A stretch of 64,000 nucleotides of DNA, from the NCBI GenBank assembly GCA_013215095.1, contig JABSPM010000006.1, positions 1-64,000 on the forward strand, in the 5' to 3' direction. This stretch comes from Flavobacteriaceae bacterium (lineage in GTDB: Bacteria; Bacteroidota; Bacteroidia; Flavobacteriales; Flavobacteriaceae). The first letter of the stretch is position 1. The number at the start of each line of letters is the position of its first letter. This document shows positions 1 to 64,000 of this stretch, one piece after another. Below the pieces are notes generated by a model. That model was given only the letters and a program-made list of their open reading frames with translations. It had not been told where the DNA came from and made no database searches. Both the position numbers and the translations under genes were made by a program.

Positions 1-126
1 TGTTTTGATTCCCTAGAAAAGGTCAAAGATTGGCTACATGAATTTGTGAAAAACATGGATGAAAATCTAATTAAATCAATAACTAGCAATTATCATTATA
101 TAAACGCTTTTATGCGAAATAATTAA
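1..126 (+). CDS. C-terminal tail of a possible IS630-like transposase (partial)
   Basis: An open frame enters from the left edge and ends at TAA, giving about 41 residues that begin CFDSLEKVKDWLHEFV and end INAFMRNN. The pattern of a short helix, then 'IKSIT' and an aromatic end, resembles the extreme C-terminus of IS630/winged-helix type transposases known from Bacteroidota. Too little is visible to show catalytic residues or the element boundary, and no terminal inverted repeat was recognised just downstream. It could equally be the end of an unrelated helical protein. Confidence 0.35.
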   Translation, partial: CFDSLEKVKDWLHEFVKNMDENLIKSITSNYHYINAFMRNN

Positions 127-547
127 ATTCAAATCGTATAATACAGTGAATACCTTTTAAATGAAACTGAACGACTTATAGATACAAACCTTCCTTATCA
201 AAACTATTTCTAAGAGCCCTTTAGGCACAATTGCCAAAGACTTCCAACGTTTAATCACGTGTTCAAACATCTCCAAAGCATATCGCCAACGACAATTTTA
301 CACACCTAAGAAGGCGGGTAATAAGACCTTTTTTCCATTTCTATTTTAGTAAAAAATCATCTTTTTATTTTACAAAGCTTTCAAATAGAAAATGGTATAA
401 GCGTCAAAAATGTAAACATGAAGAATATTTCTGTTTATCCCAAAAGACCATGTATATAATAGCTCGTATTGTTTAGCTCATTTATACAATAAATATTCGT
501 AGAAACATAAACGTAAATCATCCTGTTCTTAAATCTACGACTGGTTC
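127..547. other. Non-coding gap with one partial dispersed repeat
   Basis: No convincing gene lies here. Positions about 327-400 match the right-hand part of the dispersed repeat seen complete at 50015-50170 and end in the same GAAAATGGTA arm. On the minus strand a stop-bounded frame of about 45 codons (about 285 down to 145, including RWRYALEMFEHVIKRW) looks protein-like but was not recognised and has no start, so it may be gene debris. Confidence 0.5.
327..400 (+). repeat. Dispersed repeat, family B, right-end fragment
   Basis: The stretch with AAAAAATCATCTTTTTATTT followed by CTTTCAAATAGAAAATGGTA matches the right half and right inverted end of the complete copy at 50015-50170. The left arm is missing or diverged. 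The match is by eye. Confidence 0.55.
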
Positions 548-1414
548 TTATTTTTGCATTGGTCGCATTAAACCTTCTTGTGCTACAGAGGCCACAAGGA
601 TGCCTTTTCTAGTGTAAATATTACCTCTTGCAAAACCTCTAGCATTTGAAGCACTCGGAGAATCTAAGATGTACAACATCCAATCATCAAAATCAAAATC
701 TCGGAAATACCACATAGAATGATCCAAACTCGCGGTAACTGTATTCCCCCAATGCGCCTTACTACCATGTCTATTTAAAGCCACACTTAGTACATTATAA
801 TCTGAAATGTAAGTAAGTAGTTGTTGTTTGGTCTTCAAATCTAAACCATTAGTTTTACCCTTGAGTTTAAACCAAACATGGGTACAAGGCTTCATGTCTT
901 CGGGCTCAAAAGGATTTGGAATCTCTACAGGCTTAAATATTACTGGTCTTGGAATCTCTAAAAAAGCTTTAGTCTTCCTTGGTAAAAACGCACCAAATTG
1001 TTGTAAAACATCGTCCCAACTCAATACGTCTTCGGGCTGTTTAATATGTTTAACTGCATCCATTTGGTGATTGTAACCCACTTCTGGTTTTTGAAAAGAG
1101 GCCGCCAAAATAAACAAAACTTTAGTGTTCTGATATGCCGTAACTCGTCGGGTAGAAAAACTCCCACCATCTCTAACAACAGCAACATCATAAGTAATGG
1201 GATCATTCAAATCTCCAGCCTCTAAGAAATAGGAATGCATAGAATGCAAAATCCTTTGATGCATCATAGTTCTATAAGCTGCATTTAGTGCTTGTGCTAA
1301 AACTTGCCCCCCAAAAACATTAGGGCTTCCCATGGTTTTACTTATGCCGCTAAATGTATGACTATTTAATTCTTTAAGATGTAAAACCTCTAAAAGGTCA
1401 GTTGTATTTTTCAT
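548..1414 (-). CDS. tesB: Acyl-CoA thioesterase II (TesB family)
   Basis: This 288-residue protein has the length and double hot-dog layout of TesB, which hydrolyses acyl-CoA to free fatty acid and CoA in the cytoplasm. The N-terminal half carries the GGQVLAQAL motif near residues 36-44 and a SMHSYFLEAGD segment. The C-terminal half carries SDYNVL, NTVTASLDHSMW and SVAQEGLMR. These hold the Asp, Thr and Gln that form the catalytic triad in E. coli TesB. It is 13 bp downstream of the ion channel gene on the same strand, so the two may be co-transcribed, although their functions are unrelated. No anomaly is seen. Confidence 0.93.
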   Translation of the reverse strand: MKNTTDLLEVLHLKELNSHTFSGISKTMGSPNVFGGQVLAQALNAAYRTMMHQRILHSMHSYFLEAGDLNDPITYDVAVVRDGGSFSTRRVTAYQNTKVLFILAASFQKPEVGYNHQMDAVKHIKQPEDVLSWDDVLQQFGAFLPRKTKAFLEIPRPVIFKPVEIPNPFEPEDMKPCTHVWFKLKGKTNGLDLKTKQQLLTYISDYNVLSVALNRHGSKAHWGNTVTASLDHSMWYFRDFDFDDWMLYILDSPSASNARGFARGNIYTRKGILVASVAQEGLMRPMQK

Positions 1415-1427
1415 AACTATAAAGGAT

Positions 1428-2102
1428 TTATTTGGCGTCTGTAACAGAATGTCTAATATACTTTTCTACGACTACAGCGGTAATAATCACCGTATAAAAC
1501 TGACCAATAAGCCCAACCAAAACAGCCGCTTTTTGAGCTATTGGTGTTACAGGAGAAATTTCGCCATAACCTATAGTTAGCATAGTAATATAACTATAAT
1601 ACAACAAAGCATCTAACTTTTCTACAAGTGCATTGTTTTCAATCCTTAACCCACTGAAAGAATTTGGCTCGTATAATTCTATGGCACTAAACATAAAAAA
1701 GCCAATAAAGCCTAGTGATAGATAACCACTCATTAATCCAATAATAACTTTTCTACTCACTTGTTTGGCATTCCATACTTGTTTAATAATGCTTACAGAA
1801 ACAGTGACATAAAACAAAAAATAAACCCCAAAACGAAAGGCTATATTATCCTCAAAATCATTACGCTGCAAAGCATCAAAACCATATATAAACAATGATG
1901 ATACAAAGAAAATAAGATACATCCAAAACAGCACCTTTTGCTTTGCGATTAACAAAATTCCAACAGCAATATTAATTAGAAAAAGAATTGGCATCATTTT
2001 TTCTTCAAAAAGTGCTATAGGAAATATCAACGACCCAAATACTATAGACAATTGGCTTATCAAGAAAAAGGTAAATCGGTTTTTATATAGTTTAGATTGC
2101 AT
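1428..2102 (-). CDS. Six-helix ion channel with a K+ channel-like pore
   Basis: This integral membrane protein of about 224 residues has four hydrophobic helices followed by two more that flank a pore loop. The selectivity-filter sequence TIGYGE is close to the TVGYGD signature of potassium channels, and the last helix ends in VVVEKYIRH. The layout fits the small voltage-gated-like or 'ion channel family' proteins. I prefer the ATG at 2102 (MQSKLYKN), preceded by AGAGGA, over an upstream GTG at 2147, whose only ribosome-site-like sequence directly abuts the start. There are few arginines in the fourth helix, so voltage gating is not evident. Transported ion and gating are inferred from the filter only. 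Confidence 0.85.
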   Translation of the reverse strand: MQSKLYKNRFTFFLISQLSIVFGSLIFPIALFEEKMMPILFLINIAVGILLIAKQKVLFWMYLIFFVSSLFIYGFDALQRNDFEDNIAFRFGVYFLFYVTVSVSIIKQVWNAKQVSRKVIIGLMSGYLSLGFIGFFMFSAIELYEPNSFSGLRIENNALVEKLDALLYYSYITMLTIGYGEISPVTPIAQKAAVLVGLIGQFYTVIITAVVVEKYIRHSVTDAK

Positions 2103-3035
2103 CTTGAATCCTCTAAAAATGATTGTTAAATTTATAATTTTAAGCACTCCTTTTAAAATAAAATGCGTTCTGGCTAAGGTACAACTACTAAAGCAATAAC
2201 GGCTTCAAATAGTAAGAAAAACCACAAAAAGGAATGGCAATACTTTCGAATATGTCCTCTTAAATATATGAAAAATATAAAAACAAATTTAACTACTAAC
2301 AACTTAAACACTTTAAATTAAACAATTGAACTTCACGTTGGTCAAAGTTTTACACAAGTGAAAAATAACATATTACTATATTGACTTTAATCTTTTCATT
2401 TTTATGAAGGATAAACGTTTAAGTAATATTATAAGATTCTAAAAATTTAGAACTTTTCACAAGCCATTTCAACAGTTATTTCACTTTTTTTTATAGTTTT
2501 AGGTTTAATTCTCTTCAAAAATAAAATATTGGATTTTTTAAGGCTTATACTTAAAATGCTACAAACTGCGATAATTGGGTTTAGTTCTCTAATGCCTAAA
2601 AATAAATGCTCAACTTTTGACTTAACCAAAGGTCTTTGCACGTTTGCTTCATCTGATTTTTTCTTCAAAAACCCCAGACGTAAACTCTCAAATATGCAAG
2701 CACTAGACTATTAAATATAATTTAAAAAATGAATATTCTTCAAAAAAAATTCAATTCAACTAATGAACTCTGGAAATTTATAACACTACATAAAAAATGG
2801 TAGCTTAAATACAGTCCTAATCAAATTATAAATATTCAAGATTATATTGAAGAACTGGTATTGTTTTCGTTTGCCATCAATTAATTTTATATAGGTATTC
2901 CACTTTACCTTCCCTCATGAGTTACAGCACCATGTAAATACAGATGTAAATTTAAGTTTTACCTCCAAGTATAACGAACGACACTAACATCACATCTCTA
3001 AACATGACAACAAAACACCCTTTTAATCAAAGTAT
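2103..3035. other. Long AT-rich gap without a supported gene
   Basis: About 930 bp between the channel gene and msrA. Two overlapping frames on opposite strands (2447-2668 minus, 2529-2714 plus) are short, match no family I recognise and lack a clear start context. A GAAGAACTGGTATT string at 2849-2862 resembles the right end of the dispersed repeat family A and may be a relic. Otherwise I see nothing. Confidence 0.5.
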
Positions 3036-3575
3036 TTATCGCTTTATTTTATCACTATGATATGTTCTAAGCATGTTTAATTTTGGTGAAATCACAACAC
3101 TACAATAACCTTGTGTTTGATTATTTTTATAATAGTTTTGATGGTATTCTTCAGCCTCATAAAATTTTTCTAAAGGTCTTATTTCTGTTACAATTGTATC
3201 CTTATAATAGGACGTAACATCCTCTAAAACGTTTGTTGCTATTTCCTTTTGTCTTTCATTATGGTGAAAAATAACCGAACGATATTGGGTTCCTCGGTCT
3301 GCGCCTTGTCTATTTAGGGTCGTTGGGTCATGAGTAGTCATAAAAATGACAAGAATTTCTTGATATGAAATTAGACTTGGATTAAAAGTAATTTGAACAA
3401 CTTCAGCATGTCCTGTTAAGCCAGAGCATATTTCTCTATATGTAGGATGTCCTAGAGCATCACCTCCAGAATACCCAGAAACGACCTTATCTACACCAAT
3501 AATTTCTTGAAAAACCGCTTCAGTACACCAGAAACACCCCCCTCCAACGGTTGCTAGTTCCATTTTTTCAATCAT
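3036..3575 (-). CDS. msrA: Peptide methionine (S)-S-oxide reductase MsrA
   Basis: MsrA reduces the S epimer of methionine sulfoxide in proteins and free Met, with thioredoxin as electron donor. The 179-residue protein begins with the family signature GGGCFWC (residues 11-17, catalytic Cys14), followed by EAVFQEIIGV and VVSGYSGG, and later the conserved HDPTTLNRQGAD and GTQYRS segments. Its start overlaps the end of msrB by 8 bp, so the pair is translationally coupled, with msrB first. No signal peptide is seen, so it acts in the cytoplasm. A thioredoxin gene is present at 45006-45323 but is not linked. Confidence 0.96.
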   Translation of the reverse strand: MIEKMELATVGGGCFWCTEAVFQEIIGVDKVVSGYSGGDALGHPTYREICSGLTGHAEVVQITFNPSLISYQEILVIFMTTHDPTTLNRQGADRGTQYRSVIFHHNERQKEIATNVLEDVTSYYKDTIVTEIRPLEKFYEAEEYHQNYYKNNQTQGYCSVVISPKLNMLRTYHSDKIKR

Positions 3576-4026
3576 CTTTTTTTTCTTTTTTTAATCGCAT
3601 AGATTCTGAATTGATACAATAGCGTAAACCACTTGGAGCTGGACCATCTGGAAACACATGCCCCAAATGTGCATCACAAGTATTACACATTACCTCTACT
3701 CTTATCATACCATAAGATATGTCACGTTCATATTGTATTGCATTTTTCGTTATGGGTTGTGTAAAACTAGGCCAACCTGTTCCTGAACTAAATTTGATTG
3801 TAGCATCAAACAATGGCGCATCGCAACATACACAATTATATTTTCCAGAATCATAAGCCGTACATAAATCACCACTATGTGCAGGTTCGGTTCCTTTTAA
3901 TCGGGTAATCCTAAATTGCTCAGGAGTAAGTTGAAGTTTCCATTCAGATTCTGTTTTTTCAATGCGCTGTTGTGGCTTTGGATTGCCATTAACAGTGAAA
4001 CGCATTATATCTTTCCAAGTAAGCAT
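3568..4026 (-). CDS. msrB: Peptide methionine (R)-S-oxide reductase MsrB
   Basis: MsrB reduces the R epimer of methionine sulfoxide, complementing the MsrA encoded just downstream. The 152-residue protein has the zinc site Cys65/Cys68 and Cys114/Cys117, the GTGWPSFTQP core, AHLGHVFPDGP, and the catalytic RYCINS motif (Cys137). The N-terminal MLTWKDI is typical of the flavobacterial form. The 8-bp overlap with msrA marks a two-gene operon. The upstream gap to tRNA-Leu is only about 115 bp and is likely to hold the promoter. Confidence 0.96.
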   Translation of the reverse strand: MLTWKDIMRFTVNGNPKPQQRIEKTESEWKLQLTPEQFRITRLKGTEPAHSGDLCTAYDSGKYNCVCCDAPLFDATIKFSSGTGWPSFTQPITKNAIQYERDISYGMIRVEVMCNTCDAHLGHVFPDGPAPSGLRYCINSESMRLKKEKKDD

Positions 4027-4108
4027 TTATTTGTCCTTTTTTATATAATGTGCTAAGTTAAGCATATACAAAAAAACGCAACTAAGAAATATGTGATGAT
4101 TTTAGCAT

Positions 4109-4139
4109 AAAAAAAGCTCTCAATAGTTTGAGAGCTTTT
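4109..4139 (-). terminator. Terminator of the tRNA-Leu gene
   Basis: The 12-bp stem AAAAGCTCTCAA / TTGAGAGCTTTT with a 4-nt loop lies directly after the tRNA 3' end and is followed by a T tract on the minus strand. Confidence 0.85.
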
Positions 4140-4140
4140 G

Positions 4141-4222
4141 TGCGGCTGAAGGGAGTCGAACCCCCACGCCTCGCGGCACTAGATCCTAAGTCTAGCGTGT
4201 CTACCAATTCCACCACAGCCGC
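4141..4222 (-). tRNA. tRNA-Leu (anticodon UAG)
   Basis: On the minus strand the acceptor stem is GCGGCTG / CAGCCGC with discriminator A. The D arm reads TGGTAGACA. The anticodon loop CTTAGGA holds TAG. There is a class II variable arm and a GGTTCGACTCC T arm. Length is about 82 nt, as expected for leucine tRNAs. The 3' CCA is not encoded (CAA follows). Confidence 0.95.
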
Positions 4223-4325
4223 AGAATTGTGCGTGCAAATATAAGCAATAGTTTGAATATTCAAATCTATCTGTGATAAAATTCTATTCTTTTTGTATTT
4301 TTATACTTTTCAAAAAACATTATAC

Positions 4326-5714
4326 ATGAATAATATCAGATCTTACCTCGAAGAAAACAAGCAACGTTTTCTAGATGAGTTAATAGAATTACTTAAAATT
4401 CCGTCTATTAGTGCTGATTCTGCTTATAAGAACGACGTTATTAAAACAGCAGAATTCGTAGCTAATAGCCTATCTAAAGCTGGATGTGATGTCGTAGAAA
4501 TTTGCAAAACCGAAGGGCATCCCATTGTATATGGCGAAAAAATTATTGATCCGCATTTACCTACAGTTTTAGTTTACGGGCATTATGATGTACAACCACC
4601 AGATCCACTAGAATTATGGGATTCCCCACCATTTGAGCCTATAATAAAAGTCACAGAAACACATCCAGAAGGGGCTATTTTTGCTCGTGGCGCTTGTGAT
4701 GACAAAGGTCAATTTTATATGCACGTCAAGGCTTTAGAATATATGACTACTAAAAATGAATTGCCTTGTAATGTCAAATTTATGATTGAAGGCGAAGAGG
4801 AAATTGGAAGTAATAGTCTTGCTGGTTTTGTAAAGAACAACCAAGACAAATTAGCTAATGATGTGATTTTAATTTCAGATACAGGAATGATTGCAAAAGA
4901 CATTCCTTCAATTACAACTGGACTAAGAGGGTTAAGTTATGTTGAAGTTGAAGTTACTGGCCCCAATAGAGATTTACATTCTGGACTTTATGGCGGAGCT
5001 GTTGCCAATCCTATTAATGTTTTAACCAAAATGATTGCATCGCTTCACGATAAGAATAATCATATTACTATTCCAGGTTTCTATAAACACGTCGAAGAAT
5101 TATCTAAAGCAGAACGTGATGAAATGGCAAAAGCACCTTTCTCTTTAGACGACTATAAAAATGCCTTAGACATTGATGCTGTTTACGGAGAAGAAGGTTA
5201 CACCACCAATGAACGTAATTCTATTAGACCGACTTTAGATGTTAACGGTATTTGGGGTGGTTACACTGGAGAAGGAGCAAAAACGGTTATTGCAAGTAAA
5301 GCCTATGCCAAAATTTCAATGCGTTTGGTTCCAAATCAAGATTGGGAAGACATTACGCAATTATTCAAAACACATTTTGAAAATATTGCGCCAAAAGGTG
5401 TAAAAGTTAAGGTTACACCTCATCATGGCGGACAAGGATATGTGACTCCTATTGATAATATCGGATATAAAGCTGCGGCAAAAGCCTATGAAGCTACTTT
5501 TGGGAAAACACCAATCCCACAGCGCAGCGGCGGCAGTATTCCAATTGTATCTCTTTTTGAAAAAGAACTAAAAAGCAAAACCATTTTAATGGGATTCGGA
5601 CTAAATAGTGATGCTATACATTCACCAAATGAGCATTATGGAATATTTAATTATTATAAAGGCATAGAAACAATTCCTTTATTTTTCGAATACTTTACAG
5701 AATTATCTAAATAA
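4326..5714 (+). CDS. M20 family metallo-dipeptidase
   Basis: This cytosolic zinc dipeptidase of about 462 residues belongs to the M20 (carnosinase/CNDP2-like) family. It shows the metal-binding motifs in order: YGHYDVQP, RGACDDKGQ, EGEEEIGS (catalytic Glu pair), SDTG, then the dimerisation-domain hallmark GPNRDLHSGLYGG, and at the end RSGGSIPIV and HSPNEHY. I chose the ATG at 4326 (MNNIRSYLEENK), because the 11 residues upstream of it are not typical of the family. It is a single gene, between tRNA-Leu on the other strand and a terminator. The exact dipeptide preference cannot be read from the sequence. Confidence 0.92.
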   Translation: MNNIRSYLEENKQRFLDELIELLKIPSISADSAYKNDVIKTAEFVANSLSKAGCDVVEICKTEGHPIVYGEKIIDPHLPTVLVYGHYDVQPPDPLELWDSPPFEPIIKVTETHPEGAIFARGACDDKGQFYMHVKALEYMTTKNELPCNVKFMIEGEEEIGSNSLAGFVKNNQDKLANDVILISDTGMIAKDIPSITTGLRGLSYVEVEVTGPNRDLHSGLYGGAVANPINVLTKMIASLHDKNNHITIPGFYKHVEELSKAERDEMAKAPFSLDDYKNALDIDAVYGEEGYTTNERNSIRPTLDVNGIWGGYTGEGAKTVIASKAYAKISMRLVPNQDWEDITQLFKTHFENIAPKGVKVKVTPHHGGQGYVTPIDNIGYKAAAKAYEATFGKTPIPQRSGGSIPIVSLFEKELKSKTILMGFGLNSDAIHSPNEHYGIFNYYKGIETIPLFFEYFTELSK

Positions 5715-5723
5715 TACACAAAA

Positions 5724-5756
5724 AAAAACCGTTCCTTATGAGCGGTTTTTTTATTT
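5724..5756 (+). terminator. Terminator after the M20 peptidase
   Basis: AAAAACCG ... CGGTTTTTTT forms a hairpin with an A tract before and a T run after, starting 9 bp past the stop codon. Confidence 0.85.
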
Positions 5757-5796
5757 CTAATAATCATTTAAACACAATGTAAAACCTTCACAAATT

Positions 5797-5902
5797 TATA
5801 CCATCTCTGCTCCTTAATCACTCAATTAAAATTCGCTTTTTTGCATTAGATAAAAAAATCATTATTTTTCTAATGTATAATTTAACAGAAGAACTGATAT
5901 TA
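5797..5902 (+). repeat. Dispersed repeat, family A, copy 1 (about 106 bp)
   Basis: It starts TATACCATCTCTGCTCC and ends AGAAGAACTGATATTA, and is nearly colinear with 43531-43635. The middle holds CTTTTTTGCATTAGATAAAAA. The ends form an imperfect inverted repeat. The element is intergenic, between a terminator and the BlaI operon promoter. Confidence 0.75.
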
Positions 5903-6130
5903 CACTTCCAAACATTACACACACTAGATTACACAACTTCTATAAATCTGCATGGTACTCTAGAACATTTACAACCTATTTAAATCATCTCAAAACTCAA
6001 ATAATATTGGAATTTCTCTTTCACCTTGAAAAGCTAGACTAAATACAAACAAATACGTTCTAATAGTCCAATACATCTACCTACTGCCTAGACACTAAAT
6101 GATATAACACAGAAAAAATCACCAAATAAG

Positions 6131-6166
6131 TTTGTGTTTTTATTTTTTTACTCTACATTTGTAGAG
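6131..6166 (+). promoter_or_regulatory. Promoter with overlapping BlaI-type operator
   Basis: TTTG (6131-6134), a 19-bp spacer and TACATTTG (6154-6161) match the Bacteroidota housekeeping promoter TTTG-N19-TAnnTTTG exactly. The palindrome CTCTACATTTGTAGAG (6151-6166) covers the -7 box and contains TACA-N2-TGTA, the core of known BlaI/MecI operators. A further half-site TGTAGA lies at about 6179-6184, just before the start codon. This predicts autorepression by the adjacent BlaI-like protein. Confidence 0.8.
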
Positions 6167-6188
6167 TTAATTCTAAAAATGTAGAGCA

Positions 6189-6554
6189 ATGAAATTATCA
6201 CAGACTGAAGAACAGTTGATGCAACATCTTTGGAATCTAGAAAAAGCTTTTATGAAAGATTTACGCGAAGCCTATTCAGAGCCAAAACCTGCAACAACAA
6301 CGATTGCTACACTACTTAAACGCATGACAGATAAAGGTTTCATTAACTATAAACTTTACGGAAAATCAAGAGAATACTATCCCCTTGTAAAAAAGAAAGA
6401 TTATTTCGCTAAGCACGTTAATAGCCTCATAAAAAACTTTTTTAATGATAGCGCATCTCAGTTTGCCTCCTTTTTCACCCAAGCAACTAATCTTAGCAAG
6501 GAGGACTTAGAAGATTTAAAAAAACTTATAGACACCGAAATTGACAAGAAATAA
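6189..6554 (+). CDS. BlaI/MecI/CopY family transcriptional repressor
   Basis: This 121-residue winged-helix repressor begins KLSQTEEQLMQHLW, has the recognition region KPATTTIATLLKRMTDKGF (about residues 35-53), and a C-terminal dimerisation and cleavage region, as in BlaI. It is followed after 3 bp by its partner M56 protein, the usual sensor-repressor pair in which the membrane protease triggers repressor inactivation. The operator overlapping its promoter supports autoregulation. No beta-lactamase gene is nearby, so the regulon is not antibiotic resistance by default. The inducing signal is unknown. Confidence 0.9.
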   Translation: MKLSQTEEQLMQHLWNLEKAFMKDLREAYSEPKPATTTIATLLKRMTDKGFINYKLYGKSREYYPLVKKKDYFAKHVNSLIKNFFNDSASQFASFFTQATNLSKEDLEDLKKLIDTEIDKK

Positions 6555-6557
6555 AGT

Positions 6558-8570
6558 ATGGGTATTTATATTCTAAAATCCGTTTTATGTTTTGCTATTT
6601 TATTAGCATTCTACAAGGTAGCTTTAGAACCTATGAGTATTCATAAGTTCAAACGATTCTATCTGCTTGCTATTTTTCCATGTGCACTTATCATTCCATG
6701 GCTTACATTTACAACTTATGTACAACTCAATTCAGATTACGAAACGTTAGCTTCAAATGATGCTGCTATATACCTTATCGATACAATCCCTGAAGAGTCC
6801 AATGGTTCAAACGACCTTACCATAATTCTATGTAGTATATATATCCTTGGCGCTGTAATTTTCCTTTTCAAATTTTGTCTTAACCTTTACAAGATTATAT
6901 CCAAAATAAAAACACATCTTAACATAAAAACAGGTCCATTTTTCAATGTACTCATCCATAAACTGAGTGTTCCACACACCTTCTTTTATTACATCTTTCT
7001 AAACAAAGAAGCCTTTGAACATGATCAAATACCAAAAGCAGTGTTACTTCATGAAGAAACACATGCTAGGCAACTACACAGTATTGACATTCTATTGATA
7101 GAACTATTTCAGATTATCTTCTGGTTTAATCCTCTGATTTATTTTTATAAAAAATCAACAAAACTCAATCACGAATTCTTAGCAGATACTGCGGTTTTAG
7201 CGGAAGGCATCTCAAGACCAGAATATCAAAAAACAATATTAGCATTCGCATCAAATACATATTTTCCTTTGGCAAATGCCATCAATTATTCATCAATCAA
7301 AACACGTTTTATAGTTATGAAAACACAATCATCAAAACACTCCATTTGGCTTAAAATCACATTACTATTTCCTTTACTTGCGATTATGCTTTTAAGTTTT
7401 AGCAACAAAAAAGAAGCTGTAAACACCTTTAAATCCAGCCATAATCGAGAAATCCATTTTAATGATACCGCTAGAAACATTAATATTGAAATTCTCAAAG
7501 ATGGCGCATACCTTATTGACGATGTAACTAGAGTGGAACGTACAAATTTCAGAAGCGTAATCACAACTATGCATCAAGACATAGCTGCTGAAATGAGAAA
7601 TAAAATTTTGAATATACACGTTGTTTCAAAATATAAAATTTCACATTCAGATATTTGGTTTATCTATAATGCACTATTGGATTATGGTTTCTATAGAATG
7701 GTTACAGAAAACCAGGAAATAATTAAAGTAAAAGGTAACACTCCCATTAAAGAAAAGCAATTCTATAGCACTCAAGCAAATGCTATTTCAACATACAACA
7801 ATATGGATAAAAATAATATGATTGTGTTATCAAAAGATGTTGTTCATTTAAAGTATTTATATCATCTGATGTCTTACAAGCAGCGTCAAAATGCGGAGCC
7901 ATTTCCTTATTTTCCAGAACCACCACCAATACCAAATACATCAAATACTATTAATTTTCCTCCACCTCCACCTCCTATTCCTGAAAATGCTTCGCCATTA
8001 GAAAAAGAAAAATATAACGTAGTTATTGCCGAATATGATACATGGTACAAAAAACATGTGCATAGTGCAGCAAATACAATTACCGGAGAGGATATAAAAG
8101 GTGTTATTAATGATGAAATACATCAAAACCCAGCTCCACCCCTGCCTCCAAAATCACAATTAGATTTTGTAATTGCCATGACAAAAAAGAACGGTATTTT
8201 CTATTTTGATGGTAAACACATCTCATCCGATGAAGCCATTAAAGCCTTAAAAAATGATCAAAACTTAAATATTGCAACGCAAACACAACACTCTAATACT
8301 CCAAAAATTTACATCTCCACACAACCCATTACAGAAAATAAAAAAGGAGAACTAGTAACAAAACCCAAACCCATTGATGAGGTTAAATCAGACCTAAATG
8401 AAGATGACCAAGGCCATGTATCTATAAATGGTAGGAATTATTTCTATACCATTCGAAATAAAGAAATCAAGTACTTTGATCGTTGGGGACAACGGGTTGA
8501 TGAAACAGGAAAACTCATTGAATCAACTACGGCTCATAAACATTCAAAGCATCCTAAAACAAAAGACTAA
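6558..8570 (+). CDS. BlaR1-like M56 family membrane metallopeptidase
   Basis: This 670-residue integral membrane protease pairs with the BlaI-like repressor just upstream. N-terminal hydrophobic helices lie at about residues 1-20, 35-53 and 88-108. The zinc protease motif HEETHARQ has its two histidines at residues 165 and 169, and a third ligand Glu is likely in NHEFLADTAV (about residue 206). A further helix (about 265-284) precedes a long, presumably periplasmic tail of about 380 residues. The tail contains a proline-rich stretch (NFPPPPPPIPE) and no penicillin-binding or TonB domain that I recognise. The tail is therefore the likely sensor, of unknown ligand. Confidence 0.88.
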   Translation: MGIYILKSVLCFAILLAFYKVALEPMSIHKFKRFYLLAIFPCALIIPWLTFTTYVQLNSDYETLASNDAAIYLIDTIPEESNGSNDLTIILCSIYILGAVIFLFKFCLNLYKIISKIKTHLNIKTGPFFNVLIHKLSVPHTFFYYIFLNKEAFEHDQIPKAVLLHEETHARQLHSIDILLIELFQIIFWFNPLIYFYKKSTKLNHEFLADTAVLAEGISRPEYQKTILAFASNTYFPLANAINYSSIKTRFIVMKTQSSKHSIWLKITLLFPLLAIMLLSFSNKKEAVNTFKSSHNREIHFNDTARNINIEILKDGAYLIDDVTRVERTNFRSVITTMHQDIAAEMRNKILNIHVVSKYKISHSDIWFIYNALLDYGFYRMVTENQEIIKVKGNTPIKEKQFYSTQANAISTYNNMDKNNMIVLSKDVVHLKYLYHLMSYKQRQNAEPFPYFPEPPPIPNTSNTINFPPPPPPIPENASPLEKEKYNVVIAEYDTWYKKHVHSAANTITGEDIKGVINDEIHQNPAPPLPPKSQLDFVIAMTKKNGIFYFDGKHISSDEAIKALKNDQNLNIATQTQHSNTPKIYISTQPITENKKGELVTKPKPIDEVKSDLNEDDQGHVSINGRNYFYTIRNKEIKYFDRWGQRVDETGKLIESTTAHKHSKHPKTKD

Positions 8571-8627
8571 ACCCAGCCAAAAATAGCGTATTCGTCAGCT
8601 TATTTTGAGGCTTCAAACTATTGAAAC

Positions 8628-9140
8628 ATGACAATTAGACCTGCAACACTAGACGACCTACCCGCAATAATGGACATCATCCAATACGCACAACGTTATT
8701 TAGCGCACCTAAATATTGACCAGTGGCAAGATGGTTATCCCAATGAAGCTGCAATATTGAATGATATTTCAAATCAAGAAAGTTTCGTAGTATTAGCCAA
8801 GAATAATCACATAATAGCCACTTTTATGCTTAGCACAGCAGAAGAACCTAGTTACACAACTATTGATGGGCAATGGCTTACAGATAAACACAGCAGATAT
8901 GGCGTTATACATCGCATTGCAGTTGCGGAAAATGCTACGAATAAAGGTGTTGCGAAACGTATCATTAGTCATTGCGAACAGAAATTAAAAGAACAAAACA
9001 TTATCGCGATGCGCATTGATACCCATTGCGATAATCTGGGCATGCAGCATATACTCAGATTTCTTGGCTATACCTATTGTGGTAGTATTACATTAGCAAA
9101 TAACGAATATCGTTTAGCTTTCGAAAAACAACTCATCTAA
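8628..9140 (+). CDS. GNAT family N-acetyltransferase
   Basis: This 170-residue GNAT enzyme would transfer an acetyl group from acetyl-CoA to an unknown acceptor in the cytoplasm. It begins TIRPATLDDLPAIMDI. The CoA-binding motif A is HRIAVAENATNKGVAKRII (about residues 101-119), followed by a helix and the usual late strand with the IDTHCDN turn seen in the family. It lies 57 bp after the M56 gene on the same strand, so read-through is possible. The substrate cannot be inferred. Confidence 0.88.
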   Translation: MTIRPATLDDLPAIMDIIQYAQRYLAHLNIDQWQDGYPNEAAILNDISNQESFVVLAKNNHIIATFMLSTAEEPSYTTIDGQWLTDKHSRYGVIHRIAVAENATNKGVAKRIISHCEQKLKEQNIIAMRIDTHCDNLGMQHILRFLGYTYCGSITLANNEYRLAFEKQLI

Positions 9141-9270
9141 CAACCTAATATGACGAAACATAGCTCATCTAATCACTTAATATACATTAATATAGTGTTG
9201 ATTCAATCAAAGATAGAGCATGTATTCTATTTAGTCTTAATAAAAACAATGTTAAAACAACAAAGACACC

Positions 9271-9300
9271 TTGCTTTATTCATATTTAATCCTATTTTTG
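9271..9300 (+). promoter_or_regulatory. Predicted promoter of the T9SS-secreted protein gene
   Basis: TTG (9271-9273), a 19-bp spacer and TATTTTTG (9293-9300) match the Bacteroidota promoter consensus. The start codon is 87 bp further on. An AGACTCTAAG / AGACTCTTAG near-repeat lies in the leader. Confidence 0.65.
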
Positions 9301-9387
9301 TTTAAAAAAGACTCTAAGCACCTATATAAAAGATTATTACACCACAGACTCTTAGTTGTTTTTATTAACTTAAACACTTAATTTGTT

Positions 9388-10317
9388 ATGAAAATTATTA
9401 CCCTTCTTATTACACTAATCGGAACATCTGCTTTCGCACAAACAGAAGCTTTTTCTTTACCAGAAAATGCCACACCTATAACGACTGCCGCTTATACTCC
9501 GCTTTCACCTTGTACAATGTCTGAAACAGATGACACCGTAGATACCGGATTTGGACACACAGATACCTATGAAGTCGCTGATAATTTTGTGGTAGCAGAT
9601 GGGGAATCGTTTTCCGTTGAAAAAATTACAGTACGGATTCTTGTAAATGCAATAACAAGTATTCCAGATGTTACTGTAAGATTCTACGAAATGGCTGACC
9701 CAGATTTTCCATCACAAACAATTCTATCAGAACAAGTTGTTACCCCATCGAGCCAAAACGTTTTAGGAACAGCCAGCGGTTTAAATATACTTGAACTTGA
9801 GCTCGACATTACACCAACAACGTTGGATGGTGTTAATGGTAGTGAAACTACATATTGGGTTAGTATTTATACCCCTAATTCATCTTCAAATGTAAATTAT
9901 ATTGAGACCATACTAGACGGTGAAACGTCAGATACCACTTTAGCTAAATTTAGAAATGGTAATGATCAAAATGATGATTGGGAAAGTAGCTATTTAGTAA
10001 CAGATATCATGTATAATATGGATCCTGCTTTAAGGATAATCATAGAAGGGGAATGTACGGCTTTAAGCATAGAAGATCGTACGCTGCAATACTTTTCTAT
10101 TTACCCGAATCCAATAGATGCGTTTTTTACGCTTAACCCAAAACAAGGAGTTACAATTAAAGATGTTGTTTTATATGATATGCATGGGAAAGCTACCAAA
10201 GTTTCAAGTGTTGATAACAAAACATTTGATGTTTCTTTCCTTTCATCTGGTATATATCTTTTAAGCGTTACAACAGATCACAATACTACAGTTACAAAAA
10301 AAATAGTAAAACACTAA
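9388..10317 (+). CDS. Secreted protein with type IX secretion C-terminal tail
   Basis: This 309-residue exported protein has a signal peptide (MKIITLLITLIGTSAFAQ), a beta-rich body without a family I can name, and a C-terminal domain of about 75 residues that starts FSIYPNPI and ends VTKKIVKH. That tail is the T9SS type A sorting domain, which directs proteins through the outer membrane in Bacteroidota. The YDMHGK and SSGIYLLSV segments are typical of it. The body has patterns such as DNFVVADGESFSVEKITVRI, suggesting a jelly-roll-like fold. Function is unknown. It has its own promoter and terminator. Confidence 0.85.
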   Translation: MKIITLLITLIGTSAFAQTEAFSLPENATPITTAAYTPLSPCTMSETDDTVDTGFGHTDTYEVADNFVVADGESFSVEKITVRILVNAITSIPDVTVRFYEMADPDFPSQTILSEQVVTPSSQNVLGTASGLNILELELDITPTTLDGVNGSETTYWVSIYTPNSSSNVNYIETILDGETSDTTLAKFRNGNDQNDDWESSYLVTDIMYNMDPALRIIIEGECTALSIEDRTLQYFSIYPNPIDAFFTLNPKQGVTIKDVVLYDMHGKATKVSSVDNKTFDVSFLSSGIYLLSVTTDHNTTVTKKIVKH

Positions 10318-10334
10318 ACTCAAAATAAGATTCA

Positions 10335-10379
10335 CAATTACCCATTTTTTTAACACTAAATTTTGGGTAATTGTTTTTT
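10335..10379 (+). terminator. Terminator after the T9SS protein
   Basis: CAATTACCCA / TGGGTAATTG (10335-10344 and 10364-10373) forms a stem, followed by six T. Confidence 0.8.
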
Positions 10380-10607
10380 CCATTCTTAAGTTCTGAAAAC
10401 GGCACTAGCTGCAATTACTAACAGCCTTTTAACATAGACACATTCGCATAAGCCGCTATAATAAGGTAAAGATTAAGATAACCACGAACATTTTTAACTG
10501 CAACTTTTCATCTTATACCTCACACAAAAAACTATTGCTTTAAAACTCATCCTTAGTGATTTATTTCATCTCGACACTATTTATATTTTTGGTTTACGAA
10601 CACGTTT

Positions 10608-11162
10608 TTATTTCTTAACACGATTGTTATTTTGCTTTACAAAACTTGCCCAACCCGAATAGCTTTTCCCAACCTCTACACGACCTTGATTATAAAAATG
10701 GCAGACAGCAGCAGCAAGACCATCTGTAGCATCTAGGTTTTTTGGTAGTGTTTTCAGTTTCAACAAACTTTGAAGCATTTTGGCAACTTGTTCTTTGCTA
10801 GCGTTTCCATTTCCTGTAATCGCCATTTTTATCTTCTTTGGCGAATATTCTGTTATTGGAACTTCTCTACTCAAACCTGCTGCCATGGCAACACCCTGAG
10901 CACGTCCAAGCTTCAGCATACTTTGAACATTCTTGCCAAAGAAAGGCGCCTCAATGGCTATCTCATCGGGATGATACGTATCGATAAGTTCTACAGTACG
11001 TTCAAAAATGAGTTTTAACTTGAGATAATGATCGTTATATTTTTGTAGATGCAATTCATTTAATTGCACAAACTCCATCTGTTTGCCCACAGCTCTTATT
11101 AATCCAAATCCCATAATCGTTGTTCCTGGATCAATTCCTAAAATAATTTTTTCGTTTGCCAT
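10608..11162 (-). CDS. ruvC: Holliday junction resolvase RuvC
   Basis: RuvC cleaves four-way DNA junctions together with RuvAB during recombinational repair. The 184-residue protein begins IILGIDPGTT with catalytic Asp11. The second acid is Glu71 in IAIEAPFFGKN, and the last two are Asp144 and Asp147 in DATDGLAAAVCHF. This is the complete acidic set of the family. SPKKIKMAITGNGNASKEQV is also typical. Its start codon shares one base with the stop of the upstream barrel protein gene (TAATG), so the two are coupled. ruvA and ruvB are not in the window. Confidence 0.96.
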   Translation of the reverse strand: MANEKIILGIDPGTTIMGFGLIRAVGKQMEFVQLNELHLQKYNDHYLKLKLIFERTVELIDTYHPDEIAIEAPFFGKNVQSMLKLGRAQGVAMAAGLSREVPITEYSPKKIKMAITGNGNASKEQVAKMLQSLLKLKTLPKNLDATDGLAAAVCHFYNQGRVEVGKSYSGWASFVKQNNNRVKK

Positions 11163-11803
11163 TATTTACAATACATACAACCACTTAAAGATACCGAAAT
11201 ACCAACACCAACCGTTAGTATATTCCCATTAAATGAGAACCCATCCATTTCAGGATTATATTTGTCAGCGCCGCTAAGCCCCATAATATAGGAGACATCG
11301 CCATAGACTGATAATGCACTAGAAATACCGTAATGCAGTTCCAAACCCGCGAGAATATTAAGGAAAGTGTACTTGTTCTCTCTAAACTGCCCTAAGGGAT
11401 TTGAAAATGTTAATCCAGGTCCAGCATGTGCTACAGCTCTTAAACGTTCTGGTAGAACCCCTACAAATTTGGAAAAGTCATAAACACCCTGAGCATTGAC
11501 ACGCGAATAATTTACTTTAAACTCTGGACTATGACTAGCACTTGAAGCCCTGTTATATCCAAAATCCAATTTTGCGCCAAAATTTCTTTTAAACATGTAC
11601 TGTAATCCTAAGTTGATGGACGGAAAATTGCTCCCTTTAAACTCGTACCCTTGATTTTGATCACTGTCCATAAAATGATTAATTCCTAATCCAATTTGCA
11701 TCTTCCATGTGCTTGTACTATTTTGAGCATATGTAGAAAAAGTCATTATACTTATAGCAACTAGAACAAATTTTAACGCAAAATATAAAAATTTCGAGGT
11801 CAT
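11162..11803 (-). CDS. Outer membrane beta-barrel protein
   Basis: This 213-residue exported protein has a signal peptide ending near FSTYAQ. The rest alternates hydrophobic and polar residues in strands rich in glycine and aromatics (GLQYMFKRNFGAKLDFGYN), as in small eight-strand barrels of the OmpA N-terminal/OmpW type common in Bacteroidota. It ends SVSLSGCMYCK, an unusual polar tail with two cysteines instead of the terminal aromatic residue. It is coupled to ruvC by a one-base overlap. No specific function can be given. Confidence 0.75.
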   Translation of the reverse strand: MTSKFLYFALKFVLVAISIMTFSTYAQNSTSTWKMQIGLGINHFMDSDQNQGYEFKGSNFPSINLGLQYMFKRNFGAKLDFGYNRASSASHSPEFKVNYSRVNAQGVYDFSKFVGVLPERLRAVAHAGPGLTFSNPLGQFRENKYTFLNILAGLELHYGISSALSVYGDVSYIMGLSGADKYNPEMDGFSFNGNILTVGVGISVSLSGCMYCK

Positions 11804-11847
11804 ATTAGTTTATTAGCTTTATTTTGTATTTGTAAAACTCTTTTTTG

Positions 11848-12819
11848 ATGTTTGGGGCACTTTCACACAAAACTAAACAATTATTTTTTCTACTTATCAA
11901 AACAAGTATCGTTATCTGTGCAATTTATTTTATTTATTTAAAATTAACGCGCAACAAGCATCTGAAATTTGAAACCTTTACACAGGTTTTACTAGACCAT
12001 AACGTTTTTTCACTTCAAAACATTGTGGTTTTGCTAGGATTAACAGCCGTAAACTGGTATTTTGAGATTTTAAAATGGCAACATCTCGTTGCTGCAATAA
12101 AATCCATTTCCTTTAAAGAGGCTGGTAAACAAACTTTAGCCGCTTTAACGGCATCATTAATAACCCCAAATCGTGTTGGAGAATATGGTTTTAAGGCATT
12201 TTACTTTAGGAAAACGCTGGCTAAAAAAGTGATGCTTTTAACCCTACTAGGAAATATAGCGCAGATGAGCATTACTATTCTTTTTGGTGTTATTGGATTA
12301 TATTTTCTTGTGTTAAATCATAATATTGCCATACGCTACACACAAATACTACAAGCTTTAATCCTTGGTATAAGCACTGCTATACTTATCATTTTACTGC
12401 TTAAAAATATAAAAATATTTCAGCTAGAATCCATTCTACATTTCATTACAGAAATTCCAAAAAAGATACCTCTAAAAATCATGAGCTTTTCGCTTATAAG
12501 ATATCTCGTGTTTTCATTTCAATTCTATATTTTACTCATTATGTTTGATGTTGATGTGAGTTATTTAAACGCATTAATTATCATTAGTTCTATGTATCTT
12601 TTAGCTTCAATTATTCCTTCCATTGCTATTTTTGATGTCTTTGTAAAAGGCAGTATCGCTTTATTTTTGTTCGGACTTATAGGTGTAAATACCATTACCG
12701 TTTTAAGTTGCGTTACATTAATGTGGATTTTAAATTTCGTACTTCCAAGTATTCTTGGAGGCGTTTATGTTTTGGAGTTCAATACAGCATCACTATTTGA
12801 TACTAACACCAAAACCTAA
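11848..12819 (+). CDS. UPF0104/LPG-synthase-TM-like integral membrane protein
   Basis: This membrane protein of about 323 residues has around eight hydrophobic helices and the conserved mid-protein segment ALTASLITPNRVGEYGFKAF, typical of the lysylphosphatidylglycerol synthase transmembrane family (flippase-like, without the synthase domain). I use the ATG at 11848 rather than the TTG one codon earlier. The gene ends in TAATG, overlapping the start of a GT2 glycosyltransferase by one base. A linked lipid-handling and sugar-transfer function at the membrane is plausible but inferred. Confidence 0.8.
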   Translation: MFGALSHKTKQLFFLLIKTSIVICAIYFIYLKLTRNKHLKFETFTQVLLDHNVFSLQNIVVLLGLTAVNWYFEILKWQHLVAAIKSISFKEAGKQTLAALTASLITPNRVGEYGFKAFYFRKTLAKKVMLLTLLGNIAQMSITILFGVIGLYFLVLNHNIAIRYTQILQALILGISTAILIILLLKNIKIFQLESILHFITEIPKKIPLKIMSFSLIRYLVFSFQFYILLIMFDVDVSYLNALIIISSMYLLASIIPSIAIFDVFVKGSIALFLFGLIGVNTITVLSCVTLMWILNFVLPSILGGVYVLEFNTASLFDTNTKT

Positions 12820-13946
12820 TGTCTGTCGCTATTGTTCTCATAGGGTTTTGTTACGCCGCGCTTATCTTGCGATTTACAAGAGCTTTTGATGCGCTTTCAG
12901 TATTTAGATTTACGCAAAAACCCCCTAAACAAAAATTTTCCATTATTATCCCATTTAGAAATGAAGCGCATAATTTACCGTCCTTACTGCATAGTATTTC
13001 AACATTAGATTATCCAAAACATCAGTTTGAAGTCGTCTTAGTAGATGACCAATCGCATGACAATTCTAGAGCGGTTATTGAGAATTTCGCAAAAAATCAT
13101 CAAGACTTGAATCTTCATATTCTTAATAATAAGCGCTTTAGCAATTCTCCAAAAAAAGACGCTATTTCTTTGGCTATTAAGCATATAAAATACAATTGGA
13201 TTATAACCACGGATGCCGATTGTCTTTTACCTGAACTTTGGCTGCAAACTTACGACAACTTTATTGCCCTGCAAGATGTAGAAATGATTGTTGCCCCAGT
13301 AACTTATAGTGCCAATGGCACTTGGTTTGAACAATTTCAGCTCATAGATTTTTTGAGTTTGCAAAGTGCCACAATAGCAGGATTTGGCTTACAAAAACCT
13401 TTTTTATGCAACGGTGCCAATTTATGCTATAAAGCATCACTCTTTGAAGCACTTTCAGGTTTTGAAGGTAACAACCAGATAGCTAGTGGTGATGATATTT
13501 TTTTAATGGAAAAAGTACTACAAGTTTATCCCGACAAGCTTCAATATCTAAAATCTCTTGACGCCACTGTTCATACACAAACACAAGATTCTTTACAAGC
13601 GTTAATTCAGCAGCGGGTGCGTTGGGCAGCTAAATCTAAGCATTATACGAACGAATTTGCTAAATGGGTGGGACTACTAATTCTCTTAATGAATGCGACT
13701 TTATTATTAAATTTTTCTTTGGCGATTAGCAATCATTTGTCATGGATATATGTCATACTTCCTTTAGGTATGAAAATGCTTATAGATTATAGGTTTATAA
13801 CTAAATCTGTGCATTTTTTTAATCAAACCATTTGCTTAAAACATTATTTTACAAGCAGCTTATTGTATCCTGTATTTTCAGTATATGTTGTTTTTCATTC
13901 TATTGTATTTTCCTATAAATGGAAAGGACGCTCATTTAAAAAATGA
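12819..13946 (+). CDS. Membrane-associated family 2 glycosyltransferase
   Basis: This 375-residue GT2 enzyme has an N-terminal helix, then the nucleotide-sugar fold: FSIIIPFRNEAHNLPSLL, VVLVDDQSHDNS, and the DxD-type metal site TTDADCLLP. The acceptor-side motifs are ASGDDIFLMEKV and the QQRVRWAAKS (Q/RxxRW) motif of processive or polytopic GT2 enzymes. Three C-terminal hydrophobic helices follow. The start overlaps the preceding flippase-like gene by one base, so both are made together. The sugar and acceptor are unknown; a lipid-linked or cell-envelope product is likely. Confidence 0.87.
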   Translation: MSVAIVLIGFCYAALILRFTRAFDALSVFRFTQKPPKQKFSIIIPFRNEAHNLPSLLHSISTLDYPKHQFEVVLVDDQSHDNSRAVIENFAKNHQDLNLHILNNKRFSNSPKKDAISLAIKHIKYNWIITTDADCLLPELWLQTYDNFIALQDVEMIVAPVTYSANGTWFEQFQLIDFLSLQSATIAGFGLQKPFLCNGANLCYKASLFEALSGFEGNNQIASGDDIFLMEKVLQVYPDKLQYLKSLDATVHTQTQDSLQALIQQRVRWAAKSKHYTNEFAKWVGLLILLMNATLLLNFSLAISNHLSWIYVILPLGMKMLIDYRFITKSVHFFNQTICLKHYFTSSLLYPVFSVYVVFHSIVFSYKWKGRSFKK

Positions 13947-14011
13947 ATTCGTATAAAAGTTTGCTGATTTTTCTTTATTTTTAATCATTATTTGTAATCC
14001 TTTTTAAAACA

Positions 14012-14878
14012 ATGAAAAAACTATTGATTTTAACCATATTGTGTTCAGTTTTCGCAATGCATGCTCAAGACACATATACCATTAATGGTAGTACTTACGA
14101 ATTACAAACGGAAGTTTCTGGTACGCTTACTCTACTATGGAATCACATCGATAATGACTATCGTTATTTTATAAAAACAGATAATGACATTCATGAATTG
14201 AAAAATTCTAAAGACGCAGACGGTAATTACAAAATGGAATATAAGTCGATTTTAAAATCAATCACAGAAAATAATGCCGATGCTGTTCAATTTACGCTTG
14301 ATAGTTTAAAACGTTTCATTTCAAACTATAATACCGCTACAGACAACACTGAAGAAACACCCATCGAAAAACAACCGATCTATTTTCGACTATTAGGATT
14401 TGGCGGCATTACAAATCATCCTTTTGTAGATAATCCTGAAAATACTATATTTCCACAATTTGGTATTGAAGCTGAAGTCTTTAGTGTAACTAATATGCCT
14501 TGTCATGCGTTGTATCTTGGGTTGTCACACGCATTAAAGCAGAGTGACTTTGACTATTCTAATACGCAAATATACATCGGTTATCGTTTTCGATTTATCA
14601 ATTCTAAATCTTTTAATCTTTATGCGAATGCTACGGTTTCTACATTTAACTTTACAAAAACTTCAACGACTTATACTCTTGAAGATGACACTCTAGTTAC
14701 AGAAGACATTTCTGAAAACACTTTCAATGCACCTTTATCTTTTGGAATTGGTGGAGATATAAAGCTTACAGAAAACAGTTATATAACAATAATGTACAAC
14801 GAGCTTGTAGCTATATTTAAAGATAATACAGGTAATTTTCCAACGCATATTGTTTTAGGCTACAAGTTTAAACTCTAA
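14012..14878 (+). CDS. Secreted hypothetical protein, probable outer membrane barrel
   Basis: This 288-residue protein has a clear signal peptide (MKKLLILTILCSVFAMHAQ). Residues about 20-115 form a polar region with TYTINGSTYELQ at the start. From about residue 125 on, repeated amphipathic strands (QIYIGYRFRFINSKSFNLYANATVS) end in HIVLGYKFKL, a typical C-terminal barrel strand. I do not recognise the family. It is not obviously linked to its neighbours. Confidence 0.7.
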   Translation: MKKLLILTILCSVFAMHAQDTYTINGSTYELQTEVSGTLTLLWNHIDNDYRYFIKTDNDIHELKNSKDADGNYKMEYKSILKSITENNADAVQFTLDSLKRFISNYNTATDNTEETPIEKQPIYFRLLGFGGITNHPFVDNPENTIFPQFGIEAEVFSVTNMPCHALYLGLSHALKQSDFDYSNTQIYIGYRFRFINSKSFNLYANATVSTFNFTKTSTTYTLEDDTLVTEDISENTFNAPLSFGIGGDIKLTENSYITIMYNELVAIFKDNTGNFPTHIVLGYKFKL

Positions 14879-14997
14879 AATTGTTGGCGCTTGTAATCTC
14901 GCCTTTTGACAACACTAACTTTATATTAGAGCCTATTTTATTATGCAAATAGAGTTAGTTCCTACTAAGAAAGTTTTAGTAGATATCCCGTATAAAT

Positions 14998-15474
14998 TTA
15001 TTCTACTTTAATAATTAAGGGTAGCTTAAACGCGGTAGTTACATATTGTCCGCGTTTAATCGCAGGATAAATTTTAGGCAAACTATCTAAACTGCGTTTG
15101 ATATAAGCCTTAATATCTGGAATTTCAGATGTTACATGTTCTGCATTATGAATATCAGAAATACTTAATTTGCCTTGATTAGAAATCTCAAAATCTAGAT
15201 ATAAAGTATCGTTCAAAGCTTCTGCGACAATAATGCGATACGTTAAAATTCTATTAGAGATTAACGCTGCCAAAGTAGTTTCAAAACACAGTTTTTTTGT
15301 CCCTCTACTTTCCGCTTTGTTACAACTTTCAAAAGTTGGATATTCATCTACATCATTCCAAGTCATTGCATTCAGTTCTTTGGTCAATAAGACCTCCGCA
15401 TTCACTTTCTTTTTATCAAAAGAATTGCAAGATAACATTAATAATATGATGCAAAAAAAACCAATGTACTTCAT
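14998..15474 (-). CDS. Lipoprotein with TonB C-terminal-like domain
   Basis: This 158-residue protein has a lipoprotein signal with lipid-attached Cys16 (LLMLSCNSF). The body begins YPTFESCNKAESRGTKKLCF, which resembles the 'P.F.GC......C' start of the TonB C-terminal domain used by Bacteroidota M56 fusion proteins and energy transducers. It also continues with that domain's length and a LPKIYPAIKRGQYV segment. The same type of domain forms the tail of the broken M56 gene at 16730-18366. It is last in a four-gene minus-strand run: blaI-like, M56, TPR protein, this gene. Its role is not known. Confidence 0.7.
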   Translation of the reverse strand: MKYIGFFCIILLMLSCNSFDKKKVNAEVLLTKELNAMTWNDVDEYPTFESCNKAESRGTKKLCFETTLAALISNRILTYRIIVAEALNDTLYLDFEISNQGKLSISDIHNAEHVTSEIPDIKAYIKRSLDSLPKIYPAIKRGQYVTTAFKLPLIIKVE

Positions 15475-15517
15475 TACAGCTTGATAAGATATACCGAAAG
15501 TACGATTTTTTTGAGTT

Positions 15518-16651
15518 TTATTCGCGTTTTAAAAAGTTTTCCTCTTTTAATTCGCTAATCCGCTTATCTACCATTACAATAAATTTACTTTTCGGGAATT
15601 TTTTCTTGTAATTTTCATACAACTTCAATCTTATCTCAATATCTTTATAATAACGATCTTTTGTTAATACCACATAAAAATGTGCGTCTTCATTTTCTGG
15701 ATTTTCTAGTGTTGCTATAGTATACGCTTCGATAGCGTCTTTATGTTTGCCTTGCAAATTATAAACATATCCCAGCTTCATATATTCATTATCTAAGGCC
15801 CTATCTGAAAGTGCCAGGGAGGCCAAAATAAATTTTTCGGCATTTTGATAATCATCAACACGTTCATAAAGCACTCCAAGTCGATAAAGGTTAGTCACAT
15901 CTGTTGGCTCAATTTTCAAAGCAAGTTGACACTGTTCAATGGCATTTTGAAATTCAGACATTCTAGTATAGCAAAAACTCAATTTTTCATGAATATATAG
16001 TGAAGATTCGTTACGAGCAATAAGTTTTTCAAACCATTTTGCTGCATTTGGATAGTCTTTTTTCAAAAAGTAATTCTGAGCTTTTAGGCTTATTAAGGCC
16101 TTATTATAAGCATATGACTCTAATCCCTTATCTACATAATAATCAACTTGATAATAATTGCGTTTTTTTAAGTAGATTTTAGCCATTTTAAAAATTGCTT
16201 TTTGATGTGTTGAATCTAATTGATACGCCGAATAAAATCGATTTTCCGCTGCAGAATCTTTTAAGAATTCTAAAACTAATCCTGCTTGATAATGGTAATT
16301 TGGGTTTTTATAGTCGATATCAATAAGCTGATGCCAGACTTCTGAAGCGCGCTCGTACTGCTTTAATTTAGACAATAATTTGGCATAGTCTAACATTAGT
16401 AATTCCTCATTTGGCAATAGCTTTAGCTGCTGCTCAAAGTATTCTAAAGCCTTATCATAATTAGCCAGAGCTATATATGCCTTAGCCACTTTTGCGTTGG
16501 TTTTTTTTGAATTTTCATGGCTTATATAAGCCTCAATAGCTTTGGTATAGTAACCTCTTGCAAAAAGACTATCTCCTTTGACTAAAGCCGAAGATTGTGC
16601 TTCGGCTTTTATACCCAATATTACAATTATGACTAAAAGACACCTAGACAT
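15518..16651 (-). CDS. Periplasmic tetratricopeptide repeat protein
   Basis: This 377-residue protein has a signal peptide (MSRCLLVIIVILGIKAEAQ). The whole mature chain is built of about ten TPR units: repeated A/G-Y-x-K-A-x-E patterns such as YYTKAIEAY, NYDKALEYFEQ, EFQNAIEQCQLALKIEP and KHKDAIEAYTIATLENP. It probably acts as a protein-protein scaffold in the periplasm. It lies between the M56 pseudogene and the TonB-domain lipoprotein on the same strand, so it may be part of that BlaI-controlled operon. Confidence 0.85.
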   Translation of the reverse strand: MSRCLLVIIVILGIKAEAQSSALVKGDSLFARGYYTKAIEAYISHENSKKTNAKVAKAYIALANYDKALEYFEQQLKLLPNEELLMLDYAKLLSKLKQYERASEVWHQLIDIDYKNPNYHYQAGLVLEFLKDSAAENRFYSAYQLDSTHQKAIFKMAKIYLKKRNYYQVDYYVDKGLESYAYNKALISLKAQNYFLKKDYPNAAKWFEKLIARNESSLYIHEKLSFCYTRMSEFQNAIEQCQLALKIEPTDVTNLYRLGVLYERVDDYQNAEKFILASLALSDRALDNEYMKLGYVYNLQGKHKDAIEAYTIATLENPENEDAHFYVVLTKDRYYKDIEIRLKLYENYKKKFPKSKFIVMVDKRISELKEENFLKRE

Positions 16652-16729
16652 AACACTCTTATTATTGTTTTCGATTTTTTTAATTCTATTTATAGTGAAT
16701 CACCTTTACTTATCAAAAAACCTAGATTC

Positions 16730-17395
16730 TTAATAATTTGAGACATTCAACAGAATAGGCAATGAATAACCTACCGCTACAACCTTTCCTTTATATTGAG
16801 CAGGCATCATTTTTGGCAACATGGATATTACACGTTTGGCTTCCGCTTCCAAATCTGGATGTCTTGCTCTAACCTTAATCCCTGTAACCTTACCTTCTTT
16901 ATTAATCTTAAAAATCACATAAATACGCTGATTTCCTTTTAACCCTAACTGCTTAGCTAATTTCGTATTAAAATTGTCGCCTATAAATGCATTTAATTTT
17001 GAAGAAAAACATGCTCTCTGTTCCTCTTTAGGCACTCCTTTACAGCCTTCATATAAAGGTACTTGATCAACTAGCGCAAAAGGCACCTCACCAAACTGGA
17101 CTTTAATCACGTGTAATGCCTTACGCAATCTACTGTCTGGAATCTTTTCAGCTAAGACATCTAATTCATATTTTGTTAGCTTATATTCTATATCGCCACT
17201 TTTTATAACTAACCATTTAGAATAGTTACTCACAGAAATATCTTCAGCCTTTTCAATAATATCATTGCGTTCTTCATCCGACAATTTTTTGAGATCTTTG
17301 ACATGTACAACCATTACTGTATCCTCTTTATGATTCGTTAGAATATCAAGTCGTTTTTGATTGTCTTTTGCACTAACAGATTCATAATGCTTTTG
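16730..17395 (-). pseudogene. TonB-like C-terminal fragment of the broken M56 gene
   Basis: The frame after the TAG is open from 17395 and reads QKHYESVSAKDNQKRLDI before the first available ATG at 17314. The TonB-like domain spans about the last 110 residues, with YEGCKGVPKEEQRACF, VIFKINKEGKVTGIKVRARH and YSLPILLNVSNY. A separate product from 17314 would lack any export signal, supporting the reading that this is a cut-off tail. Confidence 0.7.
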
Positions 17396-18082
17396 CTATT
17401 CTTTCATAGGCTTGTAGCTTTTTTTACCTTCAGAATTCTGCATACCGTTTATGAATTCGAGATACAATTCTTGATAACTCGGAGATTTTGGTGACTCTTG
17501 TGCTATCATGCCATTATATGCCACGATTAGAAAAAGCAACGGCAAAAGCACTAAGTACTTTGTTAAATTTAATTTATTAGATTTTGATTTTTGTAACATA
17601 ACGATTCGTTTTTTGATTAATGATTTTTGAGAAAATGTATTGATAAAAGACACCTGTTTTGTGTCGAATATTTGGGTTAATAAATTTTGATAATAGTTTG
17701 CTTTATTTTGAGTTTTCAATGTTTCTTTATCTGCGATGTACTCGCGCAAAACTCTTAGCTTCGACTGGTAAATATAAATGAGAGGATTATACCAGAATAA
17801 GACACGTAGAATCTCAAAAAACAAAAGGTCTAAAGAATGCTTTTGTCGGACATGCACAAGTTCATGCCTTAAAACAATATCTTTTTCTTCTAGATTTTCT
17901 CCAATAAAGACGTAATTAAAGAATGAAAACGCAGCCGTACTATTCTTTAGATGCACTAAGAAAATATTGGAATGTTTGAGCAGCTTGTTACTTCTAATAA
18001 TTTTGTAGATATCAGTGATTTTTTTAACAAAAGCACTAGTGACACTAACATTCCAAGCCCTAACACATACTCCCATTGCCAT
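17396..18082 (-). pseudogene. Protease-domain fragment of the broken M56 gene
   Basis: True homology starts at about 18020 (KKITDIYKIIRSNKLL). It contains the zinc motif HELVH, the FWYNPLIYIYQ helix, the likely third ligand region REYIADKE, and a hydrophobic helix (YLVLLPLLFLIVAYNG). It ends at the amber codon. The upstream residues of this frame (MAMGVCVRAWNV) are out-of-frame noise. Confidence 0.75.
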
Positions 18083-18366
18083 TGAAAGGATGAAGAACCT
18101 TCGACGTTTGGAAGCGCCGCCATTAACAAGGGTTCTTCTGGAATCAGTTTTCCTAAAACGAGAGTTGGCAATCGAAAAATATTCTCTTGTGGTACAACTT
18201 TACTAAATGCAGGTATTTTTATAAATGGTAGTACAAAAGACATTATTGCCGTTATCAGAAGATATGCTCTATTCCAATTAAAGAACGTCTCCTTTCTGAG
18301 AAAAAACTCATAAACTATAAAAAAAAGCAACTGAAAAAAGGTGATTTGTAAAATATACTGCATCAT
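17956..18366 (-). pseudogene. N-terminal fragment of the broken M56 gene
   Basis: This frame starts MMQYILQITFFQLLFF and carries the first membrane helices (LLITAIMSFVLPFI, VLGLGMLVSLVLLL). It is homologous in position to the intact protein at 6558-8570. After the A7 run it continues for about 20 out-of-frame residues to a stop. It starts 6 bp after the blaI-like stop codon. Confidence 0.75.
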
Positions 18367-18372
18367 AAGGCA

Positions 18373-18747
18373 TTACTTTTCGTTTTCAATATCTCTTAGA
18401 ACCGACTCTAAGTCATTTAAACTAATGTCATTCTTCTTCATAAAGAACGACACCATACTTTTAAAAGAACCATGAAAATAATTATCTACTAATTTAGTTA
18501 TAGATTGATTACTGTAATCTTGCTTCTTAACAACTGGAAAATACAGATGACCCTTTCCTAGTTTTTCATAATCTACAAATCCTTTAGATTCTAAAATTCT
18601 AACAATGGTAGACACAGTATTATATGCTGGTTTTGGACTTGGCAACTCTTTTATAATTGCTTTGACATTCGCTTTTTCTAGCTGCCAAAGAATTTGCATA
18701 ATATCTTCTTCTGCTTTGGTGAGTTGCTTCATAATCGATTTTTTCAT
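18373..18747 (-). CDS. BlaI/MecI/CopY family transcriptional repressor
   Basis: This repressor of about 120 residues, paralogous to the one at 6189-6554, starts KQLTKAEEDIMQILWQLE, has a winged-helix recognition region KPAYNTVSTIVRILESKGFV and the FPVVKKQDYS linker. The start may be the ATG at 18747 (MKKSIMKQL) or at 18732 (MKQLTKAE), which fits the family better. It faces a divergent DUF456 gene across a palindromic operator region (18770-18840) and precedes its M56 partner by 6 bp. Because the M56 protein is broken, the repressor may now lack its inactivating protease. Confidence 0.9.
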   Translation of the reverse strand: MKKSIMKQLTKAEEDIMQILWQLEKANVKAIIKELPSPKPAYNTVSTIVRILESKGFVDYEKLGKGHLYFPVVKKQDYSNQSITKLVDNYFHGSFKSMVSFFMKKNDISLNDLESVLRDIENEK

Positions 18748-18769
18748 CTAATTATTTGTTTATATATTG

Positions 18770-18840
18770 AACTAAGAATTTAGTTCAATCACAAATATAA
18801 CTAAAAAATTAGTTTAAACTAATTTTTTAGTTATATTTGT
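18770..18840. promoter_or_regulatory. Divergent operator-promoter with a 50-bp perfect palindrome
   Basis: Positions 18791-18840 are a perfect 25+25 palindrome. Three exact copies of AACTAA-N4-TTAGTT lie at 18770-18785, 18799-18814 and 18817-18832. A TATATTTG box (consensus TAnnTTTG) is present on the plus strand at 18832-18839 and, by symmetry, on the minus strand at 18799-18792. TTAG lies 19 bp upstream of each as a possible -33 box. The minus box would serve blaI-M56, the plus box the DUF456 gene. Confidence 0.8.
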
Positions 18841-18889
18841 AACACAATTTATATTTCATCGTCATATATATAAAAACTGACGCTTAGAT

Positions 18890-19387
18890 ATGGATCTTAT
18901 TTTATTACTTGTTTCGGCAATCTTAATTGTTTTAGGTGTTATTGGTAGTTTCTTACCTATTTTACCTGGACCGCTAACCAGTTGGATTGGCTTTCTTCTC
19001 TTTCATTTGAGGTCTGATATTGCAATGAATTGGACCTTTTTAAGCATTACCTTATTCTTTGCGCTACTCATTTGGCTATTAGATTACATCATCCCTATTC
19101 TTGGTACGAAAAGATTTGGTGGTAGTAAAGCGGGTATGATAGGTACTACTATTGGACTTATTATCGGCTTAATATTTCCTATTCCATTTGGCATTATTCT
19201 GGGGCCATTTCTTGGTGCATTAATTGGAGAATTAGTATATAACGCCGACACACAAACCGCTATAAAAGCCGCTTTTGGTTCGCTTTTAGGCTTTATAACC
19301 TCTACTTTTTTAAAGTTTGTGGTCGCTATGATCTACTTAGGACTGTTTATTGGAAAACTATTTGAATTTAGCAAAAACATATTCTAA
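18890..19387 (+). CDS. DUF456 family membrane protein
   Basis: This 165-residue integral membrane protein has the DUF456 pattern: an N-terminal helix ending in GVIGSFLPILPGPLTSWIG, a second pair of helices around LLDYIIPILGTKRFGGSKAG, and glycine-rich helices GTTIGLIIGLIFPIPFG and GPFLGALIGEL. Function of the family is not established. It is transcribed divergently from the blaI-like gene, and the shared palindromic control region implies it is regulated by that repressor. Confidence 0.9.
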   Translation: MDLILLLVSAILIVLGVIGSFLPILPGPLTSWIGFLLFHLRSDIAMNWTFLSITLFFALLIWLLDYIIPILGTKRFGGSKAGMIGTTIGLIIGLIFPIPFGIILGPFLGALIGELVYNADTQTAIKAAFGSLLGFITSTFLKFVVAMIYLGLFIGKLFEFSKNIF

Positions 19388-19389
19388 AA

Positions 19390-19425
19390 CAATAAACCTT
19401 ATAACTTAGAAAAATTATAAGGCTT
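19390..19425 (+). terminator. Weak hairpin after the DUF456 gene
   Basis: AATAAACCTTATAA / TTATAAGGCTTATT can pair with one mismatch. Only a weak T stretch follows, so termination is uncertain. Confidence 0.5.
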
Positions 19426-19521
19426 ATTACGTTTCAATTCTTTTAAAAAAGAAATGAGAGGGATTAACTAATTATACTGTTGATACGGCTAATATATGCA
19501 TTATAAAAGGAATGACTCTAA

Positions 19522-19557
19522 GGTAAAACCGTAAACTTACTGCGGTAAAACCGTAAA
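19522..19557. repeat. Two perfect 14-bp direct repeats, 22 bp apart
   Basis: GGTAAAACCGTAAA occurs at 19522-19535 and 19544-19557, in the gap between two convergent genes. The spacing of about two helical turns resembles tandem protein sites, but no start codon lies nearby. Confidence 0.6.
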
Positions 19558-19622
19558 AAACAACAAAAAAGACACATAAGATAACAGCTTAACTTTTAAA
19601 AAAAACTAATTATTTTTCAATT

Positions 19623-20294
19623 TTAGAGAAACCCCTTACTTCTAGCTTCATTTAAGAGCGATTCATCCTTGCCATCTTCAATATTAAAAAGTAGTTTTAA
19701 ATGTTTTTTGCGCTTTTCAATACCACTTAAAGATAATCCAATATAATCTTTCAAATTCTTTGTTTTGACCCCTTGAGAAAGCAGATGTAATATTTTTCTA
19801 TTAATATCATCTAAATATATATCTGAAGTTAAACTGGTGTTTAAAAACTTATTAACGGTACTACTATAATAAGGTGGTCTTGATAAGATACGTTGAAATG
19901 CCTCCGCCAATTCGCTAGAGGTCAAATCACTCTTTATCAATAAGCCTTCTGGGTTGAGTTCTTTAATAATATTATGCACCCTAAAAGACTCGTTAAACAT
20001 GGTAAGCATAACCACTTTAGCCTCTGGCAAGTATGTTCTTGCAATTTTAGCTAAATCTTCTCCCGATGTAATTAAACCATCTTTAGATGCAGGCAAACTA
20101 ATATCAAAAAAACACACATTATAAGGCTCACAATTGGAAGATTTCTTTATCAATTGATTTGCCATATCACAATCATGAGCAATATCAATACGCAATTCTT
20201 GATGGTCTTTTTTGGTTGCTAATAAGGTGTTTTGATACCCCTCAATAATCATTGGATGGTCATCAACCATCAATATTTTTATTTCTTGTGTCAT
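19623..20294 (-). CDS. Response regulator, partner of the adjacent histidine kinase
   Basis: This 223-residue regulator has a receiver domain with acidic pocket Asp11/Asp12 (MVDDHPM), phospho-acceptor Asp64 (FFDISLPAS) and the LTMF and LIKSD segments. The C-terminal part (about residues 160-223) has a LuxR/FixJ-like helix-turn-helix plan (DINRKILHLLSQGVKTKNL ... GLSLSGIEKRKKHLKLLF), but diverges from the standard LuxR consensus. It is 2 bp downstream of the kinase gene. Targets are unknown. Confidence 0.88.
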   Translation of the reverse strand: MTQEIKILMVDDHPMIIEGYQNTLLATKKDHQELRIDIAHDCDMANQLIKKSSNCEPYNVCFFDISLPASKDGLITSGEDLAKIARTYLPEAKVVMLTMFNESFRVHNIIKELNPEGLLIKSDLTSSELAEAFQRILSRPPYYSSTVNKFLNTSLTSDIYLDDINRKILHLLSQGVKTKNLKDYIGLSLSGIEKRKKHLKLLFNIEDGKDESLLNEARSKGFL

Positions 20295-20296
20295 AA

Positions 20297-22327
20297 TTAT
20301 AAATTAGGAATACTAATATTTATTCTTGTGCCCTTAGATATTTCTGATACAATCTCTGCACTTCCTTCAATGGCTTTTACCCTAGAATTAATATTTTTTA
20401 AACCAATTCCTTTTCTAACTCTATTAACATTAAAGCCTTTTCCGTCATCTTCAATCGACATTAAAATTACATTTTTTTTCCTAGAAAATACAATTTTCAC
20501 ATGTGAAGCTTCTGCATGTTTATAGATATTTTGAAGCATCTCTTGCAGCATTCTGTAAATATGAATTTTAGTTTTATTTGCTAGAGCATCCCAATCAATA
20601 AATTTATTTCCTTCAAAATCAAAGGTCAAACCATAAATTTTAGTCTGATTTTCTATAAGTGAACTCACTATATCCATAAAACCTAAATCGGCAATATAAT
20701 CCGCGTTCAAGTCATGAGAAATCCTCCTAATTTCGGTTTCTATATTTTGTAATTCATTAATGTAAGTACTTCTAATTTTTGCGGCTTCTGCTGTATTAAC
20801 TAAATTGAGACTATCCAAGCTCAATCGAGTTCCAAACAATTTACCTAAAATGCCATCATGCAGTTCTTCAGAAATACGTTTTTTCTCTTTCGCCCGTCCT
20901 TCTTCAACTTTATTTTGTTGCCCCAACATCAAATTATAAATCTCTTCATTCGCCTTTTGCTGCTGAAATATAAACTGTAATTCTTTGTTTTTCATTCGCT
21001 GATACACTACAATATAGATTAGAAAGAATAGCAAGACTAAACTTACCGATGAAATTAGAAATATCAAGCGTTCTTTGGAAATCTGTTCATTTTCAGCTTT
21101 AAGTTTATCGGTTTCATACTCTATCTTTGCAAATCTATTTCTACTCAACCGTTCGCGGTGAAGCAAACTGTCATTAAGTTGTATATATGCATATAAATAT
21201 GATTTTCCAAGCGCACCTTCTTCAATTTTAGACAGCAACTTTAAGGCTTGCAGTACATGACTATGTGATTTTTTTATTTTCCCTATTTCTAAAGCTCTTT
21301 TGGCAAATATTTTAGCCGAATCATTTTGCTTCAAAGAGTGATAAAATTCTGATATATAAATACTTAAACCCATAATCTGAGTTTTATAATTATTTACCTC
21401 TCCAAACTTAAATGCCTCTAGAAAATCTCGTTTTATCCCTTTAACATCTACGTTACCTTTTAAATAATTGGCATGTGCAATATTTCCTTTTAACATAACA
21501 TAAAAATCTGGGCTAATTGTCTTAATATCAGATTTATAAAGTATTTTCCTATATAAAGCTAAAGCTTCATCATATCGTTCCATTTTCTCTAAAGCATTCG
21601 CTATGTTATTTGTCGCCAAATTATGATGATAATAGAAATCCTTATTTTTTGGGGTAACATCAATAGACTTTTGGTAATAAAGTATTGCTTCTTCGTAATT
21701 TTTTTGACGCTGTGCAACAACACCCAAAATATTGTATAAAGAAAACATCGTATCGATGTTATAAGGATTGTTTGGCAATTTTTCAACAATCTTTAAAGCC
21801 TTTATCGCATTTCGTTCGCTACCTATAAAATCTTTTTCAGTTTCCTGAATGTCCGCCATGTTTAGAAGCATGCTTCCTTGCTCTAACAATTGATGTCTCG
21901 CTTCAAAAACCTTTAAAGCTTTATAATAATGATAATATGCGCTGTCTGTTTTTAAAATTTCGCCATAATAATCACCCAAACTCCAATGTACACCACCTAT
22001 AGAAGCAGAATCTTTAGCAGCCTCAATTAGTTTTAAATTTTTTTTATTAATAGCACCATATTCATGAATTTTATCAAAATCCATATAAATATTGGACAGA
22101 TCTTTATTACTACGTATAGCAACAGAATCAATACCCAAGCGTTCGGATAACAAACAAGCCTGCTTCGCCTTTGCTACTTTGTCCTTATACTCTTTTAACG
22201 TTTTGGCGTCTTTTCTTAAGGATTGTATAAATTGTATTTTGTCTAACTCCTCCTGTGTTTGTGAAAAAACATTAACAGAAATAGAAATAAGTACAATTAA
22301 AAAAATAGATCTATAGGTATCCAACAT
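20297..22327 (-). CDS. TPR-containing sensor histidine kinase (HisKA_3 type)
   Basis: This 676-residue kinase has a signal peptide (residues about 1-23, ending VNVFSQ), a periplasmic array of TPR units over about 24-400 (for example NYEEAILYYQKSIDVTP), one transmembrane helix (LIFLISSVSLVLLFFLIYIVV, about 422-442), a coiled-coil and a dimerisation/phospho-His region (KKRISEELHDGILGKLFG). The HATPase domain has the N box around YRMLQEMLQNIYKHAEAS and the G boxes EDDGKGFN and GIGLKNI. It forms a two-gene operon with the downstream response regulator. TPR-NarX-like kinases of this kind are frequent in flavobacteria; the signal is unknown. Confidence 0.92.
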   Translation of the reverse strand: MLDTYRSIFLIVLISISVNVFSQTQEELDKIQFIQSLRKDAKTLKEYKDKVAKAKQACLLSERLGIDSVAIRSNKDLSNIYMDFDKIHEYGAINKKNLKLIEAAKDSASIGGVHWSLGDYYGEILKTDSAYYHYYKALKVFEARHQLLEQGSMLLNMADIQETEKDFIGSERNAIKALKIVEKLPNNPYNIDTMFSLYNILGVVAQRQKNYEEAILYYQKSIDVTPKNKDFYYHHNLATNNIANALEKMERYDEALALYRKILYKSDIKTISPDFYVMLKGNIAHANYLKGNVDVKGIKRDFLEAFKFGEVNNYKTQIMGLSIYISEFYHSLKQNDSAKIFAKRALEIGKIKKSHSHVLQALKLLSKIEEGALGKSYLYAYIQLNDSLLHRERLSRNRFAKIEYETDKLKAENEQISKERLIFLISSVSLVLLFFLIYIVVYQRMKNKELQFIFQQQKANEEIYNLMLGQQNKVEEGRAKEKKRISEELHDGILGKLFGTRLSLDSLNLVNTAEAAKIRSTYINELQNIETEIRRISHDLNADYIADLGFMDIVSSLIENQTKIYGLTFDFEGNKFIDWDALANKTKIHIYRMLQEMLQNIYKHAEASHVKIVFSRKKNVILMSIEDDGKGFNVNRVRKGIGLKNINSRVKAIEGSAEIVSEISKGTRINISIPNL

Positions 22328-22716
22328 TTTCTTCCGTGGAACTCAAAGCTGAATTTTCATATAAAATACAACTTCGTTATTAAATTATAAATACTGTTAC
22401 AAGTATAAGGCTTTATAACTTAAATTCCTTTATTAGCTTTGCGTTAATTTCAATCTAAATCTTTAATTAGAATCTAGATATTACCCCTAATACCGCTTTC
22501 GTAAAGCATAGTATTTACAACAGATGACAAATTTGTGAGAAAATTAATAACTTCATAAATCTTAAAACCTATAGTAACTTGCCTTTACAGCATCCTAAAT
22601 ATCTCTTAAGCATTCATTATAAAAAATAATTAGACAAACCTTGAAGATTTCAAGTATTCTACTGAAGCCATTAGATACTAAATTCCTATTGTATAAACAA
22701 CATGATAACATAGACA
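22328..22716. other. Gap upstream of the kinase gene
   Basis: About 390 bp of AT-rich sequence with no gene, repeat or clear promoter that I can support. It should hold the kinase promoter on the minus strand. Confidence 0.5.
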
Positions 22717-22752
22717 AAAAAAAACCCACTAACATAATGTTGTGGGCTTATA
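22717..22752 (-). terminator. Terminator after the small membrane peptide gene
   Basis: On the minus strand AAGCCCACAACAT ... AGTGGGTTTTTTT forms a hairpin with CCCAC/GTGGG core and a long T run. Confidence 0.8.
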
Positions 22753-22769
22753 AAAACTAAAAAATTTAT

Positions 22770-22958
22770 CTATTGATGACCATTTTTTTTCGTTTTCTTT
22801 CCCAACTCAGCAACCATTATAGTTTCCTTTTTTAATTCTTGATAGTAGCCCCTATCTATATCAGTTGCTTGATTTTCTGGCACTTTCTTCATGCCTATTG
22901 CAGAAATAGTGATTATAAATATAGTAAAAAGTAGTAGAGAGATTTTTAAAGATTTCAT
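22770..22958 (-). CDS. Small secreted or membrane-anchored peptide, unknown
   Basis: The ATG at 22958 gives 62 residues: MKSLKISLLLFTIFIITISAIG forms a signal or anchor, followed by a charged tail (NQATDIDRGYYQELKKETIM). A frame extending upstream to 23009 exists but begins with unlikely residues. The strong terminator right behind it supports a real transcript. I do not recognise the family. Confidence 0.55.
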   Translation of the reverse strand: MKSLKISLLLFTIFIITISAIGMKKVPENQATDIDRGYYQELKKETIMVAELGKKTKKNGHQ

Positions 22959-23313
22959 AATTATATGGGTATTTAATTTTTTTGGTTGATTGGTCTTAAC
23001 GAACCCCATTAGCCTTTAAAGACAGCCTGCAAGAGTCTCCATAAAACGCCCGAATGACGTTATTTTAATTACAAATGCTTGAAATATTATCTATAATTGT
23101 TTTATAAAAATTTTAACGCGTTTATTCATTAACGCGAATTTACAAACAAATATTTATTTGAAGCAAATTTTTTAGATGAAATTTTAAAAAAAAAGGATTA
23201 AAAAACTTAAAAACACCTAAAAAACCCACTTAAAAGGAATATTTATACATCTTATCGTAAAAGCAGAAAAAAATGAAAAACGTCAAAAAAAAAAGCAAGC
23301 AACCCAAAAAAAG
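22959..23313. other. Leader region before the molybdenum cofactor operon
   Basis: About 355 bp with no gene. From about 23168 the plus strand is strongly A-rich with few T. No Moco riboswitch-like structure was recognised. The ModE-like operator follows at 23314. Confidence 0.5.
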
Positions 23314-23337
23314 CGTTATATTTACAAATACATAGCG
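23314..23337 (+). promoter_or_regulatory. Probable ModE operator upstream of moeA
   Basis: CGTTATAT (23314-23321), 7 bp, then TACATAGCG (23329-23337) is an imperfect palindrome with the half-sites and spacing of the proteobacterial ModE operator (CGnTATAT-N6-8-TAnATAnCG). It lies 8 bp before the moeA ATG. The second gene of the operon encodes a ModE-type DNA-binding protein, so autoregulation of the whole cluster is predicted. Confidence 0.7.
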
Positions 23338-23345
23338 ACAACGTA

Positions 23346-24533
23346 ATGATTAGTATTTCACAAGCACAAAGCATCATATCTCAAACAGTAAGCTCTACAT
23401 ATAAAATAAAAGCAATGCATCTGCATGACGCGCTCAATTATATTTTAGCCGAAGATGTTATTTCAAAAATCAACATGCCTCCTTTTAGACAGTCTGCAAT
23501 GGATGGCTATGCACTGCATCTTCACAACAACACCATCTATTCTATAATTAATGAAATTAAAGCTGGCGACAACGCAAATCCAAACCTAAAGAAAGGCGAA
23601 GCTACTCGGATTTTCACTGGAGCAGCTGTACCAGATTCTGCGAATGCTATTATTATTCAAGAAAATGCTTCTATTGACAATGACACCTTGACTTGCCATA
23701 AAACCACACCTCTTAATGCCAATATTAGACCTCTCGGAGAGCAAATCACCAGAGGAGAAATTGCATTAAAAAAAGGCAGCAAACTTACGCCTGCAGCTAT
23801 TGGGTATTTGACCTCATTAGGCGTAACCACAGTTAAGGTGTATAACAAACCCAAAATAGCCGTAGTAATTACAGGAAATGAATTGGTAAGCCCAGGAACG
23901 CCATTAGCTCATGGACAAATCTATGAAAGCAATGCGCTTATGCTTAAATCTAGCCTGCAAAGTCTTAACTATAATAATATTTCAATTCACAAAGTAAAAG
24001 ACGATTATAATATAACTAAACAAACGTTAGACACAGTTATATCGACACATGATTTTGTACTTATCTCTGGAGGGATTTCAGTCGGAGACTACGACTTCGT
24101 TGGCAAAGCACTTTCAGACCTAAATGTACACGAACACTTTTATAAAATTAAACAGAAACCTGGAAAACCCATGTTCTTTGGACAGAGACAAAATACTTAT
24201 ATTTTTGCCCTACCTGGAAATCCAGCCTCTGCTATGAGTTGCTTTTATATATATGTATATCCTGCTTTGGAAAGTTTTATTGGACACGCTAACCCTCAAC
24301 TTTTGAAAGTAAGAGCTTCAACTACTTCTGATTTTTACAAAAAAGGAAATCGACCTCAATTTATGAAAGCCATATATCACAACAATGAAGTTCAAGTACT
24401 CTCGGGTCAAGCCTCTTCAATGCTACATACGTTTGCCCTAGCTAATGCTTTAGTACTTATACCTGAAGACAGAAATGCTATTAAAAAAAACGATCTGTTA
24501 GAGACATACATACTACCCTCAGTCAATCTCTAA
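23346..24533 (+). CDS. moeA: Molybdopterin molybdenumtransferase MoeA
   Basis: MoeA inserts molybdate into adenylylated molybdopterin, the last common step of molybdenum cofactor synthesis. The 395-residue protein has the N-terminal MPPFRQSAMDGYAL signature, the GEATRIFTGAAVP segment, the MogA-like domain with ITGNELVSPG and ISGGISVGDYDFVG, and the GNPASAMSCF motif near the substrate site. It is the first gene of the Moco operon, directly behind the probable ModE operator. The C-terminal domain IV is present (RPQFMKAIYHNN to LETYILP). Confidence 0.96.
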   Translation: MISISQAQSIISQTVSSTYKIKAMHLHDALNYILAEDVISKINMPPFRQSAMDGYALHLHNNTIYSIINEIKAGDNANPNLKKGEATRIFTGAAVPDSANAIIIQENASIDNDTLTCHKTTPLNANIRPLGEQITRGEIALKKGSKLTPAAIGYLTSLGVTTVKVYNKPKIAVVITGNELVSPGTPLAHGQIYESNALMLKSSLQSLNYNNISIHKVKDDYNITKQTLDTVISTHDFVLISGGISVGDYDFVGKALSDLNVHEHFYKIKQKPGKPMFFGQRQNTYIFALPGNPASAMSCFYIYVYPALESFIGHANPQLLKVRASTTSDFYKKGNRPQFMKAIYHNNEVQVLSGQASSMLHTFALANALVLIPEDRNAIKKNDLLETYILPSVNL

Positions 24534-24544
24534 ATTTAAGCCCT

Positions 24545-24880
24545 ATGGAATACAAAATAAAAAGTCGTCTTTGGATTGAAACCAACAATCAAGTCTTACT
24601 TGGTGAAGGAAGAATACAGTTATTAAAGGCTATTGCTGATACTCGTTCTTTATCGAAAGCTGCAAAACGTCTTAATATGTCCTATAAGAAAGCATGGAAT
24701 TTAATCGACTCCATTAACACTAACGCTAAAACACCTGTGGTTTCAAAATCGATTGGTGGTAAAGGCGGCGGTGGCACCATCATCACAGCACACGGTAAAC
24801 ATCTTATAGAAATCTTTGACAACATCAATAAACGCTGTTGGGAATTTTTAGATAAAGAGCTAGAACAAGCAAATCTTTAA
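24545..24880 (+). CDS. ModE N-terminal-type winged-helix DNA-binding protein
   Basis: This 111-residue protein matches the DNA-binding half of ModE: LLGEGRIQLLKAIADTRSLSKAAKRLNMSYKKAWNLID is the helix-turn-helix, followed by the wing with GGKGGGGTIITAHGKHLIEIF. The C-terminal molybdate-binding MOP domains of full ModE are absent, so either it works without sensing molybdate itself or it relies on another partner. It is 11 bp after moeA. Repression or activation of this operon through the site at 23314-23337 is the simplest role. Confidence 0.92.
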   Translation: MEYKIKSRLWIETNNQVLLGEGRIQLLKAIADTRSLSKAAKRLNMSYKKAWNLIDSINTNAKTPVVSKSIGGKGGGGTIITAHGKHLIEIFDNINKRCWEFLDKELEQANL

Positions 24881-24882
24881 CT

Positions 24883-25620
24883 ATGCTATCAACTATATCC
24901 ATTTGGTTTATCCTTATACTTCCATTGGTTGCATTTTTATATGCTAGTGTTGGCCATGGCGGTGCTAGTGGATATCTCGCTTTAATGGTTCTATTTTCAT
25001 TTTCACCAACACTTATGAAACCAACCGCCCTCTTACTAAACCTATGTGTTGCAGGTATCGCTTTCTACCATTATTATAAGGCTGGACATTTTGACAAAAG
25101 ACTATTTTTATCCTTTGCAGCAACCTCAATACCATCTGCTTTTGTAGGCGGTATGATTACAATTGACGCTTCTATTTATAAAAAAATACTAGGAATACTT
25201 TTAGTTTTTGCGATTTTAAAAATGTTAAATATAATCGGAAAACAAGGCAACAAAATTAAAAAAGTACGCCTTTGGCAAGGTTTAATTGTAGGTGGATTTA
25301 TTGGCTTCTTTTCTGGATTGATTGGTATTGGTGGCGGCATCATCTTAACACCAATTATTTTACTATTACATTGGGGAAATATGAAATCAGCTGCAGCAGT
25401 TTCTGCCCTTTTTATTTGGGTAAACTCCATGGCAGGCATATTGGGTCAAATAAGCAGTGGTGTTGAGCTGAAAACGGAATCATTTATGCTTGCCACAATT
25501 GCATTTTTAGGTGGGTTTTTAGGGAGTTATTATGGGAGTAAAAAATTCAAGAATAAGGTTTTATCCCAATTATTAGTAGTGATACTTATCACAGCTTCAA
25601 TAAAATTATTACTAGTATAA
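24883..25620 (+). CDS. TauE/SafE family membrane transporter
   Basis: This 245-residue integral membrane protein with about eight helices has the family's duplicated motif: YASVGHGGASGYLALM in the first half and GFFSGLIGIGGGIILTPIILL in the second. TauE/SafE proteins are proposed exporters of sulfite or other sulfur-containing or small anions. It is 2 bp after the modE-like gene and 1 bp before mobA, so it is firmly inside the Moco operon. No modABC molybdate importer is present in the window, which raises the possibility that it handles molybdate or a sulfur species needed for the cofactor. That is inference from context only. Confidence 0.88.
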   Translation: MLSTISIWFILILPLVAFLYASVGHGGASGYLALMVLFSFSPTLMKPTALLLNLCVAGIAFYHYYKAGHFDKRLFLSFAATSIPSAFVGGMITIDASIYKKILGILLVFAILKMLNIIGKQGNKIKKVRLWQGLIVGGFIGFFSGLIGIGGGIILTPIILLLHWGNMKSAAAVSALFIWVNSMAGILGQISSGVELKTESFMLATIAFLGGFLGSYYGSKKFKNKVLSQLLVVILITASIKLLLV

Positions 25621-25621
25621 T

Positions 25622-26206
25622 ATGGAAAAACAACAAGACATCACAGGAATTATTCTTTCTGGAGGAAAAAGCTCTAGGATGGGTACCGACAAAGCCTTCT
25701 TAAAAATAGGTAACAGTACATTTATAGAAAGGATTGCTGCTGCTTTAAACCCATTTGTTAAGGACATCATGATTGTAAGTGACCATAAAACACATGATGC
25801 CTTTGGCATAAAACGTATTAAAGACCTATATAAAGACGCCGGACCTTTATCTGGAATATTAAGTGGATTAAATCATTCTAAAACCGAAAACAACATTGTA
25901 CTTAGTTGCGATATTCCTTTCATATCAGGAACTCTTATTAGACAGCTCATAACAAATCACAAAGACGATGCTCTCATAAATCAGATTGCTTGCAACGGCA
26001 AAACTATGCCTTTAGTTGCCATGTACAAAAAACAATGTGCTTTACAAATTAAAAAGCAATTAGCGCATAACGAAAGACGCGTTAGAGTTTTAGTAAGCGA
26101 GTTAAAACCGCACACTATTTCTATAAATTCAAAATACAACTTGATGATTGAAAACATAAACACACCAAAACACTACAAAAGATTAAAACATGAATTTGAA
26201 AGTTAA
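25622..26206 (+). CDS. mobA: Molybdenum cofactor guanylyltransferase MobA
   Basis: MobA adds GMP to Mo-molybdopterin to make the guanine dinucleotide cofactor used by DMSO-reductase family enzymes, such as the FdhF/YdeP protein at 38423-40711. The 194-residue protein has the nucleotide-binding loop ILSGGKSSRMGTDKAFL, the DAGPLSGILSGLN segment and the SCDIPFI metal-binding motif. It overlaps moaD by 17 bp. Confidence 0.94.
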   Translation: MEKQQDITGIILSGGKSSRMGTDKAFLKIGNSTFIERIAAALNPFVKDIMIVSDHKTHDAFGIKRIKDLYKDAGPLSGILSGLNHSKTENNIVLSCDIPFISGTLIRQLITNHKDDALINQIACNGKTMPLVAMYKKQCALQIKKQLAHNERRVRVLVSELKPHTISINSKYNLMIENINTPKHYKRLKHEFES

Positions 26207-26423
26207 ATATTTTGGCTTGATTGCTGAAATCACAAATTGTTCTGAAGAAACAATTCCTTTCTCGAAGCACACTGTTGCAGAGTTTTTAGATTTGATTTTC
26301 AGCAAATACCCCGCTTTAAAAAACAAAGATTTTAAAGTCGCTCAAAACATGCAATTGGTAAACATCGAAACAAAAATATCATCAGCAGAAATCGCACTAT
26401 TACCTCCTTTTTCGGGAGGATAA
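26190..26423 (+). CDS. moaD: Molybdopterin synthase small subunit MoaD
   Basis: This 77-residue ubiquitin-like sulfur carrier ends in LLPPFSGG. The C-terminal Gly-Gly is adenylated by MoeB and then carries the thiocarboxylate used by MoaE to make the dithiolene of molybdopterin. KVKYFGLIAEITNC at the start is typical. It overlaps mobA by 17 bp and is followed after 41 bp by moeB. Confidence 0.94.
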   Translation: MNLKVKYFGLIAEITNCSEETIPFSKHTVAEFLDLIFSKYPALKNKDFKVAQNMQLVNIETKISSAEIALLPPFSGG

Positions 26424-26464
26424 CACTCCCAGGAAAGCAGTCTTCCCTATTTAAAAGATACGCA

Positions 26465-27532
26465 ATGCATAGATATAACAGACATATTATATTATCAGAT
26501 GTTGGTCTAGAAGGTCAGAACCAAATTTCCAATGCCAAAGTTTTAATCGTTGGTGCTGGTGGCTTGGGGTGTCCTGTACTGCAATATCTAGCCGCTGCAG
26601 GAATTGGCACTTTAGGAATTATCGATTTTGATAGTGTAGAAATATCCAATTTACAGCGCCAAATACTCTTTGGAATTTCATCTATTGGTCAAAACAAAGC
26701 CTTAGCTGCAAAGGCCAGATTAGAAGACCTAAATCCTACAATACATATCACTGCCTATCCAGAAGCCTTAACACAAAACAATGCCTTACTCCTATTTAAA
26801 GATTATGATATTATTATTGATGGCTCTGACAATGTAGCAACCAGATATCTGATTAATGACGCAGCATTGCTAACTAAAAAACCCATAATTTATGGCGCTA
26901 TTTATAAGTTTGAAGGTCAAGTCGCTGTTTTTAACTATAAAGACTCTGCAAATTATCGGTGCCTTTTTCCCAACCCTCCCGATAACATGATTTCAAATTG
27001 CTCAGATGTTGGAGTATTAGGGGTGTTACCAGGAATAATAGGTACGTTTCAAGCTAATGAAACTTTGAAAATCATTCTAAACCTCGGAGACACTCTCAAT
27101 GGAAAATTACTCAGCTATAACGCAAAAAACAATCAAACCTATACCGTTTCAATCCCAAAATCTGATTATAGCATTACCGAAGCAGCATTTCATGCAAATA
27201 GATATTTAGTGCCAAACTGCGATAAACCAATTAAACAAATCGATTTTGAAGCAGCTGTTCAATTAAACTCTGTTCAATTCATAGATGTTAGGGAGACTCA
27301 AGAAACACCAAAATTAGATTTAGAGCATTGCATTAACATTCCACTACATCAATTATTCGAAAGCCATGATGAAATTGACAAAACTGCAAATAAAGTTTTT
27401 ATATGTCAATCTGGTAATAGAAGTCAACGCGCTATTGCATTTTTAGAAAAATTAGGGTATAAAAACTGTTACAACCTAGCAGGTGGCATGCAATCAGTCA
27501 TAAAAAACAAAACATATAATGAAAGCAGATAA
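26465..27532 (+). CDS. moeB: MoeB/ThiF-type adenylyltransferase with rhodanese domain
   Basis: This 355-residue E1-like enzyme activates the C-terminus of MoaD. The adenylation domain has the nucleotide loop VGAGGLGCPVLQYLAAAG, the NLQRQILF segment, and NCSDVGVLGVLPGIIG. A C-terminal rhodanese domain (about residues 255-355) has the active-site loop ICQSGNRSQRA with the persulfide-forming Cys. The fusion, as in eukaryotic MOCS3/Uba4, would both activate MoaD and deliver sulfur. It overlaps moaE by 14 bp. Use by ThiS as well as MoaD cannot be excluded. Confidence 0.93.
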   Translation: MHRYNRHIILSDVGLEGQNQISNAKVLIVGAGGLGCPVLQYLAAAGIGTLGIIDFDSVEISNLQRQILFGISSIGQNKALAAKARLEDLNPTIHITAYPEALTQNNALLLFKDYDIIIDGSDNVATRYLINDAALLTKKPIIYGAIYKFEGQVAVFNYKDSANYRCLFPNPPDNMISNCSDVGVLGVLPGIIGTFQANETLKIILNLGDTLNGKLLSYNAKNNQTYTVSIPKSDYSITEAAFHANRYLVPNCDKPIKQIDFEAAVQLNSVQFIDVRETQETPKLDLEHCINIPLHQLFESHDEIDKTANKVFICQSGNRSQRAIAFLEKLGYKNCYNLAGGMQSVIKNKTYNESR

Positions 27533-27965
27533 AAAAATAAAAAACGTGTTTAGACAAGGGGCAATATCTTCAGAATTTATTGCCAACTCAATCGCAAAAC
27601 ATCAAGTGAAAACCAATATTGGAGCACACAATATTTTCTTAGGTCAAGTACGTGCAGATACTATTAAAGATCAAACAGTTGCTGCTATTGAATATAGCGC
27701 TTATGAAGATATGGCCAACGCAAAATTTCATGAGATCAGAGAAGCAACTTTTGAGAAGTTCAACTTAACATGTATGCATATTTATCACAGCTTAGGAACA
27801 GTGAAATCTGGTGAAATATGCTTGTTTGTTTTTGTGTCATCAACGAGACGAAAGGAAGTATTTAAAGCCTTAGAATATGTTGTAGAAGAAATCAAAGCAC
27901 ATGTTCCTATTTTTGGGAAAGAGATTTTTGAAGACGAAACACACCAATGGAAAATCAACTCTTAA
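27519..27965 (+). CDS. moaE: Molybdopterin synthase catalytic subunit MoaE
   Basis: This 148-residue large subunit of molybdopterin synthase transfers two sulfurs from MoaD to precursor Z (cPMP). It shows the FLGQVRAD, IEYSAYEDMA, IYHSLGTVKSGEICLFVFVSSTRRKEVFKALE and VPIFGKEIFED blocks of the family. The last blocks hold the conserved arginine and lysine residues of the active site. The start overlaps moeB. Confidence 0.95.
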   Translation: MKADKKIKNVFRQGAISSEFIANSIAKHQVKTNIGAHNIFLGQVRADTIKDQTVAAIEYSAYEDMANAKFHEIREATFEKFNLTCMHIYHSLGTVKSGEICLFVFVSSTRRKEVFKALEYVVEEIKAHVPIFGKEIFEDETHQWKINS

Positions 27966-28057
27966 GATGATACATCACTTCTCTATAATATAAGCTATTA
28001 GTCAACTGCAACGCTTGCATAAATAAACGCAGCAAAACTAAAAAATTCAACAACAAA

Positions 28058-28969
28058 ATGGTCGACATCACATATAAAAACAATACACTTAGAATAGCAA
28101 CCGCTCAAGCCATCGTAAAAGTAAGCAAACCCGAGACTATTGAAGCTATTAAAAAGGATACTGTTCCCAAAGGAAATGTATTGGCTATGAGCAAAGCTGC
28201 GGGGTTATTAGGGGTCAAAAAAACACCAGAACTTTTACCAGACTGCCACCCGATACCCATTGAATACACTAGCATTGATTATAATATTACTGACCTAGAA
28301 ATCACGGTAACTTGTACTATAAAAACCATTTACAAAACTGGTGTTGAAGTAGAAGCAATGCATGGCGCAAGCATTGTAGCGCTTAATATGTATGACATGC
28401 TAAAACCGATTGATAAAGGCGTAGAAATTCATCACATCAAGCTCTCACAAAAAAAGGGTGGTAAATCTGACTTTAAACACAAGTTTAAAAACAACATAAA
28501 AGCCGCTGTGATTGTATGTTCAGATACAATTTCGGCAGGACAAAAAGAAGACAGAGCAGGAAAAGCAATCATTAAAATATTAGAAGAAAGTAATGTTGAA
28601 ATTTCTGATTATATTATTATTCCCGATGAAAAAGAGGTCATTCAGAATAAAACAAAAGACTATGTGTCTCAAGATTTAGATTTGGTAATATTTACTGGTG
28701 GTACTGGCTTATCAAAACGCGATGTTACCCCTGAAGCTCTAGAAGCTCTAATAGAACGAAAAATCCCAGGCATAGAAGAAGCTATTAGAAATTATGGTCA
28801 AAACAGGACACCTTATGCTATGTTATCGAGAAGTGTTGCTGGCACCATTGCAAAAACCTTAGTATTGGCCGTACCTGGTTCTACAAATGGCGCTAAAGAA
28901 TCCATGCAAGCAATTTTCCCCTCAGTCTTACATGTTTTTGGAATTCTAAAAGGCGCAAGACATGATTAA
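28058..28969 (+). CDS. moaCB: MoaC-MogA/MoaB bifunctional fusion
   Basis: Residues about 1-150 are MoaC, which with MoaA makes cyclic pyranopterin monophosphate: LPDCHPIPIEYTSIDY, GVEVEAMHGASIVALNMYDMLKP and the late lysine-rich KGGKS are diagnostic. Residues about 160-303 are a MogA/MoaB molybdopterin adenylyltransferase: VIVCSDTISAGQKEDRAG, FTGGTGLSKRDVTPEAL and LAVPGSTNGAKESM. The fusion joins an early and a late step of the pathway. It is 92 bp after moaE and 64 bp before moaA, all on the same strand. Confidence 0.94.
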   Translation: MVDITYKNNTLRIATAQAIVKVSKPETIEAIKKDTVPKGNVLAMSKAAGLLGVKKTPELLPDCHPIPIEYTSIDYNITDLEITVTCTIKTIYKTGVEVEAMHGASIVALNMYDMLKPIDKGVEIHHIKLSQKKGGKSDFKHKFKNNIKAAVIVCSDTISAGQKEDRAGKAIIKILEESNVEISDYIIIPDEKEVIQNKTKDYVSQDLDLVIFTGGTGLSKRDVTPEALEALIERKIPGIEEAIRNYGQNRTPYAMLSRSVAGTIAKTLVLAVPGSTNGAKESMQAIFPSVLHVFGILKGARHD

Positions 28970-29033
28970 AACGATAATTGTTTTCAATGTGTCATCCAAA
29001 AACAATCACTTCATATAGTCGCTATACCATAAA

Positions 29034-30041
29034 ATGAGCAATACAAACCACATGTTAACTGATAGTTTTGGAAGAAGCCACACCTATTTACGCATCTCTT
29101 TAACGGAGTTATGTAACTTGCGTTGTACCTATTGCATGCCAGCAGAAGGCATTCAACTATCACCCAAATCTCACATTATGAGTGCTGATGAAGTCTTTAC
29201 TATTGCTAAAACTTTTGTGGACCTTGGTGTCACAAAAATCAGATTAACTGGTGGAGAACCTTTTGTACGAAAAGATGTTGATCTCATTCTCAAAAAACTA
29301 GCCACACTCCCTGTAGAAATTGCAATAACCTCAAACGCCGTAACTATAAATCGTTTTATCGAGTTACTAAAAACATGTAAAATCAAAAACCTTAATATCA
29401 GTCTAGATTCTTTAATCGAAGAAAAATTTAAATTAATAACTAGACGTAACGATTTTAATAAAGTAATGACAAACATTCACCTTTTAATTACCGAAGGATT
29501 TAATGTTAAAATAAATGTCGTTCTTATTAAGAATTTTAACGACAACGAAATTATAGACTTTATAAATTTCACTAAAGATCTACCTATAAACATACGTTTT
29601 ATTGAATTCATGCCTTTTGATGGCAATCGCTGGAATAGGGCAAAAATGGTAGCACTTGATGACATTTTAAAACAGGCAGAAAACAACTTCGATACTTCAG
29701 AAATTATACGTTTAAAGGACACTCCAAATGACACTTCAAAGAACTACAAAATTAAAGACTACAAAGGAAGCTTTGCCATTATAAGCTCGGTGACCAATCC
29801 GTTTTGCGATTCCTGTAATCGTTTACGACTAACCGCAAATGGACGTATCAAAAACTGTTTATTTTCTGCTTCAGAATCTGACCTATTAACGGCATTACGA
29901 GTAGGTAAAGACATAACACCAATTATTAAAAAAGCTGTTCTAGCTAAATATAAAATACGTGGTGGCATGGACACTCAAGACAAGTTAGAATCTCCAGATT
30001 TACACACCAATAACAGAAGCATGATTGCCATTGGAGGCTAG
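29034..30041 (+). CDS. moaA: GTP 3',8-cyclase MoaA
   Basis: This radical SAM enzyme starts molybdenum cofactor synthesis from GTP. The 335-residue protein has the N-terminal SAM cluster motif CNLRCTYCMP, the RLTGGEPFVRKD segment, ITSNAV, NISLDSL, and the C-terminal second cluster CDSCNRLRLTANGRIKNCLF. It ends NNRSMIAIGG with the Gly-Gly tail needed in known MoaA. It is the last gene of the cluster; the following 1.4 kb contains only debris. Confidence 0.96.
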   Translation: MSNTNHMLTDSFGRSHTYLRISLTELCNLRCTYCMPAEGIQLSPKSHIMSADEVFTIAKTFVDLGVTKIRLTGGEPFVRKDVDLILKKLATLPVEIAITSNAVTINRFIELLKTCKIKNLNISLDSLIEEKFKLITRRNDFNKVMTNIHLLITEGFNVKINVVLIKNFNDNEIIDFINFTKDLPINIRFIEFMPFDGNRWNRAKMVALDDILKQAENNFDTSEIIRLKDTPNDTSKNYKIKDYKGSFAIISSVTNPFCDSCNRLRLTANGRIKNCLFSASESDLLTALRVGKDITPIIKKAVLAKYKIRGGMDTQDKLESPDLHTNNRSMIAIGG

Positions 30042-30052
30042 ATTACGTTAAT

Positions 30053-30123
30053 AATACCATCTCTATTACTAAATTACTCAATGTAAATGCGCTTTTTTGA
30101 GTTAGATAAAAATCATCATTTAT
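30053..30123 (+). repeat. Dispersed repeat, family A, truncated copy
   Basis: AATACCATCTCTATTACTAA, AATTACTCAATG and CTTTTTTGAGTTAGATAAAAA match the left two-thirds of the copies at 5797 and 43531. The right end is not recognisable. Confidence 0.65.
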
Positions 30124-30431
30124 AACCCCTAAAGCATTTAACTACTCAAACAATAATAGTTGGTTGGTGTCTTTGCAAAGGATGCTTATGTCTTTTTTAA
30201 ATATATAAACTAATACAACAATTAACATTAAAAAAACATGTATTATGGCAAAACCTTGCTTTGCAACATAGACAGTACTCTAAGTAATCGCCTTTAAGAA
30301 ATATTAGTTTTAAATGTAATTTTATTAATTTTTTTTCTTTCGTTTTTTATTTGTTTTTTTCACATTTGACTTATCTAGAATTAGATTTTGAATTTTAAAA
30401 GTCTTCAAAACCAAAAGAAACAACAACATGA

Positions 30432-30851
30432 TACTATATTTCTAGCTTAGAGCACAATGCAAACTATTTTCAAAAAGCACCTAACCTTGAAATTAGTTAC
30501 ACCAAAGATTTTAACAACTACAAATCCTTTTCTGGATCAAACAAATTTGAAAATGACAATGGCTTTACTTGTTTATAGTATTATTTTTTAAAGGGTTTTA
30601 TCATTAAAGCAGATTATAGTTTTGAGCAATATCAAGATCGTAGATTGCATAATAAAAACACTTTTGATAATGCTAATGCTTCTATTTTCTATCAAAAGGA
30701 AGAGCAACCTTAGAGCTTTGAATTTTTGGTATCTAATGTATTTGACACCAATTTTAAACAGCAAAACACCTTCTCTAGTTTACTAATAAGTGATAGTAAA
30801 ACATATATTTTACCGAGAATTGTAATGCTTAAAATAGCTTATAAATTATAA
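30432..30851 (+). pseudogene. C-terminal remnant of a TonB-dependent outer membrane receptor
   Basis: One reading frame of 140 codons encodes a barrel end: KAPNLEISYTKDFNNYKSF, then KADYSFEQYQDRRLHNKNTF, FLVSNVFDTNFKQQNTF and finally RIVMLKIAYKL at a natural TAA. It contains two in-frame TAG codons (after TCL and after EEQP, the second where a Trp is expected). Upstream the frame is closed by TGA and no N-terminal plug or signal peptide is found, so most of the gene is gone. The sequence is like the OMP_b-brl_3 type receptors common in Bacteroidota. It lies about 570 bp before the chelatase operon. Confidence 0.75.
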
Positions 30852-31127
30852 CTATTTCTCCACACAAATTTTCAAATCAACAGCAATAATGTGCCTTTGT
30901 ATTTCCAATAAAGGATTGACATCCATTTCGATAATTTCTGGAGATACTTCTACCAAAGCAGAAAACCTTTGGATAACCGCAATAAATATATCTTCATTAA
31001 CACCATCTTGTCCTCTAGTACCTTGAATTAATTGATAACCACGTATAGACGCAATCATATTTTGTACTTCTGCTTTAAACACTAGGCTCAAAGCTGCAGA
31101 CACATCTTTCAAAACTTCACTATAAAT
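30852..31127 (-). pseudogene. C-terminal remnant of an ADP-forming acyl-CoA synthetase (ATP-grasp)
   Basis: The minus-strand frame reads EVLKDVSAALSLVFKAEVQNM, then IRGYQLIQGTRGQDGVN and EIIEMDVNPLLEIQRHIIAVDLKI. These are the end of the ATP-grasp subunit of acetate/acyl-CoA ligases (ADP-forming), where EMDLNPL and a final AVD..I strand are conserved. A TGA at 31134-31136 stops the frame upstream and the rest of the roughly 700-residue enzyme is missing. A true gene from the TTG at 31112 is unlikely. It ends head to head with the receptor remnant, at the next base. Confidence 0.7.
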
Positions 31128-31136
31128 TATAAGTCA

Positions 31137-31418
31137 AATCTCAATTCTGAAATGACTTAAAACAATCTTAAAAAGCAATTTGCTAATCTTTTAATAGACA
31201 CACCTTATTCTAAAGAGAACTCAGAGAGTAATAGTTTTTGCCACTTATTTACTCATGCATATACACCACAACTGCACAAAACAAACATAACACACTGTAT
31301 AACAACACTATAAGTTCTAGTTAAAAAATTAGTGTCAATTTTTTAGAATGGCACGTTAATTAATTAAATTTGTTGCGCTAACGCATTATTTTTATTCAAT
31401 CTAAATCAAGTATTACTA
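31137..31418. other. Leader of the chelatase operon
   Basis: No gene. AAAAAATT / AATTTTTT (31323-31330 and 31337-31344) forms an inverted repeat whose context resembles part of the palindrome at 18791-18840, and TGCG-CTAA-CGCA (31374-31385) is a small hairpin. No convincing promoter with standard spacing was found. Confidence 0.4.
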
Positions 31419-32102
31419 TTGGAAATTTTACTCTTAATATACTTAACCTCAACCTTAGTATTGAGTGCCATACATTTATCCTTACTAAAGGGAAAAAAAA
31501 TCCAATGGTTAGCCTTATGTATTCCAAGTAGTATTTGTCTCGGATTTTATAAATTTTCTTTAAGCCAAAACAATCAGACTTTAGATTGGTTAATACAACA
31601 AGAAAACCTAGTTTCTGCAATTGCCATAGTCCTCACATTTGAAGCAATTCTTATTGTGTTTCTAACGATTTTACAAATCAAAAGTTATTACAAAATGACC
31701 ACGCCCTCAATTTGGAAATGGATTTCCGTAATTCCATATTTTCAGCTTATTGTTGCCTTGGTCTTCTTTCAGACATTTGTGTTTTTAAAGATTAGTGGCT
31801 ATGCATTCCCCTTATTAAGCTTAGGATGCTTTGCAAGTAGTATTATTATTCTGAGCCTCCTAACCTTTGGTATACAGATTAGCATCAAAAAATGGAGTCA
31901 TAGGGCAGAAATGCAAGCACTTCTTGCCTTATTTCAATTGCTACTTGCCATGTTTTTGCCACTCATTGCTAGAGGACAAAAAGTTAATTTCACGCAAATA
32001 ACCGTAGACTATGCTGCCATTGCTATACTAATTTTTATAGTAGGCATTCTAGGTCTCGTTGGATATATTTTTTATAAACGTAAAAACAAACAACTCTCAT
32101 GA
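31419..32102 (+). CDS. Polytopic membrane protein, first gene of the HmuTUVS-like operon
   Basis: This 227-residue protein has about seven hydrophobic helices (for example LLLIYLTSTLVLSAIHLSLL, AIAIVLTFEAILIVFLTIL, AILIFIVGILGLVGYIFY) and no soluble domain. I take the TTG at 31419 as start because no ATG or GTG lies in frame nearby; this is uncertain. By position it corresponds to HmuT, the small membrane protein that precedes TolQ-like and DUF2149 proteins in haem-utilisation (hmu) operons of Bacteroidota, or to DUF2162-like proteins next to CobN-like chelatases elsewhere. It overlaps the next gene by 4 bp. Function is unknown. Confidence 0.7.
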   Translation: MEILLLIYLTSTLVLSAIHLSLLKGKKIQWLALCIPSSICLGFYKFSLSQNNQTLDWLIQQENLVSAIAIVLTFEAILIVFLTILQIKSYYKMTTPSIWKWISVIPYFQLIVALVFFQTFVFLKISGYAFPLLSLGCFASSIIILSLLTFGIQISIKKWSHRAEMQALLALFQLLLAMFLPLIARGQKVNFTQITVDYAAIAILIFIVGILGLVGYIFYKRKNKQLS

Positions 32103-32686
32103 ATAGTGTTACCAACATTCTATATTGGATTTCAACTGGTCTATTAATTCCTGTTATAGCCATTTTACTCTTTGGTTTCGTTAGGGCATTGACGCTTTTA
32201 GGAAGCTTTTTTGGCATGTACATTAGCCGTATAAAGCACGAGAAAAAGCAACAAAACTTAATTGAAAACATTGCAAATGAAAATGTAGAGAACTACATCG
32301 TTAAAGGCAACAAGACATTCAATACACATTTACAGCGCATTGTCAATGCAAAAGGCAACGACCTGTTTATTGAAAAAGTTCTGGCTGATTTTGAAATTGC
32401 CTCAGAAAAAGAACTTGGAAGCTCAAAATCCTTAACTAAACTTGGCCCTATGATTGGACTTATGGGAACCTTAATCCCAATGGGACCGGCTCTGGTAGGT
32501 TTGGCTCAAGGTGACATTTCATCCATGGCGCAAAATATGCAAGTTGCATTTTCAACTACAGTTGTTGGATTATTCATTGGAGCTATTGGCTATGTTACAC
32601 AGCTAGTAAAACAACGCTGGTTTGTTGCTGATATTAACAATTTAGAACATATCGCAAACCTCTTAAAACAAAAAACAAATGCGTAG
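32099..32686 (+). CDS. MotA/TolQ/ExbB proton channel family protein (HmuU-like)
   Basis: This 195-residue protein has the three-helix TolQ/ExbB plan: helix 1 near residues 5-33, a cytoplasmic stretch, then the paired helices LGPMIGLMGTLIPMGPALVGL (about 120-140) and VVGLFIGAIGYVTQLV (about 155-172) that line the proton path in the family. It overlaps the upstream gene by 4 bp and the DUF2149 gene by 8 bp. With that partner it probably forms a proton-driven complex, here serving the chelatase-like protein rather than an ordinary TonB. Confidence 0.88.
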   Translation: MNSVTNILYWISTGLLIPVIAILLFGFVRALTLLGSFFGMYISRIKHEKKQQNLIENIANENVENYIVKGNKTFNTHLQRIVNAKGNDLFIEKVLADFEIASEKELGSSKSLTKLGPMIGLMGTLIPMGPALVGLAQGDISSMAQNMQVAFSTTVVGLFIGAIGYVTQLVKQRWFVADINNLEHIANLLKQKTNA

Positions 32687-33005
32687 AGGTCGATTTTTAA
32701 AACAAGATGAAGATACAGACCCGATGTCTGGAATGGCAAATTTATTTGACCTTGCTATGGTCTTTGCTGTAGCACTCATGGTAGCTCTTGTTACACGGTT
32801 TAACGTTACCGAAATGATTTCTGACGAAGATTTTACCATGGTAAAAAACCCTGGAAAAGCGAATATGGAAATTATTAAAAAGAAAGGAAAAACTATAGAA
32901 AAATACAAAGGCACTTCTGGAAAATCATCCAAAGGAAAAGGAAAAAAAGTAGGAACCGCTTACCAACTTGAAAATGGAGAAATCATATACATCCCAGAAG
33001 ATTAA
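32679..33005 (+). CDS. DUF2149 protein, ExbD-like single-helix partner (HmuV-like)
   Basis: This 108-residue protein has a short cytoplasmic N-terminus (RGRFLKQDEDTDPMSGMANL), one transmembrane helix (about 22-41) and a basic, Lys/Gly-rich exterior part ending YQLENGEIIYIPED. The DPMSGMANLFDLAMVF block is the DUF2149 signature, and the topology mirrors ExbD/TolR. It lies between the TolQ-like gene (8-bp overlap) and the chelatase gene (12-bp gap). Confidence 0.88.
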   Translation: MRRGRFLKQDEDTDPMSGMANLFDLAMVFAVALMVALVTRFNVTEMISDEDFTMVKNPGKANMEIIKKKGKTIEKYKGTSGKSSKGKGKKVGTAYQLENGEIIYIPED

Positions 33006-33017
33006 CAACACCAACTT

Positions 33018-36000
33018 ATGAAAAACAAACTTATAAAATTCGGTATTTTAGGTGCAATTATTGTGAGTCTAATTTTCACCTATAAGATGCAATTTACAAC
33101 CATTGGGTTAGTAAATTTTAGTGATTCTCAAATGGCAGAAATTGTAAAAGCCAATGACAATCACTTTATTGAAACCATTCAAATTAATCCAAAAACTGAT
33201 AATTTCTCTGAATTGGTAGATTACCCTGTAATTTACTTATCACACATAAGTATACTTAGTGCAACACAAAAAGAGAATATCAAAAAAGCCATGGACAACG
33301 GAAGCAAAGTACACGTGCTTATGGCTACAAGTAAAGAAAATGATTTTAGTAATATTACTGGAGATGATTTAAAATATATCAAAGATTGTTTTGATAATGA
33401 TGGTGTAGAAAACACCAAACGTTGGCTCAACTATTCACGCAAAATACTTGATAAGAAGAGCTTATTTAGCACTGCGATTACAACACCTAAAATATTTCCT
33501 AAGGATGTATTTTATAGAATAGGAACAGATGATTATTTTGAAGATGTAAATGCGTACTGGTCCTATTATAAGGCAAAAGGACTGTATAAAGATGGACAGC
33601 CAAAAATTGTAATAATGAGTGCCAACAATGGTCCACAATCGCAGTTTCGTGCCTACATGGATAACATGATACTAGAGTTTGAAAAGCGTAATTTTAATGT
33701 TGTTTGCTTAGCAGGATTCAAGAAAAAACTTCAGAACTTAAAAGCATTACAACCACAAATGGTCATCAGTTTTCCTCATGGGAGACTTGCTGGAGGAAAT
33801 GCTTCTGTAGAATGGTTAAAAGCGCAAAACATTTTATATCTTACCCCTCAATTGGTCTATCAAACCGAAGCAGAATGGCTAAATGACCCACAAGGTATTT
33901 CAGGAGGTATTATGGGACAAAATATTGTAGTTCCTGAACTCGATGGTGCAATTCACCCTTATGCTGTTGCCGCAGAACATATTAACGAAAATGGCTATCA
34001 TACCTTTAAACCAATACCTGGACGAATTGAACGTTTTTGTGAAAATGCAGAACGTTGGTTGTCATTAAAAGAAAAACCCAACAGCGAAAAGAAGCTTGCC
34101 ATCTATTATTACAAAGGTGCAGGAAAAAACGCTTTAGTTGCAGGTGGATTAGAAGTTGGACAATCTATTTATAGTCTAATGCAAGACTTAAAGAAAGAAG
34201 GCTATAATGTAGGTGATCTTAAGGATTTTGAAACGTTCATGAAACGCATTCATATCGAAGGACCAATTTTGGGAGACTATGCCCTAGGAACTTTTGAAAA
34301 ATTCCTTGAAGAAGGCCAACCAGAACTCATATCAACTCAAGAGTATGAGACTTGGTGTAAAAGTGAACTCGACCCTGATAGCTACAAAAATGTCCAAAAA
34401 CTTTATGGCAATGCCCCAGGAACCTATTTATCTACAAAAAAGAACGACACCTCTTATTTGGCTATTCCTAGAGTATTATTTGGAAATATAGCTCTCGTTC
34501 CAGTACTGCCCTCGGCACTTGGTGAAAATGAATTCAAATTATCACATGGTGTTAAAAAAGCACCAACCCACGCCTATATTGCCTCATACTTATGGGCAAG
34601 AAAAGGATTTAACGCCGATGTTGTTGCGCATTTTGGAGCGCATGGTTCTGTAGAATTTACACCATGGAAGCAACTTGTATTATCTCTTAAAGATTGGCCA
34701 GAAGCTTTGATTGCTCCAATACCACATTTATACCTTTATTCTATTGATAACATAGGAGAAGCCATGATGGCGAAGCGTAGGTCTTATGCTACCATGATTT
34801 CTCACTTAACACCACCGTATTCTGACTCCGAGCTTTATGGAGAACTTAAAGACATTTCTGAAGTCTTACATAAGTATAACGAACTGCAAGAAGGTGAGTT
34901 AAAAAACACCTATAAAAAAAGAATCCTGAAAATTATAGACTCCTTAAGTCTTGATAAGGACCTTGAACTAAGCAAAGCAGAAATTTCTAATTTAGACAAG
35001 GAAACTATTGACTATATTCACCACTATTTGCATGAAGTAGAAGGCGAAAAAATCACCATGGGACTACACACCTTAGGTGTGAATCAAACCGAAGAAGAAC
35101 AAAAAGAAACGGTTAGAATGATGGCTATTGACCCTATAGAATCAAGCTTAGAACAATTAGCAAAATACCGCAAAACAAAGCATAAACACCATCACCATCA
35201 CCATGGAGAAGCACACAGTTTAGAGGATATTGATCCAAAAGACTATAGAGCACAAGCTAACTTTATGATAACCAAGATTATCAATGGTAAAGCAACACCA
35301 TCCGAAATGTTCGGACACGATAACGAACATGCATTAGATAATCTATATGCTACCTATGGCGACCCTGAAAAAACGGCTATTTCTGAATATTATGGCGGCA
35401 GTTACGCACGAAAGAAAAACGGCGAAAAAAAACAGAAAAAACAGGAAATGGTCTATGACATGAAAACACATAAAATGGTGCCGAAGTCTAGCTTAAAAAC
35501 TGAAGCCCATAATACAGATGGTCACCACCATAATAACGACAAAAATCACCATTCTAAAGACCATAAAAAAAATGATGCAGAAAAAGAAGAAATGGTCTAT
35601 GATATGAAAACACATAAAATGGTGCCGAAATCTAGCCTTCAACCTGAAAAAGCAATTTCCTTAGAAACAGCAAAACAACTACTCATCCATTTGTCTGCTG
35701 TAAGGCAAACATCAAAATCAATAGATTATCTTCAAACTAAAGAGGGGTATAAAGAACTTTCAGGACTGCTAGATCAAAAAAGTTTTATGCAATTCAAAAC
35801 CGCTGCAAAATTTAACTCGGATGTGCTCTGGAAAGTTGAAACAATTGAAAATAAAACTTTTGTAAAATTCTTAAAATTCGTTCAAGATTCAACACAAAAA
35901 CAAACTGTTTTTGCAACTTTAAAAGACCAAGGTATCCAAGATAAAATTACGTCCTATAGAGCAAAACTTGATGCAATTACTATTGCGAAAGCCTCAGAAA

Positions 36001-37955
36001 AAGAGAAACTAAACAAAGCTTTATCTGTTTACAAGCAATCGCGTAGAACCTTTAATAAGTACTATGAAACTACAAGTAAATTAGAGCTAGACGACCTTAA
36101 AACTGCTTTAGATTTCTACGCAGATAATAAAGATGCTATTCTAGAAGCAACTGGGCTCAAAGGAGATATTGCTATAATGCGTAATATTTTAGAAAGCACT
36201 ACTGGCTTTGAAAGTCTAAAAGAAAAGCAAGCTATGCTGCATACTTTGATTCAAAATAAAATTCGAAAAGAAAAAAGTATTTTAGCCGCGTTATTGCAAC
36301 TCAAAAATAGCTTAAGCGACATTGAAAATTACCAAGAAGGTATAACGCTATCACCGCGCTTAGAACTCGACGCTTTCACTAATGGTATGAATGGCGGATT
36401 TGTAGCGCCATCCTCTGGTGGGGATCCTGTGTCTAATCCACTCGCAGTACCAACAGGTAAAAATCTATACTCCATAAATGAACAGGTGACACCTACCAAA
36501 GAAGCCTTTGAAACTGGACAAATTTTAGCGGAGCAGATTCTTCAAAAACATATTGCTAGACACGGTGAATATCCTAAAAAAATTGCATACTCGCTTTGGG
36601 GAGGAGAATTCATAAGAAACCAAGGAATGAATATCGGACAAATATTCTACATGCTAGGTGTTGAGCCAGTGAGGAATAGTTATGGTCGTGTTCATGATGT
36701 AAAATTGATTCCTATTGAAGACTTAAAGCGCCCAAGAATTGATGTTTTAGTCCAAACATCTGGACAGTTTAGAGATTTAGCAGCTTCTAGAATTGACCTT
36801 ATCAATAAAGCAGTTCAACTTGCTGCCGAAGCTGATGATGATGACAAGTATAAAAACTACGTCAAAGCAGGTACTATTAAAGCTGAAAGTGCTTTGAAAG
36901 AAAAAGGATTCTCTCCAGAAGACGCACAACGTTTTGCCACGGCCCGTGTATTTGGAGGACTTAACGGAAATTACGGCACTTCTATTATGGACTTAGTAGA
37001 GCAAGGTGATCTCTGGGAAACTGAAAAAGAAATTGCAGATACATACATCAATAATATGGGCGCAATTTATGGAAAGGACAATTGGGCTTACTTCAAAAAA
37101 GGCATGTTTGAAACTATGATGAGTGACACAGAAATTGTGATTCATCCACGTTCTTCAAATGACACAGGTCCTATATCATTAGACCATGTTTATGAATTTA
37201 TGGGAGGCTTAACCGCTAGTATTCGTGTGACTACAGGAACAGATCCAGACGGTTATTTTAACGACTTTAGAAACCGTTATAACCCTAATGTACAAACGCT
37301 TAAAGAAGCTATTTGGACTGAAACAAGAACCAATCTCTTTAATCCAAAATTTATTAAAGCGCAAATGGCAGAAGGTGAATCTGCCGCTGAAGGTTTTGCA
37401 GAAAATTTCAGAGACACCTATGGCTGGAATGTAATGAAGCCAGCTGCCATAGACAAAGAAATATGGGAAGGTTACTATGACATCTATATTAAAGACAAGC
37501 AGAATTTGGGTACACTTAAGTTCTTCAAAGAGACCAATCCTTATGCTTTACAAGAAATGACGGCTGTCATGCTAGAAACCGTGAGAAAAGGGTATTGGCA
37601 ACCTAGCGAAACTGTAAAAAAAGACATTGCTAAATTGCATGCCGAATTAATCAAAGATTACAAAGCTGGCTGTAGTGGTTTTGTTTGTGACAATGCAAAA
37701 CTTAATGAAATGATTGCTTCATTATTAGATGACACACTCAACCAAACGTATCAAAATGCCATTGACGAGGTGCGCACAGGTAGTGCTACTGAAGCTGATA
37801 GTGAAGAAGGAATGGTGTTAGAAAAAGAAGTACTCCAAAAGGATAAAATTGTGTCTATGATTAAAGAAAATATCACCGCAATTTTACTTCTAATACTACT
37901 TATTGGAGGAGCTATAACTTGGGGTGTTATCAAAAGAAGAAGAGAGAATGAATAA
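33018..37955 (+). CDS. CobN/HmuS-like membrane-anchored tetrapyrrole chelatase or dechelatase
   Basis: This 1645-residue protein belongs to the CobN/ChlH superfamily of large chelatase subunits. Diagnostic blocks include LSHGVKKAPTHAYIASYLWARK, GAHGSVEFTPWKQL, IAYSLWGGEFIRNQGMNIGQ, and DVLVQTSGQFRDL. It has an N-terminal helix (about 7-25) and a C-terminal helix followed by KRRREN, so it is probably held in the membrane with the catalytic part outside. HmuS of anaerobic Bacteroidota, also a CobN relative with TolQ-like and DUF2149 partners, has been connected to metal release from haem. An aerobic cobaltochelatase role is less likely, since cobS/cobT and other cobalamin genes are absent. A His-rich, internally duplicated insert spans about residues 722-880. 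Confidence 0.88.
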   Translation: MKNKLIKFGILGAIIVSLIFTYKMQFTTIGLVNFSDSQMAEIVKANDNHFIETIQINPKTDNFSELVDYPVIYLSHISILSATQKENIKKAMDNGSKVHVLMATSKENDFSNITGDDLKYIKDCFDNDGVENTKRWLNYSRKILDKKSLFSTAITTPKIFPKDVFYRIGTDDYFEDVNAYWSYYKAKGLYKDGQPKIVIMSANNGPQSQFRAYMDNMILEFEKRNFNVVCLAGFKKKLQNLKALQPQMVISFPHGRLAGGNASVEWLKAQNILYLTPQLVYQTEAEWLNDPQGISGGIMGQNIVVPELDGAIHPYAVAAEHINENGYHTFKPIPGRIERFCENAERWLSLKEKPNSEKKLAIYYYKGAGKNALVAGGLEVGQSIYSLMQDLKKEGYNVGDLKDFETFMKRIHIEGPILGDYALGTFEKFLEEGQPELISTQEYETWCKSELDPDSYKNVQKLYGNAPGTYLSTKKNDTSYLAIPRVLFGNIALVPVLPSALGENEFKLSHGVKKAPTHAYIASYLWARKGFNADVVAHFGAHGSVEFTPWKQLVLSLKDWPEALIAPIPHLYLYSIDNIGEAMMAKRRSYATMISHLTPPYSDSELYGELKDISEVLHKYNELQEGELKNTYKKRILKIIDSLSLDKDLELSKAEISNLDKETIDYIHHYLHEVEGEKITMGLHTLGVNQTEEEQKETVRMMAIDPIESSLEQLAKYRKTKHKHHHHHHGEAHSLEDIDPKDYRAQANFMITKIINGKATPSEMFGHDNEHALDNLYATYGDPEKTAISEYYGGSYARKKNGEKKQKKQEMVYDMKTHKMVPKSSLKTEAHNTDGHHHNNDKNHHSKDHKKNDAEKEEMVYDMKTHKMVPKSSLQPEKAISLETAKQLLIHLSAVRQTSKSIDYLQTKEGYKELSGLLDQKSFMQFKTAAKFNSDVLWKVETIENKTFVKFLKFVQDSTQKQTVFATLKDQGIQDKITSYRAKLDAITIAKASEKEKLNKALSVYKQSRRTFNKYYETTSKLELDDLKTALDFYADNKDAILEATGLKGDIAIMRNILESTTGFESLKEKQAMLHTLIQNKIRKEKSILAALLQLKNSLSDIENYQEGITLSPRLELDAFTNGMNGGFVAPSSGGDPVSNPLAVPTGKNLYSINEQVTPTKEAFETGQILAEQILQKHIARHGEYPKKIAYSLWGGEFIRNQGMNIGQIFYMLGVEPVRNSYGRVHDVKLIPIEDLKRPRIDVLVQTSGQFRDLAASRIDLINKAVQLAAEADDDDKYKNYVKAGTIKAESALKEKGFSPEDAQRFATARVFGGLNGNYGTSIMDLVEQGDLWETEKEIADTYINNMGAIYGKDNWAYFKKGMFETMMSDTEIVIHPRSSNDTGPISLDHVYEFMGGLTASIRVTTGTDPDGYFNDFRNRYNPNVQTLKEAIWTETRTNLFNPKFIKAQMAEGESAAEGFAENFRDTYGWNVMKPAAIDKEIWEGYYDIYIKDKQNLGTLKFFKETNPYALQEMTAVMLETVRKGYWQPSETVKKDIAKLHAELIKDYKAGCSGFVCDNAKLNEMIASLLDDTLNQTYQNAIDEVRTGSATEADSEEGMVLEKEVLQKDKIVSMIKENITAILLLILLIGGAITWGVIKRRRENE
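35181..35639 (+). repeat. His-rich segment with a 50-bp tandem duplication inside the chelatase gene
   Basis: Six consecutive His (residues 724-729) are followed by a charged linker. A 51-bp unit at 35445-35495 recurs at 35589-35639 with only a few changes and encodes EMVYDMKTHKMVPKSSL twice (about residues 810 and 858). Between the copies lies a second His/Lys/Asp-rich stretch (DGHHHNNDKNHHSKDHKK). The segment interrupts the chelatase fold and looks like a metal- or haem-holding loop. Confidence 0.85.
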
Positions 37956-37976
37956 GCAATAAAACGCAACTATTAC

Positions 37977-38354
37977 ATGCCAGAAATTGTAAAATTTGCA
38001 ATTATCTATTTTAGCCTTGCGCTTCTCTTTTATAGTATTGGTGTATGGGCAGAGCGTCTTAAGAAAACACTTAGACCATGGCATTTGATATGCTTTTGGT
38101 TGGGTTTAAGTGCTGATAGTGCAGGCACGTATTATGTCAGCACACAAGTTGGTGGTCTATGGCTTTTTAACTTCCATACGGTTACTGGAATCTTGGGATT
38201 AACACTCATGAGCATTCATACCGTTTGGGCAAGCGTTATCATATTTAAAAAGGACGCTAAATTATTGACCTCATTTCATAGATTCAGTGTAATCGTTTGG
38301 CTCATTTGGCTCATACCGTATTTCACAGGATTCTTTTCTGGTCTTGCGAAATAA
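37977..38354 (+). CDS. HsmA family membrane protein (TIGR03987 type)
   Basis: This 125-residue protein has four helices and the family pattern HLICFWLGLSADSAGTYY, NFHTVTGILGLTLMSIHTVWAS and SFHRFSVIVWLIWLIPYFTG. Proteins of this family include HsmA of Clostridioides difficile, a membrane protein that binds haem and protects against haem and oxidative stress. Conserved histidines in the helices are candidate ligands. It follows the chelatase gene by 21 bp and is followed by a terminator, so it belongs to this operon. This supports haem as the substrate of the system. Confidence 0.8.
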   Translation: MPEIVKFAIIYFSLALLFYSIGVWAERLKKTLRPWHLICFWLGLSADSAGTYYVSTQVGGLWLFNFHTVTGILGLTLMSIHTVWASVIIFKKDAKLLTSFHRFSVIVWLIWLIPYFTGFFSGLAK

Positions 38355-38375
38355 ATTCAAAACGTCATTAATCGC

Positions 38376-38410
38376 AAAAAAAGCCTTGTTAAAACAAGGC
38401 TTTTTTTTTA
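38376..38410. terminator. Bidirectional terminator between HsmA-like and FdhF-like genes
   Basis: AAGCCTTGTT / AACAAGGCTT forms a hairpin with an A tract before and a T tract after, so it can end transcripts from both converging genes. Confidence 0.9.
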
Positions 38411-38422
38411 TAACGTATTGCT

Positions 38423-40711
38423 TTATTGTTTTTCCATAGTAATCACAACACCCTTAGATGCAGGGGTGTTGCTTGTATGTGCAACATTTTTAATTGGAAC
38501 CAAAACATTAGCTTCTGGGAAGTATGTTGCCGTAGATTGTCTAGGAATATCATACGGTATAATTAAGAACTTTTCAGCAATTCGTGTTTCTCCCTCATAA
38601 TGACCTATAAGGTTTACAACATCCATCTTTTGCAAACCCTCTTGTATCATATCTTCAGGATTCATAAAAAGCACGCGTCTCTCATTAAGCACACCACGAT
38701 AACGATCATCCAATCCATAGATTGTTGTATTATACTGATCATGAGTTCTTATGGTCATCAACAGATATTGATTATCTTCTAATACAATATCCGAGCATTG
38801 ATTTATTGTGAAATTTGCTTTACCTGTAGTGGTTGGCGCAAAATCTCCATCTCGCGCATTATTTGGCAAATAGAATCCCCCTTTAACACGCACGCGTTGG
38901 TTATAATCATCAAAACCTGCAATGGTTGCTTCAATTTTATTTCGAATTCTATCGTAATTCTCAATCAATGTATCCCAAGGAACCTTAGTCGATTTTAAAG
39001 TAGCTATCGCCATGCCAGCTACAATAGCAGGCTCACTTAAAAGATGTTCAGACACGGGCTCCAAATGACCTTTAGATTGATGTACAACTCCCATAGAATT
39101 TTCTACAGTTACAAACTGCTCTCCAGTAGCTTGTTTGTCCTTTTCTGATCGTCCCAAACATGGCAAAATAAGCGCAGTTTTCCCATGAATCAAATGACTG
39201 CGATTCAATTTTGTTGATATATGAACCGTTAAATCGCAATTTCTTAAAGCTTCAGCAGTAAATTCGGTATCAGGAGTTGCCGACACAAAATTTCCACCCA
39301 TTCCAATAAACACTTTAGCCTTATGTTTATGCATGGCTTCGATAGCTTCGACCACATCATAACCATGGTGCCTCGGTGCAGAAAATTCAAATTCTTGCTC
39401 AAGTGCGTCTAAAAATACATCTTTTGGCTTTTCCCAAATGCCCATGGTACGATCGCCCTGAACATTAGAGTGTCCTCTTACTGGGCATGTTCCTGCTCCT
39501 TGTTTTCCTATACTGCCTTTAAGAAGCAATAAATTGACCACTTCTCTAATATTGTCCACGCCATTTTTATGCTGTGTTAAGCCCATAGCCCAACAGACAA
39601 TAATTTTTTTACTATCGGCAACCATCTTTGCTGTTTCCACAACCTTTTCTTTAGCTACACCACTATCTTTTATTAGCGCATCTATATCATAACGTTTTAA
39701 ATCTGCTAAAAAGGCCTCATAATTATGTGTTTTTGACTTAATAAAATCTAAATCAATTACATCAGGTTGTGTTTCTGCCATTTCTAAAAGCAACAACATA
39801 ATAGCCTTTAATAATGCGACATCCTGATTAATTTTAACTTGAAGAAAAACATCTGTCAACTTATCTCCTGAAAACCATTTGACTGGATTTTGAGGATCTT
39901 TAAATGCCATCAGACCTACTTCTGGCAGCGGGTTTACGGTTATAATTTTTCCGCCATGCTTTTTAGTATCCTTTAAAGCAGAAAGCATACGCGGATGATT
40001 AGTCCCTGGATTTTGGCCAATAACCATGACCAAGTCTGCATGATTAAAATCATCCAACGTAACCGAACCTTTTCCTATGCCCAGAGTTTGCGATAAGGCA
40101 GCCCCACTAGATTCATGGCACATATTGGAGCAATCTGGTAAATTATTGGTTCCGAATTGTCTAACAAATAATTGATACAAATAAGCGGCCTCATTACTGG
40201 TTCTTCCAGAGGTATAAAAAATTGCCTGATCTGGTGAATTCAATTGATCTAATGCTTCCCCTATAAGCTCAAAAGCAGCATCCCAAGAAATAGGTTCATA
40301 ATAATCACTACCCGGTTTTAAAACAACAGGTTCAGTAACACGCCCTTTTTTACCAACTTCATAATCTGAAAGTTTAGCTAGTTCAGAAACCTTATGTGTA
40401 GCAAAAAACAGTGGAGATACGCGATGCTTAGTGGCTTCTTCAGCAATAGCCTTAGCGCCATTCTCGCAATACTCGGCTAAAAACGCGCGTTTCTCATCTG
40501 GATCTGGCCATGCACATCCCGGACAATCAAACCCATGCTTTTGATTCAGTTTTGATAACAAACTGACCCCTTTAACAATTCCTACCTCTGAGTTCACATG
40601 CTTTAAGGCGTTGACGATTCCTTTAAAACCAGCTGCTGATTTTGGAACCTCATGTGTTTTTATACCTGTAAATGTTTCAGGCGGTTGCGCTGTTGTTTTT
40701 TTTCTACTCAT
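38423..40711 (-). CDS. FdhF/YdeP family molybdopterin oxidoreductase
   Basis: This 762-residue enzyme of the DMSO-reductase superfamily is related to the formate dehydrogenase-like YdeP group. It has an N-terminal FDCPGCAWPD motif (Cys63/Cys66), the FYTSGRTSNEAAYLYQ block, and NMCHESSG, where Cys198-His199 corresponds to the Mo-ligand Sec/Cys-His of formate dehydrogenase H. Later come GQNPGTNHPRML, GMGGNFVSATPD and the C-terminal cofactor-binding domain (TIRTHDQYNTTIYG). The usual four-Cys cluster motif is reduced, as in YdeP. It is 1 bp downstream of fdhD and likely uses the cofactor from the Moco cluster. Whether it oxidises formate is not proven. Confidence 0.9.
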   Translation of the reverse strand: MSRKKTTAQPPETFTGIKTHEVPKSAAGFKGIVNALKHVNSEVGIVKGVSLLSKLNQKHGFDCPGCAWPDPDEKRAFLAEYCENGAKAIAEEATKHRVSPLFFATHKVSELAKLSDYEVGKKGRVTEPVVLKPGSDYYEPISWDAAFELIGEALDQLNSPDQAIFYTSGRTSNEAAYLYQLFVRQFGTNNLPDCSNMCHESSGAALSQTLGIGKGSVTLDDFNHADLVMVIGQNPGTNHPRMLSALKDTKKHGGKIITVNPLPEVGLMAFKDPQNPVKWFSGDKLTDVFLQVKINQDVALLKAIMLLLLEMAETQPDVIDLDFIKSKTHNYEAFLADLKRYDIDALIKDSGVAKEKVVETAKMVADSKKIIVCWAMGLTQHKNGVDNIREVVNLLLLKGSIGKQGAGTCPVRGHSNVQGDRTMGIWEKPKDVFLDALEQEFEFSAPRHHGYDVVEAIEAMHKHKAKVFIGMGGNFVSATPDTEFTAEALRNCDLTVHISTKLNRSHLIHGKTALILPCLGRSEKDKQATGEQFVTVENSMGVVHQSKGHLEPVSEHLLSEPAIVAGMAIATLKSTKVPWDTLIENYDRIRNKIEATIAGFDDYNQRVRVKGGFYLPNNARDGDFAPTTTGKANFTINQCSDIVLEDNQYLLMTIRTHDQYNTTIYGLDDRYRGVLNERRVLFMNPEDMIQEGLQKMDVVNLIGHYEGETRIAEKFLIIPYDIPRQSTATYFPEANVLVPIKNVAHTSNTPASKGVVITMEKQ

Positions 40712-40712
40712 T

Positions 40713-41510
40713 TCAAATTAAATGTTGTGCATTAGCATAGCATGTGGCTCTATTATCCCTACAAAATGCCAATAAGGTTACTCCAAATTCTTTAGCATAA
40801 TCAACGGCTAAAGATGAGGGTGCAGAAACTGCTGCCAAATATGGGATTTGGGCTTTAAAACATTTGATGACAATCTCATATGAAATACGTCCACTAACTG
40901 TAAGTACTTTTGCCGAACTTAGTTTCTTGTCTAACAAAAGCTGTCCAACGACTTTATCTACGGCATTATGACGCCCAATATCTTCTTTAGCAACTAGCAA
41001 ATTCCCATCCAAATCAAATGCTGCGGCAGCATGTGTACCACCAGTTCTTTTAAAACTATCTTGTAATGTATGCATTTTTTTAAACAAATTTGGAATTAAA
41101 TTTATTGCTAACTTTTTGCGTTGGCTAAACACCTTATCTTCAATGCAATGCTTTTCTAATTCTGTTTTACCGCAAATACCACAAGATGAGACCGACAAGA
41201 GGCTTCTACTGGTCTGATATCCATCTCCTAATTTTTCAGGCAAAATATCCAAATGCGCTATAGCTATAATACTATTATCTTCTTTCTCAAAGCGTATTAT
41301 TGGACTATAACTCGCATCATCAATAACATCTTCTGCATGCAGCAATCCTCTTACTAAAGCCTCTTTATCTCCAGGCGTGCACATGGCTATAGTAAATGGT
41401 TTTTGATTTATGATAATTTGAATCGCCTCTTCAATTGGCAAGGCATCCTCCTCCAATACTACGCTTAAAGCACCATCTATCTTTATTGCTTCATAGTTTC
41501 GATTTACCAT
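40713..41510 (-). CDS. fdhD: Formate dehydrogenase accessory sulfurtransferase FdhD
   Basis: FdhD transfers sulfur to the molybdenum cofactor to activate formate dehydrogenases. The 265-residue protein has the reactive CGIC motif (Cys110 and Cys113) in SVSSCGICGKTELE, the TGGTHAAAAFD and KEDIGRHNAVDKVVGQ blocks and the late SGRISYEIVIKC. It is directly upstream of the FdhF/YdeP gene, with a 1-bp gap, which supports that enzyme as its client. Confidence 0.94.
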   Translation of the reverse strand: MVNRNYEAIKIDGALSVVLEEDALPIEEAIQIIINQKPFTIAMCTPGDKEALVRGLLHAEDVIDDASYSPIIRFEKEDNSIIAIAHLDILPEKLGDGYQTSRSLLSVSSCGICGKTELEKHCIEDKVFSQRKKLAINLIPNLFKKMHTLQDSFKRTGGTHAAAAFDLDGNLLVAKEDIGRHNAVDKVVGQLLLDKKLSSAKVLTVSGRISYEIVIKCFKAQIPYLAAVSAPSSLAVDYAKEFGVTLLAFCRDNRATCYANAQHLI

Positions 41511-41576
41511 AAAAAATATCTTTATATAATACGTTTTTAAGCAAATTTAATAGAAAAAAGTAAATTCCAAACCACA

Positions 41577-41606
41577 AAAAAGCCCTATCAAATGATAAGG
41601 CTTTAA
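41577..41606 (-). terminator. Terminator after fhs
   Basis: On the minus strand AAAGCC-TTATCA pairs with TGATA-GGGCTTT, followed by TTTT. Confidence 0.75.
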
Positions 41607-41623
41607 AGTAACCAAAGTTTATT

Positions 41624-43291
41624 TTAGAATAATCCTGTGATATTACCATCATTATCAATGGTTATTTTTTCAGAAGCTGGATGTGCTGGCAAACCAGGCA
41701 TTCTCATAATATTTCCTGAAATTGGAACTAAAAATCCTGCACCTGCAGCAATTTCAATCTCTCTAATTGTAATTGTAAACCCTGTAGGCCTTCCTAGAAG
41801 TTTATCATTATCTGATAATGATTTTTGCGTTTTAGCAATACAAACTGGAAGTTTTTCCAAACCTAGATTTGCGATTGTTCTCAAGTTACGTTTTGCTAAT
41901 GCCGAAAATTCTACATCATCCGCACCATAAATTTTAGTCGCGATTGCTTTTACTTTGTCCTCTACAGACATATTCCAATCGTACATTGGTGTAAAGTTGG
42001 CATTGTCAGATTCCACTACTGCTACAACCTGTTTTGCAAGTTCGATAGTACCTTCACCTCCTTTTGCCCATCCTTCAGCTAAAGCATAACGGACGTTTTT
42101 CTCTTTGGCAAATGCTTTAATTATTTCAATTTCTGCATCAGAATCCGAAACAAATCTATTAACAGCAATTATTGGTTCTATTCCAAATTGTTGAACATTC
42201 TCTAAATGTTTTTCTAAATTTGGCAAACCGTTTTTAAGCGCCTCAACATTTTCTTCTGTTAGTTGCTTTAAATCTGCTCCACCATGATATTTAAGTGCTC
42301 TAATTGTAGTAGTAATAACGACTGCTTTTGGGGCTATACCTGCACTTTGGCATTTGATGTCTAAGAATTTTTCTGCACCAAGATCTGCACCAAAACCAGC
42401 TTCGGTTACCGTATAGTCACTGAGACTCATACCCATACGTGTTGCAATTACTGTATTTGTTCCTTGAGCTATATTTGCAAATGGTCCGCCATGAATAATA
42501 GCTGGATTACCTTCCATAGTTTGCACAAGGTTTGGCTTAATGGCATCCTTAAGTAATGCTGCCATTGCACCTTCTACTTTTAAATCTCTACAATAAATTG
42601 GTTCTTTTTTAAAGGTATATCCTATAAAAATATTCCCAAGACGTTTTTTGAGATCTACCATATCATCTGAGAGGCATAGAATGGCCATAATCTCTGAAGC
42701 AGCGGTAATATCAAACCCTGTTTGCCTTGGTACTCCAGAGGTTGTTCCTCCGAGTCCAACGATGACATTTCGTAAAGCCCTATCGTTCATATCTATGACA
42801 CGTTTCCAAACTACAGTACGTGCATCAATGCCTAAACTATTGGTTTTACTTTGTATATTATTATCTATCACAGCAGATAATAAATTGTGTGCTTTTTCTA
42901 TTGCCGAAAAATCACCTGTAAAATGCAGGTTAATATCTTCCATAGGGAGCACTTGAGAATATCCACCACCAGTAGCACCTCCTTTGATTCCGAATACAGG
43001 CCCTAAAGAAGGTTCCCTAAGAACAACTGTGGTTTTTTTACCAATTCTATTTAAGCCCTCGGATAGACCTATAGACATCGTAGTTTTTCCTTCACCTGCA
43101 GGTGTTGGCGAAATTGCTGTAACCAAAATAAGGTTATTTTCCTTTACTTTATCTAAATTAATTTTTGCTAGTGGAAGTTTTGCTTTGTACTTACCATACA
43201 TTTCTATATCGTCTGCATGCAATCCGATTTTTTCTGCAATAGCGGTGATGTGTTTTAATTCAACCTCTTTTGCAATTTCTTGATCTGTCAT
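41624..43291 (-). CDS. fhs: Formate-tetrahydrofolate ligase
   Basis: This enzyme joins formate to tetrahydrofolate with ATP to give 10-formyl-THF. The 555-residue protein has the full family length, the ATP-binding PTPAGEGKTTMSIGLSEGL, EPSLGPVFGIKGGATGGGYSQV, the NRFVSDSDAEIE block and the C-terminal LPAHPASEKI. It is upstream of, and on the same strand as, fdhD and the FdhF-like gene but separated by a terminator, so it is a neighbour in function rather than a certain operon member. Together they suggest active formate metabolism. Confidence 0.96.
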   Translation of the reverse strand: MTDQEIAKEVELKHITAIAEKIGLHADDIEMYGKYKAKLPLAKINLDKVKENNLILVTAISPTPAGEGKTTMSIGLSEGLNRIGKKTTVVLREPSLGPVFGIKGGATGGGYSQVLPMEDINLHFTGDFSAIEKAHNLLSAVIDNNIQSKTNSLGIDARTVVWKRVIDMNDRALRNVIVGLGGTTSGVPRQTGFDITAASEIMAILCLSDDMVDLKKRLGNIFIGYTFKKEPIYCRDLKVEGAMAALLKDAIKPNLVQTMEGNPAIIHGGPFANIAQGTNTVIATRMGMSLSDYTVTEAGFGADLGAEKFLDIKCQSAGIAPKAVVITTTIRALKYHGGADLKQLTEENVEALKNGLPNLEKHLENVQQFGIEPIIAVNRFVSDSDAEIEIIKAFAKEKNVRYALAEGWAKGGEGTIELAKQVVAVVESDNANFTPMYDWNMSVEDKVKAIATKIYGADDVEFSALAKRNLRTIANLGLEKLPVCIAKTQKSLSDNDKLLGRPTGFTITIREIEIAAGAGFLVPISGNIMRMPGLPAHPASEKITIDNDGNITGLF

Positions 43292-43530
43292 ATTTACACG
43301 TTAGTTTAGTTAAAAAAGAAGGTTAATTCTTCTCTAACAAAACTAAGCAATAAAGAGGACATACTAAACACTGAAGTCAAAAATCATGAGATTCATGTGT
43401 CACAGTAGCCAAAACCTTCGTTGCTCACAAATAGACGTGGCATTATAAGTGTAACAAAATACGAGTATCATTCTTTTTAACTAGACATTACCACATTTTT
43501 AAGCAGTAAAACTGTATATTTTATTGATAT
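43292..43530. other. Gap upstream of fhs
   Basis: About 240 bp, AT-rich, expected to hold the fhs promoter on the minus strand. No gene or other element was recognised. Confidence 0.4.
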
Positions 43531-43635
43531 TATACCATCTCTACTCCTGAATTACTCTATTAAAATGGGCTTTTTTGCGTTAGATAAAAAATTATCATTT
43601 TTCTAATGTATAATTTAACAGAAGAATTGGTATTA
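43531..43635 (+). repeat. Dispersed repeat, family A, copy 2 (about 105 bp)
   Basis: It starts TATACCATCTCTACTCC and ends GAAGAATTGGTATTA, near identical over its length to 5797-5902. The ends are imperfect inverted repeats. It lies in the gap between fhs and tRNA-Asp. Confidence 0.78.
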
Positions 43636-43813
43636 AATTTGTGAAGACACCTTAAAAATGCCTCTCTGAGTATTTTAAAACGCAAATTAGGATATAAATA
43701 AAAAAGCATCCCTATTTTTGATTGCTCAAAAAAAGGAAAGCTTTCCATTGGTTTACTACTTAAACCTTTGATAAGTTATCACTTATCAAACAACACAACT
43801 AAATTTTTTTGCC

Positions 43814-43842
43814 AAAAAAAGCTTCTCCTAAGGAGAAGCTTT
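43814..43842 (-). terminator. Terminator of tRNA-Asp
   Basis: An 11-bp stem AAAGCTTCTCC / GGAGAAGCTTT with a 3-nt loop and a T run on the minus strand lies 13 bp behind the tRNA. Confidence 0.85.
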
Positions 43843-43854
43843 AGCAATGTTTTG

Positions 43855-43928
43855 CGGTCTGGACGGGATTCGAACCCGCGACCCCCTGCGTGACAGGCAG
43901 ATATTCTAACCAGCTGAACTACCAGACC
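43855..43928 (-). tRNA. tRNA-Asp (anticodon GUC)
   Basis: The minus strand gives acceptor GGTCTGG / CCAGACC with discriminator G, a D arm with AGTTCAGCTGGTTAGA, anticodon loop CTGTCAC with GTC, and the T arm GCGGGTTCGAATCCCGT. Length is 74 nt without CCA, which is not encoded. Confidence 0.95.
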
Positions 43929-44008
43929 GTTGCCTTATTGCGGATGCAAATATACACTCCATTTTAGATATCACAAACATTTTTTTAGTTTTTTTTGAAT
44001 TATTTTTC

Positions 44009-44938
44009 CTAAGCGAACTTATTTCGCTCTAACATGAATGTTGTCAGTATTTTATCAAAATTAGCATTGATGTCAGCTTCCACATATTTTATTTGATATT
44101 GTCCGCAATTTAATTTTATGGCATTAAAAAACTCTTGAACCTTTGTTTCATAAGCTTCTTTTATATTTTCTGCATAGAGATCTAAATACACATTAGTTTC
44201 TACATCTACAAATCGCCTTGGTGCATTATCAAAGTTAAATTGAAACTCTTTAGCCTTATCAAAAACATGAAACAGCACAACTTCATGTTTATTATGTTTT
44301 AAGTGTCTAAGAGCCTCAAAAAGTTGTTTGCTAGCCACAGTGGTCTGAAACATATCTGTAAATATAAAAATCAATGACCGTCTATGTATTTTTTCTGCGA
44401 TATGATGTAAATATTGATAGGTATTTGTTGGTGCTGTTTTTGGCGTACTTATAACGGCCGCATTCAATTGTTCCAACAACATACGATGGTGACGTTCACT
44501 TCCCTTTTCTGGTGCGTAATATTCATAGGTATCACTATAAACACTTAAGCCAACTGCATCACGTTGCTTTTTTAAGATATGCATCATAGAAGCTGCTGCT
44601 AAAGCAGAAAACCCAACCTTATTCAATGTACTTATAGACATCTGACCCAAATTAGGATAATGCATAGATGCACTATTATCTAGAATAATATGGCATCTTA
44701 AATTGGTCTCCTCATCATAGCGCTTAGTATATAGTTTGTCTGTTTTTGCAAACAATTTCCAATCGATATGACGCGTACTCTCGCCTTGGTTGTATATTTT
44801 ATGCTCCGCAAATTCAGCTGAAAACCCGTGAAATGGACTTTTATGCATTCCTGCAATAAAACCTTCAACAACCTCTCTTGCAAGTAATTCTAGATTTGTA
44901 AATCCAGATGTTTTATGTAATTCGTGTTCTAAATTCAT
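44009..44938 (-). CDS. DUF58 domain protein with vWA-like fold
   Basis: This 309-residue cytoplasmic protein has the DUF58 signature (FAEHKIYNQGESTRHIDWKL) followed by a von Willebrand A-like region with a MIDAS-type DNSASM motif (about residues 87-95). In Bacteroidota this family is usually encoded with a MoxR ATPase and membrane vWA proteins of the aerotolerance (Bat) operon, but none of those genes is visible here, so this copy is isolated. Its role is probably chaperone-like or in envelope stress, by analogy. Confidence 0.88.
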   Translation of the reverse strand: MNLEHELHKTSGFTNLELLAREVVEGFIAGMHKSPFHGFSAEFAEHKIYNQGESTRHIDWKLFAKTDKLYTKRYDEETNLRCHIILDNSASMHYPNLGQMSISTLNKVGFSALAAASMMHILKKQRDAVGLSVYSDTYEYYAPEKGSERHHRMLLEQLNAAVISTPKTAPTNTYQYLHHIAEKIHRRSLIFIFTDMFQTTVASKQLFEALRHLKHNKHEVVLFHVFDKAKEFQFNFDNAPRRFVDVETNVYLDLYAENIKEAYETKVQEFFNAIKLNCGQYQIKYVEADINANFDKILTTFMLERNKFA

Positions 44939-44952
44939 GATGTCTCTAAACT

Positions 44953-44985
44953 AAAAAAGGTTTGCCATTAAGACAAACCTTTTAT
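44953..44985 (-). terminator. Terminator after trxA
   Basis: AAAAGGTTTG / CAAACCTTTT forms a stem, with further T on the minus strand, 20 bp after the trxA stop codon. Confidence 0.8.
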
Positions 44986-45005
44986 AATTTCTTTTACTTT
45001 TTTAA

Positions 45006-45323
45006 TTAAAGAAGTGCATCTAGAGCTTCGGCATATGCTTTCTTAGCAACAACGCCAACTTGTCTTCCTACAACTTCTCCATTATGAAAAACTAAAACCG
45101 TTGGAATATTTTTCACACCATATTCAGCTGCAAATTTCTGATTAGCATCAACATCTAACTTTCCTACAACAGCTTTTCCTTCATAATCATTACTGATTTC
45201 ATCAATAACTGGCCCAACCATACGACATGGCCCACACCAAGCAGCCCAAAAATCAACCATTACCGGCTTATCACTATTTAATACTGTTTCTTCAAAATTC
45301 GCATCTGTTATTTCTAATGCCAT
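45006..45323 (-). CDS. trxA: Thioredoxin
   Basis: This 105-residue disulfide reductase has the classic active site FWAAWCGPCRMVGP (Cys30 and Cys33), the cis-proline region GVKNIPTVLVFHNGEVV and no signal peptide. It reduces cytoplasmic targets such as ribonucleotide reductase and the methionine sulfoxide reductases encoded at 3.0-4.0 kb. It has its own terminator and appears monocistronic. Confidence 0.96.
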   Translation of the reverse strand: MALEITDANFEETVLNSDKPVMVDFWAAWCGPCRMVGPVIDEISNDYEGKAVVGKLDVDANQKFAAEYGVKNIPTVLVFHNGEVVGRQVGVVAKKAYAEALDALL

Positions 45324-45508
45324 AATCTATTTATTTTTAAAATTGTGTTTAACTCGTCTTTATTTTAATTAGAATCTATTTCGGTATCATTTCAAAACCT
45401 TACAAAGCTTAGATTTTCAGCCCTATGATTACCAAGACATCCCAATGAAAAATTACGGGTTTAAATTTACTTTGTTTTTACAATATTAGTCAAAAATTCT
45501 ACCAAAGT

Positions 45509-45532
45509 TTACAAAACAACCATTTGTTTTGT
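45509..45532 (-). terminator. Possible AT-rich hairpin after dnaE
   Basis: ACAAAACAA / TTGTTTTGT with a 4-nt loop lies 25 bp behind the dnaE stop. It is AT-only apart from two G:C pairs, so termination is uncertain. Confidence 0.4.
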
Positions 45533-45556
45533 TTATTGCAAAATTGATTTCTATTA

Positions 45557-48500
45557 TTATGCGTTTATTTTGTAATAAATTTGCCTTTCATCAAGCGCTT
45601 TTAGTAAGACTTGAGAGACCTTAATTTTTTGTGTTCTACTTGGCATTTGGAGTTTGATTTTTTCTGCATCATCATAAATCACAAAATTTAAGGATTGATT
45701 ACCAGGATTTGCTTCCATTACACGTTTTAACCAAGCCACTTTTTCTTCTCCTAATTCTTTTACATTTAATTGAATAGACAACTTTTTTGCATAGGTATCC
45801 ATAACATCATGCAATAATTGAAAATTATTGAACTGTACTCTTGGATCACTTTTTTTTCCAGTATCTCTATTGACCCACCCCTCTCTAACAAACGCTCTAA
45901 TATATACAAAATTATTATACATTAGAAAGTGTCTAAATTTTAGATAGTCTTCTCCAAAAATCCTGAATTCATGAGCATCTACATAGTCTTCAACTGTAAA
46001 AGCGGCCCATCCTTTTCCTTGTTTACTCACTCGGTGTTGGACATCAGTAACTACACCTCCAAAGGTTAATTCTCTATTTACATAATTTTCCAAATTATTA
46101 AATAAAGTTACTTCCGCATTGCAGAAATTGGATATTTCGATTTTGAAGTCATCCAAAGGATGTCCAGATATATATATCCCAACAACCTCTCTTTCTCTTG
46201 CCAACTTCTCCATGTTTCCCCATTCTTCACAAGGTGGCACTATGGGCTCAGGGATTTGCACATCACTAGATTCTCCAAAAAGACTTACCTGAGCAGAATT
46301 TTCATTCTCTTGATATTTATTGGCATATTTAATTGCTTTTTCTAAAAAAGTAACACCATCACCTTCATTATGGAAATATTGAGCGCGATGTGTATTTTTA
46401 AAACAATCAAAAGCCCCGGCATTTGCAAGATTTTCGAATGCCTTTTTATTAGCCGCTCGCAAATCGATACGTTTAGCTAGATCAAATATGGAACGAAAAC
46501 GACCATCCTCTTTTCTGTTTTCTACAATTGTTTTTACCGCGCCATGGCCAACACCCTTAATTGCGCCCATTCCAAAACGCACTGCATTATCATCATTTAC
46601 AGAAAACTTGTAATAGCTCTCATTTACATCTGGCCCAAGCACATTTAATTTCATGCGCTTACACTCTTCCATAAAAAAGGTCACTTGCTTGATGTCACTC
46701 ATATTATTTGAAAGCACTGCAGCCATATATTCAGCCGGATAATGTGCTTTTAAATAAGCGGTCTGGTAGGCTATCCAAGCGTAACAAGTAGAATGCGATT
46801 TATTGAAGGCATAACTTGCAAAAGCTTCCCAGTCTTTCCATATTTTTTCTAATTTTTTAACGTCCATTCCTTTGGAAGCAGCTTGCTCAATAAATTTTGG
46901 CTTCATCTTATCTAGCACTGCTTTTTGTTTTTTACCCATCGCTTTACGGAGGACATCAGCTTCACCTTTGGTAAAGTCTGCTAACTTTTGAGAGAGCAAC
47001 ATAACTTGCTCTTGATAGACTGTAATACCATAAGTTTCCTTAAGATACTCTTCTAATTCTGGAAGATCATATTCAATGTCTTCATCGCCATGTTTTCGTC
47101 GAATAAAACTTGGAATATATTCTATTGGTCCAGGACGATATAAGGCATTCATCGCAATTAAATCTGCAAAAACTGTAGGCTTTAAATCACGCATATGTTT
47201 TTGCATTCCAGGAGATTCATATTGAAAAATCCCAACGGTTTCGCCGCGTTGGAATAAGGCATAAGTTTCTTCATCGTCTAATGGAAAATTTTCGGGATCT
47301 AATTCTACGCCATGCTTTGCTTTTACAATTTTAACCGTATCCTTAATTAAGGTTAAGGTTTTTAATCCTAAGAAATCCATCTTAAGCAACCCCGCACTTT
47401 CTACCACCGAGTTATCAAACTGAGTCACATATAAATCAGAATCTTTAGCAACAGCTACAGGAACGAATTTAGTAATATCATCTGGTGTAATGATTACACC
47501 ACAAGCATGAATTCCAGTATTTCTAACTGACCCCTCAAGAATTCTTGCCTGGTTAACTGTCTCTGCCTCTAAATCATTCCCATCAGAGATATTTAAAAGC
47601 TCATTAATAAGAACGATTTCTTCTGCTCTAAATTTGGCTTTGAGTTCCTTTTCATCTTTACCAAAAATTTTATTTAGTTTAGACATATTAGGAATCAGCT
47701 TGGCAATACGATCTGCTTCACTTAATGGCAAATCTAGCACACGTGCGGTATCTCTAATCGACGATTTTGCAGCCATGGTACCATACGTGATGATCTGAGC
47801 AACTTGATTTGCTCCGTATTTATCAATAACATAGTCCATAACACGACCTCGACCTTCGTCGTCAAAATCGATATCAATATCAGGCATGCTCACACGGTCT
47901 GGATTTAAGAAACGCTCAAAAAGTAAATCGTATTTTATAGGATCTATATTTGTTATCCAAAGACAATAGGCTACTACAGAACCTGCTGCAGATCCACGTC
48001 CTGGCCCAACAGACACATCCATGTTTCTTGCCTCTCTAATAAAATCTTCTACAATTAAGAAATACCCAGGATACCCCGTTTTTTCTATCGTATCTAACTC
48101 AAAATCGAGTCGCTCCTTTATGTCTGATGTAATTTCTCCATAACGTTTCTTTGCACCTTCATAAGTTAAGTGCTTTAAAAAAGCATTTTCACCTCGTTTC
48201 CCACCATCCAAATCATCTTGGTCATGTTGAAACTGTTGTGGGATATCAAACTTGGGAAGTAGTACATCACGTGCTAACTCAAATGGCTCTATTTTTTCAA
48301 CAACTTCTTGGGTGTTTAAAATGGCTTGAGGAATATCCATGAACAAACTTTTCATCTCTTCTGAGGATTTGAAATAATACTCTTGATTTGGCAAACCATA
48401 ACGATAGCCTCTTCCTCTTCCTATAGGCGTAGCTTGTTTTTCGCCATCTTTAACACAAAGTAAAATATCATGTGCATTGGCATCTTTCTTGGCAGTGTAG

Positions 48501-49942
48501 TAGGTGTTATTTGAAGCGATTAATTTAACCTCATGTTTTTTTGCCAATTTGATAAGTACTGGATTAACACGATCTTCGTCTTCTTGGCCATGACGCATAA
48601 GCTCAACATATAAATCGCTACCAAACATATCTTTCCACCAAACCAAAGCTTCTTCAGCTTGACGTTCTCCAACATTTAATACTTTATTAGGAACTTCTCC
48701 GTACAAATTTCCAGTAAGTACAATAATATCGTCTTTATATTGTGCTATAATTTTCTTATCAATTCTTGGCACATAATAAAAGCCATCCGTATATGCGATA
48801 GAAGACATTTTTGCCATATTGTGATAGCCCTTTTTATTTTTAGCTAACATCACGATTTGATACCCATAATCCTTTTGACTCTTATTGGTATGATCCTCAC
48901 ATACGTAGAATTCGCATCCCACAATAGGCACTATGCCTTTAGCTGTTGGCGCTTCTCCTTTTGCTACTGCCGCTTCATTCTTTATTTTAATATCTTTATT
49001 ATAAGCTCCAACCTCTTTTACAAAATGAAAGGCTCCCATCATATTTGCATGATCTGTTATGGCTACAGCATTCATATTGTGTCTTACGGCAGCTCCTACC
49101 AAATCACCAACACTAATTGTAGATTGCAAAATTGAGAACTGTGAATGGTTATGAAGATGCACAAAATCAATAGCATTTAATCGTTCTAAATCTAAATCAG
49201 AAATTTGCTGTTGAGACGTTTCTTGCGCTTTTTTTAGACGTTGATTTATTTTCTCTGAAGCGGCTTTTAAATTAATATGTCGAAGCCCTATAAGTTGAAT
49301 TTCCGCTGGGTTAACTTGAGTAAATCGTTCGAAATAATCTACAGAAACATCAAGCTGTTCTATCGTATAATGTGCTTTACGTATGAGTTCTAAAAAACAA
49401 CGTGTTGTTGCCTCAACATCGGCAGTTGCATTATGAGCTTCTGCAAATGGAACATTAAATAAAAATTCATGCAACTCTGTTAATGTTGGCAACTTGAATT
49501 TACCTCCACGACCACCTGGCAGACGACAAAGTCGTGCGGTATATTCTGTACATGTATCTAGTACGGGTAGCTCCTGAAGTATGCTTGTCACATCTTTTCT
49601 AAAAAACTCACACCCCATGACATTCAAATCAAAAGAAACATTTTGCCCTACTACAAACTTTGCTTTGGATAAAGCATCATTAAATTTATCTAATACCTCA
49701 ATTAATGGTAAACCTTGCTCTTGCGCTAACTCTGTAGATATCCCATGAATTTTCTCTGCATCATAAGGAATATTGAAGCCATCAGGTTGAATCAAATAAT
49801 CTTGATGCTCAATACATTTACCCATATCATCATGCAGCTGCCATGCAATTTGAATGGCTCTAGGCCAATTTTCAATATCAGTTATAGGCGCATTCCATCG
49901 TTTCGGCAAACCTGTAGTTTCCGTATCAAAAATTAAATACAT
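45557..49942 (-). CDS. dnaE: DNA polymerase III alpha subunit fused to a DnaQ-like exonuclease
   Basis: This 1461-residue replicative polymerase has an N-terminal DEDDh proofreading exonuclease (residues about 1-195; Asp6, Glu8, Asp105, His170, Asp175). A linker is followed by a PHP domain (VHLHNHSQFSIL from residue 261, VAITDHANM). The polymerase core has GPGRGSAAGSVVAYCL and the catalytic MPDIDIDFDD. A helix-hairpin-helix region and a C-terminal OB fold (FGGVVTDVQHRVSKQGKGW) follow. The exonuclease fusion replaces a separate epsilon subunit, an arrangement known in flavobacteria. All key acidic residues are present. The gene is monocistronic between a repeat and trxA. Confidence 0.96.
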   Translation of the reverse strand: MYLIFDTETTGLPKRWNAPITDIENWPRAIQIAWQLHDDMGKCIEHQDYLIQPDGFNIPYDAEKIHGISTELAQEQGLPLIEVLDKFNDALSKAKFVVGQNVSFDLNVMGCEFFRKDVTSILQELPVLDTCTEYTARLCRLPGGRGGKFKLPTLTELHEFLFNVPFAEAHNATADVEATTRCFLELIRKAHYTIEQLDVSVDYFERFTQVNPAEIQLIGLRHINLKAASEKINQRLKKAQETSQQQISDLDLERLNAIDFVHLHNHSQFSILQSTISVGDLVGAAVRHNMNAVAITDHANMMGAFHFVKEVGAYNKDIKIKNEAAVAKGEAPTAKGIVPIVGCEFYVCEDHTNKSQKDYGYQIVMLAKNKKGYHNMAKMSSIAYTDGFYYVPRIDKKIIAQYKDDIIVLTGNLYGEVPNKVLNVGERQAEEALVWWKDMFGSDLYVELMRHGQEDEDRVNPVLIKLAKKHEVKLIASNNTYYTAKKDANAHDILLCVKDGEKQATPIGRGRGYRYGLPNQEYYFKSSEEMKSLFMDIPQAILNTQEVVEKIEPFELARDVLLPKFDIPQQFQHDQDDLDGGKRGENAFLKHLTYEGAKKRYGEITSDIKERLDFELDTIEKTGYPGYFLIVEDFIREARNMDVSVGPGRGSAAGSVVAYCLWITNIDPIKYDLLFERFLNPDRVSMPDIDIDFDDEGRGRVMDYVIDKYGANQVAQIITYGTMAAKSSIRDTARVLDLPLSEADRIAKLIPNMSKLNKIFGKDEKELKAKFRAEEIVLINELLNISDGNDLEAETVNQARILEGSVRNTGIHACGVIITPDDITKFVPVAVAKDSDLYVTQFDNSVVESAGLLKMDFLGLKTLTLIKDTVKIVKAKHGVELDPENFPLDDEETYALFQRGETVGIFQYESPGMQKHMRDLKPTVFADLIAMNALYRPGPIEYIPSFIRRKHGDEDIEYDLPELEEYLKETYGITVYQEQVMLLSQKLADFTKGEADVLRKAMGKKQKAVLDKMKPKFIEQAASKGMDVKKLEKIWKDWEAFASYAFNKSHSTCYAWIAYQTAYLKAHYPAEYMAAVLSNNMSDIKQVTFFMEECKRMKLNVLGPDVNESYYKFSVNDDNAVRFGMGAIKGVGHGAVKTIVENRKEDGRFRSIFDLAKRIDLRAANKKAFENLANAGAFDCFKNTHRAQYFHNEGDGVTFLEKAIKYANKYQENENSAQVSLFGESSDVQIPEPIVPPCEEWGNMEKLAREREVVGIYISGHPLDDFKIEISNFCNAEVTLFNNLENYVNRELTFGGVVTDVQHRVSKQGKGWAAFTVEDYVDAHEFRIFGEDYLKFRHFLMYNNFVYIRAFVREGWVNRDTGKKSDPRVQFNNFQLLHDVMDTYAKKLSIQLNVKELGEEKVAWLKRVMEANPGNQSLNFVIYDDAEKIKLQMPSRTQKIKVSQVLLKALDERQIYYKINA

Positions 49943-50014
49943 TAGATCTATTTATTTATTACTATGACTATCTATTCGTTAGTGATTAACGAGCGTATAA
50001 AAATACGTATTTAA

Positions 50015-50170
50015 TACCATTTTCCATTTCAAATTACTCATATAAAACGCCTTTTTCTCCTTTCGTTTTCAGTACAAAAAGAAACTATAGCTGCAGCTAT
50101 GCTTTCATTTTCTAAGTTATCTAAAGAAAAAAATCTTTTTATTTTCGGCTCTTTCAAGTGGAAAATGGTA
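50015..50170 (+). repeat. Dispersed repeat, family B, complete copy (156 bp)
   Basis: The ends are perfect 12-bp inverted repeats: TACCATTTTCCA (50015-50026) and TGGAAAATGGTA (50159-50170). The interior holds TATAGCTGCAGCTATG. The copy at 60146-60303 aligns in the opposite orientation over the whole length, and a fragment is at 327-400. There is no coding capacity. Confidence 0.82.
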
Positions 50171-50215
50171 CAACTCGTCTTTAAACATGTAATTTATGAA
50201 ACGTTTTAAACAAAA

Positions 50216-50242
50216 AAAACGCAACAAAAGTTGCGCTTTTAA
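50216..50242 (-). terminator. Terminator after the calcium-repeat lipoprotein gene
   Basis: On the minus strand GCGCAAC-TTTT-GTTGCGT forms a hairpin followed by T7. Confidence 0.8.
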
Positions 50243-50259
50243 AAAAATATTTTTTTTAT

Positions 50260-51660
50260 TTATGCATCTAAATAATCTGGAGTTCCATCATTATCTGTAT
50301 CTACAGCATCATCAGGATTACCATCACCATTTGGGTCTGCATTTTCATCTAATGTAGGTGTTCCATCTTCATCGTCATCTGAATCTAAATAATTTGGCGT
50401 CATATCAGCATCTGTATCATCGTTAGTGAAATCGTCATCGTTATTCAAATCTTCAAAACTCGTATGAACACCATCGCCATCATCATCATTATCTAAGTAA
50501 TTTGGAGTTCCATCACCATCGGTATCATCATTTGTAAGGTCGCCATCACCATCAACATCTTCAGCACTTGTTGGTATACCGTCACCGTCGTCATCCGTAT
50601 CTAAATAATTATAAATACCATCACCATCGGTATCTGTAGGGTTACCGTCTGCATCAAACATTAACTCATCTGCAGTCATTACGCCATCATTATCATCATC
50701 TGTATCTAAATAATCTGCATTTAAATCTCCATCTGTATCATCATTATCAAAATCACTATCTCCATTAATATCTTCAAACGTATTTGCTACACCATCTCCG
50801 TCTTCATCTGCACAATTTAGAGCATCTCTAATTGCTTGTATAGCACCATCCTCATCACCACAATATTCAATTTGCTGATTTAAAAATGCAATATAATTTG
50901 TACAAGCCTGGATATAATTTCCTATGGTAGCATTATCATATGCAGATTTTGCATTTACTACATTATCCTCTGCATAATTGCATGGAAAAGCACACCCATT
51001 AAGACCTTCTATAATCTCTGTAATACCATCACTTCCACAATAATCTATTTGATTTTGAAGCGCTGTAACATACGACGCACAGTCTGATTCATAAGCATCG
51101 CTATCTGTTAAATCTGTAGCTTCAAAAGTTGCCAATGCATTAGCTGTTTCAGTTTCTGCATCGGAACAATTATATGAATCAGAGGACAAGGTACCAGAAG
51201 ACAATGGTAATTTAAAAATCTTACCCTCTATAAAATTCACCGCTGCTGTACCGTCTGCATTGTAAGCGTTAAATTTGAACGTTCCTGTAAACGTCTTTGA
51301 CACATAATCAATTGCTTCTAAATCTAACTCTCCATATAAATACTGAACCCCTGACGCAGGTGGATTTTTCGTCGAATAAGAACTCCCAAACGCCTCAAAA
51401 GTTGCAAATCCAGCATCAGTGTGTTTCAATCTAAACTTGCCGACACTAACATAAGGTATTGTAATCTTTAATTCTCTTTGATTTGAAGTTCCGAAGAACG
51501 TCAATGCGCCATTCTCATCTATAGACACTTGATAAGATGAGGCTTTCCACAACTCATTTCCATCTTTGATTCCTTGAAAGACGGATTGATAAAAGGTAGT
51601 ATTATCCTGGCAACTAAAAAGTGTCGTTAGCACAGTTAAAACAACAAATATTTTCTTCAT
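50260..51660 (-). CDS. Lipoprotein with thrombospondin type 3-like calcium repeats
   Basis: This 466-residue surface or outer-membrane lipoprotein has a signal peptide with lipid-attached Cys17 (TTLFSCQDN), a beta-rich N-terminal domain (about 20-150), and a Cys-containing helical middle with two related units (ESDCASYVTALQNQIDYCGSDG and ACTNYIAFLNQQIEYCGDEDG), each with spaced cysteines. The C-terminal half (about 290-466) is made of Asp-rich repeats such as DTDGDGIYNYLDTDDDGDG, typical of TSP type 3 calcium loops. The repeats leave a highly repetitive GAT/GGT pattern in the DNA. Function is unknown; adhesion or surface scaffolding is possible. Confidence 0.85.
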   Translation of the reverse strand: MKKIFVVLTVLTTLFSCQDNTTFYQSVFQGIKDGNELWKASSYQVSIDENGALTFFGTSNQRELKITIPYVSVGKFRLKHTDAGFATFEAFGSSYSTKNPPASGVQYLYGELDLEAIDYVSKTFTGTFKFNAYNADGTAAVNFIEGKIFKLPLSSGTLSSDSYNCSDAETETANALATFEATDLTDSDAYESDCASYVTALQNQIDYCGSDGITEIIEGLNGCAFPCNYAEDNVVNAKSAYDNATIGNYIQACTNYIAFLNQQIEYCGDEDGAIQAIRDALNCADEDGDGVANTFEDINGDSDFDNDDTDGDLNADYLDTDDDNDGVMTADELMFDADGNPTDTDGDGIYNYLDTDDDGDGIPTSAEDVDGDGDLTNDDTDGDGTPNYLDNDDDGDGVHTSFEDLNNDDDFTNDDTDADMTPNYLDSDDDEDGTPTLDENADPNGDGNPDDAVDTDNDGTPDYLDA

Positions 51661-51710
51661 AAGAATGCAACTATTTTAAGTGTCCCAAATGTAAACAAAA
51701 AAATATAACA

Positions 51711-51744
51711 TTTGGATTAGAATTAGAAAAATATAGTATCTTTA
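51711..51744 (+). promoter_or_regulatory. Possible promoter of rpsP
   Basis: TTTG (51711-51714), then 22 bp, then TATCTTTA (51737-51744), which is one base off TAnnTTTG and has a slightly long spacer. The start codon is 47 bp downstream. Confidence 0.45.
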
Positions 51745-51791
51745 CGCCCTCATTAATAATAGAGGTCGAGAACCTCACAAATTAATTTATA

Positions 51792-52283
51792 ATGGCAGTT
51801 AAAATTAGATTACAAAGACACGGTAAAAAAGGAAAACCTTTTTACTGGATTGTTGCAGCTGATGCAAGAGCAAAAAGAGATGGTAAATACTTAGAGAAAT
51901 TAGGTACTTATAATCCAAACCAAAACCCAGCAATTATCAATTTGGATGTTGATGGTGCTGTAAAGTGGCTTCAAAATGGAGCGCAACCTACGGATACGGC
52001 GAGAGCGATTTTATCTTATAAAGGTGCAATGCTAAAGCATCACTTAGCAGGTGGCGTTAGAAAAGGTGCTTTTTCTGAGGAAGAAGCTGAGAAGAAATTC
52101 AATGCTTGGTTGGAAGAAAAAGGGAGTAATATTGATGCTAAAAAAGAAGGCCTAGCAAAGGAAATTTCAGAGGCTAAAGCGAAAGCTTTAGAAGCTGAAA
52201 AGGCTGTAAATGAGGCTAGAATTGCTGCTGCAACCCCTCAAGTTGAAGCAAAAGAAGAAGCGGCAACAAATGAAGAAGAATAA
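51792..52283 (+). CDS. rpsP: 30S ribosomal protein S16
   Basis: Residues 1 to about 85 are a standard S16 (KIRLQRHGKKGKPFYWIVAADARAKRDGKYLEKLGTYNP). The remaining 78 residues form an Ala/Glu/Lys-rich, probably coiled extension (EAKAKALEAEKAVNEARI), common in Bacteroidota S16. It is followed by rimM, whose product helps mature the 30S subunit, but a strong terminator-like hairpin lies between them. Confidence 0.96.
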   Translation: MAVKIRLQRHGKKGKPFYWIVAADARAKRDGKYLEKLGTYNPNQNPAIINLDVDGAVKWLQNGAQPTDTARAILSYKGAMLKHHLAGGVRKGAFSEEEAEKKFNAWLEEKGSNIDAKKEGLAKEISEAKAKALEAEKAVNEARIAAATPQVEAKEEAATNEEE

Positions 52284-52306
52284 CAAACACATTGTTTGAT
52301 GTTTTT

Positions 52307-52339
52307 AAAACCTGATAGCGCGCGCTATCAGGTTTTTTT
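52307..52339 (+). terminator. Terminator or attenuator after rpsP
   Basis: AAAACCTGATAGCG / CGCTATCAGGTTTTTTT makes a long GC-containing stem with T7, 23 bp past the rpsP stop. As rimM follows, it may reduce but not abolish read-through. Confidence 0.88.
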
Positions 52340-52452
52340 ATTCCTGTGACAACGAGAATTTTTAACGCACCTAGACCAAGTATCTCATACATCCTGAATC
52401 TACATTTGGATAAGTACAATGTAACATTTTGGGATTATAAATCTATGACATT

Positions 52453-52980
52453 ATGAAAAAAGAAGATTGTTTTTACTTAGGAACACTTGTAAGAAAGTAT
52501 AGCTTTAAAGGAGAGCTCTTAGCTAAACTTGATACTGACGAACCAGAAATCTATAACAACTTAGACGCTATATTTGTAGCTTTAAGAAACAACTTAGTTC
52601 CTTTTTTTATAGAAAACTCGCAACTGCACAAATCCAACTTGTTACGTATCAAATTTGAAGAGGTAAACACCGAAGAAGATGCAGATGCTTTACTAAAAAG
52701 CGACTTATTCTTACCTTTAGAGCTGCTACCTAAACTAGAAGGGAATAAATTCTATTTCCATGAAGTTATAGGATTTACGATAGTAGATAAAAATTTCGGA
52801 ACAGTGGGAGTTCTAAGAAACATTAATGATTCTACTGCTCAAGCTTTATTTGAAATAGACAGAGATGGCAAAGAAATATTAATCCCTATGCATGATGAGT
52901 TTATTCTTGAAGTTAACAGGGTTTCTAAAACCATCTTGGTAAACACACCTTCAGGACTTATTGACCTATACCTAGAGTAA
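52453..52980 (+). CDS. rimM: Ribosome maturation factor RimM
   Basis: This 175-residue protein needed for 16S rRNA processing and assembly of the 30S head starts YLGTLVRKYSFKGELLAKLDTDEP (RimM barrel) and has a C-terminal PRC-barrel with KFYFHEVIGFTIVDKNFGTVG, IPMHDEFI and LVNTPSGLIDLYLE. It shares its last base with the ATG of the next gene (TAATG), so they are coupled. Confidence 0.94.
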   Translation: MKKEDCFYLGTLVRKYSFKGELLAKLDTDEPEIYNNLDAIFVALRNNLVPFFIENSQLHKSNLLRIKFEEVNTEEDADALLKSDLFLPLELLPKLEGNKFYFHEVIGFTIVDKNFGTVGVLRNINDSTAQALFEIDRDGKEILIPMHDEFILEVNRVSKTILVNTPSGLIDLYLE

Positions 52981-53696
52981 TGGCAAATCAACCTTTCAAG
53001 TTCAAGGAATTTACAGTACATCAAAATCAATGTGCTATGAAAATAGGCACAGACAGTGTACTTCTGGGTGCTTGGGCTAACCTTAAGCACAACCCATATT
53101 CTATTTTAGATATTGGTGCTGGAACTGGAATACTTGCTCTAATGTTAGCGCAACGCAGTGGCGCACAAGTTATTGATGCTTTAGAAATTGATGATAATGC
53201 TTATGAACAATGTGTTGCTAATTTTGAGGCCTCACCTTGGAGTGATCGTTTATTTTGTTACCATGCTTCTTTGGTCGAATTTATGACTGAAATTGAAGAC
53301 ACCTATGATGTAATCATTTCAAACCCGCCTTTTTACTCAGAAGCTTATAAAACTGGTAAAATTGAGCGCGATTTAGCACGATTTACAGAAGCTATGCCAT
53401 TTGAGCATTTGATTTCCGCCGCTAGAAAACTTCTATCAGAAGATGGAAAATTTGTAGTTATAATTCCTTTCAAAGAAGAAGCCCACTTTATCAATTTATC
53501 TAAAGAATTTGGGTTATTCCCTAATCAAATACTTCATGTAAAAGGACATAATTCTAGCCCAACAATAAGAAGCCTTATTGAGTTTTCTTTCAACAATTTA
53601 GACCTCAAAAAGACTGAGTTAATTATTGAGAAAACGCGTCAAAATTACACCGAGGACTATATTAATCTTACCAAGGACTTCTACTTAAAAATGTAA
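52980..53696 (+). CDS. trmN6: tRNA1(Val) (adenine37-N6)-methyltransferase family
   Basis: This 238-residue SAM-dependent methyltransferase has the SAM loop ILDIGAGTGILALMLAQRS, the acidic DALEIDDNAYEQC and the catalytic NPPF motif (IISNPPFYSE) of N6-adenine methyltransferases. FKEFTVHQNQCAMKIGTDSVLLGAW at the start is typical of TrmN6 (YfiC). It is translationally coupled to rimM. Confidence 0.9.
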   Translation: MANQPFKFKEFTVHQNQCAMKIGTDSVLLGAWANLKHNPYSILDIGAGTGILALMLAQRSGAQVIDALEIDDNAYEQCVANFEASPWSDRLFCYHASLVEFMTEIEDTYDVIISNPPFYSEAYKTGKIERDLARFTEAMPFEHLISAARKLLSEDGKFVVIIPFKEEAHFINLSKEFGLFPNQILHVKGHNSSPTIRSLIEFSFNNLDLKKTELIIEKTRQNYTEDYINLTKDFYLKM

Positions 53697-53705
53697 CATT
53701 TTATT

Positions 53706-53736
53706 ATTGACTATGCAAAGGTTTTCACTATTTTTG
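53706..53736 (+). promoter_or_regulatory. Predicted promoter of the acyl-CoA dehydrogenase gene
   Basis: ATTG (53706-53709), a 19-bp spacer and TATTTTTG (53729-53736) fit the Bacteroidota promoter consensus. The ATG is 62 bp downstream. Confidence 0.65.
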
Positions 53737-53798
53737 CTTATAATTTTTTTCAAACACACGAATTGTATTTGATATTTACAAACAGCAAACTATAACAA

Positions 53799-54977
53799 AT
53801 GAAACCAGATTTATTTGAAGCTCCAGATTATTACCAACTAGATGATCTTTTAACTGATGAGCATAAATTAGTAAGAGATGCCGCAAGAGAATGGGTAAAG
53901 CGTGATGTATCTCCAATTATTGAAGACTATGCACAACGTGCAGAATTTCCAAATCAAATTGTAGATGGCCTAGCCGAAATTGGCGCTTTCGGTCCTTATA
54001 TTCCTGAGGAATATGGTGGTGCTGGATTAGATCAAATTTCTTACGGTCTAATTATGCAAGAAATTGAACGTGGAGATTCTGGTGTACGAAGTACAGCTTC
54101 TGTACAATCTTCCTTGGTGATGTATCCGATATGGAAATATGGCTCTGAAGAGCAACGCAAAAAATACTTACCAAAACTAGCTTCAGGAGAATGGATTGGT
54201 TGTTTTGGCTTAACTGAGCCAGATCATGGCAGTAACCCTGGAGGCATGACTACCCACTACAAAGATATGGGAGATCATTATCTTTTAAATGGTGCTAAAA
54301 TGTGGATCTCAAATGCACCTTTTGCACAAGTTGCTGTGGTTTGGGCAAAAAACGAGGAAGGTCGTATTCATGGATTAATTGTTGAACGTGGTATGGAAGG
54401 TTTCTCTACTCCTGAAACTCACAATAAATGGTCATTAAGAGCTAGCGCCACTGGAGAATTGATTTTTGATAATGTAAAAGTTCCAAAGAAAAACTTGTTA
54501 CCTAATAAATCTGGATTAGGCGCTCCTCTAGGGTGTTTAGATTCTGCACGTTATGGTATTGCTTGGGGGGCTATTGGCGCTGCTATGGATTGTTATGACA
54601 CTGCTTTACGTTACAGTAAAGAGCGCACACAGTTTGGCAAGCCAATTGGACAATTCCAATTACAACAAAAGAAATTAGCTGAAATGATTACAGAAATTAC
54701 TAAAGCGCAATTATTAACATGGCGTCTTGGGGTACTTAGAAATGAAGGTAACGCAACATCTGCACAGATTTCTATGGCGAAGCGTAATAATGTAGATATG
54801 GCAATTAATGTTGCTCGCGAGGCAAGACAAATGCTCGGAGGAATGGGTATTACTGGCGAATATAGCATCATGCGTCACTCTATGAACTTAGAAAGTGTTA
54901 TTACCTATGAAGGTACACATGACATCCATTTATTAATTACTGGATTCGATGTTACTGGATTAAACGCATTTAAATAG
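53799..54977 (+). CDS. Glutaryl-CoA dehydrogenase-like acyl-CoA dehydrogenase
   Basis: This 392-residue FAD flavoenzyme has the acyl-CoA dehydrogenase blocks GCFGLTEPDHGSNPGGM (FAD/substrate loop), KMWISNAPFAQVAVVWAK, RTQFGKPIGQFQLQQKKLAEM and MLGGMGITGEYSIMRHSMNLE, and the catalytic glutamate in ITYEGTHDIHLLITG. The YEGTHDIH form and overall sequence match glutaryl-CoA dehydrogenases, which act in lysine and tryptophan breakdown. It has its own promoter and terminator. Confidence 0.9.
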   Translation: MKPDLFEAPDYYQLDDLLTDEHKLVRDAAREWVKRDVSPIIEDYAQRAEFPNQIVDGLAEIGAFGPYIPEEYGGAGLDQISYGLIMQEIERGDSGVRSTASVQSSLVMYPIWKYGSEEQRKKYLPKLASGEWIGCFGLTEPDHGSNPGGMTTHYKDMGDHYLLNGAKMWISNAPFAQVAVVWAKNEEGRIHGLIVERGMEGFSTPETHNKWSLRASATGELIFDNVKVPKKNLLPNKSGLGAPLGCLDSARYGIAWGAIGAAMDCYDTALRYSKERTQFGKPIGQFQLQQKKLAEMITEITKAQLLTWRLGVLRNEGNATSAQISMAKRNNVDMAINVAREARQMLGGMGITGEYSIMRHSMNLESVITYEGTHDIHLLITGFDVTGLNAFK

Positions 54978-55031
54978 TAGTCCAACATATTTTATGACTA
55001 TTTTAAGTCATAAATCTATTTTAAACAATAT

Positions 55032-55065
55032 AAAAAAAGCTCTTCCGATTGTAAGAGCTTTTTTT
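55032..55065 (+). terminator. Terminator after the acyl-CoA dehydrogenase
   Basis: AAAAGCTCTT / AAGAGCTTTT stem with an 8-nt loop and T run. Confidence 0.88.
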
Positions 55066-55148
55066 GTAAAGCTATAGCATGTGGTATTATCCTAAGCTTA
55101 TATGATTTATCTGCACTAAAACTGACAATTTTTAATTACATTTATCCT

Positions 55149-56048
55149 ATGTCTTCAAAAACCAGATTAGATAAGGCTTATATTAATGCCAAAGTTATAT
55201 CTTTTAATGACAATGACAAGTTTATTCTATTTAGCGATTGTCATAGGGGCGATAACAGTTTTGCCGATGACTTTGCCAAAAATAGAAACCTCTATTTCCA
55301 CGCCCTAAAACACTATTACGAAAAGGGATTTCACTATTGTGAACTTGGAGATGGAGATGAGTTATGGGAAAACACTAAGTTTAGTAACATCCTAAATGCA
55401 CATAAAAACGTATACTTACTCCTGAAAAAATTTCATGAAGAACAGCGTCTTCATATGATTTGGGGCAATCATGATATGGTATATCGTAACCCCCATTATG
55501 TAGAAAAGCATCTATCATCTTATTTTGATCCTAAAACAGACCACAATGAACCTTTATTTTGCGGCATTCAATACCATGAAAGTATCATCTTAAAACATGC
55601 TGAAACGAAACAAGAATTATTTTTATTACACGGTCATCAAGCAGACTGGTGGAATTTTCTATTTTGGAGATGGAGCAGATTTATGGTACGTGCGCTATGG
55701 AAACCCCTAAATGTGATGGGAATTGCAGACCCAACTAGTCCTGCTAAAAACTACAAAGAACTCATAAAAGTTGAGCGTAAAACAAAACAATGGATTGCTG
55801 AAAACAAGAACTTAATGACCATAATTGGTCATACACACAGACCTCGTTTTCCTGAACCTGGAAATATTGCTTTTTTTAATGCTGGTAGCTGTATCCACCC
55901 TAGAAGCATTACTGGTATTGAAATAGAACATGGCGAAATATCGTTAATTAAGTGGAATATTGCTACCAAAGATGACGGCACACTTCAAATTAAACGCAGG
56001 TTACTAGAAGGTCCGCAAAAACTTTCCAATTATAACACAAATTCATAA
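55149..56048 (+). CDS. Calcineurin-like metallophosphoesterase
   Basis: This 299-residue enzyme has the five metallophosphoesterase motifs in order: FSDCHRGDNSF, ELGDGDELWE, WGNHDMVY, LLHGHQADWWN and IGHTHRPRF. They bind two metal ions. It lacks a signal peptide. The arrangement resembles UDP-2,3-diacylglucosamine hydrolase-like phosphoesterases, but substrate specificity is not readable. A DUF1853 gene follows after 3 bp. Confidence 0.87.
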   Translation: MSSKTRLDKAYINAKVISFNDNDKFILFSDCHRGDNSFADDFAKNRNLYFHALKHYYEKGFHYCELGDGDELWENTKFSNILNAHKNVYLLLKKFHEEQRLHMIWGNHDMVYRNPHYVEKHLSSYFDPKTDHNEPLFCGIQYHESIILKHAETKQELFLLHGHQADWWNFLFWRWSRFMVRALWKPLNVMGIADPTSPAKNYKELIKVERKTKQWIAENKNLMTIIGHTHRPRFPEPGNIAFFNAGSCIHPRSITGIEIEHGEISLIKWNIATKDDGTLQIKRRLLEGPQKLSNYNTNS

Positions 56049-56051
56049 TAG

Positions 56052-56852
56052 GTGTCCATACTTCAAAAACGATATGATGGCTTTTTGCAAACACCAACTT
56101 TATGGAAAGGCAATACGGTTTTTAATTTGCAACAATTTGAAATCACGCCTTTATTTTCAAAAATCAACAGACCCATTAACAATACATTAAGACTAGGCAA
56201 ATATGTTGAACGCTTGGTTGATTTTCAATTGCTTCAAGATGATACAATTTCGATAATAGCTCAAAACATTCAAATTCAAGACGCTAAAGTTACGGTAGGA
56301 GAATTAGATTGTCTTATTCAAAAAGACCAACAACCCATTCACTTAGAAATTGTTTATAAATTCTATTTATACCAACCGAATATGGGCGTTGATGAAATCA
56401 CACGTTTTATTGGTCCAAATAGAAAAGACACACTAGTCAAAAAACTTCACAAACTAAAGACCAAGCAACTACCTCTACTTCATAACAATAGCTGCACACC
56501 TTATTTGAAACAACACAAACTTAAGGCGCAAAGCATTTCACAACAAGTTTATTTTAAAGCGCAACTATTTATCCCTTATAGCCTGCCATATCTTCAATTA
56601 AAAACACTCAATTCAGATTGTATCATTGGTACATATATTACTCCAGAAGAACTTGACTTTTTTAAGGATTATAAATTCTATATTCCTCATAAGAAAGATT
56701 GGTTAGTACAACCTCATACTCATGTAAATTGGATGAATTTTGACCATTTTAAATTCATCCTAAAATCTTATCTACTGGATGAATTTTCGCCATTATGTTG
56801 GATAAAATCCAAAAATGGCAGATTACAAAAAAGTGTTTTTGTTTGGTGGTAA
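56052..56852 (+). CDS. DUF1853 family protein
   Basis: This 266-residue protein begins at a GTG, 3 bp after the phosphoesterase stop. The core VGELDCLIQKDQQPIHLEIVYKFYLYQP is the DUF1853 hallmark and resembles a PD-(D/E)xK nuclease-like strand-turn (E-x-D ... E-x-V-x-K). The family function is not established. It is co-transcribed with the phosphoesterase. Confidence 0.83.
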   Translation: MSILQKRYDGFLQTPTLWKGNTVFNLQQFEITPLFSKINRPINNTLRLGKYVERLVDFQLLQDDTISIIAQNIQIQDAKVTVGELDCLIQKDQQPIHLEIVYKFYLYQPNMGVDEITRFIGPNRKDTLVKKLHKLKTKQLPLLHNNSCTPYLKQHKLKAQSISQQVYFKAQLFIPYSLPYLQLKTLNSDCIIGTYITPEELDFFKDYKFYIPHKKDWLVQPHTHVNWMNFDHFKFILKSYLLDEFSPLCWIKSKNGRLQKSVFVWW

Positions 56853-56856
56853 AGTA

Positions 56857-56891
56857 AAAAAGCTTCCCAATTAATTAGGAAGCGCTTTTTA
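56857..56891. terminator. Terminator between convergent genes
   Basis: AAAAAGC-TTCC ... GGAA-GCGCTTTTT can pair with one bulge. It can serve both directions. Confidence 0.65.
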
Positions 56892-56908
56892 AACATCTTA
56901 TTTTCTTC

Positions 56909-57241
56909 TTAAAATTCTGGTGCAAGTTCTATCTCAAGACCATCTAGCTCTGGTGTAATTTGAATTTGACAGCCCAATCGGCTGTTATCTTCGACATAAA
57001 AGGCTTCACTTAGCATCGCTTCTTCTTCATCGTGCATTTCAGGCAATTCATGATCAGATTTCACATAACATTGACAAGACGCACACATTGCCATACCACC
57101 ACAAACACCTATAGTTCCTTCGGGAGCAAGCTCGTAGGCGCGTACGACTTCCATGATATTCATTGCCATATCAGTGGGTGCTTCTACATTGTGCGTTACA
57201 CCATCTCTATCTGTGATTTTTATATTTATATCCTGATCCAT
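56909..57241 (-). CDS. 2Fe-2S ferredoxin, adrenodoxin type
   Basis: This 110-residue electron carrier has the cluster pattern C-x5-C-x2-C in GVCGGMAMCASCQCY and a fourth Cys in SRLGCQIQI, as in ISC-type and adrenodoxin-like ferredoxins. It follows the ferredoxin-NADP reductase gene by 43 bp on the same strand, so the two likely form an NADPH-to-ferredoxin couple. The nearby mrp and nfu genes suggest it feeds Fe-S cluster assembly or another biosynthesis. Confidence 0.92.
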   Translation of the reverse strand: MDQDINIKITDRDGVTHNVEAPTDMAMNIMEVVRAYELAPEGTIGVCGGMAMCASCQCYVKSDHELPEMHDEEEAMLSEAFYVEDNSRLGCQIQITPELDGLEIELAPEF

Positions 57242-57284
57242 GCTCTGATATAAGACGAGGAGAACTTACCTTAAAAGATACAAA

Positions 57285-58340
57285 CTACTCTATTGCTTTA
57301 ACCACCGCCTTTGGAGCTTCTTTTCTGGTTCCATCAAAACCATCTACTCCTGCTACGGTTGTGTATTTTAACACATATTTTTTGTTTGGATGTATAATTT
57401 TATAAGCGGCTTGACACATTAAGGTTGCTTCATGAAACCCACAAAGTATCAATTTTAACTTTCCTGGATAATAGTTACCATCTCCAATTGCAAAAATACC
57501 TGGAATATTAGTTTGATAATCTAACGCATTATTAACTTTTACAGCATTTTTTTCGATCTCTAGCCCCCAATTGGCTATTGGACCTAATTTTGGTGACAAC
57601 CCAAATAATGGTATAAAATGATCTGTTTCTAAACGCATCGGATCTTGATCCTTCTTTGTAACCTCAACGCCTTCAATTTTACCATTACCATAAATTTTTG
57701 TGATCTCAGCTGGTGTTATTAAATTAAGTTTACCTTTATTCTTTAATTCCTGTACTTTTTCTACTGAATCTAGATGTCCTCTAAACTCATTTCTTCTATG
57801 CACCAAAGTGACCTTTGACGCCACATCAGAGAGGAAAATACTCCAGTCTAGAGCAGAATCACCACCACCAGCAATAACCACATTTTTATTACGATACAGT
57901 TCTGGTTCTTTGATCATATATTCCACACCTTTGTCTTCGTAGAGATCTAAATCACTCAAAAGTGGTTTCCTAGGCTCAAAACTACCAAGTCCACTTGCAA
58001 TAGCAACCACTGGTGCTTTGTGTTGTGTTCCTTTATTAGTAGTTACAATAAACATACCATCCTCTTGTTTCTCAACATGATCAGCACGTTCTCCAAGTGT
58101 AAAACCAGGTTCAAACTGTTTACACTGTTCTAATAAATTTTTTGTAAGGTCTCCCGCCAAAATTTCGGGAAATCCAGGAATATCATAAATTGGTTTTTTT
58201 GGATATAATTCTGTACACTGCCCTCCTGCCTGAGGTAGTGCATCTATTAAATGACACTTTAATTTTAATAAGCCAGCCTCAAAAACGGTAAACAATCCTG
58301 TTGGTCCAGCTCCTATAATAATAATATCTGTTGTAATCAT
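57285..58340 (-). CDS. Ferredoxin-NADP reductase, thioredoxin reductase-like (YumC type)
   Basis: This 351-residue flavoprotein has two Rossmann motifs: IIGAGPTGLFTVFEAG for FAD at the N-terminus and VIAGGGDSALDWSIFLSD for NADPH (about residues 160-175). It has FAIGDGNYYPGKLKLILCG near the end, as in YumC-type reductases, and lacks the CxxC redox pair of thioredoxin reductase. The ferredoxin gene directly downstream is the probable partner. Confidence 0.92.
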   Translation of the reverse strand: MITTDIIIIGAGPTGLFTVFEAGLLKLKCHLIDALPQAGGQCTELYPKKPIYDIPGFPEILAGDLTKNLLEQCKQFEPGFTLGERADHVEKQEDGMFIVTTNKGTQHKAPVVAIASGLGSFEPRKPLLSDLDLYEDKGVEYMIKEPELYRNKNVVIAGGGDSALDWSIFLSDVASKVTLVHRRNEFRGHLDSVEKVQELKNKGKLNLITPAEITKIYGNGKIEGVEVTKKDQDPMRLETDHFIPLFGLSPKLGPIANWGLEIEKNAVKVNNALDYQTNIPGIFAIGDGNYYPGKLKLILCGFHEATLMCQAAYKIIHPNKKYVLKYTTVAGVDGFDGTRKEAPKAVVKAIE

Positions 58341-58408
58341 GGATTTTAATAGTTTGCAAGTGCAAAATTAATGCGCCGCCCTAAATAAGAATAGTAATAA
58401 ACGTCAGA

Positions 58409-58651
58409 TTAAGCCTCCACGTTTATCACTGCTTCAATTTGCGGAGCATATTTCTTAATTGTCATCTCAACTCCAGACTTCAAAGTCATTTGGTTGACAC
58501 TACAAGATGTGCAAGCACCGTGAAGTTGTACCTTAACTAACTTATCATCTTCTATAGTTATTAATGATATATTACCGCCATCACTTTCTAAAAATGGACG
58601 TATTTCTTCTAGTGCTTTTTCAACATTATTTCTTATTTCTTCTGAAGTCAT
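58409..58651 (-). CDS. nfu: NifU C-terminal domain protein (Nfu-type Fe-S carrier)
   Basis: This 80-residue protein consists only of the Nfu domain: EEIRPFLESDGGNISLI and the cluster-binding GACTSCSVNQMTLKSGVE (CxxC). Such proteins carry and deliver Fe-S clusters. It is 6 bp after the mrp gene on the same strand. Confidence 0.95.
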   Translation of the reverse strand: MTSEEIRNNVEKALEEIRPFLESDGGNISLITIEDDKLVKVQLHGACTSCSVNQMTLKSGVEMTIKKYAPQIEAVINVEA

Positions 58652-58657
58652 TGCGTA

Positions 58658-59794
58658 TTATGATTTAGACGCTGGACCACATCCAGCCATTGTTGTAATT
58701 TTTATTGCTTCCGTTGGAGGTAAGCTCTTGTTTCTTTTTACTACTTCTCTAACAATACCCTTGGTTAGCGCATTAAACGCCTCTGCTAATGGTGTTGCTG
58801 TTTGCAATGCAGCAGGTCTTCCAACATCACCTGCTTCTCTAATACTTTGTACAAGAGGAATTTCTCCCAAATACGGTACTTTCAAATCTTCTGAAAGATT
58901 CTTTGCTCCCTCTTTTCCAAAGATATAATATTTATTATTAGGCAATTCTTCAGGCGTGAAATATGCCATATTTTCAATAATTCCTAATACGGGCACATTA
59001 ATACTATCTTGTTGAAACATTGCGACGCCTTTTTTTGCATCAGCTAAGGCTATATTTTGCGGTGTACTTACTACTACAGCACCAGTTATTGGCAGTGCTT
59101 GCATAATGCTTAAGTGTATATCTCCTGTCCCTGGAGGCAAATCAATTAATAGAAAATCCAATGCTCCCCAATCGGCATCAAAAATCATTTGGTTCAAAGC
59201 CTTTGCCGCCATTGGACCTCTCCAAATTACTGCTTGATTTGGTTGTGTAAAAAAGCCTATAGACAATACTTTTACGCCATAGTTTTCTACAGGTTTCATT
59301 TTTGATTTTCCATCAATTGTTACTGCTAATGGTCTATCATCTACAACGTCAAACATAATTGGTATTGATGGTCCATAGACATCTGCATCTAGAACACCAA
59401 CATTAAATCCCATTTTCGCCAAAGTAGCAGCTAAATTAGCAGTCACTGTAGATTTTCCTACACCGCCTTTACCAGAAGCAATAGCTACAATATTTTTAAT
59501 CCCAGGAATTGCCTTTCCTTTTATTTCATTTGTTGGGGGTGCTGGCGCTTCTACTCTTACGTTCACTTTTACTTTTGCCTTTGCATAGACCTTATCATGA
59601 ATTACTTTCATGATATCCACTTCGGTACGTTTTTTTGCTTGTAAGCTTGGGTTTTTGATTGTAATTTCAACAATTACCTCATCTCCAAAAACTATTATAT
59701 TTTTAATTGCTTCGCTATCGACCATATTCTCTCCTTCGCCAGGAACAGTAATGGTTTTTAATGCATTTAAAATATCGTTTTTATTTAATTTCAT
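58658..59794 (-). CDS. mrp: Mrp/NBP35-type Fe-S carrier P-loop ATPase
   Basis: This 378-residue protein has an N-terminal DUF59/MIP18-like domain (about 1-85), a P-loop ATPase with the deviant Walker A IASGKGGVGKSTVTANLA, GVLDADVYGPSIPIMF and DFLLIDLPPGTGDIHLS, and a long C-terminal tail. The family holds and transfers Fe-S clusters. The usual CxxC of the C-terminal region is not evident (MAYFTPEELPNNKYYIFG replaces it); the only cysteine near the end is in MAGCGPASKS. It is first in the run mrp, nfu, ferredoxin reductase, ferredoxin. Confidence 0.93.
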   Translation of the reverse strand: MKLNKNDILNALKTITVPGEGENMVDSEAIKNIIVFGDEVIVEITIKNPSLQAKKRTEVDIMKVIHDKVYAKAKVKVNVRVEAPAPPTNEIKGKAIPGIKNIVAIASGKGGVGKSTVTANLAATLAKMGFNVGVLDADVYGPSIPIMFDVVDDRPLAVTIDGKSKMKPVENYGVKVLSIGFFTQPNQAVIWRGPMAAKALNQMIFDADWGALDFLLIDLPPGTGDIHLSIMQALPITGAVVVSTPQNIALADAKKGVAMFQQDSINVPVLGIIENMAYFTPEELPNNKYYIFGKEGAKNLSEDLKVPYLGEIPLVQSIREAGDVGRPAALQTATPLAEAFNALTKGIVREVVKRNKSLPPTEAIKITTMAGCGPASKS

Positions 59795-60145
59795 ATGATT
59801 CGCAGAACATCAACCTAAACTCGCTAACATTCAATATATTATATTCTTTAAGTCAAAAGAATGACATTAATTTCTATTCGTTTTTTCTAATTGCAAATAT
59901 ACTGCTAATAGTTCAAATTGAGAAGTCAATCGATTGTTTTGATTTATATCTAAATTGGGTTTATTTAATCTACCAGTTATTTAAAAAACTCTAAAATTCA
60001 TCCAAACCATTTTACACCTGATTTTCAAATACATAGACCCCAAAACACACTTCTACACTAACAAAATTCAATCTAAGACTATCGCTATTTTCCTAAAAGC
60101 AAAGCATTACTCCCAACCATTCATTAGATCTCGGTAATACGAATG
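59795..60145. other. Gap upstream of mrp
   Basis: About 350 bp of AT-rich sequence with no gene; it should hold the mrp promoter. A frame at 59761-59994 on the plus strand is hydrophobic noise overlapping mrp. Confidence 0.45.
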
Positions 60146-60303
60146 TAATCCCATTTTTCATTTAAATGTACTGTAAAAAAAGATTGTTTTCTTTACATAA
60201 AACAGAAAATGAAAGCACAATTGCAGCTACGGATTCTTTTTATACTGAAAGAGAAAGGGCAAAAAGGTGTTTTATTTATATCATTTCAAATAGAAAGTAG
60301 AAT
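60146..60303 (-). repeat. Dispersed repeat, family B, inverted complete copy (about 158 bp)
   Basis: Read on the minus strand it aligns along its whole length with 50015-50170, including the internal GCTGCAATTGTGCTTTCATT block corresponding to GCTGCAGCTATGCTTTCATT. The ends (TTCTACTTTCTATTTGAAAT and AAATGAAAAATGGGATTA) are diverged inverted repeats. Confidence 0.75.
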
Positions 60304-60398
60304 AAAGCATAAGGTTTTATCGTTTTTAAACATGTCACCATGGTTAAAATACAAGCTTATCAAATGACTATTGTTGAATACTTAGGCGGACTTATAAC

Positions 60399-60728
60399 TT
60401 ACATTAATTCTATAGAAGGGTTCCAAAAAATTTCAGTCATATTTTGAACTTGATTATCCACAATCTTTACACCTTCGCTTTCTAAAAGCTGTTGCATTAG
60501 TTTTGTACCTTCAAAGTGATGTTTTCCAGTGAGTAAACCTATTCGATTTACAACGCGATGCGCTGGTACATCTTTATGACAAGAATTCATGGCATAGCCG
60601 ACCATCCTAGCGCTTCGTGCTGCGCCCAAATACTTTGCAATAGCCCCGTAAGTAGTAACACGACCGTAAGGTATTAAGCGTGCAACTTCATAACAGCGCT
60701 CAAAAAAATTTAATGATTTAGGTTCCAC
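60399..60728 (-). CDS. Alkyltransferase-like protein (MGMT family without active Cys)
   Basis: This 109-residue protein has the MGMT DNA-binding domain: FFERCYEVARLIPYGRVTTYGAIAKYLG and RMVGYAMNS with the DNA-flipping Tyr/Arg. The active-site PCHR is replaced by PAHRVVNR (Ala56), so it cannot accept alkyl groups. Such proteins flag alkylated guanine for nucleotide excision repair. It starts with a GTG that overlaps the stop codon of lysE by one base (TAGTG). Confidence 0.9.
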   Translation of the reverse strand: MEPKSLNFFERCYEVARLIPYGRVTTYGAIAKYLGAARSARMVGYAMNSCHKDVPAHRVVNRIGLLTGKHHFEGTKLMQQLLESEGVKIVDNQVQNMTEIFWNPSIELM

Positions 60729-61357
60729 TACATATCCTTTAATATATTAATCAAAGTCAAGATTGCTATTAACCCCGTAATGCTACCAATGCAATAGTTC
60801 ATGTTTTTTTGAGATGTAAACGCTTTATCTTTTATTTTATCGAAGAAAAAAATGTAAACATACAGCATAACAAAGGTTCCCATTGCCGAACCTGCAACAT
60901 AAGACATAATATTAGTTTGCTTAAAATTTAACCAACCAAAAGACGCCAAAGTTACTGTCATATAAGCTTGATATGGTATTGGAAACACATTAAGACTTGA
61001 CAATAACATACCATGAAAAAATCGACTATGTTTACTTTTTACATGGGTTACCATCTGAGTTTTTGGTTGCTGCCTTGCCACAATTAAAAAATAGACGGTA
61101 ATTAAAATAAAAATAATTAAAGCGACCCGTTTTAAAACATCAATCGTATCTGGATGATGACTCAAATAACGTGCAAATATCGCTCCTATATAAGTTTGCA
61201 CGCAAACAACTACACATACACCAATTGAGAACACAACGCCTCTTGAAGCCCCTTCTTTTAAGCTAATTTTTGCAGCTGTCATATTAAGCAAACCCGGAGG
61301 AATAACACCGAAGCATGCTAAAATGAGACCAATAAAAAAGATAACGGTAATATCCAA
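60728..61357 (-). CDS. LysE family translocator
   Basis: This 209-residue membrane protein has six helices and the N-terminal GVIPPGLLNMTAAKISLKEG motif of the LysE/RhtB amino acid exporter family. A MTVTLASFGWLN segment lies in the middle. The substrate is unknown. It lies between trmB (2-bp gap) and the alkyltransferase-like gene (one-base overlap), a mixed-function minus-strand operon. Confidence 0.86.
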   Translation of the reverse strand: MDITVIFFIGLILACFGVIPPGLLNMTAAKISLKEGASRGVVFSIGVCVVVCVQTYIGAIFARYLSHHPDTIDVLKRVALIIFILITVYFLIVARQQPKTQMVTHVKSKHSRFFHGMLLSSLNVFPIPYQAYMTVTLASFGWLNFKQTNIMSYVAGSAMGTFVMLYVYIFFFDKIKDKAFTSQKNMNYCIGSITGLIAILTLINILKDM

Positions 61358-61359
61358 AC

Positions 61360-62031
61360 TTACTTAATTTTGAATCTAATATACGTAATTGCTTTATCAT
61401 GCTCCAAATATTGAGACTCATAAAAGGTTTGAATTGCAGTTACCTCTTCTGGACTCCCTTCTTGCCTATACACATCATGATTAGCATACAACACCTCATG
61501 CCCTTCTCCATGCAATAACCCTAAGGTATAGCCATGCATGAATTCACTATCTGTTTTAAGGTTCATAACCCCATCTGGTTTTAGTACTTTTTTATACCGC
61601 TGTAAAAATGAGGTATTGGTCATTCTATGCTTGGTACGCCTATATTTTATTTGAGGGTCTGGAAACGTAATCCAAATTTCATCCACTTCATTTTCTGCAA
61701 AAACATATTCTAGCAATTCTATTTGTGTTCTAATAAATGTGACATTAGAAATATGTTCTTCTACGGCAGTTTTGGCACCTCTCCAAAAACGCGCACCTTT
61801 GATGTCAATGCCAATGAAGTTCTTTTCTGGGTATCGCTTTGCTAATCCAACGCTATACTCCCCTTTTCCGCAACCAAGCTCTAGTACGATTGGGTTATCA
61901 TTTTTAAAAAACGAGAGCCACTGCCCTTTATGCTTAAAATTACCATTAACCAGCTCTTCTCGTGTTGGTTGTATTACATTTGAAAATGTATCGTTCTCTT
62001 TAAAGCGTTTTAGTTTATTTTTGCTACCCAC
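61360..62031 (-). CDS. trmB: tRNA (guanine-N7-)-methyltransferase TrmB
   Basis: TrmB forms m7G46 in the variable loop of tRNAs. The protein of about 223 residues has the SAM motif VLELGCGKGEYSVGLAKRYP, NFIGIDIKGARFWRGAKT, and EIWITFPDPQIKYRRTKHRM, the family's catalytic and tRNA-binding blocks. I prefer the GTG at 62031 (then GSKNKLKRFKEN, the usual flavobacterial start) over a TTG at 62052. It is first in a three-gene operon with lysE and the alkyltransferase-like gene. Confidence 0.93.
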   Translation of the reverse strand: MGSKNKLKRFKENDTFSNVIQPTREELVNGNFKHKGQWLSFFKNDNPIVLELGCGKGEYSVGLAKRYPEKNFIGIDIKGARFWRGAKTAVEEHISNVTFIRTQIELLEYVFAENEVDEIWITFPDPQIKYRRTKHRMTNTSFLQRYKKVLKPDGVMNLKTDSEFMHGYTLGLLHGEGHEVLYANHDVYRQEGSPEEVTAIQTFYESQYLEHDKAITYIRFKIK

Positions 62032-62074
62032 TGTTATTTTAAATTTTGACAAAATTAAGCAAACATTTTAGAGT

Positions 62075-62082
62075 TACCTTTG
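62075..62082 (+). promoter_or_regulatory. Possible -7 box before the glycosyltransferase
   Basis: TACCTTTG matches TAnnTTTG and lies 8 bp before the ATG, implying a very short leader. A TTTG is present 26 bp upstream, further than the usual 19-20 bp. Confidence 0.35.
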
Positions 62083-62089
62083 TTTTTAC

Positions 62090-63151
62090 ATGGAATTGAA
62101 AAAAAGAATACTCGTCGCGCCTTTAAATTGGGGCTTAGGTCATGCCACAAGATGCATCCCTATTATTAATGCTTTGATGAAATATCATTACGAACCTGTT
62201 ATAGCAAGTGATGGTTTAGCCTTAGAACTTTTAAAAAAAGAATTCCCGACCTTAACAGCTATAACCCTACCATCATATCATATTTCTTATCCTAAAAACG
62301 GGAAGTACTTTAAACTACACCTAATGAAGACCGCCCCAAAAATACTAAACGCTATTAGAGCTGAAAAATCACAAATACAAAGCTTGATTAAGCATAATAA
62401 AATTGACGGTATTATTTCGGACAATCGCTTTGGCGTATATCATAAAAACGTCCCTTCTGTTTTTATAACGCATCAACTCAATGTACTTAGCGGAAGTACA
62501 ACCTGGATGAGCAGTAAAATACATCAACAGATGATACATAATTTTGATGAATGTTGGGTTCCTGATGTTACAAACACCCCCAGTTTAAGTGGTAAACTTG
62601 GTCATTTAAAGCAATTTAACATCCCTATTAAATATATGGGAATTATCAGTCGATTTAATCCCATTGCTTTAGAAAAAAAATATGATCTATTGGTATTATT
62701 ATCTGGTCCAGAACCACAGCGAACCTTATTAGAACAGCATATATTAGAACAATTAAAAACTTATAATGGCACAATACTATTTGTCAAGGGCAAAATAGAA
62801 GCGCAACAAACCAAAACCATTAAAGGCAATCTTACTATAGTCAATTACATGAAAAGTGATGCACTGGAAATTGCCTTAAATGTTAGTTCAACTGTAATAT
62901 CACGTTCGGGATATACCACGATTTTAGATTTAGCCAAATTAGGTAAAAAGGCTTTTTTTATACCAACTCCTGGACAATTTGAGCAAGAATATTTGGCAGA
63001 ACGTTTAGATAAACGCGGTATTGCACCGTATTGTCATCAAGAAGAATTTACTATTGACCAATTGCATCGTATAAAAACTTATACTGGTTTTGATACGGTG
63101 TCATGTCAAATTGATTTTAAAGCTCTATTTTATCTTTTCGAGTGTAAATGA
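62090..63151 (+). CDS. GT-B fold glycosyltransferase (MurG/UGT-like)
   Basis: This 353-residue protein begins RILVAPLNWGLGHATRCIPIINAL, the Gly-rich loop of GT-B glycosyltransferases (compare GHxxR in MurG-like enzymes). It ends with the nucleotide-sugar site SSTVISRSGYTTILDLAKLGKKAFFIPTPGQFEQEYLAERL. It has no membrane helix and no signal. Acceptor and sugar are unknown; a lipid or cell-wall substrate is likely. The last 27 bp overlap the converging histidine kinase gene. Confidence 0.85.
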   Translation: MELKKRILVAPLNWGLGHATRCIPIINALMKYHYEPVIASDGLALELLKKEFPTLTAITLPSYHISYPKNGKYFKLHLMKTAPKILNAIRAEKSQIQSLIKHNKIDGIISDNRFGVYHKNVPSVFITHQLNVLSGSTTWMSSKIHQQMIHNFDECWVPDVTNTPSLSGKLGHLKQFNIPIKYMGIISRFNPIALEKKYDLLVLLSGPEPQRTLLEQHILEQLKTYNGTILFVKGKIEAQQTKTIKGNLTIVNYMKSDALEIALNVSSTVISRSGYTTILDLAKLGKKAFFIPTPGQFEQEYLAERLDKRGIAPYCHQEEFTIDQLHRIKTYTGFDTVSCQIDFKALFYLFECK

Positions 63152-64000
63152 GAACTCGCTACCAACGCCATATTCACTTTCTACATAGATTTTTTCGTCA
63201 TGAGCTTCAATAATATGCTTTACAATAGCTAGCCCCAAACCAGAACCTCCGACACTTCTAGACCCACTTTTATCCACGCGATAAAAGCGTTCAAACAATC
63301 TTGATATATGCGACTGAGCAATACCCTCTCCATTATCTCTTACTCTAATAATTACTTTATTCTTTATTAAATTCTCCACGCTTACCTCTGTGGTACCTTT
63401 TACATGACCATACTTAATCGAATTGACAATTAAATTTGATAAGACCTGCTGAATACGCTCTCTATCACCTCTAACTATTATCGGCTGCTTATAATCCATA
63501 TCAAAGGTTAAAGTGATTCTTTTTTTGGCAGCTTTCATCTCCAAAAGCTCAAAAACATTGCGTACTAACTCAACAATATCAAAACATTCAATCTGAAGTC
63601 TCAGGTCTCCGACTTCTAATTTGGTAATCATATCCAAATCTTTAATAATATAAATCAAACGTTCTACGCCTTTATCTGCACGTTTCAAATATTTTTCTCT
63701 AATAGTTTCATTATCTGCAGCACCATCTATTAAAGTAGAAATGTAACCTTGTACCATAAACAAAGGTGTTTTTAACTCATGCGACACATTACCAATAAAC
63801 TCTTTCCGATATTCCTCTCTAATTTTTAAAGTTTCTATCTCTAATTTCTTGTCCTTAGCATACTTATCTATTTCTTCGGTAAGCGTTCGAATATCTGTAG
63901 TAATTTGTTGTTTTCTAAACGAACTCGATTCTAGTAAAGTCAAATCATCATAAATCTTCTTAACCCTTTTATAAATAAAGTTCTCCACTCTATACTGAAT
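63125..64000 (-). CDS. Sensor histidine kinase (partial, N-terminus beyond the window)
   Basis: The visible 291 residues form the cytoplasmic part of a PhoR-like kinase: a coiled start (VENFIYKRVKKIYDDLTLLE), the phospho-His box FIGNVSHELKTPLFMVQGYIST, the N box QQVLSNLIVNSIKYG, and the G boxes VRDNGEGI, FYRVDKSGSRSVGGSGLGLAIV. The reading frame is open to the window edge (IQYR precedes), so membrane and sensor parts lie outside. Its cognate regulator is not visible. The 3' end overlaps the glycosyltransferase gene. Confidence 0.92.
   Translation of the reverse strand: MQYRVENFIYKRVKKIYDDLTLLESSSFRKQQITTDIRTLTEEIDKYAKDKKLEIETLKIREEYRKEFIGNVSHELKTPLFMVQGYISTLIDGAADNETIREKYLKRADKGVERLIYIIKDLDMITKLEVGDLRLQIECFDIVELVRNVFELLEMKAAKKRITLTFDMDYKQPIIVRGDRERIQQVLSNLIVNSIKYGHVKGTTEVSVENLIKNKVIIRVRDNGEGIAQSHISRLFERFYRVDKSGSRSVGGSGLGLAIVKHIIEAHDEKIYVESEYGVGSEFSFTLEKIK

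Follow-up and report, generated by a model that had tools for sequence, protein, structure and literature searches.

The 50-bp perfect palindrome between a blaI-type repressor gene and a divergent DUF456 gene in this Flavobacteriaceae genome is, judged from its sequence and from that of its relatives, probably a tandem operator through which a BlaI-type repressor controls its own operon. On this reading DUF456 would be transcribed mainly from its own ECF-type promoter, and the perfection of the symmetry would be secondary. Throughout, "the window" denotes the whole stretch of DNA that was analyzed, 64,000 nucleotides in length.

Genes flanking the palindrome

The repressor gene (PF03965; minus strand, 18373-18747) encodes a Penicillinase_R domain (PF03965, E 1.2e-30) with the recognition helix region PAYNTVSTIVRIL, and its product matches MecI in a phmmer search (E 4e-13 over 117 residues). 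It is followed by a blaR1-like M56 gene (PF05569; minus strand, 17396-18366), whose frame is shifted close to a run of seven A (18019-18025), leaving open reading frames at 17956-18366 and 17396-18082. Pairs of BlaI and M56 genes occur widely among these Bacteroidota, and in nearly all of 80 named relatives a frame bearing the M56 motif follows blaI as one open frame, which in the window is broken. Sequencing error, a pseudogene or slippage are possible causes of the split; with its M56 partner frameshifted, this genome may have a switch that is jammed or in decay.

On the plus strand lies a DUF456 membrane protein gene (PF04306; 18890-19387). We compared this arrangement with the closest blaI orthologues from 29 other genera and with 80 named loci, which together with the window make 110 loci; these contain identical or near-identical sequences common to both sets, leaving 81 non-redundant sequences. 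A divergent DUF456 gene is present at 94 of the 110.

Architecture of the palindrome

Self-complementarity is exact over 50 bp (18791-18840; ACAAATATAACTAAAAAATTAGTTT followed by AAACTAATTTTTTAGTTATATTTGT in the window sequence) and ends there, with C at 18790 mismatched against A at 18841. An inverted-repeat scan identified this as the sole perfect long palindrome in the window; the other inverted repeats of at least 18 nt found there reach at most 84% complementarity. The element resolves into two operators, a 2-bp center between them and mirrored -7 boxes. O1 (AACTAAAAAATTAGTT, 18799-18814) and O2 (AACTAATTTTTTAGTT, 18817-18832) are both exact AACTAA-N4-TTAGTT sites, as is O3 (AACTAAGAATTTAGTT, 18770-18785), which lies toward blaI at a distance of 29 bp from O1 and is embedded in a longer repeat, ATTGAACTAA-N4-TTAGTTCAAT (18767-18790). 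The box TATATTTG is present at both outer ends, at 18832-18839 on the plus strand and at 18799-18792 on the minus strand. The initial annotation had described the palindrome, the three operator sites and the two boxes, and all of them stand.

The minus-strand box (18792-18799) is the -7 element of a predicted sigma-A-type blaI promoter. The published -7 consensus of the phylum is TAnnTTTG with its G at -5 (PMC6847099, PMC9723704); positioned by this consensus, the blaI start is predicted at about 18787, which would place O3 at approximately +3 to +18 of the transcript. O1 sits in the -33/-7 spacer and touches the -7 box, while the minus-strand half-site TTAGTT of O2 falls at -33 with an N19 spacer. 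The match at -33 is weak, with TTAG in place of TTTG, although the phylum generally has weak -33 elements (PMC6847099). A sigma-70 and terminator scan of the locus returned nothing useful and no terminator-like element.

Conservation of the operator pair

An O1/O2-type pair, defined by a spacing of exactly 18 bp and at most one mismatch in 24 positions, occurs at 104 of the 110 Flavobacteriaceae blaI loci, the window included, and because it is conserved at this spacing, chance is excluded as the source of the two adjacent sites. At four of the six exceptions (L037, L072, L085 and L092) an additional gene on the same strand stands in front of blaI, and the pair is found upstream of that gene, at 1.0-1.4 kb; at a fifth (L033, genome G012) a pair lies about 2 kb away, adjoining DUF456. 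The pair is also present at loci that lack DUF456. Since it moves with the promoter past an inserted gene and persists without DUF456, we assign the operator to the promoter of the blaI operon.

The blaI-side box, read as CAAATATA on the plus strand, is conserved column by column in 69-78 of 78 non-redundant sequences, counts that are descriptive in that these loci were picked for having the pair, the independent test being the 104 of 110. Toward blaI a third site is frequent, occurring at 10 of 30 loci when one genome per genus is taken and at 65 of 80 among close relatives, at distances of 23-34 bp. Conservation across genera, which extends from the pair to its spacing and to the -7 box on the blaI side, bears out the earlier proposal that a BlaI-like repressor has tandem operators on its own operon promoter, and autorepression of the blaI operon is a well supported prediction.

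Two features of the exceptional loci are worth recording. The extra gene between the operator and promoter and blaI (L037, L072, L085 and L092) indicates that the operon can have different head genes, and L072 contains two operator pairs.

The initial annotation had also proposed that a genome-wide search for AACTAA-N4-TTAGTT would define a regulon. The search led back to this locus only: exact sites in the whole 3.07 Mb assembly number three, namely O1, O2 and O3; one-mismatch sites in the genome show no excess (25 vs 48 for a reversed-pattern control); and exact sites elsewhere in the genomes of relatives occur at about the control level. A second pair with 18-bp spacing, away from blaI, was seen in one relative (L236:979-1012, equivalent to G018:C10:28978-29011), approximately 23 bp upstream of an open frame for a polytopic membrane protein that is DoxX-like by eye; it may be an extra target in G018.

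A candidate ECF promoter for DUF456

The two boxes had been interpreted as a symmetric bidirectional promoter serving both blaI and DUF456, and here the comparison points elsewhere. A DUF456-side TATATTTG or TAnnTTTG box occurs at none of the 109 other loci; the mirror image at 18832-18839 (plus strand) is confined to this genome. That place is instead taken by an ECF-sigma-type promoter motif, GTAAC-N16-CGTC (plus strand, 18839-18863 in the window, where its first G is also the last base of the mirrored -7 box). Counted with the first base of the second box free to vary, the motif is present at 80 of the 94 loci where DUF456 is divergent and at 1 of 10 without DUF456, compared with a frequency of 0.0003 in shuffled sequences. 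It also travels with DUF456: among ten DUF456 genes located away from blaI in other genomes (at least 55% identity), nine keep it, eight with CGTC and one with TGTC, and none of the ten has the operator. Across 12 genomes the exact pattern yields 42 sites vs 0 for the reversed pattern, with approximately 30 of them inspected for adjoining genes. Genes found downstream of further sites encode an M61 peptidase, PF00144 hydrolases, an ABC ATPase and small membrane proteins. DUF456 thus appears to have its own stress-sigma-factor (ECF-type) promoter, although a sigma-A start from 18832-18839 is possible in this genome. Given that the mirrored box is absent from relatives and that the ECF motif follows DUF456, we treat BlaI repression of DUF456 as no more than a possibility.

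A search of the genome with TGTAAC-N16-CGTCWTA, one mismatch allowed, recovered the DUF456 site and also one lying 43 bp upstream of an ECF sigma gene (PF04542/PF08281; G000:C31:19022-19600, L119 / L237), which has its own GTAAC-N16-CGTC promoter. The motif is found upstream of 26 of 27 orthologues of this gene, taken as the best match per genome (45-100% identity, the window's own genome included). The sigma operon continues, at the place where an anti-sigma gene was looked for, with a 163-aa protein that has one likely membrane stretch and no Pfam match, and then a DUF4252 protein. In the single case of G031, a genome without a close orthologue of the sigma factor (best E 9e-15), the blaI-DUF456 region (L027) also lacks the motif. 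From this co-occurrence we infer the identity of the sigma factor, while noting that several ECF sigma factors could read the motif. The candidate regulon takes in DUF456, a family of largely unknown function.

Our literature search found no paper on the GTAAC/CGTC motif. The motif resembles SM6 of F. psychrophilum, found at flavobacterial ECF promoters, in its CGT -10 box, the comparison covering that box; SM6 targets include an ECF/anti-sigma operon (PMC9723704). The B. subtilis DUF456 protein YqgC is likewise a membrane protein of about 160 aa, and a stress-sigma (sigma-B) promoter has been reported for its operon; it differs in its partner, sodA, in its role in manganese homeostasis and in having no BlaI link (PMC10888875).

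An operator variant within the BlaI/MecI/CopY family

By sequence, this is a new operator variant of the known BlaI/MecI/CopY repressor-operator system. The classic operator core is TACA-N2-TGTA (PMC7253601). Here the half-site is ACTAA, in the same frame with one core base different, and we therefore file the system as a variant. The initial annotation had set the motif apart from the classic operator; it is indeed different, but as an in-register member of the same operator family. The annotation was also right that the paralogous BlaI-M56 locus of the window (6189-8570) has a classic-type operator, CTCTACATTTGTAGAG, around 6151-6166. The two loci share repressor family and gene order; the paralogue differs in its TCTACA-N2-TGTAGA operator and its helix, PATTTIATLLKRM.

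The mec operators have longer flanks and an (ACT)ACA half-site. Like the bla and mec operons, whose repressors are of known structure (MecI, 1okr/1sax; BlaI, 1sd4/1xsd), the present system combines a PF03965 repressor, an M56 protease gene next in the operon and tandem operators on the repressor's own promoter; unlike them, it has the half-site ACTAA, in the same register, an 18-bp tandem spacing and a Bacteroidota sigma-A promoter. The CopY/CopR operators, RNYKACANNTGTMRNY, are alike in family and register and differ in half-site (PMC7253601). As this repressor has zero cysteines, it has no Cys-X-Cys metal site, unlike CopY/CopR. The geometry is nonetheless similar to one proposed for CopY, in which two operators mask the -35 and polymerase separately (PMC7253601): here the -33 element would fall to O2, and O1 would occupy the spacer together with the -7 box.

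A survey of about 190 BlaI homologues yielded three pairings of recognition helix and upstream operator. The helix A[YN]NT..ST goes with ACTAA-N4-TTAGT at a spacing of 18 (108 of 114); HYNT..ST goes mostly with ACTAT-N4-ATAGT at a spacing of 20, as best or tied-best operator in 28 of 33; and A-x-TT..AT goes with TCTAC-N4-GTAGA at a spacing of 20 or 28 (30 of 31). All three operator types share CTA and a single register with TACA-N2-TGTA. For three subclasses the set thereby offers a helix-to-operator correspondence that can be tested, and it adds a tandem geometry fixed at 18 bp. Helix class and ancestry are confounded here, however, and the correspondence does not pin down specificity residues. 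We found no paper on BlaI operators in Bacteroidetes, and one candidate source on M56 (PMC12578637) was discarded, "M56" there being a catalogue number only.

Proposed mechanism and alternatives

From the observed sequence, conservation and spacing, we infer binding, start sites and repression as follows. In the sigma-A promoter of blaI, a repressor dimer at O1 would cover the -7 box and the spacer; another dimer, bound 18 bp away at O2, would cover the -33 position, where the TTAGTT half-site replaces TTTG; and a third at O3, just beyond the predicted start, would block transcription toward blaI further. The operon of blaI, the M56 protease gene and downstream genes would stay off as long as the repressor is in place, its removal presumably depending on the M56 partner, as it does in bla and mec. 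DUF456 would be transcribed mainly from its ECF-sigma-type promoter, for which the most likely sigma factor is the ECF protein whose gene is preceded by this promoter too.

That the mirrored -7 boxes drive blaI and DUF456 symmetrically, with the repressor controlling both, gains appeal from the presence of both boxes in this genome, from the one-base overlap of O2 with the right-hand box and from the frequency of divergent DUF456 genes; we consider it distinctly unlikely, however, given a right-hand box unique to this genome, an ECF-type promoter at that place that follows DUF456 elsewhere, and an operator pair that persists where DUF456 is absent. A tentative addition to the autorepression reading, and not its opposite, is that repressor on O2, which ends 6 bp ahead of the ECF-type -35, also hinders the ECF holoenzyme and so puts DUF456 under both BlaI and the sigma factor. 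The gap between O2 and GTAAC is 6 or 7 bp at 53 of 81 loci and 5-10 bp at 75 of 81, which is compatible with such a gate, but it varies, unlike the fixed 18 bp, and DUF456 keeps its ECF promoter without an operator in other genomes; we regard this dual control as possible, short of probable.

It is highly improbable that the symmetry itself is what functions, as an extruded hairpin, cruciform or transcript structure, instead of the operators. The perfect self-complementarity would suit this, as would N4 spacers that are mirror-paired above chance (below), but the idea is already largely refuted, in that conservation covers the 18-bp spacing and the bases of the operators but not the symmetry beyond O1/O2, and the locus has no terminator-like element. 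A fold-back artifact of assembly is conceivable in a draft of 118 contigs, but is scarcely credible when relatives, single-contig genomes among them, show both sites with identical spacing and include some whose palindromes are perfect over as much as 40 bp. Autorepression through tandem operators, with a separate DUF456 promoter, is thus the reading we prefer, and the locus cautions against taking striking symmetry in one genome for mechanism without consulting relatives.

Origin of the perfect symmetry

Perfect symmetry over 50 bp is not kept in relatives, where perfect half-lengths range from 0 to 20 bp. Its perfection here is best explained as a secondary event, in which the -7 box of blaI was mirrored onto the DUF456 side. 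From the column frequencies of relatives, the mirrored right-hand box has a probability of 5e-5, or 0.005 over 104 loci.

The N4 spacers vary freely among loci and are mirror-paired in 20 of 81 vs 12.8 expected by shuffling (p 1.5e-4, from shuffles that ignore the relatedness of loci); they are not repeated directly. Two Algibacter loci (L084 and L090), whose blaI genes are 99.4% identical, differ in the operator at positions 7, 17, 25 and 28, one carrying AAAT/TTTT and the other the mirror-paired TAAT/ATTA, a template-switch-like pattern. Template-switch correction of quasipalindromes is a known mechanism (PMC8794818, PMC7202029), and the mirror-paired changes hint at such upkeep of the operator arms. 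We leave this as a hint because the shuffles ignore relatedness and a tree-based test of the N4 pairing, with too few independent pairs, gave no significance. That O1/O2 and the ECF promoter form an evolved two-input junction for divergent operons, responding to BlaI and an autoregulated ECF sigma factor, with arms held mirror-identical by repeated template-switch mutation and not by selection alone, strikes us as rather unlikely.

At three Aestuariibaculum loci without DUF456 (L044, L059 and L099), O2 is followed by AGAAGAAGCCCTATGGGTCTCTCACCTCCATAGGGCCTGTAAAT, with small differences among them, possibly a structured element.

Follow-up and report, generated by a model that had tools for sequence, protein, structure and literature searches.

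The five-gene cluster analysed here is probably a flavobacterial version of the Hmu haem de-chelatase module, in which hmuT, hmuU, hmuV and hmuS are extended by a fifth gene, hsmA; this reading is drawn from sequence comparison. The cluster lies in a stretch of 64,000 nucleotides, referred to as the window throughout, from a Flavobacteriaceae bacterium (GenBank assembly GCA_013215095.1, contig JABSPM010000006.1, positions 1 to 64,000). The de-chelatase operon itself is already known, and its enzyme HmuS was reported in 2025 to remove the iron from haem without oxygen in an NADH-dependent reaction that leaves protoporphyrin (PMC12583661). The operon in the window documents the flavobacterial form of this module, which is also present in Tenacibaculum, Maribacter and Aureivirga records, and it names hsmA, plus a flavodoxin gene in one relative, as candidates for the missing partner of HmuS. 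'Flavobacter' does not occur as a word in the main text of the HmuS papers searched for it, and the literature searched, from which subscription journals are mostly absent, yielded no account of hsmA joined to hmuS.

Organization of the operon and its surroundings

Five open reading frames on the plus strand between positions 31419 and 38354 either overlap their neighbours or sit at most 21 bases apart (ORF table), hmuU overlapping hmuT by 4 bases. The features of the region are as follows.

30852..31112, minus strand, remnant of an ATP-grasp_5 gene (PF13549, 61.3 bits, profile positions 138-221 of 221)
31419..32102, plus strand, hmuT-like gene for a membrane protein (227 aa, TTG start uncertain)
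32099..32686, plus strand, hmuU, MotA/TolQ/ExbB-like proton channel subunit (195 aa; PF01618, 42 bits, 9.4e-11)
32679..33005, plus strand, hmuV, DUF2149 protein (108 aa; PF09919, 117 bits, 4.1e-34)
33018..37955, plus strand, hmuS, class I chelatase relative of the haem de-chelatase type (1645 aa)
37977..38354, plus strand, hsmA, HsmA family protein with four predicted helices (125 aa; TIGR03987, 130.1 bits)
38376..38409, plus strand, intrinsic terminator (14-pair hairpin followed by a T run, -16.2 kcal/mol, z -5.6)

The spacing of the reading frames, the families of their products and the hairpin at 38376-38409 bear out the initial annotation, which had described a tightly packed five-gene operon with its own terminator. 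The hairpin is absent from the list of a consensus terminator scanner; its stem is A-T rich, and the facing gene of the FdhF/YdeP type could share it. No Rfam family matched at the operon at gathering thresholds, and a promoter scan was uninformative (42 sites against 32 expected). As a separate observation, the window carries a flavobacterial ribosomal leader.

The 1.4 kb upstream of the operon consist of apparent gene debris, of which the ATP-grasp fragment is the sole recognised piece. A remnant of hmuR or hmuY was considered as the origin of this debris and dismissed; no convincing match was obtained, and three peptide pieces had no match in Pfam. The molybdenum cofactor and formate genes that had been pointed out as an unusual setting are indeed neighbours of the operon. 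None were seen by eye beside the related operons, most of whose ORF lists start at about base 3,500 and give sequences to 110 residues, and the molybdenum/formate neighbourhood thus looks incidental.

Assignment of HmuS

The product of hmuS matches the Pfam family CobN-Mg_chel (PF02514) with 965 bits. Among solved proteins its closest relative is HmuS of B. thetaiotaomicron (9d26, 1108 bits), compared with 382 bits for ChlH and 335 bits for CobN, the best cobaltochelatase. The genome also encodes a separate CobN of 1248 aa on another contig, C79, where the neighbouring genes resemble cobalamin genes on inspection by eye. This CobN shares 32% identity with the HmuS of the window over 431 residues, and a tree of 13 rows, whose long branches were flagged by the program, sets it far outside the HmuS rows.

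That the operon could encode an aerobic cobaltochelatase for making B12 is suggested by the public annotation of relatives, in which the protein is named CobN. Against it stand the score for HmuS, three times that for CobN, the separate CobN elsewhere in the genome and the partner genes, which encode TolQ and DUF2149 proteins; a cobaltochelatase function is accordingly rejected as extremely improbable. The earlier proposal of an HmuTUVS-like haem de-chelatase operon is upheld by the bit scores, the second CobN and the tree. It had named clustering of the CobN-like protein with cobaltochelatases as the outcome that would speak against it, and no such clustering was found: the CobN encoded on C79 stands at a distance from the HmuS rows of the tree.

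Residues and insertion of HmuS

The HmuS of the window was compared with the published enzyme (Nath et al. 2025; PMC12583661) in an alignment that included 13 HmuS rows. Residues His538 (equivalent to His542), His1209 (His1390) and Glu1212 (Glu1393) are kept, and so are Asp1208, Glu577, His254 and Ser1067. Three positions listed as conserved for HmuS differ, with Gly in place of Ser1014, Ser in place of Gln1198 and Thr in place of Trp1202. Both motifs of the family, HFG(T/A)HG and LSLDHxxEFMGG, are recognisable as HFGAHG and ISLDHVYEFMGG, the latter having I where the motif opens with L. Of the two haem ligands between head and neck, His254 is kept in 13 of 13 HmuS rows. The other one, Met79, is absent, and an invariant His76 is found one column earlier in all nine aligned rows with the gene order T-U-V-S. 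Among the four rows of canonical order Met79 is present in L057 and B. finegoldii (L091) and missing in L058 and Aureibacter (L092).

The insertion in domain IV, described as Met-rich for the family, is His-rich in the window and contains two VYDxKTHxMVPxS repeats; per 120 residues it has at most 8 methionines and up to 15 histidines. Canonical insertions hold 20 methionines per 120 residues in L057 and only 10 in B. finegoldii (L091). Methionine richness is a weak criterion because it varies in this way among canonical rows. With two features lacking that are named as family-defining, the protein is classed as an HmuS-type protein of a distinct clade, one that probably functions as HmuS does. 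On the basis of homology and of the kept active-site residues, this HmuS would be anchored in the inner membrane, face the periplasm and, most likely, take iron from reduced haem, leaving protoporphyrin intact.

Receptor and HmuY genes

The statement that the operon has no hmuY or hmuR holds locally: neither gene is seen beside it in the ORF table of the window, inspected by eye, and the HmuY family PF14064 has matches on no contig of this genome other than C5. There, a gene for a TonB-dependent receptor is followed by one for a 470-residue protein with HmuY domains (89.9 bits). A receptor-less system is rejected at the level of the genome on account of this pair, and the earlier description of the module as self-contained is not supported. 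An HmuY profile built from three relatives had found nothing in the genome of the window; given that the curated PF14064 then found HmuY on C5, the empty result reflects a weak profile.

The C5 receptor is 29% identical over 700 residues (2.5e-60) to the receptor of related locus L007, where receptor and HmuY genes directly precede hmuT. A receptor profile from four relatives gave a partial match of 96 bits with it, compared with 594-700 bits for the receptors of the four relatives themselves. By these scores the C5 receptor appears near that of L007 and distant from those of L004, L005, L009 and L012.

Ten related loci (L004-L013) and the genome of the window make up the 11 hmuS genomes of this study. 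The relatives were gathered by short exact peptide patterns of the window's HmuS, so that this set is a selection rather than a census. HmuY was found in 10 of them, L013 being the exception, compared with 128 of 296 genomes of the order (Fisher p 0.003, the genome of the window being in both counts). Its gene adjoins the operon in six cases (L004, L005, L007, L009, L011, L012); in four it lies on another contig with a neighbouring receptor gene (window, L006, L008, L010). Based on this distribution and on the C5 pair, a receptor probably belongs to the system, its genes having been split off. Haem would then arrive via the TonB receptor and the HmuY protein encoded on C5.

The location of receptor and HmuY genes away from the operon of the window, the pocket changes Ser1014Gly, Gln1198Ser and Trp1202Thr and the different insertion would also fit a module that serves another tetrapyrrole, such as a cobalt or nickel corrinoid or a damaged haem, rather than haem b. 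This is distinctly unlikely in view of the two catalytic histidines and His254, all of which are kept, and of HmuY, which was found in 10 of the 11 hmuS genomes and sits next to the operon in 6 of them.

Gene order in related loci and the HmuU/HmuV pair

In the window, T-U-V-S form one block of genes, as they do in each of the nine relatives whose loci reach far enough (L004-L012); the locus of L013 begins inside hmuS. The gene order is hmuY-R-S-T-U-V in B. finegoldii (L091) and R-Y-S-T-U-V in Aureibacter (L092). The first protein of the operon, which is HmuT-like, matches no Pfam family and has matches encoded at the same position in nine relatives. It is 54-58% identical to the product of the gene upstream of hmuU in L004, L005, L006 and L009 and only 25% identical in L011.

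In HmuV, Asp24 heads a hydrophobic helix and is identical in 11 of 11 aligned DUF2149 proteins, a subset of those available. We take this residue to resemble the aspartate of ExbD. A likeness of HmuU/HmuV to ExbB/ExbD is described in print, where the pair is thought to drive the receptor (PMC10100974). Judged by its family in the case of HmuU, and by the invariant aspartate and the printed comparison in the case of HmuV, the two proteins would form a proton-driven pair of the ExbB/ExbD type. That T-U-V stays with S in this clade, where receptor and HmuY genes can lie elsewhere, bears on the purpose of this pair: besides the outer-membrane receptor, HmuS or HmuT may be a target of HmuU/HmuV.

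Loci L037 and L038 count against a pair bound to HmuS, as both have TolQ and DUF2149 genes and no HmuS match in 19 kb; L039 and L040 show a short DUF2149 match alone. In a published survey, moreover, hundreds of species are listed with T, U and V but without S (PMC10100974, section 12). Searches for DUF2149 proteins gave 6 of 393 genomes in the order, 4 of 392 in the phylum and 5 of 99 among the nearest relatives; each of these numbers includes the window. These counts overlap with the relatives described above, the hits among nearest relatives including the L005, L006 and L010 genomes and those in the phylum the L011 genome.

Linkage of hsmA to hmuS

The hsmA product scores 130.1 bits with TIGR03987, well above the curated cut-off of 78.2, and is a genuine member of the HsmA family as initially annotated. 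Proteins above the cut-off are encoded in three of the ten relatives' genomes (L006, L009, L013), that is, in 4 of 11 with the window, and in each of these four a copy of hsmA lies within 1.8 kb of hmuS. It directly follows hmuS in L006, and in L009 a gene for a long-chain flavodoxin (FldA, 221 bits) is placed between the two. In L013, two pieces of hsmA are found some 1.2-1.7 kb downstream of hmuS; a methyltransferase-like ORF and a run of N lie in between, and this genome has a second hsmA copy elsewhere. HsmA was not found in the other 7 of the 11 hmuS genomes, an absence that is unsure for L004, whose contig ends 397 bases after hmuS and whose genome comprises only 1.6 Mb. Linkage of hsmA to the operon is confined to a subset and is optional.

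Among 393 genomes of the order, one protein was above the cut-off (that of the window itself) and one gave a weak match; in the phylum, 7 of 392 genomes, the window included, had a protein above the cut-off. No hmu genes were found in the 9-19 kb around the six other phylum copies, one of which lies at a contig end. The idea that HmuS hands its product over to HsmA is not supported. HmuS works without HsmA or has another partner in the seven hmuS genomes in which HsmA was not found.

Possible role of HsmA

Fourteen HsmA sequences were aligned. Four belong to genomes with hmuS (the window, L006, L009 and, for L013, its second copy), six to other Bacteroidota, and four plasmid-borne ones come from Parabacteroides, Paraclostridium, Bacillus and Rhodococcus. 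The alignment excludes the Enterococcus sequence, a second Paraclostridium sequence, the two pieces from L013 and four weak homologues from L050-L053. Every one of the 14 proteins has His36 and His81, while His67 is shared by 13 and His101 by 12. A model of the protein, calculated from 3 sequences, has four helices and a mean pLDDT of 74.9, and positively charged loops after helices 1 and 3 would place His36, His81 and His101 in the cytoplasmic half. Fold searches with this model returned generic helix bundles only. Foldseek listed cytochrome oxidase subunit III near the top, at E values of 0.15 or worse, from which no kinship is read. Considering its family and the conserved histidines, HsmA is most likely a haem-binding protein located next to HmuS in the membrane.

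Reviews on C. difficile present HsmA as a protein of the membrane that binds or stores haem without exporting it, with sequestration or storage as its role and a part in the defence against redox stress (PMC11442138, PMC12670364). In one of these papers the name HmuS stands for an unrelated Yersinia protein. By analogy, it is quite possible that HsmA is a buffer for haem or protoporphyrin, which keeps haem in the inner membrane until HmuS acts or guards against free haem. The conserved histidines are consistent with such a role. A MarR-hsmA pair in Paraclostridium fits detoxification, as do the six other Bacteroidota whose hsmA has no hmu genes nearby. However, buffering leaves the flavodoxin gene between hmuS and hsmA of L009 unexplained.

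The position of this flavodoxin gene hints that HsmA passes electrons to HmuS. The periplasmic electron source of HmuS is stated to be an open question in two papers on the enzyme, with flavodoxin named as a candidate (including PMC12583661), and hmu and fld loci were both shown to be up-regulated under iron depletion (PMC10434189). HsmA might thus be a b-type haem protein through which the haem on HmuS receives electrons from flavodoxin or a similar donor on the cytoplasmic side; we put this forward tentatively. Its conserved histidines, three of the four in the cytoplasmic half, agree with the proposal. Points against it are the single conserved histidine on the periplasmic side, the lack of a structural match to a membrane cytochrome with a model of this pLDDT, the flavodoxin link at one of four hsmA operons and the majority of hmuS genomes (7 of 11) in which HsmA was not found. 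A PepSY-type reductase encoded near HmuY on C5 was considered as a general electron donor and discarded, as inspection by eye of the surroundings of hmuRY revealed none in three other genomes. Taken together, the choice between the two roles is close, and buffering appears as likely as electron supply or slightly more so.

It is tempting to combine these elements into a wider picture of periplasmic de-chelation. HmuU/HmuV would energise HmuS, taking the part that ATP-driven proteins play for CobN and ChlH. HsmA would be a transmembrane b-haem wire along which electrons travel from cytoplasmic flavodoxin to HmuS, where a bis-His haem (His76/His254) receives them. As a whole, this picture is speculative and rather unlikely.

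Comparison with known systems

The operon shares the T, U, V and S proteins with the hmuYRSTUV operon of Bacteroides, Porphyromonas and Prevotella. The order is T-U-V-S in the window and S-T-U-V in Bacteroides. Whereas the known operon comprises six genes, that of the window is limited to T, U, V, S and hsmA, the last being an addition, and HmuY and the receptor are encoded on contig C5. HmuS of the window and that of Bacteroides have in common the active-site histidines, the HFG(T/A)HG and SLDHxxEFMGG motifs and, as judged by eye, hydrophobic stretches at both ends; the His-rich insertion and the His76 beside the position of Met79 belong to the window type.

With CobN and ChlH/BchH, the class I chelatases, HmuS shares the superfamily. 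By contrast, those enzymes insert metal with ATP-dependent partners (PMC12583661), and the partners in the window are TolQ and DUF2149 proteins. Likewise, the pair formed by HmuU, a member of PF01618, and HmuV with its invariant aspartate is reminiscent of ExbB/ExbD, TolQ/TolR and MotA/MotB, but the operon has no TonB gene and the neighbour of the pair is a chelatase gene. Finally, the HsmA protein belongs to the same TIGR03987 family as that of the C. difficile hsmRA pair (the Paraclostridium protein, not that of C. difficile, being the one aligned). Unlike hsmRA, the hsmA gene of the window has no adjoining gene for a MarR-type regulator and forms the end of an hmuS operon.

TolQ, DUF2149 and CobN-like genes in other loci

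Matches to DUF2149, the family of HmuV, and a CobN-like protein were located in five fetched loci:

L037:8596-9533, TolQ and DUF2149 pair
L038:8418-9361, TolQ and DUF2149 pair
L039:9336-9545, short DUF2149 match
L040:8912-9121, short DUF2149 match
L041:9175-13840, CobN-like protein, shorter and distantly related, next to TolQ and DUF2149

Because no chelatase match was found in L037 and L038 (19 kb fetched), the TolQ and DUF2149 pair can occur without hmuS. L039 and L040 lack an HmuS match; judged by eye, their short DUF2149 matches adjoin a putative molybdate ABC transporter. The CobN-like protein of L041 is possibly a different chelatase type. In L009, a locus of a relative, hmuS is broken into two frames (L009:10001-14945), reflecting either real decay or an assembly error in this metagenome record.

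Surroundings of the hmu operon and of related genes

The operon and two further loci have the following neighbours:

window 23346-30041, putative molybdenum cofactor genes (judged by eye), flanking the operon
window 38423-43291, FdhF/YdeP-type oxidoreductase with fdhD, flanking the operon
L071:25-9663, second hsmA and neighbours, genome of L013
L043:8390-10630, reductase with PepSY_TM, flavodoxin and NAD-binding parts, near the receptor-HmuY pair on contig C5 of the same genome as the operon
L043:1316-2563, protein bearing a type IX secretion tail, adjoining the HmuY protein

Inspection by eye of related hmu loci showed no molybdenum cofactor, FdhF/YdeP-type or fdhD genes next to them. Genes next to the second hsmA encode a Crp/FNR-type regulator, a TonB receptor and, together with ABC-importer-like genes, an NMT1-like binding protein. 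Another protein of this group, which has no Pfam match, is 33% identical to HmuY of L004, a relative's locus, over 159 residues. On contig C5, the PepSY_TM, flavodoxin and NAD-binding reductase is another candidate for supplying electrons to haem or iron in the periplasm. The protein with the secretion tail, weakly similar to the adjoining HmuY protein, is perhaps a secreted haem carrier.
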